From Nitrosomonas sp. (GTDB lineage Bacteria > Pseudomonadota > Gammaproteobacteria > Burkholderiales > Nitrosomonadaceae): DNA of 64,000 nt. The stretch lies in NCBI GenBank assembly GCA_020890945.1, contig JAJHPK010000039.1, forward strand, positions 25,693-89,692, written 5' to 3'. The notes under the pieces are model-generated. The model was given only the letters and a program-made list of their open reading frames with translations. It had not been told where the DNA came from and ran no database searches. Shown piece by piece: positions 1-64,000 of this stretch (positions within the stretch are counted from its first letter, which is position 1; every line of letters starts with the position of its first letter). The position numbers and the translations under genes were made by a program.

Positions 1-2803
1 CATCAAAACACAGTTGATCTAGGTTAATCGTAACGCCTGTACGCGCAGCAAAAGCCATTTCACAAAGTGTAACGAACAATCCACCATCAGAACGATCGTG
101 ATAAGCCAGTACTTTATTTTCACGATTAAGGCGCTGAATCGCGTTAAAAAAGACTTTTAGTCTTTTTGCACCAATTTCACCGTCGATATTGGGCACCGTG
201 TTACCCACCTGTTTATACACCTGCGTTAACGCCGATCCCCCGAGACGATTTTGTCCAGCACCTAAATCGATCAATAGCAATTCCGTTGCACCGCAATCCG
301 TTCTCAGTTGCGGCGTCAGTGTTTGACGTACATTGGTTACGCTGGCGAATGCCGAAACAATTAACGATAATGGCGCGATGACTTCTTTGTAGGTCACTTC
401 GCCGTTTTGTGGATCGATTTCTTGCCAAGTTGTTTTCATCGACATCGAATCCTTGCCAACCGGAATGCTCATGCCTAATTGCGGGCACAATTCCATGCCG
501 ACACTGTGAACGGCATCATACAACCCGGCATCTTCACCGGGGTGTCCGGCTGCAGCCATCCAATTCGCCGATAATTTAATTTGTTCAATATCATCAATCA
601 GTGCGGCAGCGATATTACAAATCCCCTCGCCTACCGCCATCCGAGCAGATGCCACGGGATCGATCAAAGCCAGTGGAGTACGTTCGCCAATCGCGAATGC
701 CTCACCTAAATTCGTTTGAAACCCACGGCTAGTCACCGCCACATCGGCAACAGGCACTTGCCAAGGTCCAATCATCTGATCACGCGCTGTCATGCCACCA
801 ATACTGCGATCACCGATAGTGATAAGAAAAGTTTTATCGGCAACGCTAGGTAAGCGCAGAATTCGATACGCAGCCTCAGTCAGAGTCATGCATGAAAAAT
901 CAATTGCGGCTAACTGTTTGTTTCGACGCGCAACATCGCGCAACATTTTTGGCGGTTTGCCCAGTAATACGGATAAGGACATGTCGACCGGAATATCGGT
1001 AGACTCAGAATCGAAAACGGTCAGTTGCTGCTCTGCTGTTGCTTTGCCCACGACCGCAAATGGACAGCGTTCTCGCTCACAAATACTCCGGAATAAATCC
1101 AAAGATTCTGGTCTAATCGCTAACACATAACGCTCTTGCGCCTCATTGCTCCAGAGTTGCATCGGTGACATACTGCTTTCTTCGGAAGGAATATTGCGTA
1201 AATCAAAACGCCCTCCTTTATTGGAATCATGAACTAATTCTGGAAAAGCGTTCGATAATCCTCCAGCCCCTACGTCGTGAATAAATAAAATAGGATTTTC
1301 CTGTCCTGAGCGTTGTAATTGCCAACAACGATCAATCACTTCTTGCGCGCGTCGTTGCATTTCTGGATTACCCCGCTGCACGGAATCAAAATCCAACGAC
1401 TCCATATTACTACCAGTGTCCATACTAGAGGCTGCGCCACCGCCCAAACCAATTAACATGCCAGGACCTCCTAACTGGATCAACAAGGTTCCAGCGTCGA
1501 ATCTTTCCTTATGCACATGAGAATCAGAAATTTGACCGATTCCTCCGGCCAGCATGATCGGTTTATGATAACCACGCACTTCACCCGCGACGTGTTCTTC
1601 AAAAGTACGAAAATAACCGGCCAGATTCGGGCGGCCAAATTCATTATTGAATGCCGCACCGCCGATCGGACCTTCCAACATAATTTGCAACGCTGACGCA
1701 ATACGGTTAGGTTTACCGTAGGTTGACTGTTTATTTTTGTCCGATGAATCATTTTCCCAAGGTTGAATCGCCTCGGGAATATTCAAATTCGATACTGAAA
1801 AACCACATAACCCCGCTTTGGGTTTAGCACCCCTTCCGGTCGCACCTTCATCACGAATTTCACCCCCTACCCCCGTTGCGGCACCGGGAAATGGAGAAAT
1901 GGCAGTGGGATGATTGTGTGTTTCCACTTTCATTAGCCAATGTGTTTTTTCAAGTAAATATCCATAAGCATTGTCTTTTCCAGGATAGAACCGCGCAATC
2001 GTATCACCTGCAATGACACTCGCATTGTCGGCATAGGCAACCAACGTTCCCTGTGGATGGACTTGATGGGTGTTTCGAATCATGGTAAATAATGATTTGT
2101 CTTGAGTTTGACCGTCGATAATCCAATTGGCATTAAAAATTTTGTGCCGACAATGCTCTGAATTGGCTTGAGCAAACATCATCAATTCGACATCGGTAGG
2201 ATTACGCTGTATTTGCTGAAAATAATCAAAAAGATAATCGATTTCATCGTCTGACAATGCCAATCCCAACGTTTGGTTCGCTTGCTGCAATGCACTTATG
2301 CCATGGGAAACAATATCAATATATCGCAAAGGTTTCGGTGGAAATTGCTGAAACAGTTGTTGCACTTCATCTAACGAATAGAACACGGACTCAGTCATTC
2401 GATCATGCAGTAAGCGCATTAACAGTTGTCGTTCTTGCGCAGAGAGCACTTGTGTAAAGTACAGATGATAAGCAATGCCGCGTTCTATGCGTTCAATCTT
2501 AGATAACCCGCAGTGATGTGCAATATCGGTAGCTTTACTGGACCACGGAGAAATCGTTCCCAATCGTGGCAATATCAGGAAAAACTCTCCTCCTGGCGAC
2601 TCATGCTTGTGTTGCTCACCGTCAACATTCAATAATCTGCATAGAGCATGCGTTTCTTCAGTATTTAATTGACTTTGTGTTGCACAAAAATACCAGTAGT
2701 GCGAATCAATCGCTGTTACCCATCGATTAATCGCGGTAATTTGTTGCAATAACTTTTTTAAACGAAAATCAGAATGTGCAGGCTCACCACGAAATTGAAG
2801 CAT
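1..2803 (-). CDS. purL: Phosphoribosylformylglycinamidine synthase, N-terminal part (runs off the window)
   Basis: The minus-strand frame opens at ATG 2803 and stays open to base 1, about 934 codons, so the 3' end lies outside the window. The translation starts [15 protein letters not shown] and carries hallmarks of the long single-chain FGAM synthase: [12 protein letters not shown], a Gly-rich block with [13 protein letters not shown], and [16 protein letters not shown]. The enzyme makes FGAM from FGAR, ATP and glutamine in the cytoplasm, in the fourth step of purine synthesis. The part seen covers the linker and most of both synthetase halves. The C-terminal glutaminase domain, with its catalytic Cys, is not in the window. 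It is divergent from nnr with a very short gap, so the two promoters must overlap. The family call is certain. Confidence 0.97.
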
Positions 2804-2830
2804 CTGTAGAATATTGATTATTGATAAAAG

Positions 2831-2836
2831 TATAAT
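2831..2836 (+). promoter_or_regulatory. Putative -10 box of nnr
   Basis: A perfect TATAAT sits 32 bases before the preferred nnr start, inside the short purL-nnr divergent region. I see no good -35 hexamer at 17 bp (agaata). The call rests on the -10 match and position only. Confidence 0.35.
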
Positions 2837-2867
2837 TTTACACCAGATGCTATGCTTAGCACTCGCC

Positions 2868-4433
2868 ATGCAAAACATTCATACGTCCATCATGCCCTCT
2901 AGTCATCTTTTTTTCGCTCCGGTCTATTCCACCGAACAAATTCGCTCCATAGAACATCAGTTACTTTCGTTGCCAAATCCAGTGCCATTGATGGAACGCG
3001 CAGGTTATGCTGCGGCAAAAATTACGCGTGAAAGGTTACTTAAAAATGCCACTAATCAGCGCATACTGGTTTTGGCAGGACCGGGAAATAACGGCGGTGA
3101 TGCTTTTGTCGCGGCACGGTATTTGGCAGATTGGGGACATGAAGTTACGGTCGTATTCATTGGCGATACGAATCGCTTACCAAACGATGCAAAAAGTGCT
3201 CTGCAAGCTTGGCTGTCGATGGGAGGTGAAATTTCGCAAATAATCCCCAACAAATCAACTTGGGATGCCATTATCGACGGAATTTTTGGTATCGGCTTGG
3301 AACCATCTCAATCGCGTCCGATTACAGGCATTTACCGACAATGGATTGCGACAGTCAATCAAATGCAATGCCCTGTTTTATCCTTAGATATTCCATCCGG
3401 CCTAGGTAGTGATGATGGCTGTATTTATGGCGCCGCAATACACGCGACCATTACGGTCACTTTTATTGGTGTAAAACCCGGATTGTTTACCAACTCTGGT
3501 TCCGATTTCTGCGGAAAAATTGTCTTAGCGACATTGAATATTGATGCTGGTTATCTCCCCACCCCCAGCAGTTGGTTATTAAACCCATCGTTCATTCAAT
3601 CTTTATTGCCTTCGCCTCGCGTTGCAAACAGTCACAAAGGTTCTTATGGCAGTGTTGCGATTATCGGCGGTTCCACTGGCATGGTAGGCGCAACCTTGCT
3701 TGCAGGTCGCGCGGCGCTCAATTTAGGAGCCGGTCGCGTATATATTGGCATGTTGGCTGAAAAATCGCCTGTCGTCGATTACCTGCAACCCGAATTAATG
3801 TTACGTGCGCCTACTGAGTTATTGGCCCTGGAATCACTCAGTTGCATCATTGCCGGCCCAGGCATGGGCACTTCTCCTCTCGCCGTCAATTTATTAAAAC
3901 AAACACTCAACATACCCCTACCATTAGTATTAGACGCAGATGCGTTGAATCTAATTGCACAACACACGGATCTTGCAGAAAAACTTATGGACCGTGATGC
4001 GCCGACTATTCTGACGCCCCATCCTACGGAAGCAGCTCGCCTACTGAATATTACGACTGCAGCCGTGCAAAATAATCGTATGCAAGCCGCTTTACAACTG
4101 GCGCAGCAATTCAAATGCACAGTCGTATTGAAAGGTGCTGGCAGTATTTGCTGTTTAACCAATGGAAAACGTTATATCAATACCAGCGGCAATGCCGGAC
4201 TCAGCACGGCTGGTACTGGCGATGTATTGACAGGTATGATTGGTGCATTAATCGCACAAGGAATAGACGTCGAACGGTCATTATTGTTGGCTGTTTATTT
4301 ACACGGTGCTGCGGCAGATGAATTCCGCAAAGAAATAAATGGTCCCGTAGGAATGACCGCATCCGATGTCATCAATGCTGCACGCAAGTTATTAAATACA
4401 CTTATCGAAACGCTACATGACCTTAATGAATAA
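2868..4433 (+). CDS. nnr: Bifunctional NAD(P)HX epimerase / ADP-dependent NAD(P)HX dehydratase
   Basis: A metabolite-repair enzyme that rescues hydrated NADH and NADPH. The N-terminal YjeF_N domain (first about 215 residues) shows the epimerase signature [14 protein letters not shown]. The C-terminal ribokinase-like domain shows [40 protein letters not shown] and the catalytic-loop motif [15 protein letters not shown]. The open frame begins at 2814, but the first residues are unlike the family. A TATAAT at 2831-2836 would place the RNA start near 2843, so ATG 2868 or ATG 2892 is preferred. Length is typical for the fused bacterial form. It is divergent from purL. Confidence 0.95.
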
Positions 4434-4691
4434 TGCGTCAACTGTTTAGTGGAAACAAAGTTAAGTAGCTTTTTTTGTAACTCAAATTCAACGAACAATA
4501 TATCCATTAATCGCAAGAATTGTTAAAAATAATCACACCCTCCACTTAGGAATTTGATATCATGCCGAACTCATTTTTACACTTACATTTTAACGGTCGA
4601 TGCTGGCTGACAGTAGTTTGAAATATTGTATGACAGTCTTTATTTTTTAGACGTCTAAAATTGAATTATGAAAGGTAAAAGGTAAAAATTA

Positions 4692-5615
4692 GTGGACAAT
4701 ATGCCTGTACAAGAAAAAGATCATAGTTTAAAGAATTACCGAGTTAATCGATCGCGAGGTTTATCTAGAATTAACGAAAGATTGGGATTAGGTTTTCCAA
4801 TAGTGCCAATGATTCGTGATCTTCTCACAAAAAGAAATTCTCTTGACGTGCTTGAAGTCGGTTTCGGTTACGGTCATACGCTTCTCGAACTTGCGTGGCT
4901 TTTCCGAGATAAAAAAATACAATTTCATGGCGTCGATAAACGTCCAAATGTAGTGACAAGAGACGATCTTCGTAAAATTGCATTGGATTTTGGAGTAGTT
5001 TCATCGTCCGAACTTAATGCACTTGTACTTCCACATATCTATTCATATGATGCAACAACTCTACATTTCGAAGATGAGAGCTTTGATTTTATCTATTCCG
5101 CATTTGTAGTCCGGTTCATTGAACGCAAAGACAAATTTTTAGAAGAAGTTTGTCGAGTACTAAAACCTGGCGGCACAGCGATTCTTCACATTGGGGGCGA
5201 AGGCTGGAATTATCCTTTTGGCCAAACGACGGATGATCGTCGTTTAACAAACTATCTAAATCGATTTGTGTTAATACACTCGAACGAATTGATCCCCCTT
5301 CCAATTTATCTAAAATTGTTTAATGGATCATCATTCCAATTTGAATTTTCTGATAGTTTACATTGCATACTCAATGTTACTAAGCTTCAAAAAGGGCGTC
5401 TTGATCTCGAGCTCAAATATAATAACGAGCTTAGCATGAGTGGGCGCAAGCTCCCTCTTCGAAATCGAAGAGGACAAATTAAAGGTGGTTTTCGTTCCGT
5501 TTTTGAAATAAGTATGCAGAATTATGATGCATTATTTGAGCGCGGATTGTTAACAATTGATTTTTTGAAACGAGCAGATCAATACCGAACTTCGAGTACT
5601 TATGGAAATAAATGA
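4692..5615 (+). CDS. Class I SAM-dependent methyltransferase, unknown substrate
   Basis: A 307-residue soluble protein with a Rossmann methyltransferase core. Motif I is VLEVGFGYGHTLLEL (about residues 53-67), the acidic end of strand 2 is HGVDKRP, and FDFIYSAFVVRF followed by LEEVCRVLKPGGTAILH matches the Methyltransf_11 post-motif region. The start is GTG 4692 or ATG 4701; no strong ribosome site decides. About 140 residues after the core have no recognisable motif and may bind substrate. It is the first plus-strand gene before the export and ligase cluster. However, a 24-bp palindrome follows directly, so it may be its own transcription unit. Its link to the cluster is inferred from strand and proximity. 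Confidence 0.8.
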   Translation: MDNMPVQEKDHSLKNYRVNRSRGLSRINERLGLGFPIVPMIRDLLTKRNSLDVLEVGFGYGHTLLELAWLFRDKKIQFHGVDKRPNVVTRDDLRKIALDFGVVSSSELNALVLPHIYSYDATTLHFEDESFDFIYSAFVVRFIERKDKFLEEVCRVLKPGGTAILHIGGEGWNYPFGQTTDDRRLTNYLNRFVLIHSNELIPLPIYLKLFNGSSFQFEFSDSLHCILNVTKLQKGRLDLELKYNNELSMSGRKLPLRNRRGQIKGGFRSVFEISMQNYDALFERGLLTIDFLKRADQYRTSSTYGNK

Positions 5616-5625
5616 TGGGATAATT

Positions 5626-5649
5626 GATAAGGTTGATATCAACCTTATC
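5626..5649. terminator. Perfect 24-bp palindrome, probable terminator
   Basis: The half-site gataaggttgat is followed directly by its exact reverse complement, 11 bases after the methyltransferase stop. There is no loop spacer and only a mixed pyrimidine stretch follows, so it could also be a dyad operator. It separates the methyltransferase from the TolC-like gene. Confidence 0.5.
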
Positions 5650-5890
5650 TCTTCACACCTCGTTTCAATCATTTTAAAACTGGCAGTGCGTATTTGTGAA
5701 CAAAATTTTTGATAAAAATAAAAACATACAGTACCAAATTTGAATGAATTAATGTGATGCATTTGTGAGCAGCATTCACCTACTGAATATAACTTATTTA
5801 TATCGCTACATCACAACTGCTGTGACATTTTGTAATTTTCTTATTACACCTGATGATTAATTTCATGAAGTATCGATATGTTTTTGTATT

Positions 5891-7216
5891 ATGAGAAATT
5901 TGTATTATTTTGTCGTTTTAGTTGCAGCAATTTTTTTACTCATTACTGTTGTTAATGCAGCAAGTCTTATTGATATCTATCATGAAGCTCTGCAGCATGA
6001 CACACAATACAAAATTGCAAGGCATTCTTATTTAGCTAATCAAGAAAAACTCCCCCAAGGCAGAGCTGGATTGCTGCCCAATATCGAATTCGCCGGAAGA
6101 GCTCGAGCAACGTTACTTGACACTGAAAATCGGGGTGAAGCGACAATTAACAATCGTGGCATGGTTATCACGGCCACTCAGCCTTTATTTCGTGTAGAAA
6201 ATTTTCTTATTTATCAGCAAGCAAAAAATGAGGTTGCTCAAGGCGATGCTAAATTTGTATTAGCTGCGCAGGATTTAATTTTACGTGTCATACAAGGATA
6301 TTTTGATACCTTGATTGCTCAGGCGAATGTTGATGCAATGGTGGCGCAAGAAAAAGCTTTTCGTCAGCAGCTTGAGCTAATGAATAATAACCTCGAATTT
6401 GGTCTTGGAACTATAGTCGATAAAAACGAAGCAGAATCACGGTACGATTTGGCATTATCGCAGGAATTAGCAGCAAAAAATGCATTGGAAATCAGTAAAC
6501 GTAACCTCCAAAGCATTATCAACCGCTTTCCCAATGATTTGATTGGTCTGAGTATTGACAACATTATTGCTGATCCGCTTATTGCACCTCAAGAAAAAAT
6601 GGAAGAGCTAGTTGAACAGGCCGAAAGAAAAAATTTTTTACTAAAAATACAGCAATTCTCTTATGAAATTGCACAACAAGAATTAAGTCGTGCTAAAGCG
6701 GGGCACTATCCGACCGTCGATGTTGTGGGTCAATACACCAATCAGCAGAATCAACCATTTGTAGTAACTGGAAGAGGCATAGATTTTGAATCTAAATCAA
6801 TTGGCGTAGAGGTGAAAATTCCTATTTTCCAAGGATTCTCTACACAGTCACGTGTACGTGAAATGCTTGCCACTCGAGACAAAACACGCGAAGAAGTAGA
6901 AAACATCCGACGTATTATTAACCTTCAGGTGCGTCAGCATTATTTAAATATCACGAACGGCATCGCTCAAATCAAGGCACTCAAAAAAGCCATTATTTCA
7001 ACTCGCAGTCAACTAGACTCAACAATTTTAGGCCGAGAATCAGGTATCAGGTTAGAAATCGATGTTCTCAATGCACAGCAACAATACTATTCAGCTCGGA
7101 AAAATCTTGTAGTAGCTTATTACAATTACTTGATGTCAAGATTAAGACTAAAGGCCGAACTGGGTGAACTTGATGAATCCGTTTTAGAAGAGGTTAGTGC
7201 TTCATTACAGGGATAA
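5891..7216 (+). CDS. TolC-family outer-membrane efflux protein
   Basis: A 441-residue protein with a Sec signal peptide (hydrophobic stretch of residues 5-23, then ASLIDIYHEAL). It contains the duplicated TolC/OEP layout: long helices rich in Ala, Gln and Glu, beta segments such as PTVDVVGQYTNQ, and a second repeat with EVKIPIFQGFSTQSRV. The recurring ALQHDTQYKIARHSYLA start is typical of TolC proteins. It would form a trimeric outer-membrane and periplasmic exit duct. The HlyD-type adaptor 2.1 kb downstream is the obvious partner. No ABC, RND or MFS pump gene is encoded nearby, which is odd for a dedicated tripartite exporter. Confidence 0.9.
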   Translation: MRNLYYFVVLVAAIFLLITVVNAASLIDIYHEALQHDTQYKIARHSYLANQEKLPQGRAGLLPNIEFAGRARATLLDTENRGEATINNRGMVITATQPLFRVENFLIYQQAKNEVAQGDAKFVLAAQDLILRVIQGYFDTLIAQANVDAMVAQEKAFRQQLELMNNNLEFGLGTIVDKNEAESRYDLALSQELAAKNALEISKRNLQSIINRFPNDLIGLSIDNIIADPLIAPQEKMEELVEQAERKNFLLKIQQFSYEIAQQELSRAKAGHYPTVDVVGQYTNQQNQPFVVTGRGIDFESKSIGVEVKIPIFQGFSTQSRVREMLATRDKTREEVENIRRIINLQVRQHYLNITNGIAQIKALKKAIISTRSQLDSTILGRESGIRLEIDVLNAQQQYYSARKNLVVAYYNYLMSRLRLKAELGELDESVLEEVSASLQG

Positions 7217-7366
7217 AGTAACAAGATAGAGGATCTGCATCATCGGATTCTAATTTTGGTGACGTTAGTGCTAAAACTTCAATTGATACTTGATATGTAA
7301 CTATTTGTTAATAATAAAAATGTCATTAAACTTTTTTAATTTCAACAAAAAACTGGAGCTACTATC

Positions 7367-8503
7367 GTGTCTGGATCAAATCGTGATATCTCTCGAATTC
7401 AAAATGCTTCATGGGCCTTTACAACTCGTCGTGTTCAGCGGGATACGGCAAAAATACTTCTCCCATTGGAAGGAGCACCTCAGTCAGGCGATCTTGTTTT
7501 AGCGAGTGTTACTTTTTTAGGCCAACATCCAGGACTTCAATTGCCCAATGGTCGACGTAAACAACTTTTTCCAGGAGATGAAATTGTTGTTGCTTATGGA
7601 AATCGTTATGCATCTAATCAATTTGAATCGATAATTCCTGAAACATTGGGCCCATGCCACTTGGTAGCTGGGGGTGGTATTGCTTCGCGTGCATTATCTT
7701 GGCACGTGAGAATGAGAAAAGGACCAACACAAATAACTCCACTTGGATTATTAGGTGATGATAATAATAGACGTATTAATTTACGAAATTTTGCTTTGTC
7801 CCCAATAAGTGAATTAGCGAAAACCATTCCAACTGTCATTGCAGTTGTAGGTACAGGAATGGATTCAGGCAAAACACAGAGTTGTGCCTATCTTGTACGT
7901 GGATTAAACGCTGTTGGTCTTCGTACGGGCTATATCAAACTTACTGGTACTGGTGCAGGAGGAGATACTTGGTTACTTACCGATGCAGGTGCGTTTCCAG
8001 TTTTGGATTTTACAGATGCTGGTATGGCCACTACTTACATGACATCAATTGATCAGCTTGAATTGGCATTAATGACTTTGATAGGCCATATCGCTCAAGA
8101 AGGAGTAGATGCAATAGTTATGGAAATTGCGGATGGCGTTTTTCAACAAGAAACAGCAGCAATTCTGCAATCAGCAGTTTTTGCGTCACTTGTAGCGGGT
8201 ACCGTGATGGCTTCACAAGATTCAATGGGAGCCAGCGCGGGTGTAAATTGGTTAAGAAAACATTCTGAACCACCTGTACTAGCACTTAGTGGAATAATAT
8301 CGGCTTCTCCTTTACAAGTAAAAGAAGCTACTTCTGTGCTAAATTTGCCAGTTTATGATAGAGAAGGTTTATCTACTGCATCCAATGCCATTTCTATTCT
8401 CAATCTCGCACAACAACACGTCGAAAAAAGAAAAAATCTAAAAACTGTACCTATATTTAGCCAACCAAGTGCAGTAAGTGAATATGGACAGCAAGCACAC
8501 TAG
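7367..8503 (+). CDS. P-loop NTPase of BioD/DUF1611-like type
   Basis: A 378-residue cytoplasmic protein starting at GTG 7367, with GGAG at about 7353. Residues about 40-150 form a beta-rich N-terminal domain with GDLVLASVTFLGQH and PGDEIVVAYGNRYA. Residues about 160-360 form a P-loop domain with the deviant Walker A GTGMDSGKT, close to GTDTxxGKT of dethiobiotin synthetase, followed by GYIKLTGTGAGGD and IVMEIADGVFQQETAAIL. This arrangement recalls the DUF1611 family, some members of which are linked to D-glutamate metabolism (DgcN). I infer an ATP-using step on an amino acid or peptide precursor, given the ATP-grasp and CapA neighbours. It overlaps the next gene by about 20 bases, so the two are probably translationally coupled. 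Substrate unknown. Confidence 0.7.
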   Translation: MSGSNRDISRIQNASWAFTTRRVQRDTAKILLPLEGAPQSGDLVLASVTFLGQHPGLQLPNGRRKQLFPGDEIVVAYGNRYASNQFESIIPETLGPCHLVAGGGIASRALSWHVRMRKGPTQITPLGLLGDDNNRRINLRNFALSPISELAKTIPTVIAVVGTGMDSGKTQSCAYLVRGLNAVGLRTGYIKLTGTGAGGDTWLLTDAGAFPVLDFTDAGMATTYMTSIDQLELALMTLIGHIAQEGVDAIVMEIADGVFQQETAAILQSAVFASLVAGTVMASQDSMGASAGVNWLRKHSEPPVLALSGIISASPLQVKEATSVLNLPVYDREGLSTASNAISILNLAQQHVEKRKNLKTVPIFSQPSAVSEYGQQAH

Positions 8504-9341
8504 TTCTCGGTGGTTACCACGCCGAGGGGAATTGCTGCGCAGAGTACTTAAAGCTGACCCAATGTCTGAATATTTGGTATATATACCAAATAGCAGTACG
8601 GTTAATTCTCATGTACTGGTATCGGTGCATGGTATATACGACAAAAGTTGGTATAAACAGGCCAAAATGCTAATTCCCCTATGTGAAAGACAAGGATTTG
8701 TTTTGTTGGCTCCTTTTTTCAACGATCATCAATACCCAGATTACCAACGTTTAGGTCGCAAGGGACGAGGAAATCGTGCCGACTTATTTTTGCATTTATG
8801 CTTACAAGAGCTTAATACTTTTACAGGTGCAAATACGACACAACTTCGCTTTTTTGGCCATTCGGGTGGCGCACAATTTGTACATCGTTACTTGATGGCC
8901 TATCCACACCGCGTTGAATTTGCCATTGTTAGCGCAGCGGGTTGGTATACTTTCCCAGATCCGTCATTAAAGTTTCCCTATGGTATTCGGGCAACAGCTA
9001 GTTTACCGAGCGTTATTTTCAATCCTGAAGCTTACTTAAAAGTACCGGTCATAGTTCTTGTAGGTACTCACGATACAAAGCAATCAAAAGATTTGATGAA
9101 TATAGATCGCATTAACAAACAACAGGGTTTTACTCGTATCGATCGTGCACGTAATTGGGTAGCAGCGATGCAAGCACAGGCTAGGGCATATGGAATTTCT
9201 TCTCAAGTCAATATCTTAGAATTAGCTGAAACTGGTCATTCTTTGATTGATCTTGGCCATGAAATTTCTCTAATTGAGAGCGTGATGCACTTCAATCATT
9301 CCAATGATTCCTTTTCTGCTCCTGCGGGAATGCTAAATTAA
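8484..9341 (+). CDS. Cytoplasmic alpha/beta hydrolase (PHB depolymerase/esterase-like)
   Basis: A roughly 285-residue protein without a signal peptide. The core begins with LVSVHGIYD (oxyanion strand), then the nucleophile elbow FFGHSGGAQFVHRYL, a late strand VIVLVGTHDTK that offers the acidic residue, and ETGHSLID with the catalytic His. The layout matches polyhydroxybutyrate-depolymerase and feruloyl-esterase-like hydrolases. The reading frame opens at GTG 8478 and ATG 8484 is preferred. It overlaps the end of the P-loop gene. An exported relative is encoded at 12508-13623 and shares the GHSxGAQFxHR elbow and a GWYTxP stretch, so similar chemistry may occur on both sides of the inner membrane. 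Substrate unknown. Confidence 0.8.
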   Translation: MDSKHTSSRWLPRRGELLRRVLKADPMSEYLVYIPNSSTVNSHVLVSVHGIYDKSWYKQAKMLIPLCERQGFVLLAPFFNDHQYPDYQRLGRKGRGNRADLFLHLCLQELNTFTGANTTQLRFFGHSGGAQFVHRYLMAYPHRVEFAIVSAAGWYTFPDPSLKFPYGIRATASLPSVIFNPEAYLKVPVIVLVGTHDTKQSKDLMNIDRINKQQGFTRIDRARNWVAAMQAQARAYGISSQVNILELAETGHSLIDLGHEISLIESVMHFNHSNDSFSAPAGMLN

Positions 9342-9352
9342 TACTTCCACAT

Positions 9353-10555
9353 ATGCCTAATACTGATAAACCAATAAAGCAAATATCAATCTCAGACGTC
9401 CCTAATACCAATATAGAGTCCACAAAGTTGTTATCGGAAACTGAAATTGATTCAGAAACATCGCTTTCTAATTTTCCTAAGTACAAGATTAAAAGAATCA
9501 TTTTTTATGGATTAACACTGACAATAATTTTTATTCTGGGCAACTGGTTGTATTATCAGTCTCAACATGTACTCTCTCGTAATGCTGTCGTAAAAGGACA
9601 AATCACAGAAGTTGGCACGCGATTTAATGGTTTGCTAGCTACGATTGAGGCCAACGATGGAGAGCAAGTAAAAGCTGGTCAGATACTTGCTCGCTTATAC
9701 GATAAACATATCGAAGCTGAAGTACAAGAAATACAAGCAAAAATTGAAGGGCTGGAACGCGAAATCAAGCTTGAGCAATCAACTATTGAATATGAACGCA
9801 CAAGACGAACGACACAGATACAAGAATCGATTGCTCGTTCTGCGGAAGCGGATGCTGAGGTGGCTGCTGCTAAAAGCCGTGCTGATGAAGCACAAGCATT
9901 CTACAAAGCGCGACTTGAGATGCTTAAACGTCAGCTCATCTCACGTGATACGATGCGTCAGGCTGAAGCGGAGCATCGAACAGCATTAGCATTGTTGAAT
10001 GCTGTGCAAGCCAAAAAAGCAGCAGCCACTTCAGCCAGGAAAAATGCAAATCTCGAACTTGAAAGCTTAGATCTGCGCGTACAACATTTAGAAGTTCTTG
10101 ATTCCAACTTAAGAGCTTCCAGGGCTCAGCTAAAACGTGCGCAAGCTGATTTAGAAGCAACTCTTGTACGAGCTCCAGACGACGGTACAATCATACGTTG
10201 GCTGATCAAAACAGGTGGCTCAGTTAGAGTGGGTATGCCAGTGGTATTAATGTCAATAGGTAGTGATACTTGGATTGAAGCTTGGATTGATGAAGATCAA
10301 GTGCACCTTGTCAAGACAGAAAATCTGGTAACAGTTACATTACCTTCGCATCCAGGCCAGGAATTTAAAGGAATAGTAGATGCAATTGGAGTAGCAACTG
10401 ATTTTGAACAACCTATTGATGCGGTTCCTCAACCACGCGCCACTCGTATGCGAAATGCTCCGGTGATAAGTATACTTGTGCGATTACAAGCTGCTCCAGC
10501 CACTCTATTGCCAGGTCTTTCAGCAACGGTTGCAATTCTGCGAGATAGAAATTAA
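9353..10555 (+). CDS. HlyD/EmrA-type membrane-fusion adaptor
   Basis: A 400-residue inner-membrane-anchored periplasmic adaptor. A Ser/Thr-rich cytoplasmic tail (about residues 1-45) leads into one membrane helix (about 48-66, IIFYGLTLTIIFILGNWLY). The split biotinyl-lipoyl domain follows (TIEANDGEQVKAGQILARL, later ATLVRAPDDGTI), and is interrupted by a long Glu/Ala/Lys coiled coil (about 120-260). The beta-barrel portion contains GSVRVGMPVVLMS and VTLPSHPGQEFKG. It lies 12 bases after the hydrolase and 3 bases before the 7TM-ATP-grasp gene, so it is clearly in the operon. In export it would bridge to TolC; in some polysaccharide systems (Alg44) an HlyD-like domain serves polymer passage. 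Confidence 0.9.
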   Translation: MPNTDKPIKQISISDVPNTNIESTKLLSETEIDSETSLSNFPKYKIKRIIFYGLTLTIIFILGNWLYYQSQHVLSRNAVVKGQITEVGTRFNGLLATIEANDGEQVKAGQILARLYDKHIEAEVQEIQAKIEGLEREIKLEQSTIEYERTRRTTQIQESIARSAEADAEVAAAKSRADEAQAFYKARLEMLKRQLISRDTMRQAEAEHRTALALLNAVQAKKAAATSARKNANLELESLDLRVQHLEVLDSNLRASRAQLKRAQADLEATLVRAPDDGTIIRWLIKTGGSVRVGMPVVLMSIGSDTWIEAWIDEDQVHLVKTENLVTVTLPSHPGQEFKGIVDAIGVATDFEQPIDAVPQPRATRMRNAPVISILVRLQAAPATLLPGLSATVAILRDRN

Positions 10556-10558
10556 ACA

Positions 10559-12508
10559 ATGAGCGAATTAAATTCTACCCCGAAATTAGGTAGCTATAAA
10601 ACGCTTCCAATGAATCAACCACAGCCATTGTTGATATGGAAACCCAAGGGTTATCTTAGTTCATTTGGCTTGTCAGTGTTATTTTTGTTGATGACGTTGC
10701 TGTTGTTAGTATCGTTGTCTCGTATCATTGCTTTGCCTGGATTACCATTATCCGAGTGGCCAGTATTCCATACATTGGGTCAGTTTGGGGCCATAATTAA
10801 TCATTCATTAACTTTGACCTGGGTACCATACTCCGACCGAGACACTGTTATCTACTTGTTGCTACTACCTACTGCAGCGCTGATGATTTCGATCACACGA
10901 TTGACTTTTGGTCTGCGTATATTGGGCTATCGTTCGGTATTAATTGCGGTTGGCTTCAATGAAATAGGTATTTTCCCAAGCTTGACGGTAATTCTCGTGG
11001 TGGTAGGAATCATTTTAGTATTGCGGCCCACTATGGACCATGTGAGATTACCTTTATATGGGCGCGTTTCGATAATCCTTGGTATTACGTCCTGTATATT
11101 AATTACGTCACTCTTTATGGGTTCTTGGTTTATGTCTGAGTGGGTATGGAGCCTAGCTTTTTTTCCAGTTATCATCTTGGCCATGATGGCGGAATCAGTA
11201 GCTAGAACACTTGATCTCGAGACAGCACGATCAGCTGCTTGGCGTTTAGTTTGGACAATTATCATTGCATTGATATTGGTAGGGTTTATGAACAATCCAG
11301 TATTGGTGGATGTATTGCTGCGTTTCCCTGAATTGATGCTACTACAGGTGCTTGCCATTATGTTGGTTTCTGAATATTTAGATTTACGTCTTTTTCAGGA
11401 TTGGCATAACACTATCATTGGTTCAACTTTATCTAAGTTTTTGCTTAAAGCAACCCATAATACCGTAAGAAAACCAAGAGTTGCGATTATACGTAATCGC
11501 TCATTTCACGGAACAATAGGTCGACTAGGGCCGATTGCATCGGACAAAACCAGAACGGAATCGATAAAGCATTTAATAACGGCATTGGAAGATGCAGGTT
11601 ATTTTGTCAAAGTATTTGAAGGCGATAGAACACTTCTGAGTGGATTACGTAAATTTTTACTACCACATCCTCGCACTGGTATCCCAGGAGGGATGGCATT
11701 AAATCTTAGCATCGGCATTCAAGGTTACGGTCGTCATACTCATGTTCCCGGGATGCTTGAAATGGCTGGGATAGCCTACACGGGTCCTGATCCAGTTGGC
11801 CATGCTCGATTGCAAGATCGTTTGAATCTTTTTTCATTGCTTCAACAAGCTGGTGTGTTAGTACCTCGCTTTTACGTCATTGGTGATTCAAACCCCTCTT
11901 TTTTTAATTTAAATTTTCCGGTATTTGTGCTTCCGAGAAGTGATCCGGATGCGGCTATATTGGTTAAGAATACCGCTGGCGTTTCGAAAGCAATCAGTCA
12001 AATACAGGCAAGTTATGATCAAGATATCTTACTGCAGAGCCATATTCTTGGTTCCGAATTTCGTGTAACGATTTTAGGCAATCAGCATCTCGAATGTCTT
12101 CCATTACTGCGCATTAATGCAATTAGTCAACAGCGTGAGTGTCCAGCATTAATTGAAGATCAACTGGCTGACCGCATTCGAGATTGCGCTTTTCGTGCTT
12201 ATCGCGCAGCTGGGTGCAGAGATTATGCCCGTGTTGATATACGTTTAAATGCTGATGAACAACCTTGTGTCGTGGGTATTCAAGTACAAAACATCTTTGC
12301 GCGCAAAGGTTCTGTCGCTATCATGATTGAAGCTGCAGGTTTAAATTGGAGCAAATTCCTACGTCATATCATTGAATTAGCAGCAACACGCACAGGATCT
12401 GAACTAAGCACGAAACTTTCAAGTGATACGTATGATAATTCATCTTCCGTTAACCCACTGATCGTTGACTACAGTAACGCTGATTCCCACACAATCCGGG
12501 CTCGTTGA
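10559..12508 (+). CDS. 7TM domain fused to a D-Ala-D-Ala-ligase-like ATP-grasp domain
   Basis: A 649-residue protein. Residues about 30-290 hold seven or so hydrophobic helices resembling the 7TM module that is usually fused to inactive transglutaminase (7TM_transglut_C), ending in MLVSEYLDLRLFQDWHN. Residues about 300-620 form a D-Ala-D-Ala-ligase-like ATP-grasp domain: VAIIRNRSFHG at the start, LNLSIGIQGYGRHTHVPGMLEMAGIAYTGPD in two parts, and RAAGCRDYARVDIRL. The usual ExN metal-ligand motif is replaced: where E-V-N is expected the sequence reads VVGIQVQN. The upstream Asp (ARVD) is kept. The domain may therefore be catalytically altered or dead. Related 7TM and ATP-grasp proteins are known as separate genes of peptide-ligation systems. 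The fusion suggests ligation or substrate binding at the inner face of the membrane. It overlaps the next gene by one base (TGATG). Confidence 0.75.
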   Translation: MSELNSTPKLGSYKTLPMNQPQPLLIWKPKGYLSSFGLSVLFLLMTLLLLVSLSRIIALPGLPLSEWPVFHTLGQFGAIINHSLTLTWVPYSDRDTVIYLLLLPTAALMISITRLTFGLRILGYRSVLIAVGFNEIGIFPSLTVILVVVGIILVLRPTMDHVRLPLYGRVSIILGITSCILITSLFMGSWFMSEWVWSLAFFPVIILAMMAESVARTLDLETARSAAWRLVWTIIIALILVGFMNNPVLVDVLLRFPELMLLQVLAIMLVSEYLDLRLFQDWHNTIIGSTLSKFLLKATHNTVRKPRVAIIRNRSFHGTIGRLGPIASDKTRTESIKHLITALEDAGYFVKVFEGDRTLLSGLRKFLLPHPRTGIPGGMALNLSIGIQGYGRHTHVPGMLEMAGIAYTGPDPVGHARLQDRLNLFSLLQQAGVLVPRFYVIGDSNPSFFNLNFPVFVLPRSDPDAAILVKNTAGVSKAISQIQASYDQDILLQSHILGSEFRVTILGNQHLECLPLLRINAISQQRECPALIEDQLADRIRDCAFRAYRAAGCRDYARVDIRLNADEQPCVVGIQVQNIFARKGSVAIMIEAAGLNWSKFLRHIIELAATRTGSELSTKLSSDTYDNSSSVNPLIVDYSNADSHTIRAR

Positions 12509-13623
12509 TGTTCACAAAGTTATATTTATATTACGGGTACGCAAAATTAAAGTTATGCAATCAGTGCAAGTTCCATTTTATTCTAGTATTGGCATGTGTA
12601 TTAGCAAATAATGTAATTGCTGATCAAGGTAGAAATAATGCCGCTGCTTCTTGTACAAGGAATACAGGTCCTATAGGTATATCTCCTGCCCATTGGTCTG
12701 ATCCATCAAAAACGAAAATGGGATTAGCAAAGCAAGGATTTAATAAAATTAATTTTGTAACCCGTGATGGCAAATCTTTGGTAGCACATATTTATAGGCC
12801 GAGTCGTTTTAATCCGAAAAACGGCCCAATATGGTTTGTGATGCATGGCATAAAACGTAATGCTGATGATTACATAAAAACTGCAGCACCAATTGCTGAA
12901 CGCTATCAAGCATTCACCATTGTGATTGAATTTTCGCGGCGACACTATCCAACCAGCGAAGATTACACACTCGGCATCACGACAAATGGGCGTGCTAACA
13001 ATCGTGCTGCAAGAGAAGGCCGTTATCGCAGACCGGAAAATTATCTTTATAACGAAATTGAGCGTGTATTTGAAGCAATACGATTGGCATTTCTAGGAAA
13101 GCAGCATGGCTATTATCTATTTGGTCATAGCGCTGGAGCACAATTCACACATCGGATGCTAACTTTTGTACCCTGTGCGCGAGTGCTTGGTGCGGTATCG
13201 GCAAATGCTGGTTGGTATACTTTGCCCGAGCAAGGTAACAATTTGAGTATGCCCTACAATCTACGGGGAAGCCCCTCTACAGATTCTGACATTAAAGCGC
13301 TTTTATCGGCTCCTTTGACATTATTGTTGGGAACAAAGGACATCAAAGGACCGGAAATCGACAGTAATGTGCGTAAAAGTTCGGCAGCGATGGCTCAAGG
13401 TGGTAACAGACTTGCTCGAGGGCAAAATTATTTTGAGATTGGTCAGTCACTTGCACGTTCAATGAATGTATGTTTTGGCTGGCAATTAGTGTTGGAGCCA
13501 GGAGCTGGGCATAACGTGAAACAAGTCATCGAATCGGCTGGTCATTTGTTATTTGCAGTCAAATCCAAACCATCTTGCACTTCAAACCAAATCAGTGAAG
13601 TGATCACAGTCTATTCAGGTTAA
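12508..13623 (+). CDS. Exported alpha/beta hydrolase, paralogue of the cytoplasmic one
   Basis: Starts at ATG 12508 inside the preceding stop (TGATG). An N-terminal hydrophobic segment (FHFILVLACVLANNVIA) acts as signal peptide or anchor, so the enzyme should sit in the periplasm or be secreted. The catalytic core has IWFVMHGIKRNADDY, the nucleophile elbow LFGHSAGAQFTHRML, NAGWYTLPEQG, LLLGTKDIKG and GAGHNVKQVIES with the likely catalytic His. Cys pairs near both ends could form disulfides. It shares several signatures with the hydrolase at 8484-9341. An esterase, peptidase or depolymerase acting on the cluster's product is the simplest inference. Substrate unknown. Confidence 0.8.
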   Translation: MFTKLYLYYGYAKLKLCNQCKFHFILVLACVLANNVIADQGRNNAAASCTRNTGPIGISPAHWSDPSKTKMGLAKQGFNKINFVTRDGKSLVAHIYRPSRFNPKNGPIWFVMHGIKRNADDYIKTAAPIAERYQAFTIVIEFSRRHYPTSEDYTLGITTNGRANNRAAREGRYRRPENYLYNEIERVFEAIRLAFLGKQHGYYLFGHSAGAQFTHRMLTFVPCARVLGAVSANAGWYTLPEQGNNLSMPYNLRGSPSTDSDIKALLSAPLTLLLGTKDIKGPEIDSNVRKSSAAMAQGGNRLARGQNYFEIGQSLARSMNVCFGWQLVLEPGAGHNVKQVIESAGHLLFAVKSKPSCTSNQISEVITVYSG

Positions 13624-13786
13624 ATTCAAGATTGAAGTTGTATAAGAAGTCCCACCTTCATTAAATTTTGGTGAAAACATCATCAATTTCTAACATTCTT
13701 AATAGATAGCGACTATTAGAAAAATCGAATGTCGATACCCTTTTACTACGCACGTCTTGAAAAATTTACGCATTCGAGATAATTAA

Positions 13787-14836
13787 ATGGATGAATACCA
13801 TATCACATTTGTCGGCGATACAAGTTTTGGTGAAAACTATAAACCACGGTTGGCAGGTAAAGATCTTATTAATACCAAAGGACGTGCATACTCGATGCAA
13901 AGAATTGCCCCTCTTTTAATGGAATCTGATCTAGTGATCGCTAACTTAGAAACACCATTGACCCTGCAAACAAACTCCCCATTTAAAGATCACAAGAAAT
14001 ACATCCATTGGTCCGATCCAGTCGAATCACCAAGAGTTCTAAAAGAACATAATATTAGTATTGTATCTCTGGCAAATAACCATACTCTTGATTACGGAAC
14101 CAATGCATTACTAGAAACATTTGCAAGTTTAGAAAAAAATAGTATCAAGTGGTTTGGTGCCGGACATAACAAATTAGAGGCACAACGTCCTTTCCGCAAG
14201 AAAGTCTTTGTAGGAGGCAAGGAGATTTTACTCGTGGTGATTGGTGCTTTTGAGTATCGAGCCGTCTATAAAAATCGATATGGTTTTTACGCAAGTAAAG
14301 ATTCGCCTGGTGTTAATCGCCTTTCCATTAAACGTATTACCAATCAAATAGTTCAGTTTAAAAGCAAAACACCTCAGTCAATAGTAATAGTATCTCCTCA
14401 TTGGGGAGAAAATTACAAATGGCATTCTTTGGAACAAGCACAACAAGCCAGATCTATGGCTGAAGCCGGTGCAGATTTTATCATAGGTCACGGTTCGCAT
14501 ATGATGAATGGCATAGAGCGTTTTGGTGATACTTGGACATTGTATAGTCTAGGGAATTTGACATTTAACTCCATGGGTGGATACAGTTACTTTAATGCAC
14601 CTCCCTTCAGTTTAATCGTTCGTATGTGCTTAAAAAGAGAAGATGAAACGATTGTAACGCAACTCAAGCTTTATCCAATCGTTACTGATAATCGCCTAAC
14701 CAACTTTCAATCTTGTCCTGTAAATGAGCAAGAAGCTAATAAAGTTGTTCAGTTACTAAAAAATCATAGTATGGGAATACCGATTGAAGCTTTTGCTCTG
14801 AATCATGATAGCTTCGGCTATTACTTCAAGTTATGA
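13787..14836 (+). CDS. CapA/PgsA-family metallophosphatase-like protein
   Basis: A 349-residue protein of the PGA_cap family (poly-gamma-glutamate capsule CapA). Diagnostic motifs in order are FVGDTSFGE, LVIANLETPLT, VSLANNHTLDYG, VIVSPHWGENY and FIIGHGSHMMNGIE. These give the Asp, Asn and His ligands of a dinuclear-metal calcineurin-like fold. It has no signal peptide or membrane anchor, unlike Bacillus CapA, so it is predicted to be cytoplasmic. It follows the exported hydrolase after 163 bases and may have its own promoter. Together with the P-loop and ATP-grasp proteins it points to an amino-acid polymer or peptide product. Its exact reaction is not known for most of the family. Confidence 0.85.
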   Translation: MDEYHITFVGDTSFGENYKPRLAGKDLINTKGRAYSMQRIAPLLMESDLVIANLETPLTLQTNSPFKDHKKYIHWSDPVESPRVLKEHNISIVSLANNHTLDYGTNALLETFASLEKNSIKWFGAGHNKLEAQRPFRKKVFVGGKEILLVVIGAFEYRAVYKNRYGFYASKDSPGVNRLSIKRITNQIVQFKSKTPQSIVIVSPHWGENYKWHSLEQAQQARSMAEAGADFIIGHGSHMMNGIERFGDTWTLYSLGNLTFNSMGGYSYFNAPPFSLIVRMCLKREDETIVTQLKLYPIVTDNRLTNFQSCPVNEQEANKVVQLLKNHSMGIPIEAFALNHDSFGYYFKL

Positions 14837-14928
14837 CGTTAGCCGGGGCTATCGAAACAATTTTTGCTAGGAAACTCAATTTTTGAGCGTTATTTTTTAA
14901 AAAAATCTCCTAATTTTTTATAATCAAG

Positions 14929-14971
14929 TAATGCTATGTTAATTTTTAACATCCAAATTAACATAGCATTA
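14929..14971. terminator. Perfect 17-bp inverted repeat between convergent genes
   Basis: The left arm 14929-14945 (taatgctatgttaattt) is exactly complementary to 14955-14971, with a 9-base loop. It lies between the convergent ends of the capA-like gene (14836) and the metallopeptidase gene (15032). It is AT-rich without a strong U-tract, but the position fits a bidirectional terminator. Confidence 0.6.
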
Positions 14972-15031
14972 ACAAGAAAAGATTTCGATGTGCTTAGAAA
15001 AACTCGTATTGAAATCTGAATGCTTATACTA

Positions 15032-16567
15032 TTAATTAACTATAAAATAAAGACGAGTGTTATAAGCTCCATCTCCATACAACCCTCGTGCTCTTATTCT
15101 CCATAAGTACTTTCCTGGTGGTAAAGCGATATTTGGTGTGGCTTGACAAGATTTCCCACCATTGCAAACAGTATTTGCAGGCATCCATTCGGTAGAATAT
15201 ACCGTCAGATTATTGATCCGATCCCAAACTAGAATCCTGTAATCTTTAGCATCAGGAATTCCAGGTCCACCTATTGTTGCTTCCCAAGTAAAAGTAGGAA
15301 GGTTCTCAACAATTTGATCAGATATGGGAGACAAAGGCTTGACATCAACTGCGCCTTTCATTGCTGTAGAAAAAAGCGTGAAATCGTTCGGATCTGTCCA
15401 AATGCTCCATCCACTAGTGTTGTTTCCCCACACGCTCCAATAGTGTCGTCCATTAGAGTTACTCATTTTAGGAGAAGCATTACAGATACCATTTCTACAT
15501 ATATCAGCAGCTTTAAAGCTTTGATAGGTCAAAATATTTTTAGCACCATTCATAAAAGCCAATCCACTTCCATTAGGTGACAAACCTATCATCAGTGCAT
15601 ACTGAGAAATAGCAGGATTGTGCTTCCATGTAAATTGAGGTGTATAAGTATTTAATACTGCACTTTTTAAAGGCGATGATGGAACAGGTTGGTTTAATCT
15701 TTGCCAAAATTCTGGCCTAAATGCTGCAAAAGTTTGAGATGTATTTATAATCGCTAAGGCATCGTACGCATCACAAGGAGGATTTGCGGTAACACCATTT
15801 TGACAGTTTATATTTGTTCCAATAGGAATACCCATTGGAACACCGTTATATTTTAGATTTGGATTACTAAAAAAAGGAATACGTGGACAAGTTTTTCCGT
15901 GATCTAGGCATTCATTCTCGTAAGCCATGATAGTTCGCCATCCTTGATTTAGATTCACATACCCGCGGGCATAAGGATAAGGAACTTTTTTTTCTGAAGA
16001 AACATACCAATCATGGTGAGCGCCCATTGTATGTGCGATTTCATGAGTAAAAGCCGTTGAATCTAAATTTTGCCAATCTACCATAGCAAATGGAGCATAC
16101 TCAGATAAACTCGGATCATTGCGATACAAAACATTAGCATCTCCACCAGTCCATTCATTCCAGATTCCTGTAGCATTTACAATAAGAATTACTAGGTCAG
16201 CGCCATTTTGATTTCGTAAAGCATGTATTTGATCGACAATTCCATCAGTTTTCGATTCCATCGCCAACAAAGCTACATCAGCATCAGAAAAATCTAGTTC
16301 ATTAAAGTTGATGGGAGCGGTATACACTAAGCGCAAGCGAGTATCGATTCCACTATTTCGAAATACGGTGTTGGTGTTAAGAATGGCATGAACAATATTT
16401 TTTTCACTAATATTTTGTTGCGCTGCTGGCGAATATAGCACCATGACATCAACGATCTCACCGGCTTTTACATATCCGGCCTCGATGATTAAAGTAAAAA
16501 AAGCTGCATATAACGTTAATGCTGTGAATATTCTTTGGGATATGAAAAAATGCTTATTAGTTTCCAT
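15032..16567 (-). CDS. Secreted reprolysin-like zinc metallopeptidase with C-terminal beta domains
   Basis: A roughly 511-residue exported protein. ATG 16567 is chosen because AAGGAA precedes it; the open frame extends to 16600. A signal peptide (about residues 8-36) is followed by a metzincin domain (about 40-300). This has the zinc motif HEIAHTMGAHHD and the Met-turn WRTIMAYENE, plus Cys-rich stretches (CLDHGKTCPRIPFFSNP) as in peptidyl-Asp metalloendopeptidases and M12-type enzymes. The last 220 residues carry two similar modules (PQFTWKHNPAISQYAL and PTFTWEATIGG...DYRILVW), likely fibronectin- or Ig-like. No propeptide is obvious. It would act outside the cell or in the periplasm. The three 76-bp repeats just upstream probably control it. 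Confidence 0.88.
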   Translation of the reverse strand: METNKHFFISQRIFTALTLYAAFFTLIIEAGYVKAGEIVDVMVLYSPAAQQNISEKNIVHAILNTNTVFRNSGIDTRLRLVYTAPINFNELDFSDADVALLAMESKTDGIVDQIHALRNQNGADLVILIVNATGIWNEWTGGDANVLYRNDPSLSEYAPFAMVDWQNLDSTAFTHEIAHTMGAHHDWYVSSEKKVPYPYARGYVNLNQGWRTIMAYENECLDHGKTCPRIPFFSNPNLKYNGVPMGIPIGTNINCQNGVTANPPCDAYDALAIINTSQTFAAFRPEFWQRLNQPVPSSPLKSAVLNTYTPQFTWKHNPAISQYALMIGLSPNGSGLAFMNGAKNILTYQSFKAADICRNGICNASPKMSNSNGRHYWSVWGNNTSGWSIWTDPNDFTLFSTAMKGAVDVKPLSPISDQIVENLPTFTWEATIGGPGIPDAKDYRILVWDRINNLTVYSTEWMPANTVCNGGKSCQATPNIALPPGKYLWRIRARGLYGDGAYNTRLYFIVN

Positions 16568-16614
16568 GAATTTATTCCTTTTAAATTCAAGGGCACTCAA
16601 AAATAAGCAACTGC

Positions 16615-16839
16615 AAGAATTATGTTTTCAGAAAAATGAAAACACTCTCCTTTATCGACTATTTATAGTAAATAGCTCGATTATTTCAGCAAGAATTATG
16701 TTTTCAGAAAAACAAAAACACCTTTCTTTATCGATAGTTATAATAAATAAGCTCAATTATTTCAGCAAGAATTGTGTTTTCTAAAAAACAAAAACACTTT
16801 CCTTTATCGAATATTTATAGTAAACAAGCTCGATTATTT
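16615..16839. repeat. Three tandem copies of a ~76-bp repeat upstream of the metallopeptidase
   Basis: The copies begin at 16615, 16691 and 16767, each opening with aagaattRtgtttt and closing near gctcRattattt. The first two are exactly 76 bases, the third about 73. Each includes a dyad of type GTTTTC-N-GAAAAC (clearest in copy 1, decayed in copies 2 and 3). Read on the minus strand, each also has a TTGCTG plus TATTAT/TACTAT-like pair spaced 16-17 bases. They end 48 bases before the metallopeptidase start. Promoter or operator multiplication is the likely reading. Confidence 0.85.
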
Positions 16840-17178
16840 GAATGAGATATCTGGCAGTCATGCTATCTTGGAGCGTAAGCCCTTTAGACCATAAACTTTG
16901 CGTCCCACGCTTTCGCGAGGTTTGCCCTTTTCAGATCAATGTCTGACTTTATTAATATCGGCACTCATGACACCAAATTTAGCCCGTATTCACAAGAAGT
17001 ATATTCAGAAAAAATTTTACACCGATGCAATTTTGGTTAACCAACCGAACACTACTAGTGTAGTGCTATCTAAATCAATAGCGATTGTAGTAATGAGTAT
17101 GAATTTCTCTGAATTTGACGTGACTCGCCGCTTCTGGAAACATTGCAGAGCATCCGAGACATTAATAGCTGATTCAAA
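16840..17178. other. Intergenic stretch without a supported gene
   Basis: About 340 bases between the repeats and the GlcF-like gene. A plus-strand frame from TTG 16898 to 17182 (94 codons) is open, but it has no ribosome site, no recognisable motif, and overlaps the converging gene end. I do not call it. No hairpin of note was seen. Confidence 0.4.
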
Positions 17179-18486
17179 TTAAGCAATGGGTTGCCAACCC
17201 ATTTGCTTCGCTAGCAACACGATTGGGTGCAATACTTCAACTCCCAGATTTCTTTCGCGAATTGCCTGCACAAAAAACATCGAACATCCAACGTTTGAGG
17301 TTAATAACAATTTGCTGCCACTTTTTGTTAGAGCGTTCAATTTATTTTCTAACAACGCATCAGAAATATCTGCTTGATCTAAGAAATAAGTACCAGCCGC
17401 GCCACAGCACTGGTCATTTCCTTCTAAAGCAACAATCTCCGCATTGGGGATGCGAGAAATCACGGAATATGGAGCGTTTTGTCCATGAAGTATATTTCGC
17501 AATGTACACGGATCATGAATCAAGATTTTTTCCGGTAATGGCGCTAGCTCGATACTCTCCCAATTCTGATACGAGGCAAGAAATTGATTGATATCGAGGA
17601 CAGGAATAGATCGGTCCAATACATTGGCTTCTGTTAATTGAGCACCACAACCTGAGGCTGTGGTAATAATGGCATCGATATTTGGCAAAGAAAATGCCAT
17701 GTTATTTTGCTCTGCTAACGAACATGCTTCACGAACATGTCCACTATGTTGATATATCGCACCGCAGCAAGTTTGCTGAGCCGGAACATGAACGCTATAT
17801 CCCAAACGATTCAGTACATAAATACTTGCATTAAGCGCTTCTGTATCCGTCAGTCGAGCAACGCACCCCAAAAACAGAGCGACGTCACCGCGTTTATTTT
17901 CCTTGACAGGATAAAGTGACTGCCATGTATTATTGCTAGCAGTAGTTCCTATCGCTTGCGGGCTTCGATAAGGAATCTTAGCTACGGGAAGATTCGCAAT
18001 GATTTTTAGCATTCTATTGGGTTTTAGTCTGTGAAAAGAGCGCATCCAACGCAAAAAACCTCTGCTCTGCATAAAGATGAACAAAAATCGCAACCTATCC
18101 AGCCGTTGAGGTTTAGAAAAAAATATTTTTTGTAAGTAAAAAATCAAAGTTGTTTGGAATTTTTTCTTGAAGGAAACGGGACGATCTATGATAAATGCCC
18201 GGGTTTCATCAATCAAACAACCATAAGAAACGTTATTAGGGCAAACTTTTTCGCAGGCTCTACAGGTTAAACAGCGATCCATATGCTCGATAAATCGCGC
18301 ATTTAAAGGTATTTTACCAGCGGCCACTCCATTCATCAGAACAATGCGGCCACGCGGAGAATCGGATTCTGATTTGAGTAATCGATAGGTAGGACAATGA
18401 GGCAAGCATAAACCGCATGAAACACATTGATTCGATTGCTCAATGATAAATTTTTTTCTAGTAATAGATGATTTCTGATCTGGCAA
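17179..18486 (-). CDS. glcF: Glycolate oxidase iron-sulfur subunit-like protein (GlcF family)
   Basis: A 435-residue cytoplasmic or membrane-associated electron-transfer subunit. Two [4Fe-4S] motifs lie near the N-terminus (CVSCGLCLPHCP at about 21 and CLTCRACEKVCP at about 72). Two CCG heterodisulfide-type domains follow (FLGCVARLTD...QTCCGA and HDPCTLRN...DQCCGAAGTY). GlcF works with the flavoprotein GlcD/GlcE to oxidise glycolate and pass electrons to the quinone pool. No glcD or glcE is adjacent, so the partner must be elsewhere, and a related D-lactate or other 2-hydroxyacid role is possible. The apparent start is TTG 18486, with no strong ribosome site. Confidence 0.85.
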   Translation of the reverse strand: MPDQKSSITRKKFIIEQSNQCVSCGLCLPHCPTYRLLKSESDSPRGRIVLMNGVAAGKIPLNARFIEHMDRCLTCRACEKVCPNNVSYGCLIDETRAFIIDRPVSFKKKFQTTLIFYLQKIFFSKPQRLDRLRFLFIFMQSRGFLRWMRSFHRLKPNRMLKIIANLPVAKIPYRSPQAIGTTASNNTWQSLYPVKENKRGDVALFLGCVARLTDTEALNASIYVLNRLGYSVHVPAQQTCCGAIYQHSGHVREACSLAEQNNMAFSLPNIDAIITTASGCGAQLTEANVLDRSIPVLDINQFLASYQNWESIELAPLPEKILIHDPCTLRNILHGQNAPYSVISRIPNAEIVALEGNDQCCGAAGTYFLDQADISDALLENKLNALTKSGSKLLLTSNVGCSMFFVQAIRERNLGVEVLHPIVLLAKQMGWQPIA

Positions 18487-18514
18487 ACTGCGTACTCTCT
18501 ACCTATTTCGCAAT

Positions 18515-18540
18515 CCCCCTGTAAAACAATACAAAGGGGG
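18515..18540. terminator. C5/G5 hairpin between the lipoprotein and glcF-like genes
   Basis: CCCCC 18515-18519 and GGGGG 18536-18540 pair around a 16-base AT-rich loop, extended by GT/AC after a bulge. It lies between two minus-strand genes. It may end the lipoprotein transcript or form part of the glcF leader. Confidence 0.4.
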
Positions 18541-18581
18541 TAAGTCTTCTAGAAAATAATCAACGGAGGTTTACTAATTTA

Positions 18582-18920
18582 TTACTTGCAGCGAATAAAT
18601 ACGTTACGGGTCATTGTTGAACCTGGAAAAGTGGCGTATCCAGAAGTCGGTGAATAAGGGTTTTTCTTAAAATCGTGGACCGCGACCGAGTGTGGAATAA
18701 TCATCCCACTTTGATTGAGAATGTGATACCCCTTGGCATTACAAATTTCCCCAGCCTTTTCCAAGCAATGGCTAAAATTCATTTCCCTGCCACTGCAATT
18801 GATGTTATAGCCTTTAGTTCCATCGGCAAAATAAATTTCCCGTTGCGTAGGGCTAGCACAACCTTGCAGCACAATTATTACAGCAACCAAAAGAAAAAAA
18901 CGGATATTCGATCGAGACAT
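18582..18920 (-). CDS. Small lipoprotein of unknown function
   Basis: About 112 residues from ATG 18920. The signal peptide is RFFLLVAVIIVLQGCAS with lipobox LQGC, so it should be lipidated on Cys and anchored in the outer or inner membrane. The mature part has four further Cys (NCSG, SHCLE, EICNAK, FIRCK) that could form two disulfides, with a central ECNAKGY-like stretch typical of small proteobacterial lipoproteins. No enzymatic motif is seen. It is separated from the glcF-like gene by the G/C hairpin. I do not recognise a specific family. Confidence 0.75.
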   Translation of the reverse strand: MSRSNIRFFLLVAVIIVLQGCASPTQREIYFADGTKGYNINCSGREMNFSHCLEKAGEICNAKGYHILNQSGMIIPHSVAVHDFKKNPYSPTSGYATFPGSTMTRNVFIRCK

Positions 18921-19236
18921 GATAAACAAAATTGAATTGAGTTAATTACTGTCGAATTCTACAGGATTCTAAGAAATCATCGGCAAATTTTGTTGTTTTT
19001 CAAAATCCCTTTTCAATTATGGTATTTGATCAACAAAACTCCGGATATCGGGGTAATTCGTGCAAGAAATATAGTCATATAAAAAATGACGGACATCTAA
19101 CTATTATAAATCGTTGGTCAGCTCACCCTGAAGCATTCCACCAACCTTCCGCAATCCGGTTTGATAAAGCTGCCAGATTTCCTGGCGGTCTAATAAAGTT
19201 AAGCGAATGATTCAATGTATGTTCGTTTACTGGAGT
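18921..19236. other. Intergenic stretch, no gene seen
   Basis: About 315 bases between the lipoprotein start and the IS3 remnant. A 63-codon plus-strand frame at 19019-19210 lacks a ribosome site and any motif. Nothing else is supported. Confidence 0.4.
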
Positions 19237-19526
19237 TGGAGTTGTCCCATTTTGACGGACAATTTTTTCATGAAATCGAGAGAGTCTCGACTTGTGAAAG
19301 AGGATTGCAATTTATGGTGATTTGATTTTCTTCATTCAGTTTTTTCTCAAAATTGTTGGGTGGTGATAAATATCCTAGCCCGGAATGCCTGCGAATGGGG
19401 TTGTAGCAGGATTCGATCCAGGTGAATATGGGTATGACCAGCCTTGCTTCAGTTTTGTTTTTCCAGGAACGCCTATCGATCAATTCACATTCAAGGGAAG
19501 CAAAAATTCTCAGCCATTGCGTTATC
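19237..19526 (-). pseudogene. IS3-family transposase (OrfB) C-terminal remnant
   Basis: On the minus strand from 19526 the translation reads DNAMAENF, then after a 1-base frameshift ASLECELIDRRSW, then EARLVIPIFTWIES, CYNPIRRHSGLGYLSP, and a stop at 19268. This is the C-terminal end of the IS3 DDE transposase. A sequence like an IS3 terminal repeat (tggagttgtcccattttgac) begins at 19237. The remnant starts abruptly at the left end of the IS481-type element, and its upstream part is not found beyond the right end. It is dead: truncated and frameshifted. Confidence 0.8.
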
Positions 19527-20693
19527 TGTAAAGAACGACATTTAATCTGACATTTCTATTTAAATTTACTTTTGAAAGGAAGTCAGATGAATATTGAAAC
19601 TGGACATAAAATCATTAAGAATAAGATTGGTTTGTTAAAACTGTCAGAAACATTAGGTAACATATCGCAGGCCTGCAAAGTGATGGGCTTTAGTCGCGAC
19701 AGTTTTTATCGATTTAAAGAACTATATGAGCAAGGAGGGGAGTCTGCGCTGCAGGAAATCAGTCGCAAGAAGCCGATTTTAGCGAACCGGGTTGCCCCAC
19801 AGGTTGAAGCAGCGGTTATCCGGCATGCGATTGCTCAGCCTGCTTATGGTCAGCATCGAGTCGCTAATGAATTACGTAAACAGGGGATTGTCGTTTCATC
19901 GGGGGGAGTGCGGTCGATCTGGCTACGCCATGATTTGGAAACATTTGCCAAGCGCCTGAAAGCTTTATCAGCCAAGGTAGCTCAAGATGGTTTGATTCTC
20001 ACAGAAGATCAATTGCGTGCGCTCGAAAAAGCTCGTGAGGAAAAACAAGCACACGGAGAAATCGAGACCGAGCATCCTGGGTATCTGGGCAGTCAAGATA
20101 CTTACTACGTGGGGAATATTAAAGGAGTGGGACGGATCTACCAACAGACATTTATCGATACTTATTGCAAGGTTGCTCTGGTCAAACTCTACGATCGCAA
20201 ACATGCGATTACTGCTGCCGACATGCTTAACGATCGCGTGCTGCCGTTTTATGAGGAACAAGGCATCCCTCTGTTACGTATTCTGACTGATCGAGGTAGT
20301 GAATATTGTGGTAATCGTGAGCATCATAACTATGAGCTTTATCTTGACTTGGAGAACATTGAACATACTCGCACCAAAGTCAAATCACCGCAGACCAATG
20401 GGATTTGTGAGCGTTTCCATCAGACCCTGCAAAACGAGTTTTATGCGAACGCCTTTCGACGCAAGATTTATCATTCTCTCGAGGAGTTACAATCCGATGT
20501 CGATACTTGGATTCATCATTACAACCATGATCGAACGCATTCCGGAAAACATTGCTTTGGTAAAGCACCCATGCAGACACTGAAAGACAGCATTCCTTTG
20601 GCGTTGGCCAAACAACTGAATCAGACTTTGCCGACGTCTGTTTCAGTCTCAGCTTAGTCGGCTTGTCTGTCAGAGCAAATTTCGTTCAGGACA
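19527..20693 (+). mobile_element. IS481-type insertion sequence, apparently complete
   Basis: A 1,167-bp element bounded by imperfect terminal inverted repeats that start with TGT. Left 19527-19552 and right 20668-20693 match at 20 of 26 positions, sharing GAACGA, ATTT and TCTGACA. It carries one full transposase gene. No target-site duplication is visible (gttatc before, agtcag after), which fits a rearranged insertion. The left end abuts the IS3 remnant. Confidence 0.85.
19587..20657 (+). CDS. IS481-family DDE transposase
   Basis: A 356-residue transposase from ATG 19587, preceded by AAAGGAAG. It has an N-terminal helix-turn-helix (ISQACKVMGFSRDSFYRFKELY) and a second HTH-like region (PAYGQHRVANELRKQGI). 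The integrase core follows, with FIDTYCKVALVKLYD, LTDRGSEYCG and the ERFHQTL...EFY segment with YNHDRTHSGKHCFGKAP, giving the expected DDE residues. No frameshift is visible, so it may be active. It lies wholly within the inverted repeats. Confidence 0.93.
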   Translation: MNIETGHKIIKNKIGLLKLSETLGNISQACKVMGFSRDSFYRFKELYEQGGESALQEISRKKPILANRVAPQVEAAVIRHAIAQPAYGQHRVANELRKQGIVVSSGGVRSIWLRHDLETFAKRLKALSAKVAQDGLILTEDQLRALEKAREEKQAHGEIETEHPGYLGSQDTYYVGNIKGVGRIYQQTFIDTYCKVALVKLYDRKHAITAADMLNDRVLPFYEEQGIPLLRILTDRGSEYCGNREHHNYELYLDLENIEHTRTKVKSPQTNGICERFHQTLQNEFYANAFRRKIYHSLEELQSDVDTWIHHYNHDRTHSGKHCFGKAPMQTLKDSIPLALAKQLNQTLPTSVSVSA

Positions 20694-21111
20694 AGTCAGG
20701 TAACCCTGAACCGGTTTCCGCCTCAACCGATCGGGCAATAGCGCAGCCATCATTGTTGGCATTTTCAAGTTTAATAAAAATGGACACTTTTTGGCTTTAA
20801 GTCCATTTTTTATGCGCTCAAATATTAAGCTTTTCTGTTTATGCATTTTAATAGGAACTGCGAACTCGCGCTTTCGACCCAAAACGGCTGTTGGTCTCCT
20901 TATTAGGAATGTAATGCTGACTCAAAAGCCGACTGTCAAATGTGCAATAACAAATTGTTTATCCCAGGCATATTTATAAGCACGAGGTTATTTTGTTTGT
21001 TTTTTTGCAAGCGCCAGCCGATGCTTCCTCTGATCCGCCCCGACTTTAACGGAGACTCCATTCTCTCGAAAGTTGGAGCGGATCGGGTAAAGACAGGGTA
21101 TATTTACTCCA
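20694..21111. other. Intergenic region with two hairpins
   Basis: About 420 bases between the IS and the end of the serine protease gene, with no supported gene. Two structures stand out. One is a 10-bp perfect stem 20776-20785/20801-20810 (aaaaatggac) with a T-rich exit. The other is a gatccgc...gcggatc dyad (21032-21038/21078-21084) with an inner acttt/aaagt pair just after the protease stop, plausibly its terminator. Confidence 0.45.
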
Positions 21112-22644
21112 TCAAGGCAAACCACTCTTCCTACAGGCACGATCTTCCCATTTGCAGAGATTCGCTTCATGTGAAGTAGTAGCCTCGGTGAGACATGCAT
21201 TAAGCGCACGATCGCAGTATCCTCTTTGCGGAGGCGGAGAGGAGACAGGGGGGGTTACGGCAATATCGAGTGTTCCCAACTCTGCTTGCACCGCACCGAT
21301 CGGGCTGTAGACTGATACTGGGGGAACAGCGTTCTGAAAGCCGCCCCAAGCGATTCCTACCAGCGCTACACGGGCCATTCCCATTTCGATGAAAACGGGC
21401 GATCCGCTGTCGCCGGGTTGTGAATCAAAGTTTGTCATGTCTTGACACAACAGCGTCTGAATTGTATCCCGCACTGGCATAGTCACGCAGCTGTTCGTGA
21501 CTGCACCGCTCGTGTAGCCTGTTGTTCGACCAATTTTATTAACGACAGTACCAACCAAGGGTGCCGGACCGGCGCGGTCCACCACTAGTTGAGCACCCCA
21601 GTAGTCCATCGTTGGGCCACAGGGAGGTGTACTGCAGGCCCTTGTCGGAAGTGCGATGTTACCAAGACCGTTGCCGTCTGCGGGGTCGTTAAAGGCTGCA
21701 AAGGCCGAGTCGCTGAAGCGGCACAACCGACCCGGTGGACAATTGGGCAAAGATGGTATCCAGGCGGGATTGACGGTATCTGTTGCGCTGGCAAGAGAGA
21801 TCAGACTGGGCTGATGAAGCGGTGTGCCTAATGCGCCGCCCGTGCCAGCATTGGTGCAGTGCGAATTAGTGAGAAACCCCATAACGCCGGCACGTTTGGC
21901 TACGGCCGTTACTGTACATGCATTTGGAGTTACACCTGGAAATACTCCTATAGATTCCCAAAAACTCATCTGGATGCCGCCCTCAAATGGTCTAAAGACA
22001 TCCCGTAGTGAATGATAAAACTCAGCCTCCTGATGTTGCACAACACGCACTGCACCGTTCGGCACGCCAATTTTCGCTATGTACTTCTCGGCTCTAGACA
22101 TACCTTCTTTTGTCGTAACGCCGATCGTTACACAATTGCACACCTCGTCGGCATCTAAAGACGCCGCATCCAGCAGCGTCATGACCTCGGCGAGTTTGTC
22201 TCGATAATCCAAGAGCTCGAACCACGTCCGCTTCGCTGACTTGAAAACGATGATAGGATTCTCATCAGCCGTGCCGTTCGCTTCGGCACGTGCCTCAAGG
22301 TAACGTTTAATGAACGGAAGCGCTTCTTCTTCCTTCGATGAATCCGTCAGAGCGACAATGACGTTACCCTTCTCGTCCAGATATAAACCTCCGAATGAAG
22401 GCACAAGACGATTCAGGGTCGCAAACCCTAGATCTAGTGAAATCGCATGAGCGGCACGTTCGATCGGGTCGAGGATGATATCAGATGTTTCTGTCGTTGC
22501 GGCACGTGCGGTGAATGTGCCGATGGATAAAATAACCAAGCATAACTTCAATAAGGCATTGCAACAACATTGCTTCATCCTGGCTACTGTGGCGTCCTCG
22601 ATCAATGCCGGAACTATGATTAGTTTAGATAAGATTTTCATCAT
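21112..22644 (-). CDS. Secreted chymotrypsin-fold (S1-type) serine protease
   Basis: A 510-residue exported protein. The hydrophobic signal lies at about residues 30-48 (KLCLVILSIGTFTARA), after a longer-than-usual N-terminal tail. ATG 22644 has AAGGAG upstream, while ATG 22578 would give a more ordinary signal peptide. Residues about 50-220 look like a propeptide or inhibitor domain. The protease domain follows, with GFLTNSHC (catalytic His), RFSDSAFAAF (likely Asp) and SQPGDSGSPVF (Ser). Paired Cys (CPPGRLC, CSTPPC) suggest disulfides. The C-terminus is a Pro-rich linker plus a short Cys-rich tail. GC content is above that of the backbone. It is translationally coupled to the small gene before it. 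Confidence 0.85.
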   Translation of the reverse strand: MMKILSKLIIVPALIEDATVARMKQCCCNALLKLCLVILSIGTFTARAATTETSDIILDPIERAAHAISLDLGFATLNRLVPSFGGLYLDEKGNVIVALTDSSKEEEALPFIKRYLEARAEANGTADENPIIVFKSAKRTWFELLDYRDKLAEVMTLLDAASLDADEVCNCVTIGVTTKEGMSRAEKYIAKIGVPNGAVRVVQHQEAEFYHSLRDVFRPFEGGIQMSFWESIGVFPGVTPNACTVTAVAKRAGVMGFLTNSHCTNAGTGGALGTPLHQPSLISLASATDTVNPAWIPSLPNCPPGRLCRFSDSAFAAFNDPADGNGLGNIALPTRACSTPPCGPTMDYWGAQLVVDRAGPAPLVGTVVNKIGRTTGYTSGAVTNSCVTMPVRDTIQTLLCQDMTNFDSQPGDSGSPVFIEMGMARVALVGIAWGGFQNAVPPVSVYSPIGAVQAELGTLDIAVTPPVSSPPPQRGYCDRALNACLTEATTSHEANLCKWEDRACRKSGLP

Positions 22645-22880
22645 TATGTCTCCTTTTGCAATTTTAATGTTGGTACTGCTGGAGCAGTGATGTTCAATAA
22701 CGCTGAACGACCCGAAGCATGTGCCGCAGCGTCGTTAAGTGCTGCCAATGCCATGGCAATCGCACGCGCAGTCAAAAATGGACCTTTCTGATCCCCAGAG
22801 CTCAATGCTGTTGTATGGTCTCTGCGGATACATTCCATACTCATATCGCACCAGAAGCGTAATTCACTTGTAGCCGTCAT
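22644..22880 (-). CDS. Small protein resembling the N-terminus of vanadium-dependent haloperoxidases
   Basis: 78 residues from ATG 22880, with a strong GGAGG site 10 bases upstream. The segment LRFWCDMSMECIRRDHT, followed by ARAIAMALAALNDAAAHASGR, resembles the first helices of the haloperoxidase/PAP2 superfamily. The catalytic His and Arg regions, several hundred residues on, are absent. It ends in TAATG, sharing a base with the protease start. It is either the remaining stub of a deleted gene now fused to the protease operon or a genuine short leader gene. The family match is by eye and moderate. Confidence 0.5.
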   Translation of the reverse strand: MTATSELRFWCDMSMECIRRDHTTALSSGDQKGPFLTARAIAMALAALNDAAAHASGRSALLNITAPAVPTLKLQKET

Positions 22881-23408
22881 TTGAAGGTACCTCCTCAAAA
22901 TATTTATTGGATTCCTTGATCATAGAATATTAAAAATATGAATATTCTTTTCATATCGTGAAAATTACTACAATCTGCCTTGCAGCCATAAATCTTTCTG
23001 TACGCACTGATCGTTTTCACGCTCAAATATAAACATACCCTGAGGAAATTTACTGTGACTTTCCTCACATCGGATCAGATTCATACTACAATGAACCGAC
23101 GCAAGTCTGATAATTGTGAAAATTTCCCTACTTTTCTGCGACCTTCGAAATAGCCAGTCATACAAAACGTCTAGTGTCATTCATTTTTATGAATGGCTCT
23201 AGACTAGTAGATACAATCTGTTAGTCTAGTAAGCTGTTAAGAAACAGTAAATTAAGGGATTATTGGGTATAGGGAAAATAAACCACCTTTTCCGTGAGTA
23301 TTGAATGTACTGGAAGCTGGCCAAACACTGTAATAATCGATCGAGAAATGACAATATTCCAGTTCAGTTATCACAAAAAAGTCAAAGATTTTGCCGCGTT
23401 TTGGCGCT
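22881..23408. other. Intergenic region; no gene seen
   Basis: About 530 bases between the small haloperoxidase-like gene and the IS91 remnant. It presumably holds the protease operon promoter. An imperfect hairpin (23169-23204) is annotated separately. A minus-strand open frame at 22968-23180 lacks a ribosome site and family features. Confidence 0.4.
23169..23204. repeat. Imperfect 16-bp inverted repeat
   Basis: Arms gtctagtgtcattcat (23169-23184) and 23189-23204 pair at 14 of 16 positions around a 4-base loop. It could be a terminator or the end of a mobile element. Confidence 0.5.
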
Positions 23409-23965
23409 TCAGGCGAAAGACGCCCAGGGGTAAAGATCAGCCCAGTGATGAAGAGGATTGAAAGGAACGAGCGCGGGATCAGGTTGGATCGAAAAGTTCG
23501 AAGGCCTGCGCAGACGCTCTAGGCGGTGCCCGCGCAGGCAAACCGAGATGATCAAGAATTTTAGTGATTGCGCCGGATTCCAGGATAGCGGCAATGATTT
23601 TCAGAGTTCCGCCACAGTGCGGACAATCTTCGATATCGATATCAAACACCCGCTTGAGCAAACGCGCCCAACTGATGCGCACGGAAACCGGGGAAGGCAG
23701 CACATCGGCATTCGTATCGAATCCATTACTTTTGTTTTTCTTGCTGCCAGGAATCATCTCAGCACGCAGTTTGGCGTTCGGCGCAAGCACGCCATGGAAA
23801 CGAATGAGGTTGAGCCTTGGCCGGGGAACCAGCGCAGCCAGCCGTTGCATGAATTCAAGGTGTCTTCAGCTTTAACACGATTTGCCCATCTTTATTGCGT
23901 GTCAGTCGTTCATTAGCAATCGCCGGTCGCGTGATGTAACGGCACAGATGTTCCAGTGTTATCAC
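23409..23965 (-). pseudogene. IS91-family transposase remnant
   Basis: Minus-strand translation from about 23965 reads LEHLCRYITRPAIANERL, then QIVLKLKTP and a stop, then after a gap of some 20 residues RLAALVPRPRLNLIRFHGV, WARLLKRVFDIDIEDCPHCGG, and ILDHLGLPARAPP. This is the C-terminal third of the IS91/ISCR Y2 transposase. An internal deletion and stop make it non-functional. It lies directly downstream of the multiheme cluster. IS91-type elements move flanking DNA by rolling-circle transposition, which may bear on how that cluster arrived. Confidence 0.85.
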
Positions 23966-24078
23966 TCCGGGGTTCCCCGACTCAATGCCGGATTTTCTCG
24001 TCCATAACTAGTAACTTTTCAATGTTAATTTCACCCTTTCCCCAGTAATTTTTGCATGTTGATTGACAATCATCAGCC

Positions 24079-26745
24079 TCAATTCAAATAATCCACCACA
24101 TCACGCACCATTTCATCATGATAATACTTGAACTTGGTGCGAGTCATCAGACCATGGCAGCTTAGACAAAAGGTTTTTTCGGGTTTGGTTTCACGCAGGA
24201 AACTGGTGTGTGGATCACCTTGGAGATTGTTGCGATTACCGGCCAAGGGTGGTGCTTTTTTCTCGAGATGTTCAGGACGCCACACATGGGGATCGTGGCA
24301 AGTTATGCAGGCAATATGACCAAAATCCGCCACGGCTTCTTTGCTATCGAGCAAAGGCATAAGCTTTTTGTCACTTTGTAGAATGATATCCTTGGCCGGA
24401 TGATTAAAGTAGCCAATGGCTTTTTCCTTAGCCGGTGCAGACTTTGCGTCTTGATGACAATTCAGGCATAAACGATTGCGCCGTAGCGTATTCTGCTGTT
24501 GATCTGCTACCGGTTGATCGGGTTGGCCCACCGCCTGCGCTGCAAACAAAAATGGTTGCTTGTCTTCATTGCGGTGCAAGCTATGACAGCTTCCGCATAC
24601 ACCGGCTTGTTTGGGAGTTTCTTTGAGCTGATTGTGGCTGTTTTTGGCGGTAATGCGTAAATCGTGATCGCTGCCAAGCACGGGAAGATTGTCTTTATGG
24701 CAGGATGAGCATAACTGGCCGTCACGATGCTCCAGACGCAATGCCGGAGTATCCGGTTTACCGCGATGAACGGTGTGGCATGTCAGGCAAGTCACTTGCT
24801 TGATTTCTTTCCCTTCAAGGATTACCGGATCGTTCAGCTCGAAATTAACCGGATGCACTCCTTTTTTCTGTGCTGCTTCTTTGCTATCCGCATGCTGGCG
24901 TTTGTGACAGTTTTCGCACAGTTTTTCAGCAGGCTGATGCAATATGGCCGTTGCGAGCCGACCTTCATGAACTGGATGACAGGTGGTGCAGCTCAACCAG
25001 TCCAACGGCTTGCCATCGAATTCAATCCGTCGCTCCGGTTTGAAATTAACGGGGTGTACGCCTTTTTCTCTTGCATGTTTCGGGTTCCGGCTACTTTGGC
25101 GCTGGTGACAGGCGGTGCACAAAAATTGCTCTTGTACCACCAGCATCGTCTTCTCTCCAGTTCCACCATGAATTTGATGGCAACTCTGACAGACAATTCC
25201 TTCTGGTCCCAACATGGCGCCAGCATCGCTCAGGCGTTGCGGTAGTCCATGAGTCAGTTCTTCGTCTTTGGGAAAACCTGGCGCCTTGCTAAATGGCCCT
25301 GGTTCCATGCGGATACTCAAAGGATGATTAACTCCGCGTGCTTGGGGACTCTGATTGCGGGCATTACTGGCTTTGGACTCATGGCAGCGCTCGCATAACT
25401 TGGCATCATCGTTGTTGACGCGCAACCAAGCATTCCGATGTCCTGAATAGAGAGTTGCCTGAGCATCGGTGTGATTATGCGGTGTATGGCAACTGACGCA
25501 ACTGAGTCGATGATCTTTAATCGTGGGAAATTCATCCGGCAACTTGTCTTTGTGCGGTCTGGGCTGAGGAAAGCGCTTGGGAGGATCATAAACCGTCGGA
25601 TGCTGACTGCCTTGTCCGATCGCCCATCGGGAATCGATCACCGGACCAAGGTGGCAACTGTCGCACATTTTTTCGCTGGCGACCGGCGACTGATCGGCAG
25701 TATCGAAAGCGCGCAGGGCTTCCGGTGCTTTCTCGGCCAATTCCAGATGACACATCAGGCATTCGCGACGCGCAGATTCTGGCTTGGCCACTCGTTGCAG
25801 CGGCATTGTCTCGGTGAAAGCAAGGCGAATTTTAACGACTCGGTTGGCACCGGTTTCACTGACTGCCAAAACATCGTCCTGATACGCCAGGCTAGTAGGA
25901 TTCTCAAAGCTAACTACTTTACCGTGGCTGTCTGCTAGTGCTCCCAGTGGTTCTCCACGGTGAAACACCTGGATCGTACCCAGGTACGCATCGCTGATGA
26001 ACAATAGTTCACGCCCGACATCCATCGCTAATCCACTGGGGCGAAACAATTCCCCGGACTGCAGGCCAAAACGACCGATCTGGGAAAACGGGCGCCCCAA
26101 GTCATTGAATACTTGAACCCGGGCGTTGAGCGCGTCCACCACGTACAGAAATCGTTGTGTGTCGGCAACGATCTGGTAGGGATACTGAAATTGCCCAGCC
26201 GGACTACCTCGTTTGCCGGTGCAACCTTGCCATTTACCCTGATCGGCTTCAATCCAGCACAAGCGGGAACTACGATCGCTCCAGTAAATATGGTCGCCAA
26301 CGCGGAGGGCCGCGACGGGATCGGGATCGATCTGGCAGTGATCGGCAGACTCGTTTTCTTTTTCATCGCAAGTCAGCTTCGGTAAATCATAGTGACGTTG
26401 GATGCGCCCTTGCCTATCCAGTGTTGTCAAACGGCGTCTGCCGGTATCGGTTACCAGAAAACCATTCTCCGTGGTAGTGATATCCAAGGGCTTTTTGAAT
26501 GTCTCTGCTGCCTGCAGCAAAATCTTTTTCGAGTCTTGCAATCGCCACAGTTGACCGCGTACATCCAAAGCCATGATTCCGCCTTGCGGGGTAAGAGTCA
26601 CACCCACCGGACGTTCAAGTGCATCGTAGGCAATCTGTTCCACCGCTGCCGGTCTGGGTGCAGCCTGGAGTACAAGCGGCAATAGCAAGCCGGGCAAAAC
26701 CAAGAGAAAAAAGTATTGCGGTATTTTCGATATCACAGTGATCAT
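24079..26745 (-). CDS. 14-heme c-type cytochrome with N-terminal NHL beta-propeller
   Basis: An 888-residue exported protein (signal peptide at about residues 10-28). Residues about 35-330 contain NHL/SMP-30-like propeller repeats (GGIMALDVRGQLWRL, RFLYVVDALNARVQVF, ELLFISDAYLGTIQVF, DDVLAVSETGANRVVK). From about 335 to 880 there are 14 CxxCH motifs by direct count (CLMCH, CDSCH, CVSCH, CERCH, CQSCH, CTACH, CTTCH, CENCH, CLTCH, CSSCH, CGSCH, CLNCH, CITCH, CLSCH). It would be periplasmic or extracellular and could store or wire electrons, the propeller serving docking. Repeated KKGVHPVNF/EKGVHPVNF segments show internal duplication of the heme region. It has no lipobox. It overlaps the preceding gene by four bases (ATGA) and is last in the operon. 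Confidence 0.92.
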   Translation of the reverse strand: MITVISKIPQYFFLLVLPGLLLPLVLQAAPRPAAVEQIAYDALERPVGVTLTPQGGIMALDVRGQLWRLQDSKKILLQAAETFKKPLDITTTENGFLVTDTGRRRLTTLDRQGRIQRHYDLPKLTCDEKENESADHCQIDPDPVAALRVGDHIYWSDRSSRLCWIEADQGKWQGCTGKRGSPAGQFQYPYQIVADTQRFLYVVDALNARVQVFNDLGRPFSQIGRFGLQSGELFRPSGLAMDVGRELLFISDAYLGTIQVFHRGEPLGALADSHGKVVSFENPTSLAYQDDVLAVSETGANRVVKIRLAFTETMPLQRVAKPESARRECLMCHLELAEKAPEALRAFDTADQSPVASEKMCDSCHLGPVIDSRWAIGQGSQHPTVYDPPKRFPQPRPHKDKLPDEFPTIKDHRLSCVSCHTPHNHTDAQATLYSGHRNAWLRVNNDDAKLCERCHESKASNARNQSPQARGVNHPLSIRMEPGPFSKAPGFPKDEELTHGLPQRLSDAGAMLGPEGIVCQSCHQIHGGTGEKTMLVVQEQFLCTACHQRQSSRNPKHAREKGVHPVNFKPERRIEFDGKPLDWLSCTTCHPVHEGRLATAILHQPAEKLCENCHKRQHADSKEAAQKKGVHPVNFELNDPVILEGKEIKQVTCLTCHTVHRGKPDTPALRLEHRDGQLCSSCHKDNLPVLGSDHDLRITAKNSHNQLKETPKQAGVCGSCHSLHRNEDKQPFLFAAQAVGQPDQPVADQQQNTLRRNRLCLNCHQDAKSAPAKEKAIGYFNHPAKDIILQSDKKLMPLLDSKEAVADFGHIACITCHDPHVWRPEHLEKKAPPLAGNRNNLQGDPHTSFLRETKPEKTFCLSCHGLMTRTKFKYYHDEMVRDVVDYLN

Positions 26746-27521
26746 CGGGTCAGATCAAGGATGCGAATCTTTTGTTCCTTGTCGTAGTTGCGTTTAAAGA
26801 ATTGCGGGAGTACATGGCGTTGGATTTGCTTAGCCTGGTCAGGGTTCGCACCAAGGGCCTGAAGGTCGAACAGCGGCTTTTTTTCCTGGTGGCAACCATC
26901 GCATGACAAGCCCTGTGGCTCAAGCGGGCGATGCAGTTGGGCGTGTAGCTGAATCTTTTGTTCTGTATCGCCCTCGCGCCATAGGCGGGCGATGTCCTGT
27001 GCTTTTGCAGATGAAGGCAAGGGAACGGCGGGTTGGTCTTGCCAGAAAGGTGCGATTTTCACGTTTCCATCCGGCAGATTCTCGTTGTCCAGATCACGGC
27101 CCGCACGAAAGCGCGAAGCATCGGCTTCTAGTACCTGTCCGTTGGAAAAATCGAGCCATCGGTAAGCAAAAGTAACGTTTTTCGGACGAAAATGACAGGT
27201 ACTGCACGCAATATAGCGGCTGTGCATGTTGAGCAAGGCGCGCGTCCACAGCGATTGCCGGTGTGGCAGGGGCAAATGACACATCTGGCAGAACGTTTCA
27301 CCTTGACTGATTGGCTGCTGCGGACGGCGATGAAAAGGAGGCAACTGCTGATCCAGATCCTCTCGAATCTCGATTTCTCGGTAATCATGAATCGTTTTGC
27401 GCGACTCGGCCAGCCGTTTCTCGTCGGGACGCTGTTCGATGGCTTCCAGATAGATCGGATTTGCCTGTGCGCCACTGATCCAATAAAACGATGCAACCAG
27501 TAGTATGAATCTAATAAACAT
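26742..27521 (-). CDS. Triheme c-type cytochrome
   Basis: About 259 residues from ATG 27521. This start is chosen because it is followed by a clean signal peptide (MFIRFILLVASFYWISGAQA). The frame extends further upstream, but into the reductase gene. Heme motifs are CQMCH, CSTCH and CDGCH. The C-terminal third (about 70 residues after the last motif) has no heme. It would reside in the periplasm. The start codon lies inside the last codons of the flavocytochrome gene (11-base overlap) and its stop overlaps the NHL cytochrome start, so all three are translationally coupled. Partner-specific electron shuttle is the inferred role. Confidence 0.85.
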   Translation of the reverse strand: MFIRFILLVASFYWISGAQANPIYLEAIEQRPDEKRLAESRKTIHDYREIEIREDLDQQLPPFHRRPQQPISQGETFCQMCHLPLPHRQSLWTRALLNMHSRYIACSTCHFRPKNVTFAYRWLDFSNGQVLEADASRFRAGRDLDNENLPDGNVKIAPFWQDQPAVPLPSSAKAQDIARLWREGDTEQKIQLHAQLHRPLEPQGLSCDGCHQEKKPLFDLQALGANPDQAKQIQRHVLPQFFKRNYDKEQKIRILDLTR

Positions 27522-30417
27522 CGCGCTGATACCTTCCTTCCTGTTCCATAATCTTGACATAATCCACAGCCTGTTCGCGTGAGCGACCGCTGGCTTTGAT
27601 GACAACATCAATCAAGGCAGCATGAACATCCTTAGCCATGCGCGCCGCTTCGCCACAGATATAAAAGCTTCCACCTTCCTCCAGTAATGCATAAAGCGCT
27701 TGGGCTTCCTCACGCATGCGCTGATGGACATAGATACGCTCGGTCTGATCCCGCGAAAAAGCCAAAGACAGCTTGCTTAACACGCCCCGTTTGAGTTTGT
27801 CTTCCCATTCTTGTTGGTAGAGAAAATCGCAGGCCTGATGCTGATCACCGAAAAACAGCCAATTTTTGCCCGATGCCCCGATTGCTTCACGCTCTTCGAC
27901 AAACCCCCGGAAAGGCGCGACCCCGGTTCCGGGCCCTACCATGATCATGGGTGAGGCAGGATCCTTAGGTGGACGAAAATGTGCGTTTGTTTGCGTGAAA
28001 ACCGGAATATGGCTACCGATCGGACGACGCGCCAGATAATTGGAAGATACCCCCTCGCGGTCCAGGTCGTAGGCATGGTAACGCACCACCCCTACTGTGA
28101 CGTGCACCTGTCCCGGATGCATCTTGGGGCTGGACGAAATGGAATACAACCTGGGTGGAATGGCACGAAAAATCTTCAGAACTTCTTCAGCCGTCAGCGC
28201 CCCGAGCGGGAAGTCTTGCAGTATATCCAGCCAAAGCCTACCATAGAGATAATCCTGCAAAGCGGCGTCATTCGTCAGCAGTTGTGCCAATTCTGCGTTG
28301 CCGGTAAGGCTTGCGTATTTCTCCAACACAGGACGAGTCACTGTGGTAATTTCCAGCCGCCCGAGCAGCATTTCATGCAAACTGAGACGTTCCTCATTGT
28401 GGATGATTTCGTGATCGGGATTCCAGCCGAGTTGCCGGATGAAGCTTTCCACGTAGGGACCGCCATTACGAGGATAAATCCCCAAAGCGTCACCCGCTTC
28501 ATAGGTCAGCCCCGAGTCGCCAAGATCAATTTCGATATGACGGGTTTCCTTCGATGAATTGGCAGCATTGAGATTGTTATTGCTCAATATCCTGGCCAAA
28601 TACGGCCGCTGCTTTCCATAACCTGAAGATGTCGGCTTGACCTCCGGAGGTGGTTCGATGCCCTCATGGCCGCTAAGCTCCCGGTAGGCTGCAATTACTT
28701 GTGCCATCCACGCAGTGGCCGCTGCTTCAAAATCTACGTCGCCGTCGACCCGAGGCAAAACGGAAATCGCTCCGAGCTTGCTCAAATAAGTATCGAAATC
28801 CCTACCACATTGACAGAAATTACGATAACTGCTGTCCCCTAACGCGAACACGGCATAGTGCAGGTGCCCGAACAGGGGGGTAGTATGTTCCCTTGCTGCA
28901 AGTCCCTTCAGATAATGATACAGTGTCTGCGCGGTAAGGGGAGGCTCTCCTTCACCCTGCGTGCTAGTTAGCAAAAACAGATAACGAAGCCCGACCAGTT
29001 CTCGTGGCGCAAATTCCGCCATATTGATCAGGCGCACCGGAAGTTGCCAGCGTTCGGCCAGATTAAAATGCCGTTCGGCTAATTCTTCGGCATTACCAGT
29101 CTGCGATGCATAAAGAATAATCAGAGAATCGTCTAGTTCATCCGGTTTGGTTTGAACCGACGTGTCCTGACCGGCCGGCTTCTGCCATGGCCAGCGCTTT
29201 TCCGGCAGTTTCATTCCTAGCATCACCCGACGAAAACGATCTGCACCCAGCAATGGTTCGCCTGTTTCGCGCCGCTCCCACCACCACCATCCTCCCTGTC
29301 CCAGCAGAAACAATCCGGCAAACGGTCCCAGTATCATTAACACATTAAACCACCTCGATTTTTCATCCGCGGTTACAGGAGAAAAATCGGTGCCGCGTAA
29401 TTTATCCGCATCAACCCAGGCAATGTTATGCACATCGGTTTTGAGAAAACCGGCGTTTCTGGGATCACGAGCATAATCCAGATGGCAACCCGACTGGCCG
29501 CAGGTTTCGGGTAGTCCGTCTTTGTGAGTGGATGATTGATCATCGCGTGAACGCTTGATGCTATGGCGCGCGCCAGCTCCTATCGGAGCGTGACAATCCA
29601 GGCATGAGGCACCATGTTCATTGCCAACTTCCAGCAACCTTCCATGAAGAAATTTGGCATAGCTTGCAACTGCCAGTACAAAGCGCGGTCCGGCTGGTTC
29701 GAGTTGGGGTTCACCTTGCTCTGTTTCGCTTTTTTCCGGATTTTCGATTTTTACCCTGCTCATGGCTTCGGTGTTGCCATGACAATTGATACACATCTTG
29801 TTTTCTTCATTCTTGGAATAATGCTTGCCGACCAGACGCCGTAGGATATGGCCTGAATACTGATCACGCCAGACCTCTCCTTGATGGCAGTTGCCACACT
29901 GCATGTCGACATGATCAAACGCTTCAAAGAAGATCGACAGACGCTCGGGCTTAATATAGGGTTCATTAAAATGGCAGCGTCGGCAGGATGGATTTTGCTG
30001 TTCCTCTACCTCCTTAAGCCGATTGCCACCATGCAAATCTTTCGTCCATCCGGCATGCAAACCCTTGCCATGCGCTGATTGCTCGAACTCCTCGACAACG
30101 TTCCTGTGACTGAAGGCTTTGCCTTTAGAAGGCTCTTTAACGTGACAGCTTTGACCGCAATCGACATAGCCATCTTTGGGATCATGAGGATAATCCTGAA
30201 TTTGGCGATGACAATCGCGGCAGGGCACACTGCCGTGCAGCGAAGCGTAATAATCCTTGCGCAAAATACTGGCAGTGCGCCGCGTCCCTTCTTCATCGAT
30301 ATACTCGAGCCCCGGTAAGCCATGACAGGAGAAACATCCATCCGGATCACTGTGACGCTCGAGTGCGCCAAGCGGCCAGGAAATGACCAGCAAGGCAAAA
30401 AACAAACTCCATTTCAT
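27511..30417 (-). CDS. Octaheme cytochrome fused to a CysJ-type NADPH flavoreductase
   Basis: A 968-residue single polypeptide. A signal peptide (1-19) leads into an exported heme domain with motifs at C28, C66, C145, C174, C209 and C272 (CxxCH), a CX3CH at C87 and a CX4CH at C306. One membrane helix (357-379) with a Trp-rich end follows. Next comes a complete diflavin reductase as in sulfite reductase alpha and P450 reductase: FMN domain (YASQTGN 436, TSTQGEGEPP 484, ALGDSSYRNF 525), FAD motifs (RLYSISSSP 756, GVSSNYL 789), NADPH motifs (GPGTGVAPFRGF 828, YICG 919) and the C-terminal RDVY of CysJ. Predicted topology places hemes in the periplasm and flavins in the cytoplasm. How electrons would cross the membrane is unclear; the NapH-like neighbour could help. 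I know of no characterised homologue with this layout. Confidence 0.93.
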   Translation of the reverse strand: MKWSLFFALLVISWPLGALERHSDPDGCFSCHGLPGLEYIDEEGTRRTASILRKDYYASLHGSVPCRDCHRQIQDYPHDPKDGYVDCGQSCHVKEPSKGKAFSHRNVVEEFEQSAHGKGLHAGWTKDLHGGNRLKEVEEQQNPSCRRCHFNEPYIKPERLSIFFEAFDHVDMQCGNCHQGEVWRDQYSGHILRRLVGKHYSKNEENKMCINCHGNTEAMSRVKIENPEKSETEQGEPQLEPAGPRFVLAVASYAKFLHGRLLEVGNEHGASCLDCHAPIGAGARHSIKRSRDDQSSTHKDGLPETCGQSGCHLDYARDPRNAGFLKTDVHNIAWVDADKLRGTDFSPVTADEKSRWFNVLMILGPFAGLFLLGQGGWWWWERRETGEPLLGADRFRRVMLGMKLPEKRWPWQKPAGQDTSVQTKPDELDDSLIILYASQTGNAEELAERHFNLAERWQLPVRLINMAEFAPRELVGLRYLFLLTSTQGEGEPPLTAQTLYHYLKGLAAREHTTPLFGHLHYAVFALGDSSYRNFCQCGRDFDTYLSKLGAISVLPRVDGDVDFEAAATAWMAQVIAAYRELSGHEGIEPPPEVKPTSSGYGKQRPYLARILSNNNLNAANSSKETRHIEIDLGDSGLTYEAGDALGIYPRNGGPYVESFIRQLGWNPDHEIIHNEERLSLHEMLLGRLEITTVTRPVLEKYASLTGNAELAQLLTNDAALQDYLYGRLWLDILQDFPLGALTAEEVLKIFRAIPPRLYSISSSPKMHPGQVHVTVGVVRYHAYDLDREGVSSNYLARRPIGSHIPVFTQTNAHFRPPKDPASPMIMVGPGTGVAPFRGFVEEREAIGASGKNWLFFGDQHQACDFLYQQEWEDKLKRGVLSKLSLAFSRDQTERIYVHQRMREEAQALYALLEEGGSFYICGEAARMAKDVHAALIDVVIKASGRSREQAVDYVKIMEQEGRYQRDVY

Positions 30418-30419
30418 AC

Positions 30420-31481
30420 TTAGAGCTGTTGGATCGTTGCATATAAAACAAACATCAGCATGGCTGTAATCGTGAAGTAATGCAGCGTTTGCCTGACCAT
30501 CACGCCCCTTACCGGGTCAGCCGCAGGCATCGGCGCAGGCGGAAAAGCTTGCCACTGCGGTTCAGGATAGATCTGAATGTTTTTCTTGATTCGCTTAGGT
30601 TGCACGTTCCGGGGACCGGTGGTCCATTCAATGGCGTTCCACTCACAATGATCCACGCAATCATGACACGACATACACGAAGTCTGATCAACCTGAGCAA
30701 TGCCGTTGACAATTTTGATCGACCCGGTCATGCAAGCCTTGGCACACTCATTGCAACCGGTGCAACGGCTACGCTCCACCCGGATGCGGTGAGTCATTTG
30801 CAATTTGGCACCGGCCCGATTGACCAAGCCGTCAATAGCGCCAATCGGACACATGAATTGACAATAGGCGCGCCCTTTCTCCGCGAAAAAACCCAGCATC
30901 AGAAGCAAGCTCAAGTTCGCCAGTCCGATCGTGGAGAAGATAAAAGCGACGCCAGCCGTACCACCAGTAAGCGCGGTAACCAGACGGGGTACCGTAATGA
31001 AATTACACAGCGTACAGGCGCTAATTCCGACCATGGGCATAAGCAGAATATAGGTTGCAAGATAGCCGTAGCGAATAGGCACTTGCGGCAGAGGGCGGTA
31101 ATCGATTTTCCAGCGAGGGCCGAGGACACGGCTTACCAGCTCACTGAGCCCGCCCACGGGACAGATGAATCCACACCAAATCCGACCATAGAAAAAAGTA
31201 ACGGTGAGAATCATGAAGAAAAAGATAGTTCCGATCCAGGCCACTGACATGTGCATCCATAAATCATCCATACTCATGCCAGGAAAATAGAGATAAAAGC
31301 GGCGCATGCACAATACGCCGCAAAGATCATTATTCCCGACCAAACCAGGCAAAATGGCTAACGGCCCCAAAAAAGCAAGACAGGATAGCGTAATCATTGC
31401 ATAGCGGAATTTCTGAAATTTGGGCACCGCTTTAAAGCGACGCCAGAAAGACCAATTGTGTAAAGAGGCTGCTTGATTCAT
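30420..31481 (-). CDS. NapH/CcoG-like membrane [4Fe-4S] ferredoxin
   Basis: A 353-residue polytopic membrane protein. Four to five helices are visible, at about 25-50, 80-105, 135-155, 170-195 and near 330. Cytoplasmic Cys motifs of the NapH/NosR type are present: GFICPVGGLSEL and QFMCPIGAIDGL, each CxxxCP. Two [4Fe-4S] sets follow (CTGCNECAKACM and CMSCHDCVDHC). In nitrate- and nitrous-oxide-reducing systems such proteins take electrons from quinol and hand them to periplasmic cytochromes. It starts 12 bases after the hexaheme gene and ends 2 bases before the flavocytochrome, so it is likely a functional partner. The CMSCH inside the second cluster motif is a ferredoxin ligand, not a heme site. 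Confidence 0.88.
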   Translation of the reverse strand: MNQAASLHNWSFWRRFKAVPKFQKFRYAMITLSCLAFLGPLAILPGLVGNNDLCGVLCMRRFYLYFPGMSMDDLWMHMSVAWIGTIFFFMILTVTFFYGRIWCGFICPVGGLSELVSRVLGPRWKIDYRPLPQVPIRYGYLATYILLMPMVGISACTLCNFITVPRLVTALTGGTAGVAFIFSTIGLANLSLLLMLGFFAEKGRAYCQFMCPIGAIDGLVNRAGAKLQMTHRIRVERSRCTGCNECAKACMTGSIKIVNGIAQVDQTSCMSCHDCVDHCEWNAIEWTTGPRNVQPKRIKKNIQIYPEPQWQAFPPAPMPAADPVRGVMVRQTLHYFTITAMLMFVLYATIQQL

Positions 31482-31493
31482 TTTATAATCTCC

Positions 31494-32390
31494 TTAATCT
31501 ACAAAAGTATGACATGCACGACACAAGGTGCCGTCTTTGGCGGCAAGACGTAGTAAAGCTTCCCCCTGAATTTGCTGATAGTCATAGGTGAGCGGTCGCC
31601 CATATCGGGCACTGATGACTGCCAGACGAGGCGCTTTGTCTTCAGCAATTGTTTCTTTCCATAAACTATCGCGATACCGCGGCGCTTCGTTCACTTTGGC
31701 AGTACTGACCTGATGCGAGGCAGGCAATGATGTATCGATGACTCCAGGCGGATGCGGTGTATGACAAGTGATACAGGTGACACGGTTATCTTCGGTCAAA
31801 GGCAGGATCACTTCGGGGTGTTCTTGCAAGAAACGCTCACGCTGCTTTTTCACTTTCTTGGAAGGCTCGACCTGATGCTCAAGCGCGTTAAAGTGAGGCG
31901 TCTTCAAATGACAACCATAGCAGAGCTTATCCATCGGTGCTCTGAGCTTGAGTTCGGATAACTCGTAACGCTGATCACGCTCCAATACTTCCCGATGGCA
32001 ATAGCGGCAATACTCTTCCTTCGGCTTGTCTTGAGCATCTAGCATATCGTGGATATTCGGCCGACGGTGTTTTTCTTCATCGTGGCAACGGTAGCAGAAT
32101 TGGTTCAGGTCAGGATAAGGGCCATCACGAAGAAAATCCGGATGTTTCTTGTCGATCTTGGCGAAATCCTGCTTGTCGATATCCTCAATCCCATGACACA
32201 CGGGACACTTAAGCATCCGATCCGTTTGCAGCGGCAACCGGGAATCTAGTTGCATCGAATCAGGAACAGCAATGTCGACCAAATGGTGCAAAGGCGGTGT
32301 TTTGGGTTGTTTTTCCTTTCCCATCTCAGCAGCCCAACCCGGTAAATTGACCGTAAAACCGAACGCCAAAACAAAGACAAACCATTTCAT
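31494..32390 (-). CDS. Hexaheme c-type cytochrome
   Basis: About 298 residues from ATG 32390, whose first bases form the ATGA overlap with the upstream octaheme gene. The signal peptide is MKWFVFVLAFGFTVNLPGWA. Six CxxCH motifs: CPVCH, CYRCH, CRYCH, CYGCH, CITCH, CRACH. Many nearby His can provide distal ligands (DEEKHRRPNIHDM, KTPHFNALEHQ). It would be a soluble or loosely bound periplasmic carrier between the inner-membrane donors and the barrel module. The hydrophobic-poor mature part makes membrane insertion unlikely. Confidence 0.9.
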   Translation of the reverse strand: MKWFVFVLAFGFTVNLPGWAAEMGKEKQPKTPPLHHLVDIAVPDSMQLDSRLPLQTDRMLKCPVCHGIEDIDKQDFAKIDKKHPDFLRDGPYPDLNQFCYRCHDEEKHRRPNIHDMLDAQDKPKEEYCRYCHREVLERDQRYELSELKLRAPMDKLCYGCHLKTPHFNALEHQVEPSKKVKKQRERFLQEHPEVILPLTEDNRVTCITCHTPHPPGVIDTSLPASHQVSTAKVNEAPRYRDSLWKETIAEDKAPRLAVISARYGRPLTYDYQQIQGEALLRLAAKDGTLCRACHTFVD

Positions 32391-33355
32391 AATCCAGCCT
32401 GAGCGGCGCGCCCATGAGTATGGCAAAGGGTGCAATCGCTGCCGACCTGATGCACTCCAAACAGACCGTTTCCGGTATCTAGCCCGCCATCTTCAACCAG
32501 AATTTCCATCTGATGGCACAGTACACACAACTGCGAGTAGTCTCCGTTGATGCTACGCACTGGCACTCCTTCCTGGCGGAAAGTGGAATAGAACACGCCC
32601 TTGCGGCTATCATCCAAAATCAACTTGGCATTTTCGGTGCCGTGCATAGCGTGGCACTCGGTACACGGCAAGACTACACCGTAGCGATAAGGCGGACGCA
32701 AACCGGCATAAGTCCGCTGACCACTACCCGATGCGAATCCATGCTTATCAATGTAATGCCAGCTTTCCTCGATGGCGATGATGGGATCCCGATAGTCTCC
32801 GTTGATCGGGAAATTGGCGTTTTGATGCTCGCGGTTATGACATCGTAGGCAAAACTCCGATTCGTGGGTGTATGCGCTCCTCAAACCCCATTGATCTGGC
32901 AGTTTGGTCAAGTCGACATTGATATCCCAGCGCCCATTCATATCGGAGGCTTCATGACAAGTCAGGCACTGCTGATCACTCAAATTACCCGTATCTTGAT
33001 TGCGCAGGAAGTTATGCGCATGCTTACCGGACAGAATCGGTGTAGACGGTAAATCGTCGGAGTTGTGGCAAATAATGCAGCGGCGCTCTGCTGCCGTTCC
33101 GTTGCTGCCATGACAACCAGTGCAGGTATCATAGCCTTTGTCTCGCACGACGCCACGAATATTTGGCGCGTTTTTGTGAATCAGGCTCAGGACATGGCAG
33201 GACTGGCATCGCTCTTTTCCCCACCCTTCGTGGCGTTCGCTCATTACCAGACGCCCTTCGTCAGGGGCAATGTCGATGAAATTAGCCGCCCAAGCAATTC
33301 CTACGATAATTCCTGCACAAATAAAGAGCAGTATTGCCCAGAACCATTGCTTCAT
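32387..33355 (-). CDS. Octaheme c-type cytochrome with N-terminal signal or anchor
   Basis: 322 residues. The N-terminus MKQWFWAILLFICAGIIVGIAWA is a long hydrophobic stretch that may be a signal peptide or an uncleaved anchor. Eight CxxCH motifs by count: CQSCH, CTGCH, CIICH, CLTCH, CLRCH, CTECH, CVLCH, CTLCH. Size is similar to MtrA-like periplasmic cytochromes that plug porins, though these usually have ten hemes. It lies 2 bases after the heptaheme gene and overlaps the hexaheme start by ATGA. Inferred role: transperiplasmic relay, possibly at the outer-membrane barrel encoded just upstream. Confidence 0.9.
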   Translation of the reverse strand: MKQWFWAILLFICAGIIVGIAWAANFIDIAPDEGRLVMSERHEGWGKERCQSCHVLSLIHKNAPNIRGVVRDKGYDTCTGCHGSNGTAAERRCIICHNSDDLPSTPILSGKHAHNFLRNQDTGNLSDQQCLTCHEASDMNGRWDINVDLTKLPDQWGLRSAYTHESEFCLRCHNREHQNANFPINGDYRDPIIAIEESWHYIDKHGFASGSGQRTYAGLRPPYRYGVVLPCTECHAMHGTENAKLILDDSRKGVFYSTFRQEGVPVRSINGDYSQLCVLCHQMEILVEDGGLDTGNGLFGVHQVGSDCTLCHTHGRAAQAGL

Positions 33356-33357
33356 TA

Positions 33358-33969
33358 TTACCTCCTCAGTTCATGACAATTTTCGCAATAGCGACTATCG
33401 TGACATCGTCCGCAGTTCCCTGGCATGGCACGAACCTCCATGCCATGCAGAGTGATATACCCCAAGGGGTGATAGCCAATACCCGAAGTCTCCCGGCGGA
33501 AATGGCAGTCAGAACAAAAAGACAGTTCGATATGGCATTCGCGACATGGCTGCTCGTTTTTTCGTGCCACCGAACCGTGATGCTGAACATAATTGAAATT
33601 GTGATCGTCTGGCCAGATCGTGGTTTTATCGGTATGGCAGATGGAACAACGCCATGGCGCGCGTTGTTCGACCACATGACAATCATGGCACATGGCCTTG
33701 AGCGGCTCGTTGATTACCACAGTCAAGTCTTTGATCAGTTCCAGATTGGTCTCACTGGTTTTCTGGAATGAATGGCACAAGGCGCATACATCTCCTTCTT
33801 TCTTTAGCGCCTCGAGGTGAACGTTATGCGGAAAATAAATATCCGGTTTACGTTTTTCCCGTTTTTCCGTCCAGCGTTGCTCTTTTTCTGTTTTGCTTTG
33901 CAACGGATTGCTGTTCAAAACGGTGACGCTAAAGGCAAGCACAGCGATCAACACGAATCGGACAAACAT
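33358..33969 (-). CDS. Heptaheme c-type cytochrome
   Basis: 203 residues with a signal peptide (MFVRFVLIAVLAFSVTVLNS). Seven CxxCH motifs are packed in about 150 residues: CALCH, CHDCH, CSICH, CRECH, CSDCH, CGRCH, CENCH. This is a very high heme density (one per about 22 residues), like small periplasmic wires. The 22-base overlap with the barrel gene implies coupled translation. I infer a close working link with the barrel. Confidence 0.9.
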   Translation of the reverse strand: MFVRFVLIAVLAFSVTVLNSNPLQSKTEKEQRWTEKREKRKPDIYFPHNVHLEALKKEGDVCALCHSFQKTSETNLELIKDLTVVINEPLKAMCHDCHVVEQRAPWRCSICHTDKTTIWPDDHNFNYVQHHGSVARKNEQPCRECHIELSFCSDCHFRRETSGIGYHPLGYITLHGMEVRAMPGNCGRCHDSRYCENCHELRR

Positions 33970-35228
33970 TTATTTTCCTTTGGTCGGAAACGATCCAGAT
34001 AATAAATCAGACGGACTACGCCGATATAATCTGGCTTAAACTGACTGTTGGCAATGTAAGAAATGCTGCTATTGATCATCCAGGCACTGTTGATCTGATA
34101 GCGAAAACCACTTTCACCGCCATAGCTCCAATTGACCCCATAAAGACTCTTGTCCTCGTGTCGAATCGCTCCATTTATCCAGACTTCAGAACGTGAATTG
34201 AGGGCATGGTCTGCATGAAGATATCCGCTGTGAGCGGAATCCTGGCCAAACTTCAACCAATCATAATTGGCGGATATGCGTCCACTTCCGGTGCGATATT
34301 CAAATCCGCTTCTCACTCCAAGTCCGTCGTGATTGTCATTTCGGGTGGAACGCTGCAAGCCGATGAAGTAGCTGAGCTTTGGCAGTAATACATGTTCCGC
34401 CTCCATACGCCACAAGCTTTGCCCGCCGGTGGCATAGGCATAAACAAAACGCTCACGGAAGCTTGGTAACGGATTCCGTGGTTGGTAATGCTCGAAGTTG
34501 CTACGCAGGCGCAATGTACGGGTAAGATCAGCAAAGCCGTGAAACCAGGCATTTTCGAATCGAGAGCGATCAATGTAATAGTTTCCCGACAGATTCATTT
34601 CCCAAAAGCGCTTCTCGTCCAAAGAGCCCTGACTGGAGAAAGCAATCTGTGCGCGATAAGAAGACATATCATCGTGATACACCTGTTGGAAACCCAATTG
34701 TGCGCGATAATTGCGCCATGTCACTGGTCCCAAACGGTAGTTCAGAGTACCTGAATAAGCGACATCGGCTCCATAAATTGCATCGATATTGGCTGTAAAA
34801 AGCTGATCAAAACGCCTGGCCTGCCCGCCGTAGACTTGTAGTTCCCACTGATTCCATTGGGTATTCCATTGACCGCCATCCAGTACGTAAAAACCCGATA
34901 AATCGGTACGTTGGAAGCGTCCTAACCGCAGATTACTTCCCCAGTTGGGCAGTTTTTTCTCCCAATAAGCCTGATAGAGCCGACTGCCCGAGTTGTCCTC
35001 CAGACTGGAAATCTGATTTGCCCAGGTAAAGTGGGCACCCCACTTTCCCCGGGGAGACGATACATCGACATCACCCCACAGTTCCCATAGAACGCGCGGA
35101 TCATGAGTAAGCCGGTTATCAACTTGCATTTTATTCTCCAGCACGCCACTCAGACTGATGCCCTGAGTGTTGATGCCCTGGGCACTGGTCGCCAGCGCCC
35201 ATAATACCAATCCAAACAGTCGCCACAT
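33948..35228 (-). CDS. Outer-membrane beta-barrel protein, putative cytochrome conduit porin
   Basis: 426 residues with a signal peptide (MWRLFGLVLWALATSAQG). The mature chain is almost wholly alternating amphipathic strands rich in Tyr, Trp, Gly and Asn (for example WNQWELQVYGGQARRF, YRAQLGFQQVYHDD, FIGLQRSTRNDNHDG). About 18 to 20 strands are plausible. It ends in an RLIYYLDRF strand followed by an unusual Cys-containing tail (KENKCLSDSC) instead of a terminal aromatic. Smaller than MtrB (about 700 residues) but near the size of Pcc-type porins. Placed between heme genes, it may let cytochromes span the outer membrane. This function is inferred from context. Confidence 0.8.
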   Translation of the reverse strand: MWRLFGLVLWALATSAQGINTQGISLSGVLENKMQVDNRLTHDPRVLWELWGDVDVSSPRGKWGAHFTWANQISSLEDNSGSRLYQAYWEKKLPNWGSNLRLGRFQRTDLSGFYVLDGGQWNTQWNQWELQVYGGQARRFDQLFTANIDAIYGADVAYSGTLNYRLGPVTWRNYRAQLGFQQVYHDDMSSYRAQIAFSSQGSLDEKRFWEMNLSGNYYIDRSRFENAWFHGFADLTRTLRLRSNFEHYQPRNPLPSFRERFVYAYATGGQSLWRMEAEHVLLPKLSYFIGLQRSTRNDNHDGLGVRSGFEYRTGSGRISANYDWLKFGQDSAHSGYLHADHALNSRSEVWINGAIRHEDKSLYGVNWSYGGESGFRYQINSAWMINSSISYIANSQFKPDYIGVVRLIYYLDRFRPKENKCLSDSC

Positions 35229-35500
35229 TAGTCCCTGGAATGAACCACCTGCGGTTGAGGCAATTGCGGTTCTGATATCTGCAGTTCATTGTGTACTTTT
35301 TCTTGAGTTTCAGCTTGTTGCTGTCTCTTGTTTTGAAGAGCCCAACTCGCTAAAGAACCAATGACTACGAGACAACTGCAGCATCCCACGCAGGTACCTT
35401 GTTCCGGTACTGTGCAACGTGTTGCTACAGCTGCTTGCCCAGCTGCCATTCCCACACCGGCAAGCCATGGCGCGGTTTTCGACAATAGTGTTTTCATCAT
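35228..35500 (-). CDS. Small membrane protein with a CxxCCxC motif
   Basis: 90 residues. It has an N-terminal signal or anchor-like segment (LAGVGMAAGQAAVATRC), then CVGCCSC running into a helix (LVVIGSLASWAL), then a charged Gln-rich tail. Its stop and the barrel start share one base (TAATG), so it is translated with the barrel. The clustered Cys could bind a metal or carry an Fe-S or thiol function, or be lipidated. I recognise no family. It is conserved in position here only as far as I can see. Confidence 0.7.
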   Translation of the reverse strand: MMKTLLSKTAPWLAGVGMAAGQAAVATRCTVPEQGTCVGCCSCLVVIGSLASWALQNKRQQQAETQEKVHNELQISEPQLPQPQVVHSRD

Positions 35501-35602
35501 GATATCTTTCTCCCAATAACAAGGTAGATCAAAATTTATTAGTCAGCGTCAATCTGTTTCTTCAAGCTGACTGAAAAGAAGCGCGTCATTGCCCGCGTAA
35601 AC

Positions 35603-35634
35603 CGGAGAGAAAGATTGTTAAGTCTTTCTCTCCG
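35603..35634. terminator. Perfect 12-bp hairpin inside the cytochrome operon
   Basis: Arms cggagagaaaga 35603-35614 and 35623-35634 are exactly complementary with an 8-base loop. It sits between the large octaheme gene and the downstream operon. On the minus strand there is no clear U-tract, so partial termination or mRNA stabilisation is possible. Confidence 0.55.
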
Positions 35635-35654
35635 AGGCAAAACTTACTTTGTGG

Positions 35655-38438
35655 TTACAGTCGATCCGTCAGCCCATAAAAGCCCGCTGTATCGGTTTTA
35701 AATACCACGTATCCATCTTCCATTTCTAGATTCGGATTGTTGGCCTGTCCTCCCGGTAAGCCCGTGCCATTGACTGCGCGTGCTGGCGCAAAGTACACGA
35801 TGTCTTTTGGATCGACACGATGGACCTCATTGCCGTCGACTGATGCGACAACCTCAATCTGGCCGATTTCTGTCGATCGTCCTCGATAAGGCATCTTGAC
35901 GAACAACGAATTGCCCAGCAAATTGGTCATTTTTTGCTTGGTATCGTCGAGCATGCTGACGTGAATGACGTCCGAGGCAAGTTCACCAAACTTGCGATCC
36001 CGCAAAAATGCACTGAGCTCTGGTGAAAGTTCGTATTGCAAAAATTCAACTCGCCACTGCGAAGCCAAAGCATCTGTAATGGTATTGACTAGCATAGCCG
36101 CCATGGTGTTTCGGAGCGCGCCTTTTCCATAACGCGGCGCCACGCCATACACCTCGGCAGCCGATCCGACCATATCAAGCAGTCCTTTGCTATCCTGAGT
36201 GGCACCTCTAAACATTTCCTCGAGCGTCATTTTTCTGAGGAATCCGCCAAAGAACTGGCTGCCAGGCGCATTACTGATGGTCATAAAAGGATTGATGAGC
36301 GTCGTAAACAGAATGTCATCCTGCGTGGTGGAGATTGTTCCATCACCGGCCACTCGCATGTAAGGCAAATCCAACTTAACAACACCTTCATTCACCAACG
36401 CTGGATCGGGCAGTTTACTGACAACTTTTGTGTTACCCGAACCAAAAATTCCGTCAGCTTTCAGCAAGGAACTGAACGAACCGTTTTGTTTTACTGCGTG
36501 GCAATCAGCGCAATCCAGTGCTTCATTTGCCGGGCGTACGTTGTGGGAAATGATATATTCATTGGACTCAAACCACAGCATTTTCACATCAGGTTGACGT
36601 CCATTGAGCAAAGGTCCATGACGCTGCTTCATCAGACTGTCATAGGCCACCTTGAGCGAACGATAACTGTCCGCATCCGCCGGGTCTTTAACCGATGCAC
36701 TGCCATGCGAAATAGTACCCTCCAGACGGCCTGGTAACGTGGAACCACTTTGAGGATCGATGATATTCAAGTAGCTTACCGTTTCACCTTCCTTTTTCTC
36801 GGCTGGTGTAACTACCAAACCACGCTCGAATCTAGACAATGCCCAACCGGTCACGGTATCAATCCACAAATAGCGTAAACGCGGGTTGTAAGGAGTGATT
36901 TTACGCTTGCCTTCCTGGTTATCTCGGTATCGATACATGATTTGCAACGGTTGTCCGCTGCTTTGCAAACCGGTAATGTGACAGGTCTCGCAGCTTAAAA
37001 CATCTAAGTGCGTTTGCACGACCTTGTTTAGACTGTCTGCAGTGTAACCCGCAAGCGATCCACCATTCTTCCAGCGCTCAAGGTGCGCATCCAGGATGGT
37101 GGGTTGTCCCGAAGGAATAATGGGCGCTTTACCCATTTTATTTTTATTTTCGGTGTGACAGTATTCGCAATTACGTAAATCCGCCGAGAAATCCAGGTCA
37201 TTGCGGATATCCATATCCGAATTCCCCTTCATGAAATCATGATTTTGATCGAGGTTAACGGCCGCTGTTTTGGGTTTTAGGTAACTGCTACTGTGACAGA
37301 TGTTGCAATTGTCCATCACCCGCGATTCACCATCTTGCCAGTAGCGAGCCAGATCGGCGCCTTTATGTACGTCGTCTTTGTAATCAGATACCAGCGTACC
37401 GTCTTCGCCAAGCTCCATACGCGCTTCACTACCATATCCGTAAAAGCCGCGACGAGAATTACTGGTGATATGGCAGGACATGCAGTTTTCGGTTTCAGGA
37501 TAACGTAGCATCGAAACACTGATACGCCCACTCTCATCGAATGCCTCCCGATTCCAACTAAAAATTGGATTGCCAGCGGCATCGGTCATGATTTCATAAT
37601 TTTTCTCGTCCGCCCAATTCCGTCCGATGGACAGAATCTTTTTCCCATCCGTAGTCGGCAAAAATTCCCAGGCAGTGCTGACCGCGTGACCAAACCAGCC
37701 GCCACTAGCAAGCTTGTGTTGAGCATTCCGGTAGTCAGCGATCCCCCCGCTGGGGCTTTTCATACGCTCATCAGGAACCATCACCTGCTCTGGACTCATG
37801 TGGCACCACAAACAGTCGGCTTCGTACAAACCGCTTTTGTTCCAATTCCATTTACTCAGCACTGAATTATCGTGGGTCATATTGTTGTTTTCATCTTTGC
37901 CACGGGCGAAATAATCGCCAGAATACATAGAGATACTCCCTGGATCACGCTTGGTGTAAAAAATGCCATCGCGATCTTTTTCCCCATAACCGCTACCCGC
38001 ATGACAGGAAGAGCAGCCAGCAATGAAATCGGCCGCCCCCATGTCGCGAAACATTTCCGGATACGGCGTATCCTTGAAGGACAGCATGGTCGGATTACTA
38101 CCACCCATGCAAGTAAATCCACCAAAAAATCCTGGTCCTGCGAGCCACTTGCCGCTGAGATAACTACTATAAGAACCGAATCGATCGGAAGCCTCGTCAC
38201 GCCCCATTTCGAAGTGATAGGCACTGGTTATCTTGTCGTAATCGTGGCAACCCGAACCGGCACAGGTTTGGCGAGAGCTGTAAGGTTTACCTGTATCCAA
38301 GACATTTTGTCCATCTTCACCCAGAAGTGGGATAGGAGGATGTTTGACCGGTTTATCGATCCAGTTAACTCTGGCGCTTACCTGACTAGCCAGTACCATC
38401 ATGCCCATGAGCAGGACAATTATTCTGATGTTGTACAT
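35655..38438 (-). CDS. Large octaheme c-type cytochrome, first gene of the cluster
   Basis: 927 residues with a Sec signal peptide (MYNIRIIVLLMGMMVLASQVSA). The heme motifs are a CX4CH near the N-terminus (CAGSGCH), then CSSCH, CLWCH, CMSCH, CNICH, CEYCH, CETCH and CADCH, eight in all, spread over the first 670 residues. The last 260 residues lack heme and contain GVVKLDLPYMRVAGDGTI and a C-terminal beta-rich part with NPNLEMEDGYVVFKTDTAG. Wide spacing and long inter-heme domains distinguish it from simple wires and suggest a catalytic or surface terminal cytochrome. No lipobox. A 150-base gap with a hairpin separates it from the next gene. The substrate is unknown. Confidence 0.9.
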   Translation of the reverse strand: MYNIRIIVLLMGMMVLASQVSARVNWIDKPVKHPPIPLLGEDGQNVLDTGKPYSSRQTCAGSGCHDYDKITSAYHFEMGRDEASDRFGSYSSYLSGKWLAGPGFFGGFTCMGGSNPTMLSFKDTPYPEMFRDMGAADFIAGCSSCHAGSGYGEKDRDGIFYTKRDPGSISMYSGDYFARGKDENNNMTHDNSVLSKWNWNKSGLYEADCLWCHMSPEQVMVPDERMKSPSGGIADYRNAQHKLASGGWFGHAVSTAWEFLPTTDGKKILSIGRNWADEKNYEIMTDAAGNPIFSWNREAFDESGRISVSMLRYPETENCMSCHITSNSRRGFYGYGSEARMELGEDGTLVSDYKDDVHKGADLARYWQDGESRVMDNCNICHSSSYLKPKTAAVNLDQNHDFMKGNSDMDIRNDLDFSADLRNCEYCHTENKNKMGKAPIIPSGQPTILDAHLERWKNGGSLAGYTADSLNKVVQTHLDVLSCETCHITGLQSSGQPLQIMYRYRDNQEGKRKITPYNPRLRYLWIDTVTGWALSRFERGLVVTPAEKKEGETVSYLNIIDPQSGSTLPGRLEGTISHGSASVKDPADADSYRSLKVAYDSLMKQRHGPLLNGRQPDVKMLWFESNEYIISHNVRPANEALDCADCHAVKQNGSFSSLLKADGIFGSGNTKVVSKLPDPALVNEGVVKLDLPYMRVAGDGTISTTQDDILFTTLINPFMTISNAPGSQFFGGFLRKMTLEEMFRGATQDSKGLLDMVGSAAEVYGVAPRYGKGALRNTMAAMLVNTITDALASQWRVEFLQYELSPELSAFLRDRKFGELASDVIHVSMLDDTKQKMTNLLGNSLFVKMPYRGRSTEIGQIEVVASVDGNEVHRVDPKDIVYFAPARAVNGTGLPGGQANNPNLEMEDGYVVFKTDTAGFYGLTDRL

Positions 38439-39123
38439 ATTTTTCTCCCTAATATAGTCAACATGATGAGATTTGCAGGTAGTATTTCTTTCACACAGTT
38501 AGCAAAAACTCTTTATCATTTTCTAAAAGAAAGATAGCAAAGCTATCTTCGATACCATCCCAAACAGACTGCATGCGATTTTGATTCCGAGGCTTTCCGA
38601 ACTCACCTTACGTCGAGAATGATTTGGTTTCTCTTTTTAAGAATGTTTTCAATTAGGCTCAGAACGCTTATTCATTACACATCGCATAAAACCCCTTTTC
38701 TTGCCCGTTTCTGCTTTATTGCGCGGCTATTTTGCGCGAAAAAAAACAAAATACAATGCGACATATTGTCGCACCCAGGCTAATTGACACTGCATTCTGA
38801 CTTGTTGAGCTGATATAACTGTATAAATAAAAATAGAATTTTTATGTTTTGTAGCAATTGCACTAAAATCGGTTGGTACCGGTAGGTTCATTCAGGATTC
38901 GAAGTCATAGTAAGAAAAGCAAGCGAAGTGGATCAATTGGCATCGTCGTGAGAATTATTAACGGCTACCAGAACGGCTGATGAGCTAAGGAAAATCCAGG
39001 TAGTATTACTTCTCTTGGAACTTCGGATGTCCTTTGAGGAAACGGTAAATCGACTTGTTTGTTGCCTCCTGAATGAGACTGCTTGTAAAATCGTTCCCAC
39101 CATTCTTCAATTGAATCGAAGCC
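38439..39123. other. Long intergenic region upstream of the cytochrome operon
   Basis: About 685 bases between divergent transcripts, with no supported gene. It holds the 17-bp palindrome annotated separately and, about 30 bases to the left, a ttgcgcg-N-ttgcgcg pair with a GCGGC-N5-TGCGC half match. Homopolymer and AT-rich stretches around 38830 may hold promoters for either side. Confidence 0.5.
38757..38773. promoter_or_regulatory. Palindromic operator matching the RegA/PrrA/RoxR site
   Basis: TGCGACA-TAT-TGTCGCA, a perfect 7-bp dyad with a 3-base centre. Its core GCGAC-ATATT-GTCGC fits the published GCGNC-N5-GNCGC consensus of RegA/PrrA-type redox response regulators. It lies about 320 bases upstream of the first cytochrome gene and 350 upstream of the LMW phosphatase. 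The match is direct; regulation is inferred. Confidence 0.5.
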
Positions 39124-39618
39124 ATGAATCAAAACAAAAAAACCAAAGTATTATTCGTTTGTATGGGCAATATTTGCCGTTCTCCGACTGCTGATGCGGT
39201 TTTTCGGCATTTTGTCCAGGATGCGAACGTGCAACACTTGATTGAAGTCGACTCTGCCGGAACTCATGCCTATCACATCGGCCATCCACCCGATCATCGT
39301 TCGCAACAAGCTGCCCTACAACGCGGTTATAAAATGGATGATTTACGCGCTCGCGCGGTGAACATGAATGATTTTGAGGCATTTGACTATATTCTTGCGA
39401 TGGATAAAGAAAACCTCGCATTGCTTCGTCAACGCAGTCCCAAGCAGCATATCGAAAAAATTCAATTATTCATGTGCTATGGAAAAAATGCTGGCACTGA
39501 GACCGAAGTTCCCGATCCTTATTACGGTGGTCATCAGGGTTTTGAATTGGTCTTGGATATGGTTGAAGAAGCAAGTCGCGGCCTGTTAGCTCATCTCTGC
39601 AATAAACATAAAGGATAA
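39124..39618 (+). CDS. Low-molecular-weight protein-tyrosine phosphatase
   Basis: 164 residues, cytoplasmic. The P-loop [19 protein letters not shown] has the CX5R nucleophile signature close to the N-terminus, and VPDPYYGG near residue 130 supplies the general acid Asp. Length is normal. Bacterial LMW-PTPs act on tyrosine kinases of polysaccharide export or as general phosphatases. It ends 2 bases before adhC, so it starts an adhC-fghA operon, an unusual companion for formaldehyde enzymes. An arsenate-reductase role is less likely given the DPYYGG loop. Confidence 0.93.
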
Positions 39619-39620
39619 TT

Positions 39621-40727
39621 ATGAAAACCAAAGCCGCAGTGGCCTGGCAAGCGAATCAACCTCTCACGATTGAAGAAATCGATCTGGAAGGTCCCAAAGC
39701 TGGTGAAGTGTTGATTGAAATCAAAGCCACTGGCATCTGCCATACGGATTACTACACGTTATCCGGCGCCGATCCAGAAGGTTTGTTCCCCACTGTATTA
39801 GGTCATGAAGGCGCCGGCGTTGTCGTCGATGTCGGCCCTAATGTGAAATCGTTGCGCAAAGGCGATCACGTCATTCCGCTGTACACGCCGGAATGCCGTG
39901 AATGTAAATTTTGCTTGTCGAAAAAAACCAATTTGTGCCAAGCCATTCGCAGCACGCAAGGCAAAGGTCTGATGCCCGACAGCTCATCGCGTTTTTCGAT
40001 GAATGGCAAACCCTTATTTCATTATATGGGCACGTCGACCTTCTCCAATTACACCGTGGTCCCCGAAATCGCGTTGGCTAAAATTCGTCCAGATGCACCG
40101 TTCGATAAAGTATGTTACATCGGCTGCGGCGTCACCACCGGCATCGGTGCGGTGATTTATACCGCCAAAGTGGAAGCTGGCGCGAATGTCGCGGTATTCG
40201 GTCTGGGTGGCATTGGCTTGAACGTGATCCAAGGCGCGCGCATGGTCGGTGCCGATAAAATCATCGGTATCGATTTAAATCCAAAACGCGAAGCGATGGC
40301 GCGCAAATTTGGCATGACGCATTTCATTAACCCCAACGACGTGCCGAACATCGTCGATGCAATTGTACAACTGACCGATGGCGGCACGGATTACAGCTTC
40401 GAATGCATCGGCAATACCAAAGTCATGCGCCAAGCCTTGGAATGCACGCATAAAGGCTGGGGACGCAGCATTATCATCGGCGTGGCCGAAGCCGGTGCGG
40501 AAATCAGCACCCGCCCTTTCCAACTCGTCACCGGGAGAAAATGGGAAGGCTCCGCGTTCGGCGGCGTGCGCGGACGCACCGACGTACCGAAAATCGTCGA
40601 CTGGTACATGGAAGGCAAAATCGATATCGACTCGCTGATCACGCACACCCTGACCCTGGACAATATTAATCAAGGATTCGATTTGATGAAAAGCGGCGAA
40701 TCGATTCGCTCGGTCGTCGTGTATTAA
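39621..40727 (+). CDS. adhC: S-(hydroxymethyl)glutathione dehydrogenase (class III alcohol dehydrogenase)
   Basis: 368 residues. Catalytic zinc ligands are [15 protein letters not shown] and LGHEGAG, structural zinc [15 protein letters not shown], then [11 protein letters not shown] and the Rossmann motif [25 protein letters not shown] in two parts. It oxidises the spontaneous formaldehyde-glutathione adduct to S-formylglutathione with NAD+. The same enzyme can act as S-nitrosoglutathione reductase. The start at ATG 39621 follows AAAGGA. It forms an operon with fghA, 4 bases downstream. Codon use is noticeably GC-richer than the genes after it. Confidence 0.97.
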
Positions 40728-40731
40728 TACA

Positions 40732-41577
40732 ATGAGTGCTACCTTTGAAACCCGCAATCTACATCACTGCTTTGGCGGCATCCAAGGCTATTACCAGCAT
40801 CGGTCCACAGTCATCGGCCTGCCGATGCGTTTCTCCGTGTATCAACCGCCGCAAGCGATACAACAACGCGTGCCGGTATTATTTTTCCTCGCCGGTCTGA
40901 CTTGTACCGAGGAAACCTTCATGATCAAAACCGGGGCGCAGCGTTACGCCGCCGAGCTTGGCTTGATGCTGGTCACGATGGACACCAGTCCGCGTCAAAC
41001 CGGTATTGCCGGTGAAACCGATGCCTGGGATTTCGGTGCAGGAGCCGGATTTTATCTCGATGCCACCGCCGAACCTTGGTCAAAATACTACCGCATGGAA
41101 AGTTACATCACACAAGAATTGCGCAACATCATTGTTAATCAATTCCCTGCCGATCCAAGCCGCATCGGTATTTTCGGTCACTCAATGGGGGGACATGGCG
41201 CGATAACACTTGCCCTGCGTCATCCTGATATTTTCCGTTCGGTTTCCGCATTTGCACCGATCTGCGCGCCTATGCAATGCCCGTGGGGACAAAAAGCTTT
41301 CCGTAATTACTTGGGAGAAAATCAGGAAACCTGGCAGAAATACGATGCGACCGCGCTGATTTCCGCGGGTCATCGTGTTCAGGAATTGTTGATCGATCAA
41401 GGATTGAACGATCAATTTCTAACTGATCAACTGCATCCGCACTTGTTGGAAAATGCCTGTGCCAAAGCAGGTCAAAACCTAACCTTGCGTTACCATCAAG
41501 GCTACGATCATAGTTATTATTTCATCAGCACGTTTATTGGCGAGCATTTGAGCTATCATCAGGAGCAGCTTGGATAG
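40732..41577 (+). CDS. fghA: S-formylglutathione hydrolase
   Basis: 281 residues of esterase D type. Nucleophile elbow GIFGHSMGGHGAITLAL, LIDQGLNDQFL with the catalytic Asp, and GYDHSYYFISTFIGEH with the His. It converts S-formylglutathione to formate and glutathione, the second step of formaldehyde detoxification. The start is 4 bases after adhC, so it is cotranscribed. Confidence 0.97.
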   Translation: MSATFETRNLHHCFGGIQGYYQHRSTVIGLPMRFSVYQPPQAIQQRVPVLFFLAGLTCTEETFMIKTGAQRYAAELGLMLVTMDTSPRQTGIAGETDAWDFGAGAGFYLDATAEPWSKYYRMESYITQELRNIIVNQFPADPSRIGIFGHSMGGHGAITLALRHPDIFRSVSAFAPICAPMQCPWGQKAFRNYLGENQETWQKYDATALISAGHRVQELLIDQGLNDQFLTDQLHPHLLENACAKAGQNLTLRYHQGYDHSYYFISTFIGEHLSYHQEQLG

Positions 41578-41585
41578 TTTGTGTA

Positions 41586-41602
41586 TTACATTGCAAATGT
41601 AA
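41586..41602. terminator. Small hairpin after fghA
   Basis: ttacatt 41586-41592 pairs with aatgtaa 41596-41602 around three bases, 9 bases after the fghA stop. A weak terminator candidate without a U-tract. Confidence 0.3.
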
Positions 41603-41663
41603 CAAGAATAGTATTGTAATTCACGTCATTGATGAATTAGAAGAGGGTTTCACAAGTTAAAAC

Positions 41664-42512
41664 ATGCCATCACTAACCAGAACCATTGTTGCAGTTACAG
41701 TACTAGCTCTTTTAACATATACAAATCCCTCAATGGAAACTTATGAAAAATTTATACATGAGCAGATCCTTCAAGAAACTCGTACGCAGGATGGTTTAAC
41801 TAAGTTTCTCGGTTCATTATTCGGAGGATTCGCCAGCAGCTTAATCACTAACTCAACAATTAGAAGAGATTTTATAATTTTAAGTTTTTATGATACTGAT
41901 TTTGGAGACGAACAACTTAAGGTTGTTGGAATACTAAATAATTTCGTTGTAATAAGTCCATTAAAGTCAAAACAAAAACATACTTCAAGTTTACCTTTAA
42001 AAGAAAAAGAAATTTCATCCGTAGAACACGAGCAAGTGACAGTAGCAAAAGCAAATCTCAATAAAATAGTTGATTGCGCACAATCTCCCCATCCAACAAA
42101 GCAAGGTTTTGATAATGAAGATTTATCTAATTTGAAAGAATGGACAGGACGCTATCCAACACGAAACTTTGGTAACAGAAATAAACCAAATTTCTTCGAA
42201 ATGCCTCAAATTAAGAAACGTCTCCAAAATATATTATCAAGTGCAGATTTTGAAGCAATCACGATTGAGTATGGAGTCGAGAGTCCAATTGAGCTAATAG
42301 ACAACTTTTTGTTTATTTCTCGCTGCAAACCCCACGATTGTGGTGAAAACAATGCTTCAATTGCTGTTGGATTAAATGATGGTTCGATTCTTGTAGTACT
42401 TACTCAGTCTTCCGATGCAGTATCCAATTCTAATACGAAACGTTGCTTTGCTTTGAACAGCAGCTTAGAAAAACTACCAGAAAATATTTTAAAACGCTTT
42501 TTTAACCCATAG
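41664..42512 (+). CDS. Hypothetical protein with N-terminal signal or anchor
   Basis: 282 residues, AT-rich. A hydrophobic N-terminus (TRTIVAVTVLALLTYTNP) suggests a signal or anchor. No enzymatic motif is evident. Scattered Cys (DCAQS, SRCKPHDCGENNAS, KRCFALNSS) and a C-terminal part that contains DNFLFISRCKPHDCGE followed by GLNDGSILVV resemble small secreted or inhibitor-type domains, but I recognise no family. Together with the next gene it forms an AT-rich insertion between fghA and the hicA remnant. Its start follows a weak site (GAAGAGGG, about 10-15 bases upstream). Confidence 0.65.
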   Translation: MPSLTRTIVAVTVLALLTYTNPSMETYEKFIHEQILQETRTQDGLTKFLGSLFGGFASSLITNSTIRRDFIILSFYDTDFGDEQLKVVGILNNFVVISPLKSKQKHTSSLPLKEKEISSVEHEQVTVAKANLNKIVDCAQSPHPTKQGFDNEDLSNLKEWTGRYPTRNFGNRNKPNFFEMPQIKKRLQNILSSADFEAITIEYGVESPIELIDNFLFISRCKPHDCGENNASIAVGLNDGSILVVLTQSSDAVSNSNTKRCFALNSSLEKLPENILKRFFNP

Positions 42513-42535
42513 AGTAATTAAGAGTATTTAAAATC

Positions 42536-43075
42536 ATGACAAATCTTGGGATGAAAATCATCACTCATGAAAACTGGATGAATCGGGATCCTTTAATGAA
42601 AAACTTGATCATGCTTCAAGATGGCAAGATTTCTATTATGTCAGCCGGAGATTGGGCGATATTAATTCTTGAACCCAAACTTTCGGAAACAGTGCCATTA
42701 GAAATCCACAAGCTATTTGAAGTGGCTCGTGGCGCTATGCTATATGGTTACTTTTTTTATCCGCTTTTCACATTAGCATTCGAACAACTGCTCCGCGTTG
42801 CTGAAGCAGCCATTAGTGAAAAATGCAGACAAATTACAACCAATAAAATAGGTAATAACTTTAAAAACAAAGTTGATTACCTTAATAAAAATCAGTTCTT
42901 TTCAGACGAAGAATATACAAAATGGCAATCACTTAGAAATCTTAGAAACATAGCATCTCACCCTAATGAACAGACAATTCTACCCCCAGGAATCACTATC
43001 GAATGCATCTCTAACATATCAGGGTTAATCAACAGCTTATATAGGAAGTCATCGCCAGTTTCACCATCCGATTAA
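42536..43075 (+). CDS. HEPN-like helical protein with RNxxxH motif
   Basis: 179 residues, mainly helical. The segment LRNLRNIASHPNEQ holds R137, N138 and H142, the RxxxxH/RNxxxH signature of HEPN RNases found in toxins and defence proteins. The region before it (AFEQLLRVAEAAISEKCRQ) fits the HEPN helices. Residues 170-179 (RKSSPVSPSD) are read from hicA sequence in another frame, so the 3' end was made by a junction and the native C-terminus may be lost. No partner antitoxin is certain; the preceding hypothetical gene is a candidate. The family assignment is by motif and size. Confidence 0.6.
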   Translation: MTNLGMKIITHENWMNRDPLMKNLIMLQDGKISIMSAGDWAILILEPKLSETVPLEIHKLFEVARGAMLYGYFFYPLFTLAFEQLLRVAEAAISEKCRQITTNKIGNNFKNKVDYLNKNQFFSDEEYTKWQSLRNLRNIASHPNEQTILPPGITIECISNISGLINSLYRKSSPVSPSD

Positions 43076-43169
43076 ACCCGGTACGGTCACAGTTGCTGGA
43101 AAACCCAGCGTGGATGTTCCGCCTGGCACGCTCATCAATGTGTTAAAACAAGCGGGACTTAAGCAATAG
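43044..43169 (+). pseudogene. hicA: hicA toxin remnant (5' end missing)
   Basis: The frame from 43044 reads GSHRQFHHPIKPGTVTV, ending KQAGLKQ and TAG at 43169. This is the C-terminal two thirds of the HicA mRNA interferase, including the catalytic His of GSHRQ/FHHP. The sequence upstream of 43044 in this frame is unrelated, so the first about 20 residues and start codon are gone. It overlaps the end of the HEPN-like gene in another frame. The break marks an insertion or deletion point. Confidence 0.85.
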
Positions 43170-43171
43170 AG

Positions 43172-43390
43172 GTGTATATGCGTTATATGGTTGTTATCGA
43201 AGAAGGTCCGACAAGCTTTGGTGCCTACGTTCCCGATCTTCCGGGTTGCATCGCTGTCGGCGAATCAGCGGAAGAAGTGCTGCAACTGATTCAGGAAGCT
43301 ATTGAATTTCATATTGAAGGACTTAAAGAAGAAGGACAGCATATTCCAATGCCACATTCTTCAAGCTCATTTGTTGAGGTCCAAGCCTGA
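43172..43390 (+). CDS. hicB: HicB-family antitoxin
   Basis: 72 residues starting at GTG 43172 or ATG 43178. FGAYVPDLPGCIAVGES and EAIEFHIEGLKEEGQ are the conserved partial RNase H-fold of HicB. This short form lacks a C-terminal DNA-binding domain. It follows the hicA remnant by 2 bases, as in intact hicAB operons. With hicA broken it is an orphan and could still neutralise HicA proteins encoded elsewhere. Confidence 0.88.
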   Translation: MYMRYMVVIEEGPTSFGAYVPDLPGCIAVGESAEEVLQLIQEAIEFHIEGLKEEGQHIPMPHSSSSFVEVQA

Positions 43391-43397
43391 CGCCTTC

Positions 43398-44009
43398 TTA
43401 AAATTTTCCAGCACGCAAAATTTCCACCAATTGTGCCAGCGCCTGCCCTCGGTGGCTCATGCTGTTTTTTTGTTCGGCTGTTAATTCAGCGGATGTTTTG
43501 CCTAATTCAGGTAGCAAGAAATGCGGATCGTAACCGAATCCCCCCTGCCCTCGCTGCTCATCGATAATTTCTCCCTGCCATGATCCATCGACAATAATTG
43601 GCTGCGGATCATCCGCGTGCCGGACAAGAACGATCACGCAATAGTAATAAGCGTTGCGATTGGTTTGTTTTTTTAAAGCTTCGATCAATTTCTGATTATT
43701 GCGCTCATCGGATTTAGGTTCTCCGGCATAGCGAGCAGAATGGACACCAGGCGCTCCATTCAATGCCGCAACGCAAATCCCTGAATCATCCGCTAAAGCA
43801 GGAAGTTTTGTGCAGCGGCTAGCATGCCGTGCTTTGGCTAAGGCATTTTCAACAAAGGTTAGATGCGGTTCGTCGATTTCAGTGACATTGAACACCGATT
43901 GCGATAGCGCTTGAATCGCCAGAGGCGCAAGCAAAGCGTTAATTTCAGCAATTTTACCGGCGTTGTTACTGGCGATGACTAGTTTTTGTAGTTTTTGTAA
44001 TTTATCCAC
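43398..44009 (-). CDS. rdgB: XTP/dITP pyrophosphatase
   Basis: A 203-residue house-cleaning nucleotide phosphatase. The start is GTG 44009, giving [20 protein letters not shown]; the GTG lies 5 bases before the rph stop. Motifs [53 protein letters not shown] and SHRGQAL are all present. It removes ITP, dITP and XTP. Operon with rph (8-base overlap). Confidence 0.96.
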
Positions 44010-44739
44010 GAGTAACCGATGCTTGCGCCAAGGATTCTTTTTGGATTGCAATCAATTGTTGAATGCCGTGCTGAGCCATATCGAGCATGGCGTCTAATTC
44101 TTTGCGACCAAAAGCATTGCCCTCGGCAGTGCCTTGCACTTCGACCAAGCCTAAATTTCCTGTCATCACCACATTCATGTCCGTATCACACGATGAATCT
44201 TCGTCATAATCGAGATCAAGTACGGCCACGCCTTCATGAATGCCAACCGATATGGCTGCGACATGATCAATGATAGGCGTCGTTTCGATCAATTGTTGAT
44301 AGATCAATTTTTCTATCGCATCATGCACTGCGACGAAAGCACCGGTGATGCTGGCCGTTCGCGTGCCGCCATCCGCTTGAATGACATCGCAATCGATTTG
44401 AATGGTACGTTCGCCTAGTTTTTTCAAATCGACAACTGCTCGCAATGCACGTCCGATTAATCGCTGAATTTCCTGCGTACGCCCCGTTTGTTTTCCTTTG
44501 GCTGCTTCCCGTTGCATGCGGGTGTGCGTAGAACCCGGTAGCATGCCATATTCTGCGGTCAACCAACCTTGACTTTGTCCCTTTAAAAAAGCTGGAATTT
44601 GCTCGCTGATAGTTGCGGTACAAATGACTTTGGTTTCTCCGCACTCAATCAAAACTGATCCATCGGCATAGCGTGTATAGTGCCGGGTTATTTTAACCGG
44701 GCGAATTTGTGTCGGTGTGCGTTGATAGCTTCGTGTCAT
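44002..44739 (-). CDS. rph: Ribonuclease PH
   Basis: A 245-residue phosphorolytic 3'-exonuclease that trims tRNA 3' ends. Motifs: [32 protein letters not shown] split over the start, [54 protein letters not shown], and [18 protein letters not shown] with the metal Asp residues. Normal length, no frameshift as in E. coli K-12. Confidence 0.97.
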
Positions 44740-44895
44740 ATCTCTAAAATAATAAAGGCTATAAAAAATAAGGGATTAAATTCATTTCCTCGAAAATTCT
44801 CAAAACGATTACTCCAATCGTACAATCCCTTCTCAAAAAACATACTTCATTGGCGCAAATGAGTTTATTTTATTCAAACAAAAACCAATAATGTT

Positions 44896-45525
44896 TCAAT
44901 TTTTATCTTTAAATTCGCATAGATGTGCAATATTACAATTTCCACAATCGGGCTTTCTTGCTTTACAAACATAGCGGCCATGCAAAATTAACCAATGGTG
45001 AATATTTTGTTTGAATTCATCTGGTACCCATTTCAGTAATTTTTGTTCCACTTCATAAACAGTCTTTCCAGGAGCAATACGTGTTCGATTAGCGACGCGA
45101 AAAATATGCGTATCAACGGCTATTGTAGGTTCTCCAAAGGCAATATTCAAAACAACATTAGCCGTTTTTCTTCCCACACCCGGTAATTGTTCTAACTGCT
45201 CGCGTAAACGCGGCACTTGCCCTTGATATTGCTCAATTAAAAGCTGACAGGTCTTAATGATATTTTTGGCTTTATTTTTATACAAACCGATTCGGTTAAT
45301 AAAACTCACCAAACCTTCTTCGCCTAACGCATAAATTTTTTCAGCGGTATTCGCTTGGAGAAATAACTGACGAGTAGCCTGATTGACGCTTTTATCGGTC
45401 GCTTGCGCAGATAAAATCACCGCAACCAATAATTCAAAGGGTGTTTGATATTCTAATTCTGTTGTGGGATGCGGATTATTGGTTCGTAAACAAGCAAAAA
45501 TAGCGTAGCGCTTGGCAGCATTCAT
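44896..45525 (-). CDS. nth: Endonuclease III
   Basis: A 209-residue DNA glycosylase/AP lyase for oxidised pyrimidines. Helix-hairpin-helix LPGVGRKTANVVLN with the catalytic Lys, VDTHIFRVANR with the Asp, and the C-terminal [4Fe-4S] loop CKARKPDCGNCNIAHLC (C-X6-C-X2-C-X5-C). Normal length. Monocistronic in appearance. Confidence 0.97.
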   Translation of the reverse strand: MNAAKRYAIFACLRTNNPHPTTELEYQTPFELLVAVILSAQATDKSVNQATRQLFLQANTAEKIYALGEEGLVSFINRIGLYKNKAKNIIKTCQLLIEQYQGQVPRLREQLEQLPGVGRKTANVVLNIAFGEPTIAVDTHIFRVANRTRIAPGKTVYEVEQKLLKWVPDEFKQNIHHWLILHGRYVCKARKPDCGNCNIAHLCEFKDKN

Positions 45526-45580
45526 ATATAAAACGTCAATTAGGAATTAATGCCTTTATGAGCCTAATTCAGTTAAAGGA

Positions 45581-46504
45581 TTAATTACTTAATTCATAAT
45601 TCTTTAAAACAAATTGATAGGGTTGCGTATTGACCAATTCCATGCGTATATTATTGGCCATCGTAGTTTGATTGATCATAATGGAAGGAATCGACACCAA
45701 ACCACTTTGCGGCAAAAATGTTGCTACATTTGTGGGTTTAGCCGGTAAAATTTTAATGCTCTCCGAATCCAATTCAAATAACAAATCAGCATCGCTGTTA
45801 ATTAATTTTAATTTCACCTCAGCAACTGTTCCATCGCCTATATCCACAGCAAAACTAGCGATGTTTTCATGAAAAACACCGGTAGGATTTTTCACAGTAA
45901 CATCGCTGATTTGTACGAGATTATTCACAGAAGGCTGGGGCGATATGGAATCAATAAATGGAAAACCACCACCAGATTTAGGAAGTGTTGCAATAGCGTC
46001 AAAAACAGCCATGCCATCAAAAACAACTCGGCCAAAAACGGTGAAACCGCCATTCTGAAAATCAAGATTCTTGGAATTATCTGCTAGATTTACAAACCAC
46101 TGACTGGTCGCGCTATCTGGGATATCAGGAAGTTTTGCCATCGCAACCGTACCGCGCGTATTCGAAATTTTGAATTCATTTTTAATTTGTGGAAGGGTAG
46201 TAACCGCAACGAGAGTTTTTTCGGTTCCGTTATCAACTATTCGATACCCTCCTCCTTGCACAACGAAACCGAAAACACTGCGGTGAAAAACACCGTTGGT
46301 GTAAGAGCCGTTGTTAATATAGGTTAAAAAATTGGCGGTTGTGATTGGCGTATGAGACTCAAACAATTCGATACAAAACGCCCCCATGTTGGAGTTAAAG
46401 CACGCAACGGAATTAGCAAATGACGCGGAAGTTACTAACAATAAACACTGTATTTGCAGCAATCTTTTGGAAAATGTTAATAAACATTGCTTCATTTTCA
46501 TCAT
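45581..46504 (-). CDS. Exported cyclophilin-type peptidyl-prolyl isomerase with C-terminal extension
   Basis: 307 residues with a signal peptide (LLQIQCLLLVTSASFANS). The cyclophilin domain spans about 35-205: FHRSVFGFVVQGGGY, MAKLPDIPDSATSQWFVNL, FTVFGRVVFDGM. The active-site Arg of FHR is present and the QGG is kept. The remaining about 100 residues are a beta-rich extension seen in other proteobacterial cyclophilins, of unknown role. It would act on proline bonds in the periplasm. Confidence 0.9.
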   Translation of the reverse strand: MMKMKQCLLTFSKRLLQIQCLLLVTSASFANSVACFNSNMGAFCIELFESHTPITTANFLTYINNGSYTNGVFHRSVFGFVVQGGGYRIVDNGTEKTLVAVTTLPQIKNEFKISNTRGTVAMAKLPDIPDSATSQWFVNLADNSKNLDFQNGGFTVFGRVVFDGMAVFDAIATLPKSGGGFPFIDSISPQPSVNNLVQISDVTVKNPTGVFHENIASFAVDIGDGTVAEVKLKLINSDADLLFELDSESIKILPAKPTNVATFLPQSGLVSIPSIMINQTTMANNIRMELVNTQPYQFVLKNYELSN

Positions 46505-46527
46505 CCTTATTTAATAAAACTGGTTGA

Positions 46528-48342
46528 TTAAGCCGCGACACGCGAAGCTTTTTTGCGTTCGTGTTCCAGTAAATAACGTTTGCGTATGCGGATCGTTTTG
46601 GGAGTAATCTCTACTAACTCATCATCGGCGATAAATTCAATGGCAGATTCCAGCGTCAACTGAATCGGTGGCGTAAGCACTACCGCCTCATCCGTTCCAG
46701 ATGCTCGAATATTCGTCAGTTGTTTGCCTTTGATAGGATTCACCACTAAATCATTATCACGGGTATGAATGCCGATTACCATACCTTCGTACAATCGATC
46801 GCCGGGGCTAACGAACATGCGGCCACGCTCTTGCAATTTCCACAGTGCATAAGCCACCGCTTCACCATGCTCTGATGAAATTAGCACACCGTTTTTACGT
46901 TGCGGAATTTCAGAGCGCATCGGTGCAAATTCATCAAAAACGTGACTCATCAGACCTGTACCGCGAGTCATGGTCATGAAATCCGATTGAAAACCAATTA
47001 ATCCACGTGCGGGGATACGATAATCCAAGCGCACTCTGCCTTTTGCATCCGACACCATGTCTTGCAAATCACCGCGTCGTTCTCCCAGTGCTTCCATGAT
47101 CGCACCTTGATGTGCTTCGTCGATATCGACAGTCAACAATTCAAACGGCTCGCACTTTTCTCCGTTAATTTCGCGAATTACCACATTCGGACGTGATACC
47201 GCCAATTCATAGCCTTCACGGCGCATATTTTCAAGCAAAATCGTGAGATGCAATTCACCGCGACCAGAAATTAAAAAAGAGTCGGTTTCGTTGGTTTCTT
47301 CCATGCGCATCGCGACATTGGTTAACAATTCCTTTTCCAATCTCTCACGCAGTTGACGGCTAGTCACGAACTTGCCTTCTTGACCGGCAAAAGGGGAAGT
47401 GTTCACTTGAAATGTCATCGTCAATGTTGGTTCATCGACCGCCATGATCGGTAGTGCTTCAGGTTGATTGGTATCCGCCAAAGTGGTACCGATACTCAGC
47501 TCTTCGATACCGTTGATGAGCACGATGTCGCCGGCTAATGCCTCTTTCATTTGAATTCGTTCCAGGCCTTGAAAGCCTAGTACTTGATTGACCTTGGCTT
47601 TTTTCGGCGGATTATCTCCCATCAAAATCATGACTTCCTGTGCAGGCTTCAGTTTGCCGCGACGAATGCGGCCAATACCAATGCGCCCGACAAAACTAGA
47701 GTAATCCAGTGCGCTGATTTGCAGTTGCAACGGTTCATCAGGATTGCCAGAAGGAGCTGGTACATGTTTCAAAATAGTATCAAACAAAGGACGCATATCT
47801 TGCGAAGGTTTTTCTTGATCCAACGTTGCGAAGCCATTCAACGCCGATGCATATACCACTGGAAAATCCAGTTGCTCATCACTGGCACCCAATTTGTCGA
47901 ACAAATCAAACGTTTGATCGACCACCCAACTGGCACGTGCTCCAGGGCGATCAATTTTGTTAACCACCACAATTGGTCGCAAACCCAATGCCAATGCTTT
48001 TTTCGTCACAAAACGTGTTTGTGGCATCGGACCTTCTACCGCATCCACTAGCAACAACACACCATCAACCATCGACAAAACCCGTTCGACTTCGCCACCA
48101 AAATCAGCGTGGCCCGGGGTATCAACGATATTGATATGTATTCCGTCATAATCAATGGCGCAATTTTTGGCTAAAATGGTAATGCCCCGTTCACGTTCGA
48201 TATCGTTGGAATCCATCACGCGTTCAGAAATTTGTTGATGTGCGGCAAAGGTGCCAGCTTGGTGCAACAGTTTGTCAACCATGGTGGTTTTGCCATGATC
48301 AACGTGCGCGATGATAGCAATATTGCGAATGGGGCGAGACAT
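46528..48342 (-). CDS. typA: Ribosome-binding GTPase TypA/BipA
   Basis: A 604-residue translational GTPase. G motifs: [33 protein letters not shown], then EF-G-like domains with [21 protein letters not shown] and the BipA-specific C-terminal [17 protein letters not shown]. It helps 50S assembly and stress and cold responses. Normal length. The gene starts with a potential AGGA site about 7 bases upstream. Confidence 0.98.
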
Positions 48343-48464
48343 AAAAAAATCCTCAAAAATAAGCTGTTAGTTTCTGTAAAGGGGGCAAATTATAACAGCG
48401 GAGGGTGAATAAGACTAATGTTTTACTGGTAGTGTAAGATCCACAAAAATCATTGGGAGCTCAT

Positions 48465-49403
48465 ATGACATCGAAAATTCACTATTTATCCACGAACGAA
48501 TTGGATCGTTTGTCATTAAGTACGCAAGAAATCGTGGACCGAATTGAAAATTTGCTTGTTAGGCAAAGCCAAAAGCAAGCATGGAATGCTCCTAAATCAG
48601 TGATCACCCCGCCAGATGGGCGTTATATGATGGCAACCTTGTCTGCCTCAGATGATCCGCCATTTCTTGCCACAAAGTCGTTGATACTCAATCCGGACAA
48701 TCCGAAGCAAGGCCTGCCAATCATTAACTCGTTGGTAACGTTACTGGATAGCCGAACCGGTATTCCGCTTGCGATTATCGATGGCAATTGGATTACAGCG
48801 ATACGTACCGCCGGACTGACTGCGGTCGCGTCAAAATACCTGGCGCGAAGTGATTCATCAATTGCCGCTTTTGTCGGATGCGGCGTGCAAGCTCATAGTC
48901 ATCTGCGCGTATTGTCTGAATCGTTCCCACTAAAAGCGATTCGCGCTTATAATCGTAGCACAAAAAGTCGTGATGTGTTTTGTCGAGCGGCTGAAGCCAT
49001 GGGATTAACAGCGATTGCTTGTGAAACCCCGCGCGAAACCATAAAAGATGCTGATATAGTCGTTACCTCCGTCACCATTTCACCACAATTGAAACCATTT
49101 CTCGATGCCAATTGGTTAAAACCTGGAGTATTTGTTTCAATGGTCGACCTTGCTGCGTCTTGGTTGCCCGAGAGTATGAATACTTTTGACCAAATTGTTC
49201 TTGATGATCTTGAGCAAGAATCCAGCATGGAAAAACCTTTAGTCAACCCAGCATTGGTAAGCGGTGATTTGTTCGGCTTGGTCAATGGAAAAATAACAGG
49301 ACGCAAAAACATCGATGATAAAACTGCTTTTGCATTCAGGGGACTAGCAATCGGTGATTTGGCGTTAGCGGGATTAGCTTATCAACGCTTTCGCAAAGGT
49401 TAA
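48465..49403 (+). CDS. Ornithine cyclodeaminase / mu-crystallin family protein
   Basis: 312 residues from ATG 48465, with GGGAG 6-10 bases upstream; an earlier TTG is rejected. The N-terminal dimer domain has KSVITPPDGRYMMATLSA. The NAD(P)-binding part has TAAVASKYLARSDSSIAAFVGCG in two pieces, and VTSVTISPQL. The family includes ornithine cyclodeaminase, alanine dehydrogenase and ketimine reductase. Substrate cannot be told from sequence. The gene is divergent from typA with about 120 bases between. Confidence 0.88.
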   Translation: MTSKIHYLSTNELDRLSLSTQEIVDRIENLLVRQSQKQAWNAPKSVITPPDGRYMMATLSASDDPPFLATKSLILNPDNPKQGLPIINSLVTLLDSRTGIPLAIIDGNWITAIRTAGLTAVASKYLARSDSSIAAFVGCGVQAHSHLRVLSESFPLKAIRAYNRSTKSRDVFCRAAEAMGLTAIACETPRETIKDADIVVTSVTISPQLKPFLDANWLKPGVFVSMVDLAASWLPESMNTFDQIVLDDLEQESSMEKPLVNPALVSGDLFGLVNGKITGRKNIDDKTAFAFRGLAIGDLALAGLAYQRFRKG

Positions 49404-49471
49404 AACTATGCAGTCTCCGTTTAATGTTTCAGCTTTATCCTAAATTAATTTGAAAACGAGTTTGCTCGGCA

Positions 49472-50557
49472 ATGAGAATATTTTTATTGTGCGTTTGTTT
49501 TCTGATTCATACTAACGCATACGCGCAAACAACGATAAAAGGCCTTCCCACCTCCCTAACTGTTTCATCGTACATCGAAGCATACTATAGCAACGACTTT
49601 ACTGGACTGGCAGGGGGAACAAAACCAGATTTTTTAGTTAGCTTTAGCAAAAATGATCTGCCATCCGTTAATCTTGCTCTGATAAAAGGCTCGTATACTG
49701 GTAGCCACATACGAGCAAACTTGGGAATAGCCGGGGGTACTTATATGAACGCCAACTACAAAGCCGAACCTGGCTTGCTGAAACATTTTTATGAAGGAAA
49801 TGTTGGCTTCAGATTATCCAAAGAAAAAGAATTATGGCTAGATATCGGTGTTTTTCCTTCGCACATCGGCTTTGAAAGCGCTGTCGGTAAAGAAAATTGG
49901 GTGCTGACCCGAGCTTTTGGAGCAGAAAATACCCCATACTTTGAGTCGGGTGCAAAATTAAGTGTTACTTCCGACAATAAAAAGTGGCATGCCAGTGTTT
50001 TAGTTTTGAGTGGATGGCAGCGTATTAAACCTGTCACAGGCAATACATTACCTTCCTTTGGAACACAAATTGTTTATAAACCTTCTTCAAATCTAACTTT
50101 AAATAGCAGCACTTTTTTTGGCAGCGATAAACCTGACGAATCCAGGCAAATGCGGTATTTCCATAACTTCTATGGAATTTACAAATTGAATGATTTGTTT
50201 TCTACCATTTTGGGATTTGATATTGGGCTGGAACAAAAAGCTAAAAACTCCTCAGCGATGAATCTGTGGTTCAATCCCATTGGTATTTTGAGATATACAC
50301 CCAGCGAAAAAATTGGCATCGCCATTAAAGGAGAGTATTACCATGACAAACATCACGTCATCATCTCCTATGGTGAACCTTATGCTTTCAAAACATACGG
50401 TTTTTCTATTAACTTCGATTACCATTTTACCAACCACCTATTATGGCGGATCGAAGGGAGAACCTTACAAAGTGACCATTCAATTTTTGCTAGACAAGAC
50501 GGTACGGCATCGAAAAGCAATTCTTTCATTACTTCATCGATTGCTATTAGCTTCTGA
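49472..50557 (+). CDS. Outer-membrane beta-barrel protein
   Basis: 361 residues with a signal peptide (MRIFLLCVCFLIHTNAYA). The mature chain is a string of amphipathic strands (VSSYIEAYYSNDF, GSYTGSHIRANLGIAG, FSINFDYHFTNHLLWRIEGRTL) and ends in SSIAISF with a terminal Phe, the classic barrel signal. It resembles the putative beta-barrel porin-2/DUF1597-like group. Substrate unknown. Confidence 0.8.
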   Translation: MRIFLLCVCFLIHTNAYAQTTIKGLPTSLTVSSYIEAYYSNDFTGLAGGTKPDFLVSFSKNDLPSVNLALIKGSYTGSHIRANLGIAGGTYMNANYKAEPGLLKHFYEGNVGFRLSKEKELWLDIGVFPSHIGFESAVGKENWVLTRAFGAENTPYFESGAKLSVTSDNKKWHASVLVLSGWQRIKPVTGNTLPSFGTQIVYKPSSNLTLNSSTFFGSDKPDESRQMRYFHNFYGIYKLNDLFSTILGFDIGLEQKAKNSSAMNLWFNPIGILRYTPSEKIGIAIKGEYYHDKHHVIISYGEPYAFKTYGFSINFDYHFTNHLLWRIEGRTLQSDHSIFARQDGTASKSNSFITSSIAISF

Positions 50558-50645
50558 TCGACTGTATCAAAAACATCCGCAGGAACCGAGGTTTCTTTTT
50601 AGCATGAGACGATTCACATCCGTTTCTCGCTTGAATAATCGATCG

Positions 50646-50837
50646 CTATTCTTTATCCACGCCGGACATTAAAAACTTGACCAGTAGCGCAAAAATAAAC
50701 GGAACCGTGCTTAATCCAGAAACCATATAATGTTCGGAGGTAAATTGATCACCTTCATCCATAATAATGTAGCCAAAAAAAATTACGATTGGGGCAATCA
50801 GCGAAAGCACAATAACCAAATTAAAAAAACGATTCAT
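50646..50837 (-). CDS. Small membrane protein, two helices
   Basis: 63 residues from ATG 50837, with GAGG 7-10 bases upstream; a GTG start at 50849 would overlap that site. Two hydrophobic helices (FFNLVIVLSLIAPIVIFFGYIIM and VPFIFALLVKFLM) flank an acidic loop. No family recognised. Confidence 0.55.
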   Translation of the reverse strand: MNRFFNLVIVLSLIAPIVIFFGYIIMDEGDQFTSEHYMVSGLSTVPFIFALLVKFLMSGVDKE

Positions 50838-50999
50838 AAAAATCCTCACTCAGAAAAAATCATTTGCCGAAAGTATAAGTCGGTTATTAGCGATTGCCCA
50901 GTCATATCCTTACCAAGCGAGTAGCTTTATATTGTTTTTATTGTTTGCTTTAAGCGTTAAAATAGCGCCTTTGAAGTTTGATTTTTGCGATGACTCATT

Positions 51000-51323
51000 G
51001 TGACAGAGCCTGTTCTGATCGTTACTAATTACCCTGACTCAACAAACGCTACTGCATTGGCTGAGGAATTGATTAAACAACATTTGGCCGCTTGCGTAAA
51101 TGTTTCCAGTGCTGGCCGTTCGATCTATCGGTGGCAAGGAAAAATCGAATCCGCAGAAGAATTTCAGGTTTGGATCAAAACTCGGAAACAACACCATGAT
51201 CGAGTTGAACAATTGATCAAGATGATGCATCCTTATGAACTTCCTGAAATAATTATGGTTCCTATCATAGGTGGTTCAACTGCCTATCTGCAATGGATTA
51301 ATGATGAAACGAATACTATCTGA
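51000..51323 (+). CDS. cutA: Divalent-cation tolerance protein CutA
   Basis: 107 residues from GTG 51000. LAACVNVSSAGRSIYRWQGKIESAEEF and YELPEIIMVPIIGGSTAYLQWI (split) are the CutA1 ferredoxin-like trimer signatures. Linked to copper tolerance. It lies 16 bases before dsbD, the usual proteobacterial pair. Confidence 0.96.
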   Translation: MTEPVLIVTNYPDSTNATALAEELIKQHLAACVNVSSAGRSIYRWQGKIESAEEFQVWIKTRKQHHDRVEQLIKMMHPYELPEIIMVPIIGGSTAYLQWINDETNTI

Positions 51324-51339
51324 GAAATATTAAAAACCG

Positions 51340-53301
51340 ATGTTAAAACGAATATTGATCGCGCTGATATTGCTTTCGCCCCTCTATTTGATGAGCGTCA
51401 ATGCGATTGCGCAAGAAAACAGTTCTTCAGGCCTATTTTCTAAATTACAACAACTCGGCATTAAGCTTGGACAAAGCAATCCGCAAGAGTTGTTGCCACC
51501 GGACGAAGCGTTCAAAATTTCCGTTGAAGTACGCGATGGTCAAACGCTAGTCGCTAATTTAACGCCGGCAAAAGACTATTACCTGTATCGCGATAAAATC
51601 GTTTTTGAATCGAAAGGAATCGATACGGCGATCGAAAAAATTTCCTTGCCGCCTGGCAAGAAGAAGGAAGATCAAACTTTTGGCGCGACAGAAGTTTATT
51701 ACGAACCGATTCAAGCGATTATCACGCTGAAACGCGACCATAGCGCAAGCGAACAATCCTTGACGCTTGCGGCTACGTATCAAGGCTGCAACGAACCCGT
51801 TGGCGTATGTTACGCACCCATTCATAAAGCAATTGATCTGACTTTGCCTGCGGTTAAAGCTGCTATCGGCGCTGTTGCCAATGCGGTCAGTTCTCCCGCA
51901 ACGGCAGCACCTGTGGATAATGCCACTACTTTATTTCAACCTCCTCCGTCGAGTGGACCACGGATCGAAACTGAAGCCTATAAAATTGACCAGATGTTTA
52001 AAACTGGCGATTTCTGGCTGATTTTGACAGGATTCTTTGGCATCGGCCTATTACTGGCTTTTACACCTTGTATTTTTCCAATGTTTCCAATTTTGTCGGG
52101 AATTATTGCTAATCGTGGTCAGAATGTGACGAAAATGCACGGTTTTATTTTGGCACTCGCGTATGTACTCGGTATGGCAATCACCTATGCCATTGCCGGC
52201 GTAGCCGCTGGATTATCGGGCTCCATGTTATCGGCAGCATTGCAAAACGCCTGGGTATTGGGCACGTTTGCCGTGATTTTTGTACTGCTCTCTTTTTCGA
52301 TGTTCGGCTTTTACGATCTGCAATTACCCGGAACATTGCAAACCAAACTATCAGAGGAAGCAAGCCAACTCAAAGGTGGACAGTTAACTGGCGTATTTGG
52401 CATGGGTGCTTTATCGGCATTGATTGTCGGGCCATGCGTTGCGGCACCATTAGCGGGCGCCTTGTTATATATCAGTCAAACACGTGATGTTGTCTTAGGC
52501 GGCTCGGCTTTGTTTATGATGGCGCTTGGCATGGGAGTGCCCTTGCTGATATTAGGCGCATCCGCTGGAGCGCTGCTTCCTAAAACTGGCGCATGGATGG
52601 AATCGGTCAAAAAGTTCTTCGGCGTGTTGTTATTAGGTGTCGCCATTTGGCTCATTTCTCCAGTAATCAATGAAGTGATACATATGCTGTTATGGGCAGC
52701 GTTATTAATCATTTCGGCGATCTACTTGCATGCCATCGATCCTTTACCGGAAAGAGCTTCGGGCTTGCGTAAGTTTCTCAAAGGAGTTGGCGTCATTTCT
52801 TTACTGGTTGGCATAGCGTTACTGATTGGCGTGTTATCGGGCAGTCGTGATGTATTGCAACCACTTTCTAAAATCGGCATCGCAAAATCGGATTCAGTCA
52901 ATGGAATGGGGACAGCAGATACTGGAACAACCAGTTACGCATCGTTGCCTTTCCGGCGCGTCAAAAATATCGAAGCGCTCAATGAAATCATCCAGGAATC
53001 ACGTGATCAGTATTTGATGATCAAAGTTACTGCGGACTGGTGTGTTTCGTGTAAAGAAATGGAACGCTTTACGCTTTCCGATGCGCAAGTACATGCTCGC
53101 TTAAAAGATGTCGTGTTACTCAAAATTGATGTCACCGAAGGTAACGCCGATGATATGGCCTTGTTGAAACGCTTCAAACTATTTGGCCCTCCAGGCATTT
53201 TATTTATTGACAAGCATGGCAACGACATTCCTGACGTCAGAATTATTGGCTTCTTAAATAAAAACGATTTTCTCAGTGTACTTAACGCTATTTTGATTTA
53301 A
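51340..53301 (+). CDS. dsbD: Thiol:disulfide interchange protein DsbD
   Basis: A 653-residue inner-membrane reductant conveyor. Signal peptide, then N-terminal DsbD-alpha with CNEPVGVCYAP (Cys pair). The eight-helix beta domain carries FTPCIFPMFPILSG and VGPCVAAPLAGALL (the two membrane Cys). The C-terminal thioredoxin gamma domain has ADWCVSCKEME. It moves electrons from cytoplasmic thioredoxin to periplasmic DsbC, CcmG and others, so it also supports cytochrome c maturation needed by the heme island. It is followed by a thioredoxin-like gene. Confidence 0.97.
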   Translation: MLKRILIALILLSPLYLMSVNAIAQENSSSGLFSKLQQLGIKLGQSNPQELLPPDEAFKISVEVRDGQTLVANLTPAKDYYLYRDKIVFESKGIDTAIEKISLPPGKKKEDQTFGATEVYYEPIQAIITLKRDHSASEQSLTLAATYQGCNEPVGVCYAPIHKAIDLTLPAVKAAIGAVANAVSSPATAAPVDNATTLFQPPPSSGPRIETEAYKIDQMFKTGDFWLILTGFFGIGLLLAFTPCIFPMFPILSGIIANRGQNVTKMHGFILALAYVLGMAITYAIAGVAAGLSGSMLSAALQNAWVLGTFAVIFVLLSFSMFGFYDLQLPGTLQTKLSEEASQLKGGQLTGVFGMGALSALIVGPCVAAPLAGALLYISQTRDVVLGGSALFMMALGMGVPLLILGASAGALLPKTGAWMESVKKFFGVLLLGVAIWLISPVINEVIHMLLWAALLIISAIYLHAIDPLPERASGLRKFLKGVGVISLLVGIALLIGVLSGSRDVLQPLSKIGIAKSDSVNGMGTADTGTTSYASLPFRRVKNIEALNEIIQESRDQYLMIKVTADWCVSCKEMERFTLSDAQVHARLKDVVLLKIDVTEGNADDMALLKRFKLFGPPGILFIDKHGNDIPDVRIIGFLNKNDFLSVLNAILI

Positions 53302-53326
53302 TCAGTCAGCGCACTTAAGTGACTGA
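53302..53326. terminator. Hairpin after dsbD
   Basis: tcagtca 53302-53308 and tgactga 53320-53326 pair around an 11-base loop that itself holds a cttaag palindrome. It lies just after the dsbD stop and before T-rich sequence. Probable terminator, possibly partial. Confidence 0.45.
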
Positions 53327-53378
53327 GAAATAATCTTTCTTTCGCAATAACAATCAACAAGATTATAAAGGAATTGGC

Positions 53379-53954
53379 ATGGCCAAATTGAAACAACTGT
53401 TTATTTATGCACTGTTAGCAACTTTAGCCATTACCACAGGCTTTATGCTGCGCAGTCAATTGATGGGGGTCGGATCGCAATCACTGTCGAATGAACAAAG
53501 TAAGCAAGGTGCGCAAACACTTTTTTCTACTACCTTGCCCGATTTACAAGGCGTTGAACAAAATATTTCACAATGGCGCGGTAAAGTAATCGTGGTTAAT
53601 TTTTGGGCAACTTGGTGTACTCCATGCCGCGAGGAAATTCCCGAGTTTATTGAAGCGCAGAAAAAATTTAATGAACAAGGTCTTGTTATTATCGGCATTG
53701 CCATCGATCAACCTGATAAGGTCAAAATGTTCAGCAAAGAGTTTGGTATCAATTATCCAATACTGGTTGGCAGTATGAGTACGTGGTCATTATTGGAAGC
53801 AACAGGCAATCAGCGGTCAGTGTTACCTTACACCGTTGTTTTAAACCGTGCTGGAGAAATCGTCGATAGTTATTTAGGGCAAATAAATTTAAAAAAATTA
53901 GAAAACCAAATTATTCCTTTGTTGAAAGAACAACCGAACAATCAACAATCCTAA
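53379..53954 (+). CDS. tlpA: TlpA/ResA-like membrane-anchored thioredoxin
   Basis: 191 residues. The N-terminal anchor is about 8-25 (LFIYALLATLAITTGFML). The AhpC/TSA-type thioredoxin fold has VVNFWATWCTPCREEIPEF, with the CTPC site, IGIAIDQPDKV and LPYTVVLNRAGEIV. It would reduce periplasmic thiols, fed by DsbD, and may serve cytochrome c assembly. Located 77 bases after dsbD. Confidence 0.9.
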   Translation: MAKLKQLFIYALLATLAITTGFMLRSQLMGVGSQSLSNEQSKQGAQTLFSTTLPDLQGVEQNISQWRGKVIVVNFWATWCTPCREEIPEFIEAQKKFNEQGLVIIGIAIDQPDKVKMFSKEFGINYPILVGSMSTWSLLEATGNQRSVLPYTVVLNRAGEIVDSYLGQINLKKLENQIIPLLKEQPNNQQS

Positions 53955-54075
53955 TTGATCGTTTAAGATCTTCTTTGCTGTATAGAAATACACCTAGCTA
54001 ATGCTAAATGAGTGTTTGTGAAATAATTTTATTTGCCAAAAATTATCCTGTAATATCTCAACAAGGGATGGAATA

Positions 54076-54164
54076 GCGCATTTCCATTTTGTAACATCTC
54101 TCCAGCAAAGGAGTTTCGTTAGAGAACTCCTTATCAATACGATAAGTTACAATTCGGAATGCGC
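54076..54164. ncRNA. Structured intergenic element, candidate RNA or MITE
   Basis: An outer stem joins GCGCATT (54076-54082) to AATGCGC (54158-54164) and ttgtaac to gttacaa within. Inside are a perfect AAGGAGTT/AACTCCTT hairpin (54108-54115/54125-54132) and an overlapping CTTATC/GATAAG hairpin (54130-54135/54141-54146). The two inner hairpins are mutually exclusive. It ends 73 bases before the BON lipoprotein gene. Either a leader RNA or a small mobile repeat. Confidence 0.4.
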
Positions 54165-54237
54165 TCAACTCACAAGTAAGCTGTTAATCGATAATAACTA
54201 AAACATATTCCATCGCCTAGTTAGGAGATAGTGAACA

Positions 54238-54564
54238 ATGATTACGATTAAGCGCCTCACAATTTTTCTGTTATTGACGCAACTCGTTTTACTATCGAGT
54301 TGCGCATTCTCTCCCAATCAACCTGGGATGGAGGAAAAATATCACGATGTGAGTCTTACGACAAAAGTCTATGAAGCCATTCTCGATGAACCTTCTCTTA
54401 GGCCTTTCGATATTAATGTCAGAACTCAAAAAGGAATCGTTGAATTGAGCGGATACGTCAATTCTCGCGACGACATGGACAAAGCAATTGCAGTTGCACG
54501 TAAGATTCCTGGCATCAAATCCATCAAAAATGACATGCAGATTCAGACGACTGGAGACTATTAG
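54238..54564 (+). CDS. BON-domain lipoprotein
   Basis: 108 residues. Signal peptide with lipobox LLSSC, then one BON domain (about 35-103): LTTKVYEAILDEPSLRPFDINV, GIVELSGYVNSRDDMDKAI, ARKIPGIKSIKNDM. Related to OsmY and DolP, which protect the outer membrane. Single BON copy. The structured element upstream may control it. Confidence 0.92.
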   Translation: MITIKRLTIFLLLTQLVLLSSCAFSPNQPGMEEKYHDVSLTTKVYEAILDEPSLRPFDINVRTQKGIVELSGYVNSRDDMDKAIAVARKIPGIKSIKNDMQIQTTGDY

Positions 54565-54660
54565 TTCCTTTCCAATTGAGTATTCGCTTAGAATGCCCAA
54601 TAAGCCAAATTACTTTAGTCAAATGCTTCATTCTGTTGATAAAAATGACCGCACAGCACA

Positions 54661-55053
54661 GTGTCAGCTGATTTAGTTCTCATCGTTCATTTTTGCTATG
54701 TTTTATTTGTGGTAGGAAGCTTGCCATTGATTTGGCTGGGAGCATGGTTGAATTGGCAGTTTGTAACATCACCCAGATTTCGCTACCCCCATCTTGCCGC
54801 CATTTTATTCGTGGTAGCCGAATCTCTACTTGGCGTTGTATGTCCATTGACCGCATGGGAAAACGCTTTTCGGTACGTCGAAAACGATAGCAGCTTTATT
54901 CAACGGTGGTTGCATCAAATTATGTTTTATAACGTATCTGAACATATACTGACAACAATCTATATTCTGTTTGCTGTTCTTGTTGCGCTGACATTCAAAT
55001 GGGTGCCAGTCAATTCACGGAGAAATCAAATCTTGTTGTCCAGAAACGATTGA
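54661..55053 (+). CDS. DUF2784 membrane protein
   Basis: 130 residues from GTG 54661. Three to four helices ([23 protein letters not shown] start, [38 protein letters not shown]). The pattern with [11 protein letters not shown] is that of DUF2784. Function unknown. Its last 39 bases overlap the 3' end of ttcA on the other strand. Confidence 0.88.
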
Positions 55054-55962
55054 TCTGTTTTCAAATTTCAAATCTGGCATTTCTTGCTCGGATGCTGATA
55101 AAGCAATCATTTCTTCTATGTTTGGTTCGAACGATTCTTCATCAAAAGCAATGTCGCCTTCCAAATCAGGCTTGCCCTGCGCTTTTAGATTTACAAAATC
55201 GTAACGAGAAGGATCGGCCAAATGAGAAAGTTGGACGTTTTGAAGAGACCGAAACATCGTTTCTAACCGGCCGGGAAATTTTTTGTCCCATTGTTGCAAC
55301 ATCTCTTTGATGACTTGGCGCTGCAAATTCGGTTGCGAGCCGCACAGATTACACGGAATAATTGGAAAATCAGCGACTTCGGCGTAGGCACTCAAATCTT
55401 TCTCTTTACAATAAGCCAGTGGGCGAATAACGATATGTTTCCCGTCATCGCTCACCAGCTTCGGTGGCATAGCTTTTAATTTGCCTCCGTAAAACATATT
55501 TAAAAACAAAGTTTGCAAAATATCATCGCGATGATGTCCAAGCGCGATCTTTGTTGCACCTAATTCAGTGGCGACACGATACAACACGCCACGACGTAGA
55601 CGTGAACATAAACTGCAAGTCGTTTTTCCTTCCGGAATCATTCGCTTGACAACACTATAGGTATCCTGCTCCTCGATGCGAAATGGAACGCCAATCCGAG
55701 TAAGGTACTCCGGCAATACCTGTTCAGGAAAACCAGGTTGTTTCTGATCTAAATTGACCGCAACCAATTCAAAAGGTATCGGCGCGTGCGCTTGTAAATT
55801 GCGTAAAATATCCAACAAAGCGTAGCTATCTTTCCCACCGGACAAACACACCATGACTTTGTCATTGGCCTCGATCATATTGAAATCAGCAACGGCCGTT
55901 CCTACCAATCGGCGAAGGCGTTTTTGCAGTTTATTTGCATTGTATTGGTGTTTGTTTTGCAT
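55015..55962 (-). CDS. ttcA: tRNA 2-thiocytidine biosynthesis protein TtcA
   Basis: A 315-residue tRNA thiolase (s2C32). PP-loop [17 protein letters not shown], then two CxxC pairs that hold the [4Fe-4S] cluster ([12 protein letters not shown] and [15 protein letters not shown]). Also [23 protein letters not shown] and [12 protein letters not shown]. Normal length. It converges with the DUF2784 gene with a 39-base overlap of coding ends, so no terminator separates them. Confidence 0.97.
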
Positions 55963-56275
55963 GGATAATTACGTGTTTAGAGATACTGTAGCCAATCTTA
56001 CAGTTTTAAAAAATGTCTCATTATTAGACAAATCCGATGGAACAATTTAGCATGGCTTCGTTCTAAAATGAGTTGCAAACGTTGAATTGAACGTTATTCT
56101 CAACCTGGTACACTGATAGAAAAATAAGATTCCATCCAATTAAATGGGACTGATTATACCAGCAAGCATTTAGATACTCTTATATGAAGCGTTTTATTGA
56201 GCTTTTAAACGCTGGAAATTAAAGTTTTAAAACGTTGCAGGTTTTTATGGGATATAAAATAATTTTGGAGAACAA

Positions 56276-56821
56276 ATGAAAATAAGTAATTTTTCGCGCT
56301 TGGTACAACCATTGATAGCAATCGGTTTGTTAAGCATAACCCACCAAGCAATGGCAACGGCCACAGTGGATGTATACAAAAGCCCTACTTGCGGATGCTG
56401 TAGTAAATGGGTAGATCACATGCGCGAGAACGGTTTCACAGTTAAAACGCATGATGTTGGCAACAAAGAAATTCGCAAAAAATCCGGTATTTCCGAATCG
56501 CTCGGTTCATGCCACACCGCATTGGTCAATGGCTATGCAATTGAAGGTCACGTACCAGCCGCTGACATCATTCGCTTGCTAAAAGAAAAACCTAAAGCGG
56601 TGGGTCTATCGGTACCCGACATGCCGCATGGAACCCCTGGTATGGAAGGCTCTCGCGTAGATCCTTACAATGTGCTGCTGATTACAGAGCCTGATCAAGC
56701 CCGTAAAGATACTAGCATTTATAATCGCTACGATCCATATTCCAAGCAAGCCGAACAAGTTAAACCAGCCGCTACGGTGGATACAGAAAAAAACAGTTCC
56801 ATCATGCGTTTAAAACCATAG
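56276..56821 (+). CDS. DUF411 metal-binding protein
   Basis: 181 residues with a signal peptide (LVQPLIAIGLLSITHQAMA). The DUF411 core has YKSPTCGCCSKWVDHMRENGF and LGSCHTALVNGYAIEGHVPA, with Cys and His likely binding copper. The C-terminal 50 residues are an extension. RBS GGAG 7 bases before ATG 56276. Cotranscribed with the cytochrome c 8 bases downstream; copper handling linked to respiration is inferred. Confidence 0.9.
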   Translation: MKISNFSRLVQPLIAIGLLSITHQAMATATVDVYKSPTCGCCSKWVDHMRENGFTVKTHDVGNKEIRKKSGISESLGSCHTALVNGYAIEGHVPAADIIRLLKEKPKAVGLSVPDMPHGTPGMEGSRVDPYNVLLITEPDQARKDTSIYNRYDPYSKQAEQVKPAATVDTEKNSSIMRLKP

Positions 56822-56829
56822 CTTGACCG

Positions 56830-57297
56830 ATGTTTAAATGTAATTTGTGGGTATACGGGCTTATAATCATAACCCTTTCCGCTTGCAAGGAAAAACCGAA
56901 TTTCAGTTCTTTGCCAGGCATTACTGGAAATTCAGGTGCGCTGATTACGCAAAATTTTGATTCGGCACAAATTAAACGTGGTGAAGTAGTCTATCTCGAC
57001 AATTGCGTGGGTTGCCACGGACCCAACGGAGCTGGCACACCTGATTGGCGAAAACCCAATGCAGATGGTAAATATCCACCACCACCATTGGATGGAACCG
57101 CACACGCATGGCATCACCCTACAGATGTGTTGAAAAAAACAATTTTGCGTGGCACGCCGCAAGAAATTGGCTCGATGCCTGCTTGGGAAGGTAAGTTGAC
57201 GGATCAACAAATTGATGATGTCATAGTTTGGATTAAGTCTCTATGGCCTGCTGAGATTTACGATTTGTGGTACAAAAATTTCGAAAGCAAGCAATAG
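56830..57297 (+). CDS. Class I c-type cytochrome, probable lipoprotein
   Basis: 155 residues. A signal peptide ends in LSAC, fitting a lipobox. One heme site VYLDNCVGCHGPNGAGTPDW, and the distal Met is probably in EIGSMPAWEGKLTDQQ. The C-terminal WIKSLWP is a classic cytochrome c helix. It is a small periplasmic or membrane-tethered electron carrier. Paired with the DUF411 gene. Confidence 0.92.
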   Translation: MFKCNLWVYGLIIITLSACKEKPNFSSLPGITGNSGALITQNFDSAQIKRGEVVYLDNCVGCHGPNGAGTPDWRKPNADGKYPPPPLDGTAHAWHHPTDVLKKTILRGTPQEIGSMPAWEGKLTDQQIDDVIVWIKSLWPAEIYDLWYKNFESKQ

Positions 57298-57371
57298 CAT
57301 CGAATGAATGGCGTAACTGATCGTTTCAAGGTAACGTAAATCAATCCAATTTATTACGAATTTAATCTCTT

Positions 57372-58604
57372 TTGAAAATCTATCGGGTTGGCGGCTCTGT
57401 TCGCGATGAATTGTTAGGATTACCGGTAAAAGATCGCGATTATGTGGTCGTAGGCGCAACACCTGAAGATATGGTGCGATTAAATTATCGTCCGGTTGGA
57501 AAGGATTTTCCGGTATTTTTGCACCCTCAAAGCCATGAGGAATATGCATTGGCACGAACTGAACGTAAAACTTCCCGTGGCTATAAAGGTTTTGAAATAT
57601 TTGCCTCACCGCAAGTGACCTTAGAAGAAGATCTAAAACGACGTGATTTGACGATCAATGCCATTGCTAAAGATGAATCCGGTCAAATCATTGATCCATT
57701 TGACGGCACATCTGATTTAAAAGCTGGGATTTTGCGTCATGTTAGTTCAGCATTTTCAGAGGACCCAGTGCGAATTTTACGTGCAGCAAGATTTGCAGCA
57801 CGTTTTAATTTCCAGATCGCTCCAGAAACGCTAATACTCATGCAGACTATGGTGCACAACGGTGAAGTCGACGCATTGGTTGCGGAACGTGTTTGGCAGG
57901 AATTAGCGAGAGGCTTGATGGAAAATGCTCCATCAAAAATGTTTTTGACCTTGCGTAGTTGCGGTGCATTGGTACGGATACTCCCGGAAGTCGATACACT
58001 GTTTGGCGTTCCACAGCCTGAACATGCACATCCCGAGATCGATACGGGCATTCATGTCATGTTGGTTATTGATTATGCCGCAAAACAAAACTATTCGTTG
58101 CCCGTTCGATTTGCTGCGCTCATGCATGATTTGGGCAAAGGAGCAACGCCGCGTGAATTATGGCCACGACACATCGGTCATGAAGCACGCAGCATAGGCT
58201 TAACCGAAAAGCTTTGTGAACGGATTCGCGTACCGAAGGATTGTCGTGATTTGGCGCTGCTGGTCGCTCGCTATCACGGCGATGTGCATCGCGCGGGTGA
58301 GTTGAAAGCTTCCACCATAGCGGATATGCTACAAGCAGTAGATGCCTATCGTAAACCACAACGGTTTGAAGAATTTTTACAAGCTTGCGCGTGTGATTTT
58401 CATGGACGTCCTGGTTATGAAACAAAGTCTTATCCACAACTATTGCGGTTGCAACAAGCGTTTACAGCGGCACAGAGCGTTGATGCAGGTGCGATTGCAA
58501 CAGTACTGCGAGAGAAAAATCCAGATTCAAAAAAACTTTTTAACTTGATTCACGACAAAATACGCGCTGCGCGCATAGCGCAAATAGAATCAGCATTATT
58601 CTGA
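57372..58604 (+). CDS. cca: CCA-adding tRNA nucleotidyltransferase with HD domain
   Basis: 410 residues from TTG 57372, giving the family's exact start MKIYRVGGSVRDELLGLP. Class II nucleotidyltransferase motifs: VGGSVRD, KDRDYVVVG, RRDLTINAIA, DPFDGTSDL, EDPVRILRAARFAARF. A C-terminal HD phosphohydrolase domain (ALMHDLGKGATP, HIGHEARS) is as in the E. coli bifunctional enzyme. It builds or repairs tRNA 3' ends. The TTG start is unusual but well supported. Confidence 0.96.
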   Translation: MKIYRVGGSVRDELLGLPVKDRDYVVVGATPEDMVRLNYRPVGKDFPVFLHPQSHEEYALARTERKTSRGYKGFEIFASPQVTLEEDLKRRDLTINAIAKDESGQIIDPFDGTSDLKAGILRHVSSAFSEDPVRILRAARFAARFNFQIAPETLILMQTMVHNGEVDALVAERVWQELARGLMENAPSKMFLTLRSCGALVRILPEVDTLFGVPQPEHAHPEIDTGIHVMLVIDYAAKQNYSLPVRFAALMHDLGKGATPRELWPRHIGHEARSIGLTEKLCERIRVPKDCRDLALLVARYHGDVHRAGELKASTIADMLQAVDAYRKPQRFEEFLQACACDFHGRPGYETKSYPQLLRLQQAFTAAQSVDAGAIATVLREKNPDSKKLFNLIHDKIRAARIAQIESALF

Positions 58605-58716
58605 AAACTCATCGGTAAAATTCTCATGCATTTGAGAGTAAAATACCGTTAACCTTATTCAATATTGACGAAACAAAATAAATTGTAGATTGCTCATCTC
58701 TTTGGGAGAACAAATA

Positions 58717-59718
58717 ATGGTCATAAAAGAATGGTTCACTATCAGTTTTATTGCTGCAAGCATGCTATTAAGCAATGGAGTATTGGCAGAAAAAACCTTA
58801 TTGAACGTCTCGTATGATCCGACACGAGAGCTCTATCAAGAATTTAATGCCGCTTTCATCAAACACTGGCAATCAAAAAATAATGAAAGCCTCAAGATTG
58901 AGCAATCACATGGTGCGTCTGGCAAACAAACACGTTCAGTTATCGAAGGCTTGCAAGCCGATGTTGTGACACTGGCTTCAGCCAATGATATCGATAACAT
59001 TGCAAAAAAAACCAAGTTACTCCCAGAAAATTGGCAGAAACGTTTAGCGCTAAATAGCACCCCTTATACTTCCACGATCGTTTTTTTAGTACGGAAAGGC
59101 AATCCCAAAGGGATTAAAGATTGGGATGACTTAGCGCGTTCCGGTATTGAAGTCATTACCCCGAATCCCAAAACATCGGGTGGTGCGCAATGGAATTATC
59201 TAGCCGCTTGGGAGTACGGCAAACGCAAATTCGGCGAAGATAAAGTCAAAGAATTTGTCAGAAGTATCTATGGCAATGTACCTGTCATGGATTCCAGCTC
59301 TAGAGGCGCAACAGAAACGTTCATTGAACGAGGCATGGGGGATGTTTTTATTGCTTGGGAAAAAGAAGCTTTATTAACGCTAAAGAAACAGGGAGGCGAT
59401 CAATTCGAAATAGTGATTCCATCTCTAAGCATTCTGGCGCAGCCTCCCGTTGCAGTGATTGATAAAGTCGTTGATAAAAAAGGTACGCGTTCGATTGCCG
59501 AAGCATATCTGAGATATCTCTATTCAGAAGAAGGACAAGAAATTGCAGCGAAGCATTTTTATCGACCCGCCAACTCAACCATTGCCAAGAAATACGCTCA
59601 TCAATTTGCAGCAATAGAATTATTCAAAATTAACGATGCGTTTGGCAGCTGGGAAAACGCATACAAAACACATTTTTCAGAAAACGGAACATTCGACCAG
59701 ATTCACTTGCAACAATAA
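58717..59718 (+). CDS. sbp: Periplasmic sulfate-binding protein
   Basis: 333 residues from ATG 58717, with GGGAG 9-13 bases upstream; the frame opens at 58690. Signal peptide (FTISFIAASMLLSNGVLA). NVSYDPTRELYQEFN, ASGKQTRSVIEGLQADVVTL, SGGAQWNYLAAWEYGKR and DSSSRGATETFIERGMGDV are typical of Sbp/CysP. No cysT, cysW or cysA permease genes follow, so it is an orphan locus that needs a transporter elsewhere. Confidence 0.95.
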   Translation: MVIKEWFTISFIAASMLLSNGVLAEKTLLNVSYDPTRELYQEFNAAFIKHWQSKNNESLKIEQSHGASGKQTRSVIEGLQADVVTLASANDIDNIAKKTKLLPENWQKRLALNSTPYTSTIVFLVRKGNPKGIKDWDDLARSGIEVITPNPKTSGGAQWNYLAAWEYGKRKFGEDKVKEFVRSIYGNVPVMDSSSRGATETFIERGMGDVFIAWEKEALLTLKKQGGDQFEIVIPSLSILAQPPVAVIDKVVDKKGTRSIAEAYLRYLYSEEGQEIAAKHFYRPANSTIAKKYAHQFAAIELFKINDAFGSWENAYKTHFSENGTFDQIHLQQ

Positions 59719-59814
59719 ATATGTGTCTTTAATATTTTAAAAAGGTATCTATTTTTAAATGGATAAGTAGCCGTACTGAGGCTTTTCGTGAATTAAATTT
59801 CTACTTAAGTTCAG

Positions 59815-60648
59815 CTAAAAAATATCTTTTGCGTCACGTTGTGCCGCTAATAATTCCGGAGTGAGATGGGGGGCAATAGTTTGAATAAGTTGTGAAAATA
59901 TTTTTGGCGATGCGGCAACAATCTGTCCGCTTTGTAAATATTTTTCATCTCCTTCCAAATCACCGATTAATCCCCCCGCTTCGGTGATAAGCAAACAGCC
60001 TGCAGCCATATCCCACGGCGCTAAACCGATTTCCCAAAAACCATCGTACCGACCGCAAGCGACATAACATAAATCTAAAGAAGCAGATCCAGGTCTTCGA
60101 ATACCTGCAGTACGCGGAACAATTGCCCTAAACATACTAAAATAAGCTTCCGCATGGGTAAAATCGCGAAAAGGAAATCCAGTGCCAATCAAACAGTCTT
60201 CTAAGCGGACACGTTTACTAACACGAATGCGACGATCATTCAGGAATGCGCCACCGCCTTTACTGGCGGTAAATAATTCATTCATTACCGGATCGTAAAC
60301 CACCGCATGGGTCATCACGCCACGATAAGCCAATCCAATCGAAATAGCATATTTTGGAAAGCCATGTAAAAAATTAGTTGTGCCATCCAGAGGATCAATA
60401 ATCCACAGATAATCGGACTGTTTCCGATCACCATGCTGTCCGCTTTCTTCGGCCAAAATCCCATGATCAGGATAAGCCGTTTTTAATACGCTTAAAATAG
60501 CATCCTCAGCCGCACGATCGACTTCACTGACATAATCACTATGGGATTTTTTGGTTACCGTAAGCAAATCGATGCTTTGAGAAGCTTGATTAATAATTTT
60601 ACCGGCGCGGCGAGCAGCTTTAACCGCAATCGTAAGCATTGGATGCAT
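59815..60648 (-). CDS. suhB: Inositol-1-monophosphatase
   Basis: 277 residues. Metal-binding motifs [34 protein letters not shown] and [15 protein letters not shown]. Cytoplasmic Mg-dependent phosphatase. The SuhB homologue also takes part in rRNA antitermination in E. coli. Normal length. Confidence 0.96.
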
Positions 60649-60924
60649 AGTTTGATAATTTGATTTGTGAAAAAACGAAAACCAATGATTTTAATATGAA
60701 TCACTTGTCAATGCATGATTATTCTAACCAATCGCCCAAATCATTCATCCGTTCAGAGAAAATAATTAGTCGATCAGAATTAAGCTAGGATTATTTCTAT
60801 CTCTAATACTGCAATGTGCAATCTGTTACTTGATCGTCTTTGATTCAAAATTAGACAAGTCACATTCAAAAAAAACTATAATACCGTCGTAAAAATTCAT
60901 GAAATATATCGAGGTAATAATTTG

Positions 60925-61365
60925 ATGCCGTTTAGATTAAAATTTTTTAAGATACTGTTTTTTAGTTGGTCAATACTTAGTTTTTCGCTATTGGATGCGC
61001 CTGTTTATGCTGAAAACTGCTGTTCACAAAAAAACGCGACAAAATCTTTAGAATTGCCAGAAGCCACAATTCAAGCAGTAAACATCAACGCTGGCACTGG
61101 ATGGGGAATTTTTAATGGCAGTATTTTCAATGGTAATAAAAATTACCATATCACTCAATTAATCATTAGCATGACCCCCATTCACGACCATCATCACATG
61201 AAGCATCATCATGAAGAATCAATGCAACCGAGAATCTATACGGTCAATATCGAGCTTCCTCCCATTACTAAAGGTGCATTATCAATTCCATTAGCTAACG
61301 AAGACTTGCATGTTCATAATTTTGATTGGAAAATTTTAAAAATTTTCGGATACCAGATTGATTAA
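60925..61365 (+). CDS. Exported His-rich protein, unknown
   Basis: 146 residues from ATG 60925, with GAGGT about 10 bases upstream. Signal peptide (FFKILFFSWSILSFSLLDAPVYA). Mature region: CC doublet (ENCCSQK), then a His-dense loop PIHDHHHMKHHHEESM, and further His (NEDLHVHNFDW). The His cluster suggests binding of Cu, Zn or Ni. I do not recognise the family. No cotranscribed neighbour on this strand. Confidence 0.65.
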   Translation: MPFRLKFFKILFFSWSILSFSLLDAPVYAENCCSQKNATKSLELPEATIQAVNINAGTGWGIFNGSIFNGNKNYHITQLIISMTPIHDHHHMKHHHEESMQPRIYTVNIELPPITKGALSIPLANEDLHVHNFDWKILKIFGYQID

Positions 61366-61471
61366 TTCATCGATAAGTTTTCTATAATTTATCAAATAAA
61401 TGATTAATCGTTAGAAAGAAATTGGCGCTTATTGAAACGATGACGTTTTATGGGGCAACGACTTTTGAAAA

Positions 61472-61514
61472 ATTCATCCGTACTTTTTTTAGGAGGAGGG
61501 AAGTACGGATGAAT
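61472..61514. promoter_or_regulatory. Perfect 14-bp hairpin with purine-rich, SD-like loop
   Basis: attcatccgtactt (61472-61485) is exactly complementary to 61501-61514. The 15-base loop is tttttaggaggaggg and holds a perfect Shine-Dalgarno-like core. It lies between convergent genes. Terminator for the His-rich gene, or a translational control structure for a short ORF at 61547. Confidence 0.45.
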
Positions 61515-61546
61515 GCGAGGGAAGGGACAACAAAACAACAACTTCT

Positions 61547-61720
61547 ATGGCAAAACAAACAACACACTTCGAACAACATGGAAGTCATTATGCACACAAC
61601 TTTGTATTTTGGGAATGTGACAAATTGTCGCAGAGGAAAATACTAGTAATTAGAAACTGCAGTTTTCAAATCAAACTTAAAACTATGGCTGAGATTGCTG
61701 AAAGAAACAGGATGAACTAG
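61547..61720 (+). CDS. Possible small ORF (57 residues)
   Basis: The frame from ATG 61547 to TAG 61720 reads MAKQTTHFEQHGSHYAHNF and on to a charged C-terminus. It lacks a close ribosome site of its own (the AGGAGG of the hairpin loop is over 50 bases off) and resembles no family. It overlaps the 3' end of the DUF4105 gene by 4 bases. Kept only as a low-confidence candidate. Confidence 0.2.
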   Translation: MAKQTTHFEQHGSHYAHNFVFWECDKLSQRKILVIRNCSFQIKLKTMAEIAERNRMN

Positions 61721-63630
61721 AAAAAATAATTGACTGAAAAAATCCCTTCATTGTTATGATCGTAACGATTAAGCTCAACCCGTGCATCAAGATCTCGTGT
61801 AATGGCATAGCGTGTGACAAAGTGCGAAGTGAAGAATAGCTTTGTTTCACCTAACAGAAAGATTTGATAACTACCTGATAACTTGACGCGCCAATTTTGC
61901 GTCACATCATAATAAGCACCAATTTCTACATCTCCTCCGAAGCGATAATAATCTTTCAATCCTTTAGAAAATTCGGCTTTTACATCCGCAAATGAAAACA
62001 GCAGCAATGGTGAAAAAAAATCTGGCCGATAGGCTAGGCCTCTGCCATAACTTCCTTTAAAAGCATTGCAATAACTGCAATCATGATCTCTTAATGTGTC
62101 AATGCCGATATCAAAACGCCATGAGAATTTGTTGAATAGCGGGTCGTAAGGATTGAGTGCGGTGATTGCGAGAAATTTTGCTTGATCCAATCTGACTCGC
62201 TCAGATTCAAGGTAATAACGCAATTTAAAATCCATGAAAATGATTTCTGAGTTTTTATCGTATCCGGTATCTTTCGCCATCAAATCGTGATAAGCCGGAC
62301 GATAGGCGAATTCGAGAAACGATTCATGATTATTGTGACCCGCACCAAGTTGCAAGCGATCTGTGCTATGTCCTTGATCAGGCCGCGTAGAAAAATGCTT
62401 GATGCGTTGGTTACCATCGTCGCTGATCGGCAAACGGCTACGCGCCAACAATACAGAGCGCGGTATTTTCACTTCTTTATCGGTTTTTCCCTGCATACTC
62501 AAATATTGCAAATAGTCCATATAAGCATTGAGTAGCAATGCCTTGGATTCATCAGGAAGCAGAACAAAACGCTCATCTTCAATGGTAGTTTTTTCTTTGA
62601 TGATATCTTGAAAAAGCTTTTGTTCCTTGTCCGTCATCTGCGTGCGCTTATGGTTCATCTTGGTTAAAACTGCCGGACGATAGTCAACTTGTTTCACCAA
62701 ATCTTTTTGAGCCATGACGAGCTTGATCGTATCGGTTGGTATTACGCTAAAGAAAAACTGATCTTTTAAGTGCAATTCGGGGTTGCCAATTTCCAATAAT
62801 GACAACACATGATACGAACAATTTTCTTGAAAATAATAGTAATCAAAGTAAGTTCCACCTAACTCCCATAAGTGCAACAGCATCATATTGAGTTGATCTT
62901 CGGTGAATTTAAGCTGATATTCCCATAAATCGCGACTTTCCCAATTATTGTATTCTTGCACTTTAGTGTAGTAAGGAAATATTGCAAAACGCCCTTCAAA
63001 CGATCCTATAAGTCCTTTTAAAGCATACAAAAAAGCATTGTCTGTATCGGGTACGGCAGCATAATTTGCGCCATAATTCATTAACTGATTGTCAGGTCCT
63101 GTTCTTCGGCTATCGATACGAATGAGCGTATGACCAAACATTGAAGCCGGATTATTGAGAAAATAAGATGCAAATACCAATGTAACCCCAACAGGGTCCA
63201 GTGTTGTTATCCAGCGATCTAATCGGTCGCAGTGTTGTATTGGAATCCGCTTGGGGTCGAATTGAAGTTGTTGCCTCAACCATTTGAATCGCGCTGGAAA
63301 ATTACATTGTGGATGCTCTGCACCTTTCTCAACACTTTCTAAGGGCAAGAAAAAACTAGCAAGCGTCGCAGCTAATTCCGCTTCTGGATCATTTTTTCCA
63401 GAAGGCGAATTAAAAAAATCCATGCCGTCGGCTTCACTTACGACACCACTAAAAGTTTTTTTGTTGTATTTCAGCAATAAATGCCATACACGCTCGTTGC
63501 TTAATCGTTTCTGTTGAGCCTGCTGTTTTAGTTCAGCCAGATAGGCTTCGTTAGGAATCGCGTCAGCTAAATTGGCAACAAAGAAAATACAGAAGAATAG
63601 TAAGCAATATACCGATCGGACGTGAAGCAC
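61717..63630 (-). CDS. DUF4105 family exported protein
   Basis: 637 residues. Signal peptide (VYCLLFFCIFFVANLADA). The DUF4105 region (about 150-300) has NPASMFGHTLIRI with a conserved His, FPYYTKVQEYNNWESRDLWEY, and YFQENCSYHVLSLLE with a Cys. This His/Cys arrangement recalls NlpC/P60-like and Lnb-type acyltransferases. The C-terminal third is beta-rich (FLAITALNPYDP, GAYYDVTQNWRVKLSGSYQIF) and may form an outer-membrane barrel. The likely acyltransferase or peptidase role is an inference from fold. Its 3' neighbour is the hairpin region; the 5' neighbour is a DUF3015 gene on the same strand. Confidence 0.88.
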   Translation of the reverse strand: MLHVRSVYCLLFFCIFFVANLADAIPNEAYLAELKQQAQQKRLSNERVWHLLLKYNKKTFSGVVSEADGMDFFNSPSGKNDPEAELAATLASFFLPLESVEKGAEHPQCNFPARFKWLRQQLQFDPKRIPIQHCDRLDRWITTLDPVGVTLVFASYFLNNPASMFGHTLIRIDSRRTGPDNQLMNYGANYAAVPDTDNAFLYALKGLIGSFEGRFAIFPYYTKVQEYNNWESRDLWEYQLKFTEDQLNMMLLHLWELGGTYFDYYYFQENCSYHVLSLLEIGNPELHLKDQFFFSVIPTDTIKLVMAQKDLVKQVDYRPAVLTKMNHKRTQMTDKEQKLFQDIIKEKTTIEDERFVLLPDESKALLLNAYMDYLQYLSMQGKTDKEVKIPRSVLLARSRLPISDDGNQRIKHFSTRPDQGHSTDRLQLGAGHNNHESFLEFAYRPAYHDLMAKDTGYDKNSEIIFMDFKLRYYLESERVRLDQAKFLAITALNPYDPLFNKFSWRFDIGIDTLRDHDCSYCNAFKGSYGRGLAYRPDFFSPLLLFSFADVKAEFSKGLKDYYRFGGDVEIGAYYDVTQNWRVKLSGSYQIFLLGETKLFFTSHFVTRYAITRDLDARVELNRYDHNNEGIFSVNYFF

Positions 63631-63701
63631 AAATAACGGAAAAACGGAGATTAACTAACGGACATAGTCTTTAACTATGCCCGTTGAAATGCATCGCTCA
63701 A

Positions 63702-64000
63702 TTACTTGAGGGACGAAACTTGAATGTTACAAGATTTTGCAAGTTTTGGATTGCTGTTTATTTGGTTTTCGAGTTTTGCCAAGAGTTCGGCAGAAGTAGT
63801 TTGATCGTTTGAAACGAGGTGATCAAATTTATTTTGCGTCATCGCACCAAATTCCTGATGCGTATCACCTGGGCATTGATACAAATTAGCTAATGTCGAA
63901 AGCGTTTCACCTTTACCTTGAGCCATTTCTTTTACTAAGCTAGTGTAATTTTGCTGCGCAAAAACTTCTCTTTCTTTATCCAAGCTTAACAAACCATGGT
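63702..64000 (-). CDS. DUF3015 family protein, C-terminal part (starts outside the window)
   Basis: The minus-strand frame is open to the window edge (HGLLSLDKEREVFAQQNY), so the start and signal peptide lie beyond 64000. The sequence MAQGKGETLSTLANLYQCPG and the tail with Cys (KLAKSCNIQ) match DUF3015, a small exported family that is often next to DUF4105 genes. It ends 71 bases before the DUF4105 start, which suggests an operon. Function unknown. Confidence 0.85.
   Translation of the reverse strand, partial: HGLLSLDKEREVFAQQNYTSLVKEMAQGKGETLSTLANLYQCPGDTHQEFGAMTQNKFDHLVSNDQTTSAELLAKLENQINSNPKLAKSCNIQVSSLK

Follow-up and report, generated by a model that had tools for sequence, protein, structure and literature searches.

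An octaheme cytochrome fused to a CysJ-type reductase in a nine-gene cluster of Nitrosomonas sp.: a candidate NADPH inlet to a trans-envelope electron conduit

In the window (the whole stretch of 64,000 nucleotides from a Nitrosomonas sp. contig that was analysed here), we identified a cluster of nine genes in which an octaheme-CysJ fusion is accompanied by a NapH-like iron-sulfur membrane protein, a porin-like protein, a large multiheme cytochrome and further cytochromes (Table 1). The cluster encodes 51 CxxCH motifs distributed over seven cytochromes, and the stop codon of the NapH-like gene lies 2 bp ahead of the ATG of the fusion. The single polypeptide of the original prediction is found at the coordinates given there, on the minus strand, which had been left unstated, as a 968-codon open reading frame with an ATG start and no internal stops.

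Table 1. Genes of the cluster and parts of the fusion protein, in window positions.
Feature	Position	Strand	Size and motifs	Basis
Octaheme-helix-linker-CysJ fusion protein	27511..30417	-	968 aa	ORF, Pfam, NCBIfam, heme motifs, fused homologues
Octaheme c domain, residues ~21-344, putatively periplasmic	29386..30357	-	6 CxxCH, 1 CX3CH, 1 CX4CH	Same sites in stand-alone octahemes (alignment A1)
Single helix, residues 355-380, predicted membrane span	29278..29355	-		Low-confidence AF2 helix; aligns with stand-alone octaheme helix
CysJ-type diflavin reductase (FMN, FAD, NADPH), residues 431-968	27514..29127	-		Pfam, NCBIfam, solved-structure match, motifs
NapH-like membrane Fe-S protein	30420..31481	-	353 aa; two ferredoxin 4Fe-4S motifs; CX3CP at 103 and 207; conserved C54, C58, C156, C159	
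Triheme c protein	26742..27521	-	259 aa from ATG at 27521 (ORF list: TTG at 27611)	ATG counted by hand from translation; homologues beside octaheme elsewhere
NHL-repeat protein	24079..26745	-	888 aa; 14 CxxCH	Pfam, heme motifs, neighbours elsewhere
Hexaheme c protein	31494..32390	-	298 aa from ATG at 32390	Pfam, heme motifs
Octaheme c protein of another type	32387..33355	-	322 aa; 8 CxxCH	Pfam, heme motifs
Heptaheme c protein	33358..33969	-	203 aa	Pfam, heme motifs
Porin-like protein	33948..35228	-	426 aa	Putative counterpart of beta-barrel MCA0427 as described in PMC4831470
Large multiheme c protein, putatively at the outer surface	35655..38438	-	927 aa; 7 CxxCH, 1 CX4CH	Putative counterpart of MCA0424/0426 as described in PMC4831470

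The heme motifs that had been claimed for the N-terminal half are all present (CxxCH at residues 28, 66, 145, 174, 209 and 272, CX3CH at residue 87, and CX4CH at residue 306), and the claimed signal peptide corresponds to an export-type N-terminus, judged by inspecting this protein alongside its relatives. Alignment A1 matches eight heme sites across octahemes, with the last site being CxxCH in one of six rows. A solved-structure search with the octaheme profile returned one weak match, to cytochrome c nitrite reductase (0.00045), and a plasmid search with residues 1-368 of the fusion returned none. Residues 355-380 fall under the Kyte-Doolittle cut-off of 1.6 and sit in a stretch of the AF2 model with pLDDT mostly <50; we accept them as the single membrane helix of the original prediction because stand-alone octaheme proteins have their C-terminal helix at the aligned position. 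The model is usable for the CysJ half, whereas the octaheme half is mostly at pLDDT <50 and the octaheme is unplaced. The CysJ half is probably inside the cell and the octaheme domain outside the inner membrane.

The C-terminal half is a full FMN-FAD-NADPH reductase, as had been proposed, with Pfam matches to Flavodoxin_1 (residues 434-563, 2.2e-24), FAD_binding_1 (residues 602-794, 2.3e-32) and NAD_binding_1 (residues 826-932, 1.3e-13). Its motifs RLYSISSS, GPGTGVAPFRGF, SRDQ and the terminal RDVY are retained, and the CysJ half would use NADPH. The NCBIfam model cysJ TIGR01931 covers residues 421-968 (1.1e-184) with a score of 615.4 bits, which is under the curated cut-off of 668.15, and the match begins at model position 50, indicating that the N-terminal part of CysJ is missing. 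In CysJ, the segment before the flavodoxin domain has a role in octamer assembly; in the fusion, the octaheme, helix and linker occupy its place. Among solved structures, 6efv, the NADPH flavoprotein of sulfite reductase, is the best match (2.2e-126), and the alignment to solved CysJ spans residues 432-968. In a tree, the fused CysJs group together in a single clade (12 rows, support 100/99) whose sister clade consists of a Molydop_binding-CysJ protein (L130) and its kin.

Besides the window, the octaheme-CysJ fusion was found in at least 12 of 311 genomes of the Methylococcus capsulatus order, and in three of the 12 it was checked on contigs >2.4 Mb; a contig scan with the single fusion protein as query confirmed no relative. 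The counterparts are 52-63% identical across nearly their whole length, which argues that the fusion did not arise by chance. Variation falls in the linker, as it would in a genuine one, and in both halves divergence increased from codon position 2 to position 1 to position 3 in all three comparisons that yielded a result. The recurrence and the coding constraint on both halves together indicate that the fusion is no artefact. A stop or frameshift at residues 380-430, which the original prediction had named as the finding that would speak against it, is excluded: eleven of these genomes carry the fusion at full length without a stop, and in the twelfth it leaves the contig inside the CysJ half.

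The surroundings of the fusion recur as well. A cluster in the same order is common to several methanotrophs: L044 and L047 keep the gene order, L048 keeps it without CysJ, and it is found with or without CysJ in G615, G734, G740, G471, G530 and G713. The fusion stands beside heme genes in L044, L046, L047, G734, G740 and G471; in L046, neither a large cytochrome nor a triheme or NHL gene was recognisable next to it. We further compared the neighbours of the octaheme in 76 loci, kept as the best of 128 relatives found by an alignment-based scan of genome contigs. Cytochrome b adjoins the octaheme in 63 of these loci, NapH is adjacent or fused with no cytochrome b within 400 bp in 9, and 4 have neither, so that the commoner partner is cytochrome b and not the NapH-like protein. 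The Pfam matches of the nine genes clustered in the window include no cytochrome b.

The NapH-like partner, which had been offered as a guess, is strongly supported by gene order, by its presence beside fusions (9 of the 9 with neighbours inspected, among the 12 in the M. capsulatus order) and by the existence of natural fusions of NapH with the octaheme in L049, L050, L167, L168 and L169; in L050, a porin-like match was too weak to count. The protein scores 67.3 bits against the NapH/MauN model TIGR02163 (cut-off 213.05) and has the two CX3CP and two 4Fe-4S motifs that characterise the family. Its helix pattern puts the conserved cysteines near both membrane faces. Solved-structure matches begin only at residue 206, i.e., in the ferredoxin part, and the AF2 model of a NapH-octaheme fusion has an overall pLDDT of 43.5 with the octaheme unplaced. 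No nitrate reductase catalytic subunit was found among the nine cluster genes with Pfam or NCBIfam. At least five NapH-octaheme systems have no CysJ part (L048, G615, G486, G530 and G713), and the octaheme frame is just 446-471 aa long in at least 15 genomes of the M. capsulatus order; in these systems NapH must therefore be served by another donor, and the CysJ half is an extra.

In M. capsulatus strain Texas (L047), the gene order is as in the window, with two large cytochromes. For strain Bath, the parts of PMC4831470 that deal with MCA0424-0433 describe eleven genes, with eight multiheme cytochromes containing 58 CxxCH and a beta-barrel protein; the 51 CxxCH of the window plus one extra 7-heme copy equal these 58, the Bath hemes being taken from that description. 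By gene order, MCA0431 would be the counterpart of the fusion; it is given there merely as a multiheme c-type cytochrome. For MCA0421-0443, the corresponding part of PMC517821 speaks of a novel flavodoxin-domain gene and of an Fe-S binding protein not described before. According to the same parts of PMC4831470, MCA0424-0433 is up in copper-starved cells, and the products of MCA0424 and MCA0426 were detected at the cell surface. Copper-starved M. capsulatus gave greater anodic current, obtained with formate, and reduced more iron oxide, and deletion of MCA0421, which lies outside MCA0424-0433, cut the current and did not abolish it, as stated in the sections of PMC6281684 on these experiments. 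The working deletion method for strain Bath in that source makes the idea of an NADPH-fed conduit testable now.

The window cluster apparently extends as far as the outer membrane. We consider it moderately likely that the fusion is the cytoplasmic inlet of a trans-envelope conduit that takes its electrons from NADPH rather than from the quinol pool; on this reading, the organism of the window would have acquired the conduit horizontally. With topology, cofactor loading, electron path, outward direction and acceptor as we infer them, NADPH would be oxidised at the FAD of the cytoplasmic CysJ half and single electrons would leave via FMN. Because a single helix cannot carry electrons across the bilayer, we propose the adjacent NapH-like protein as the acceptor of the electrons from FMN; inside it they would pass two ferredoxin-type clusters and, after these, cysteine sites at either face of the membrane on their way to the octaheme domain tethered at the periplasmic side. 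NADPH electrons may in this way arrive in the periplasm, from where the remaining cytochromes encoded in the cluster, then the porin-like protein and the large cytochrome at the surface would lead them to an extracellular acceptor such as Fe(III), Cu(II) or an electrode. NADPH is costly to make for an ammonia oxidiser, so that spending it outside would be odd, which counts against the conduit. More tentatively, and with less than even confidence, we suggest one hard-wired path from NADPH to the exterior that bypasses quinones through an all-Fe-S wire (the two ferredoxin clusters, the two CX3CP as a four-cysteine site at the cytoplasmic face, and a periplasmic-face site of C54, C58, C156 and C159). 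Its history might be that cytochrome b was swapped for the NapH-like protein, CysJ was added and the system spread from methanotrophs to an ammonia oxidiser, and it might reverse and make NADPH.

Methanotrophs (pMMO) and ammonia oxidisers (AMO) need copper, and the usual donor of assimilatory reductases is NADPH; an NADPH-to-surface path could accordingly serve assimilation, reducing extracellular Cu(II) or Fe(III) for uptake in the manner of yeast FRE reductases, instead of respiration or electron disposal. The induction of the counterpart operon by copper starvation would fit, as would its place in a copper-responding cluster with a TonB system and the FUR box predicted upstream of MCA0424 in strain Bath, both reported in the parts of PMC4831470 cited above. 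However, no Fur-like box above chance was detected upstream of the large cytochrome in 11 scanned loci (strains Bath and Texas not among them; the L136 region comprised only 30 bases), the best score in the window, 13/19, being reached by 15% of shuffles, and no TonB-receptor or metal-uptake family match was found among the nine cluster genes with Pfam or NCBIfam. We regard an assimilatory role as rather unlikely. Running inward, the conduit would let outside electrons reduce NADP+ and so spare an ammonia oxidiser or methanotroph the need for reverse electron flow to obtain reducing power. In principle the diflavin step can be reversed, and ammonia oxidisers pay a high price for NAD(P)H, but the reduction of NADP+ at about -320 mV is uphill from most external donors, and no ion pump was recognised among the nine genes with Pfam or NCBIfam. 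As the known M. capsulatus current is anodic (in the sections of PMC6281684 cited above), an inward direction appears improbable.

Two further readings concern the fusion itself. That the CysJ half serves sulfite reduction with CysI, the heme half being an unrelated anchor, could be argued from the genome of the window, where a CysI-type gene is present and the fusion is the sole CysJ match. CysI is nevertheless an unlikely partner: its gene lies on another contig (C82, the fusion being on C17), and in the genus CysI-type domains occur in 39 of 41 genomes but an own CysJ match in only 5 of 36 same-genus relatives, adjoined by a CysI-type match in all five (G001, G018, G021, G035 and G036; in G018 CysJ is in two pieces). 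Together with the missing N-terminal part of CysJ and the heme genes beside the fusion in six other loci, this makes a role in sulfite reduction highly improbable. An assembly, frameshift or misbinning artefact might be suspected in a draft of 106 contigs in which the G+C of the cluster differs from its flanks; the recurrence in at least 12 other genomes already refutes it for the fusion, and the TypA encoded on this contig shares 96% identity with those of two same-genus genomes, so that the contig belongs to the genus and misbinning is unlikely. We give an artefact next to no credence. AmoA was not found in the assembly of the window and is present in 22 of 41 genomes of the genus.

To our knowledge, Gram-negative extracellular electron systems draw on the quinol pool. 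An NADPH-fed system would, if true, tie cell-surface reduction to biosynthetic reducing power, open a metal-reduction or redox-balancing route in methane and ammonia oxidisers, and provide a mechanism for a copper-controlled methanotroph operon of still unproven function; the natural fusions of NapH with the octaheme lend themselves well to structural study. No paper describing an octaheme-CysJ fusion was found in searches of open-licence literature.

Among known systems, the CbcL-like inner-membrane modules of octaheme and cytochrome b have the same octaheme domain and odd heme spacings as the fusion and, in most loci, triheme and NHL-multiheme neighbours as in the window; they are presumably quinol-linked, whereas the window has a NapH-like protein and an NADPH reductase instead. 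CysJ of sulfite reductase shares the three cofactor domains and the RDVY end with the fusion, which differs in having no N-terminal part, in being membrane-tethered by prediction and in not standing with CysI. Other CysJ fusions also join CysJ to a redox protein (molybdopterin oxidoreductase-CysJ in L148 and L152, Molydop_binding-CysJ in L130), with no membrane part seen in their Pfam matches. For a porin-cytochrome extracellular conduit, which would combine a porin with periplasmic and surface multiheme cytochromes in one cluster, the window cluster offers cytochromes and a candidate porin; the porin-like protein matched no family in Pfam or NCBIfam, and its barrel is deduced from the putative counterpart MCA0427. 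NADPH oxidase, STEAP and FRE proteins feed electrons across the membrane from a cytosolic NAD(P)H-flavin unit, as proposed for the fusion, and MsrQ-like proteins with an NAD-binding domain, mentioned in a passage of PMC8238504, resemble them; all of these cross via b-hemes in one membrane domain, whereas in the window a separate Fe-S protein is proposed to cross and c-hemes to receive. NapH, NosR and PceC have two CX3CP, two ferredoxin-type motifs and several helices, as does the window protein, and the same source describes NapH-like proteins as an apparatus for transmembrane electron transfer that is put to use in a modular way; the protein of the window differs in four extra cysteines toward the periplasm and a score far under the NapH cut-off, and has as its partners an octaheme and CysJ rather than a nitrate reductase or a flavinylated domain.

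The fusion gene is an uninterrupted frame of 968 codons from ATG to stop, and all eight predicted heme sites were located in its product: six CxxCH (residues 28, 66, 145, 174, 209 and 272), one CX3CH (87) and one CX4CH (306). The full FMN-FAD-NADPH reductase of the original prediction is also borne out, with a cysJ model match from residue 421 on (1.1 × 10−184), the Pfam domains Flavodoxin_1, FAD_binding_1 and NAD_binding_1, and a sulfite reductase NADPH flavoprotein (6efv) as the closest solved structure to this half. Residues 1-20 resemble a signal peptide by eye, and an AF2 helix spans residues 355-380, followed by arginines. This helix falls below the hydropathy cut-off used; we accept it because stand-alone octaheme proteins carry a helix at the same place.

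Scanning genome contigs with a profile of the octaheme alignment, and keeping the best 80 of 128 relatives, yielded 76 loci, of which 6 encode an octaheme-CysJ fusion with an adjoining NapH-like gene (three Methylothermaceae MAGs, two Methylococcaceae MAGs and Methylococcus capsulatus Texas); one, L045 of genome G437, runs past its contig end. Among the matches listed, 12 of 311 genomes of the M. capsulatus order carry the fusion (52-63% identity), 11 complete and that of G437 cut. Six of the 12 are on contigs numbered C1, and the three of these contigs that were examined (G734, G740, G471) are 2.4-3.4 Mb long. Codon comparison with three genomes of this order showed both halves to be constrained and the linker, which contains no stop or frameshift, to be loose. 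Given this recurrence and the coding constraint in both halves, a frameshift or misassembly of the fusion is excluded.

The original prediction held that electron transfer across the membrane requires a partner, perhaps the NapH-like protein, and gene neighborhoods support this. Cytochrome b adjoins the octaheme in 63 of the 76 loci, a NapH-like protein is adjacent or fused to it in 9, and neither is found in 4, in 3 of which the octaheme frame runs past the sequence end. L049 and L050 encode NapH-like protein and octaheme in a single open frame with no intervening stop. In a class-wide search, 7 of 369 genomes had an octaheme match (≤1e-40), including the window's own, G881 with a CysJ fusion, and G949 with a stand-alone octaheme adjoining NapH (L166); the other matches are three NapH-octaheme fusions (L167, L168, L169) and one in a 661-aa frame of G813. 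Since the octaheme is fused to NapH in some genomes and to CysJ in others, we argue for a single complex of all three proteins; the five single-chain NapH-octaheme proteins would be good structural targets for a trans-membrane Fe-S-to-heme wire. Both CX3CP and the two ferredoxin motifs of the NapH-like protein are kept in all aligned rows covering them. Another four cysteines, in DLCGxLCMRR and SACxxC, occur in 16 of 16 covering rows; judged from the pattern of helices, they would lie toward the periplasm. These four are missing in 4 of 5 other NapH-family proteins compared (L157 has similar pairs), and the second CX3CP is altered in 2 of the 5 (L157, L163). With four cysteines per membrane face, the protein may hold two more clusters.

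Coordinates of features in the window and in related loci
Feature	Position	Strand	Remark
Cluster	38438 down to 24079	minus	9 genes
NapH-like gene	30420-31481	minus	adjoins fusion
Fusion gene	27511-30417	minus	ORF reading
Triheme gene, ATG	27521		hand count from translation
Transposase-like ORFs	19572-20657; 23479-23850		by eye, from translations
Trypsin-like protein	21112-22644		Pfam Trypsin, 2e-4
TolC-like, HlyD-like, D-Ala ligase-like, PGA_cap	5891-14836		consecutive; D-Ala ligase-like below cut-offs
Molydop_binding-CysJ fusion, L130	1074-3323		Pfam
Molydop_binding-CysJ fusion, L131	1707-3974		by eye
Molydop_binding-CysJ fusion, L132	1409-3622		by eye

The cluster encodes, in order, a 927-aa multiheme cytochrome, a porin-like protein, a 203-aa heptaheme, a 322-aa octaheme and a 298-aa hexaheme cytochrome, the NapH-like protein, the fusion, a triheme cytochrome and an NHL protein (14 hemes), with 51 CxxCH over seven cytochromes. 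Its last eight genes overlap or lie ≤12 bp apart, and 426 bp separate the first two. The same order recurs with CysJ in L044, L047 (strain Texas), G734, G740 and G471, and without CysJ in L048, G615, G530, G713 and, for the portion within the stretch covered, G486. L046 has the porin-like protein, three cytochromes, NapH and the fusion, but nothing there matches the large cytochrome, the triheme cytochrome or the NHL protein; L042, L043 and L045 are short contigs, and the porin-like match in L050 reaches 44 bits only. The existence of NapH-octaheme systems without CysJ shows the latter to be an optional, putative donor module. Electrons would pass from NADPH through FAD to FMN in the CysJ half, whose domains were observed, then to the NapH-like clusters, cross the membrane through cysteine-bound clusters, and continue via the octaheme and other cytochromes to reach, by way of the porin-like protein, the surface cytochrome, as the cluster and M. 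capsulatus data suggest. Electron flow outward from NADPH is downhill.

In M. capsulatus Bath, the counterpart operon would be MCA0424-0433, and from gene order in strain Texas we infer that MCA0431 is the fusion. PMC4831470 reports that this operon is up under copper starvation and that MCA0424 and MCA0426 are detected at the surface, and already suggested electron export; PMC6281684 describes higher anodic current and iron reduction in copper-starved cells. In 2004 the region was noted for a novel flavodoxin-domain gene and an undescribed Fe-S binding protein (PMC517821). We found no description of the octaheme-CysJ polypeptide or its NapH pairing in the open-licence literature searched.

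The same electron path might serve metal assimilation, as a FUR box predicted upstream of MCA0424 in strain Bath would fit (PMC4831470); however, none of 11 other upstream regions scanned had a FUR box above chance, and we consider this purpose unlikely. Less likely again are inward electron flow through the conduit, which we think very doubtful, and a CysJ half that merely serves CysI, which is more improbable still. An artefact has a negligible chance, and for the fusion itself it is ruled out by the 12 genomes that share it and by the constraint on both halves.

In the CysJ tree the reductase halves of all the fusions group together as a single clade (12 rows, support 100/99), within which the window's copy joins Methylothermaceae MAGs in a 6-row subclade (100/99). 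The sister clade has 6 rows (frames of 735-756 aa), with a Molydop_binding domain in L130 (Pfam) and the same N-terminus in L131 and L132 (by eye). A consistent picture comes from the octaheme tree, where the 20 NapH-type rows group with 100/100 support and the window's copy falls in a set of 6 rows (96/95); this tree, rooted at the midpoint, does not settle whether the fused octahemes are a single clade. G+C is 0.49-0.53 over 24-38 kb vs. mostly 0.37-0.47 in the rest of the window, and 0 of 36 same-genus genomes have an octaheme match. TypA on this contig is 96% identical to two same-genus genomes, which assigns the contig to the genus. Taken together, these findings make horizontal gain of a methanotroph system the most likely origin. 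Such an acquisition fits with the transposase-like ORFs where the high-G+C island begins on its left side; the trypsin-like protein lies between them. AmoA was not found in the window's assembly (completeness 99.95%) and is matched in 22 of 41 genomes of the genus, which makes a Nitrosomonas the probable host; for its lack in this assembly, a collapsed multi-copy operon is perhaps the cause, and true absence is also possible.

Among the Molydop_binding-CysJ fusions of L130-L132 (L130 and L131 being Methylothermaceae MAGs), with which 735-743 aa frames in L146, L147 and L150 were grouped, an FwdB-like frame adjoins the gene in L131 and L132 (by eye). Their Molydop_binding part presumably resembles formylmethanofuran dehydrogenase subunit D, which suggests an NADPH-linked formylmethanofuran step. 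The molybdopterin oxidoreductase-CysJ fusions of L148 and L152 (frames of 1392 and 1419 aa) resemble, we assume, assimilatory nitrate reductase fusions. The TolC-like to PGA_cap genes of the window are possibly a peptide or polymer biosynthesis/export cluster.

We know of no porin-cytochrome-type conduit with an NADPH inlet elsewhere. The window's cluster would be like the porin-cytochrome conduits in its general type, but unlike them in that its electrons would enter from NADPH.
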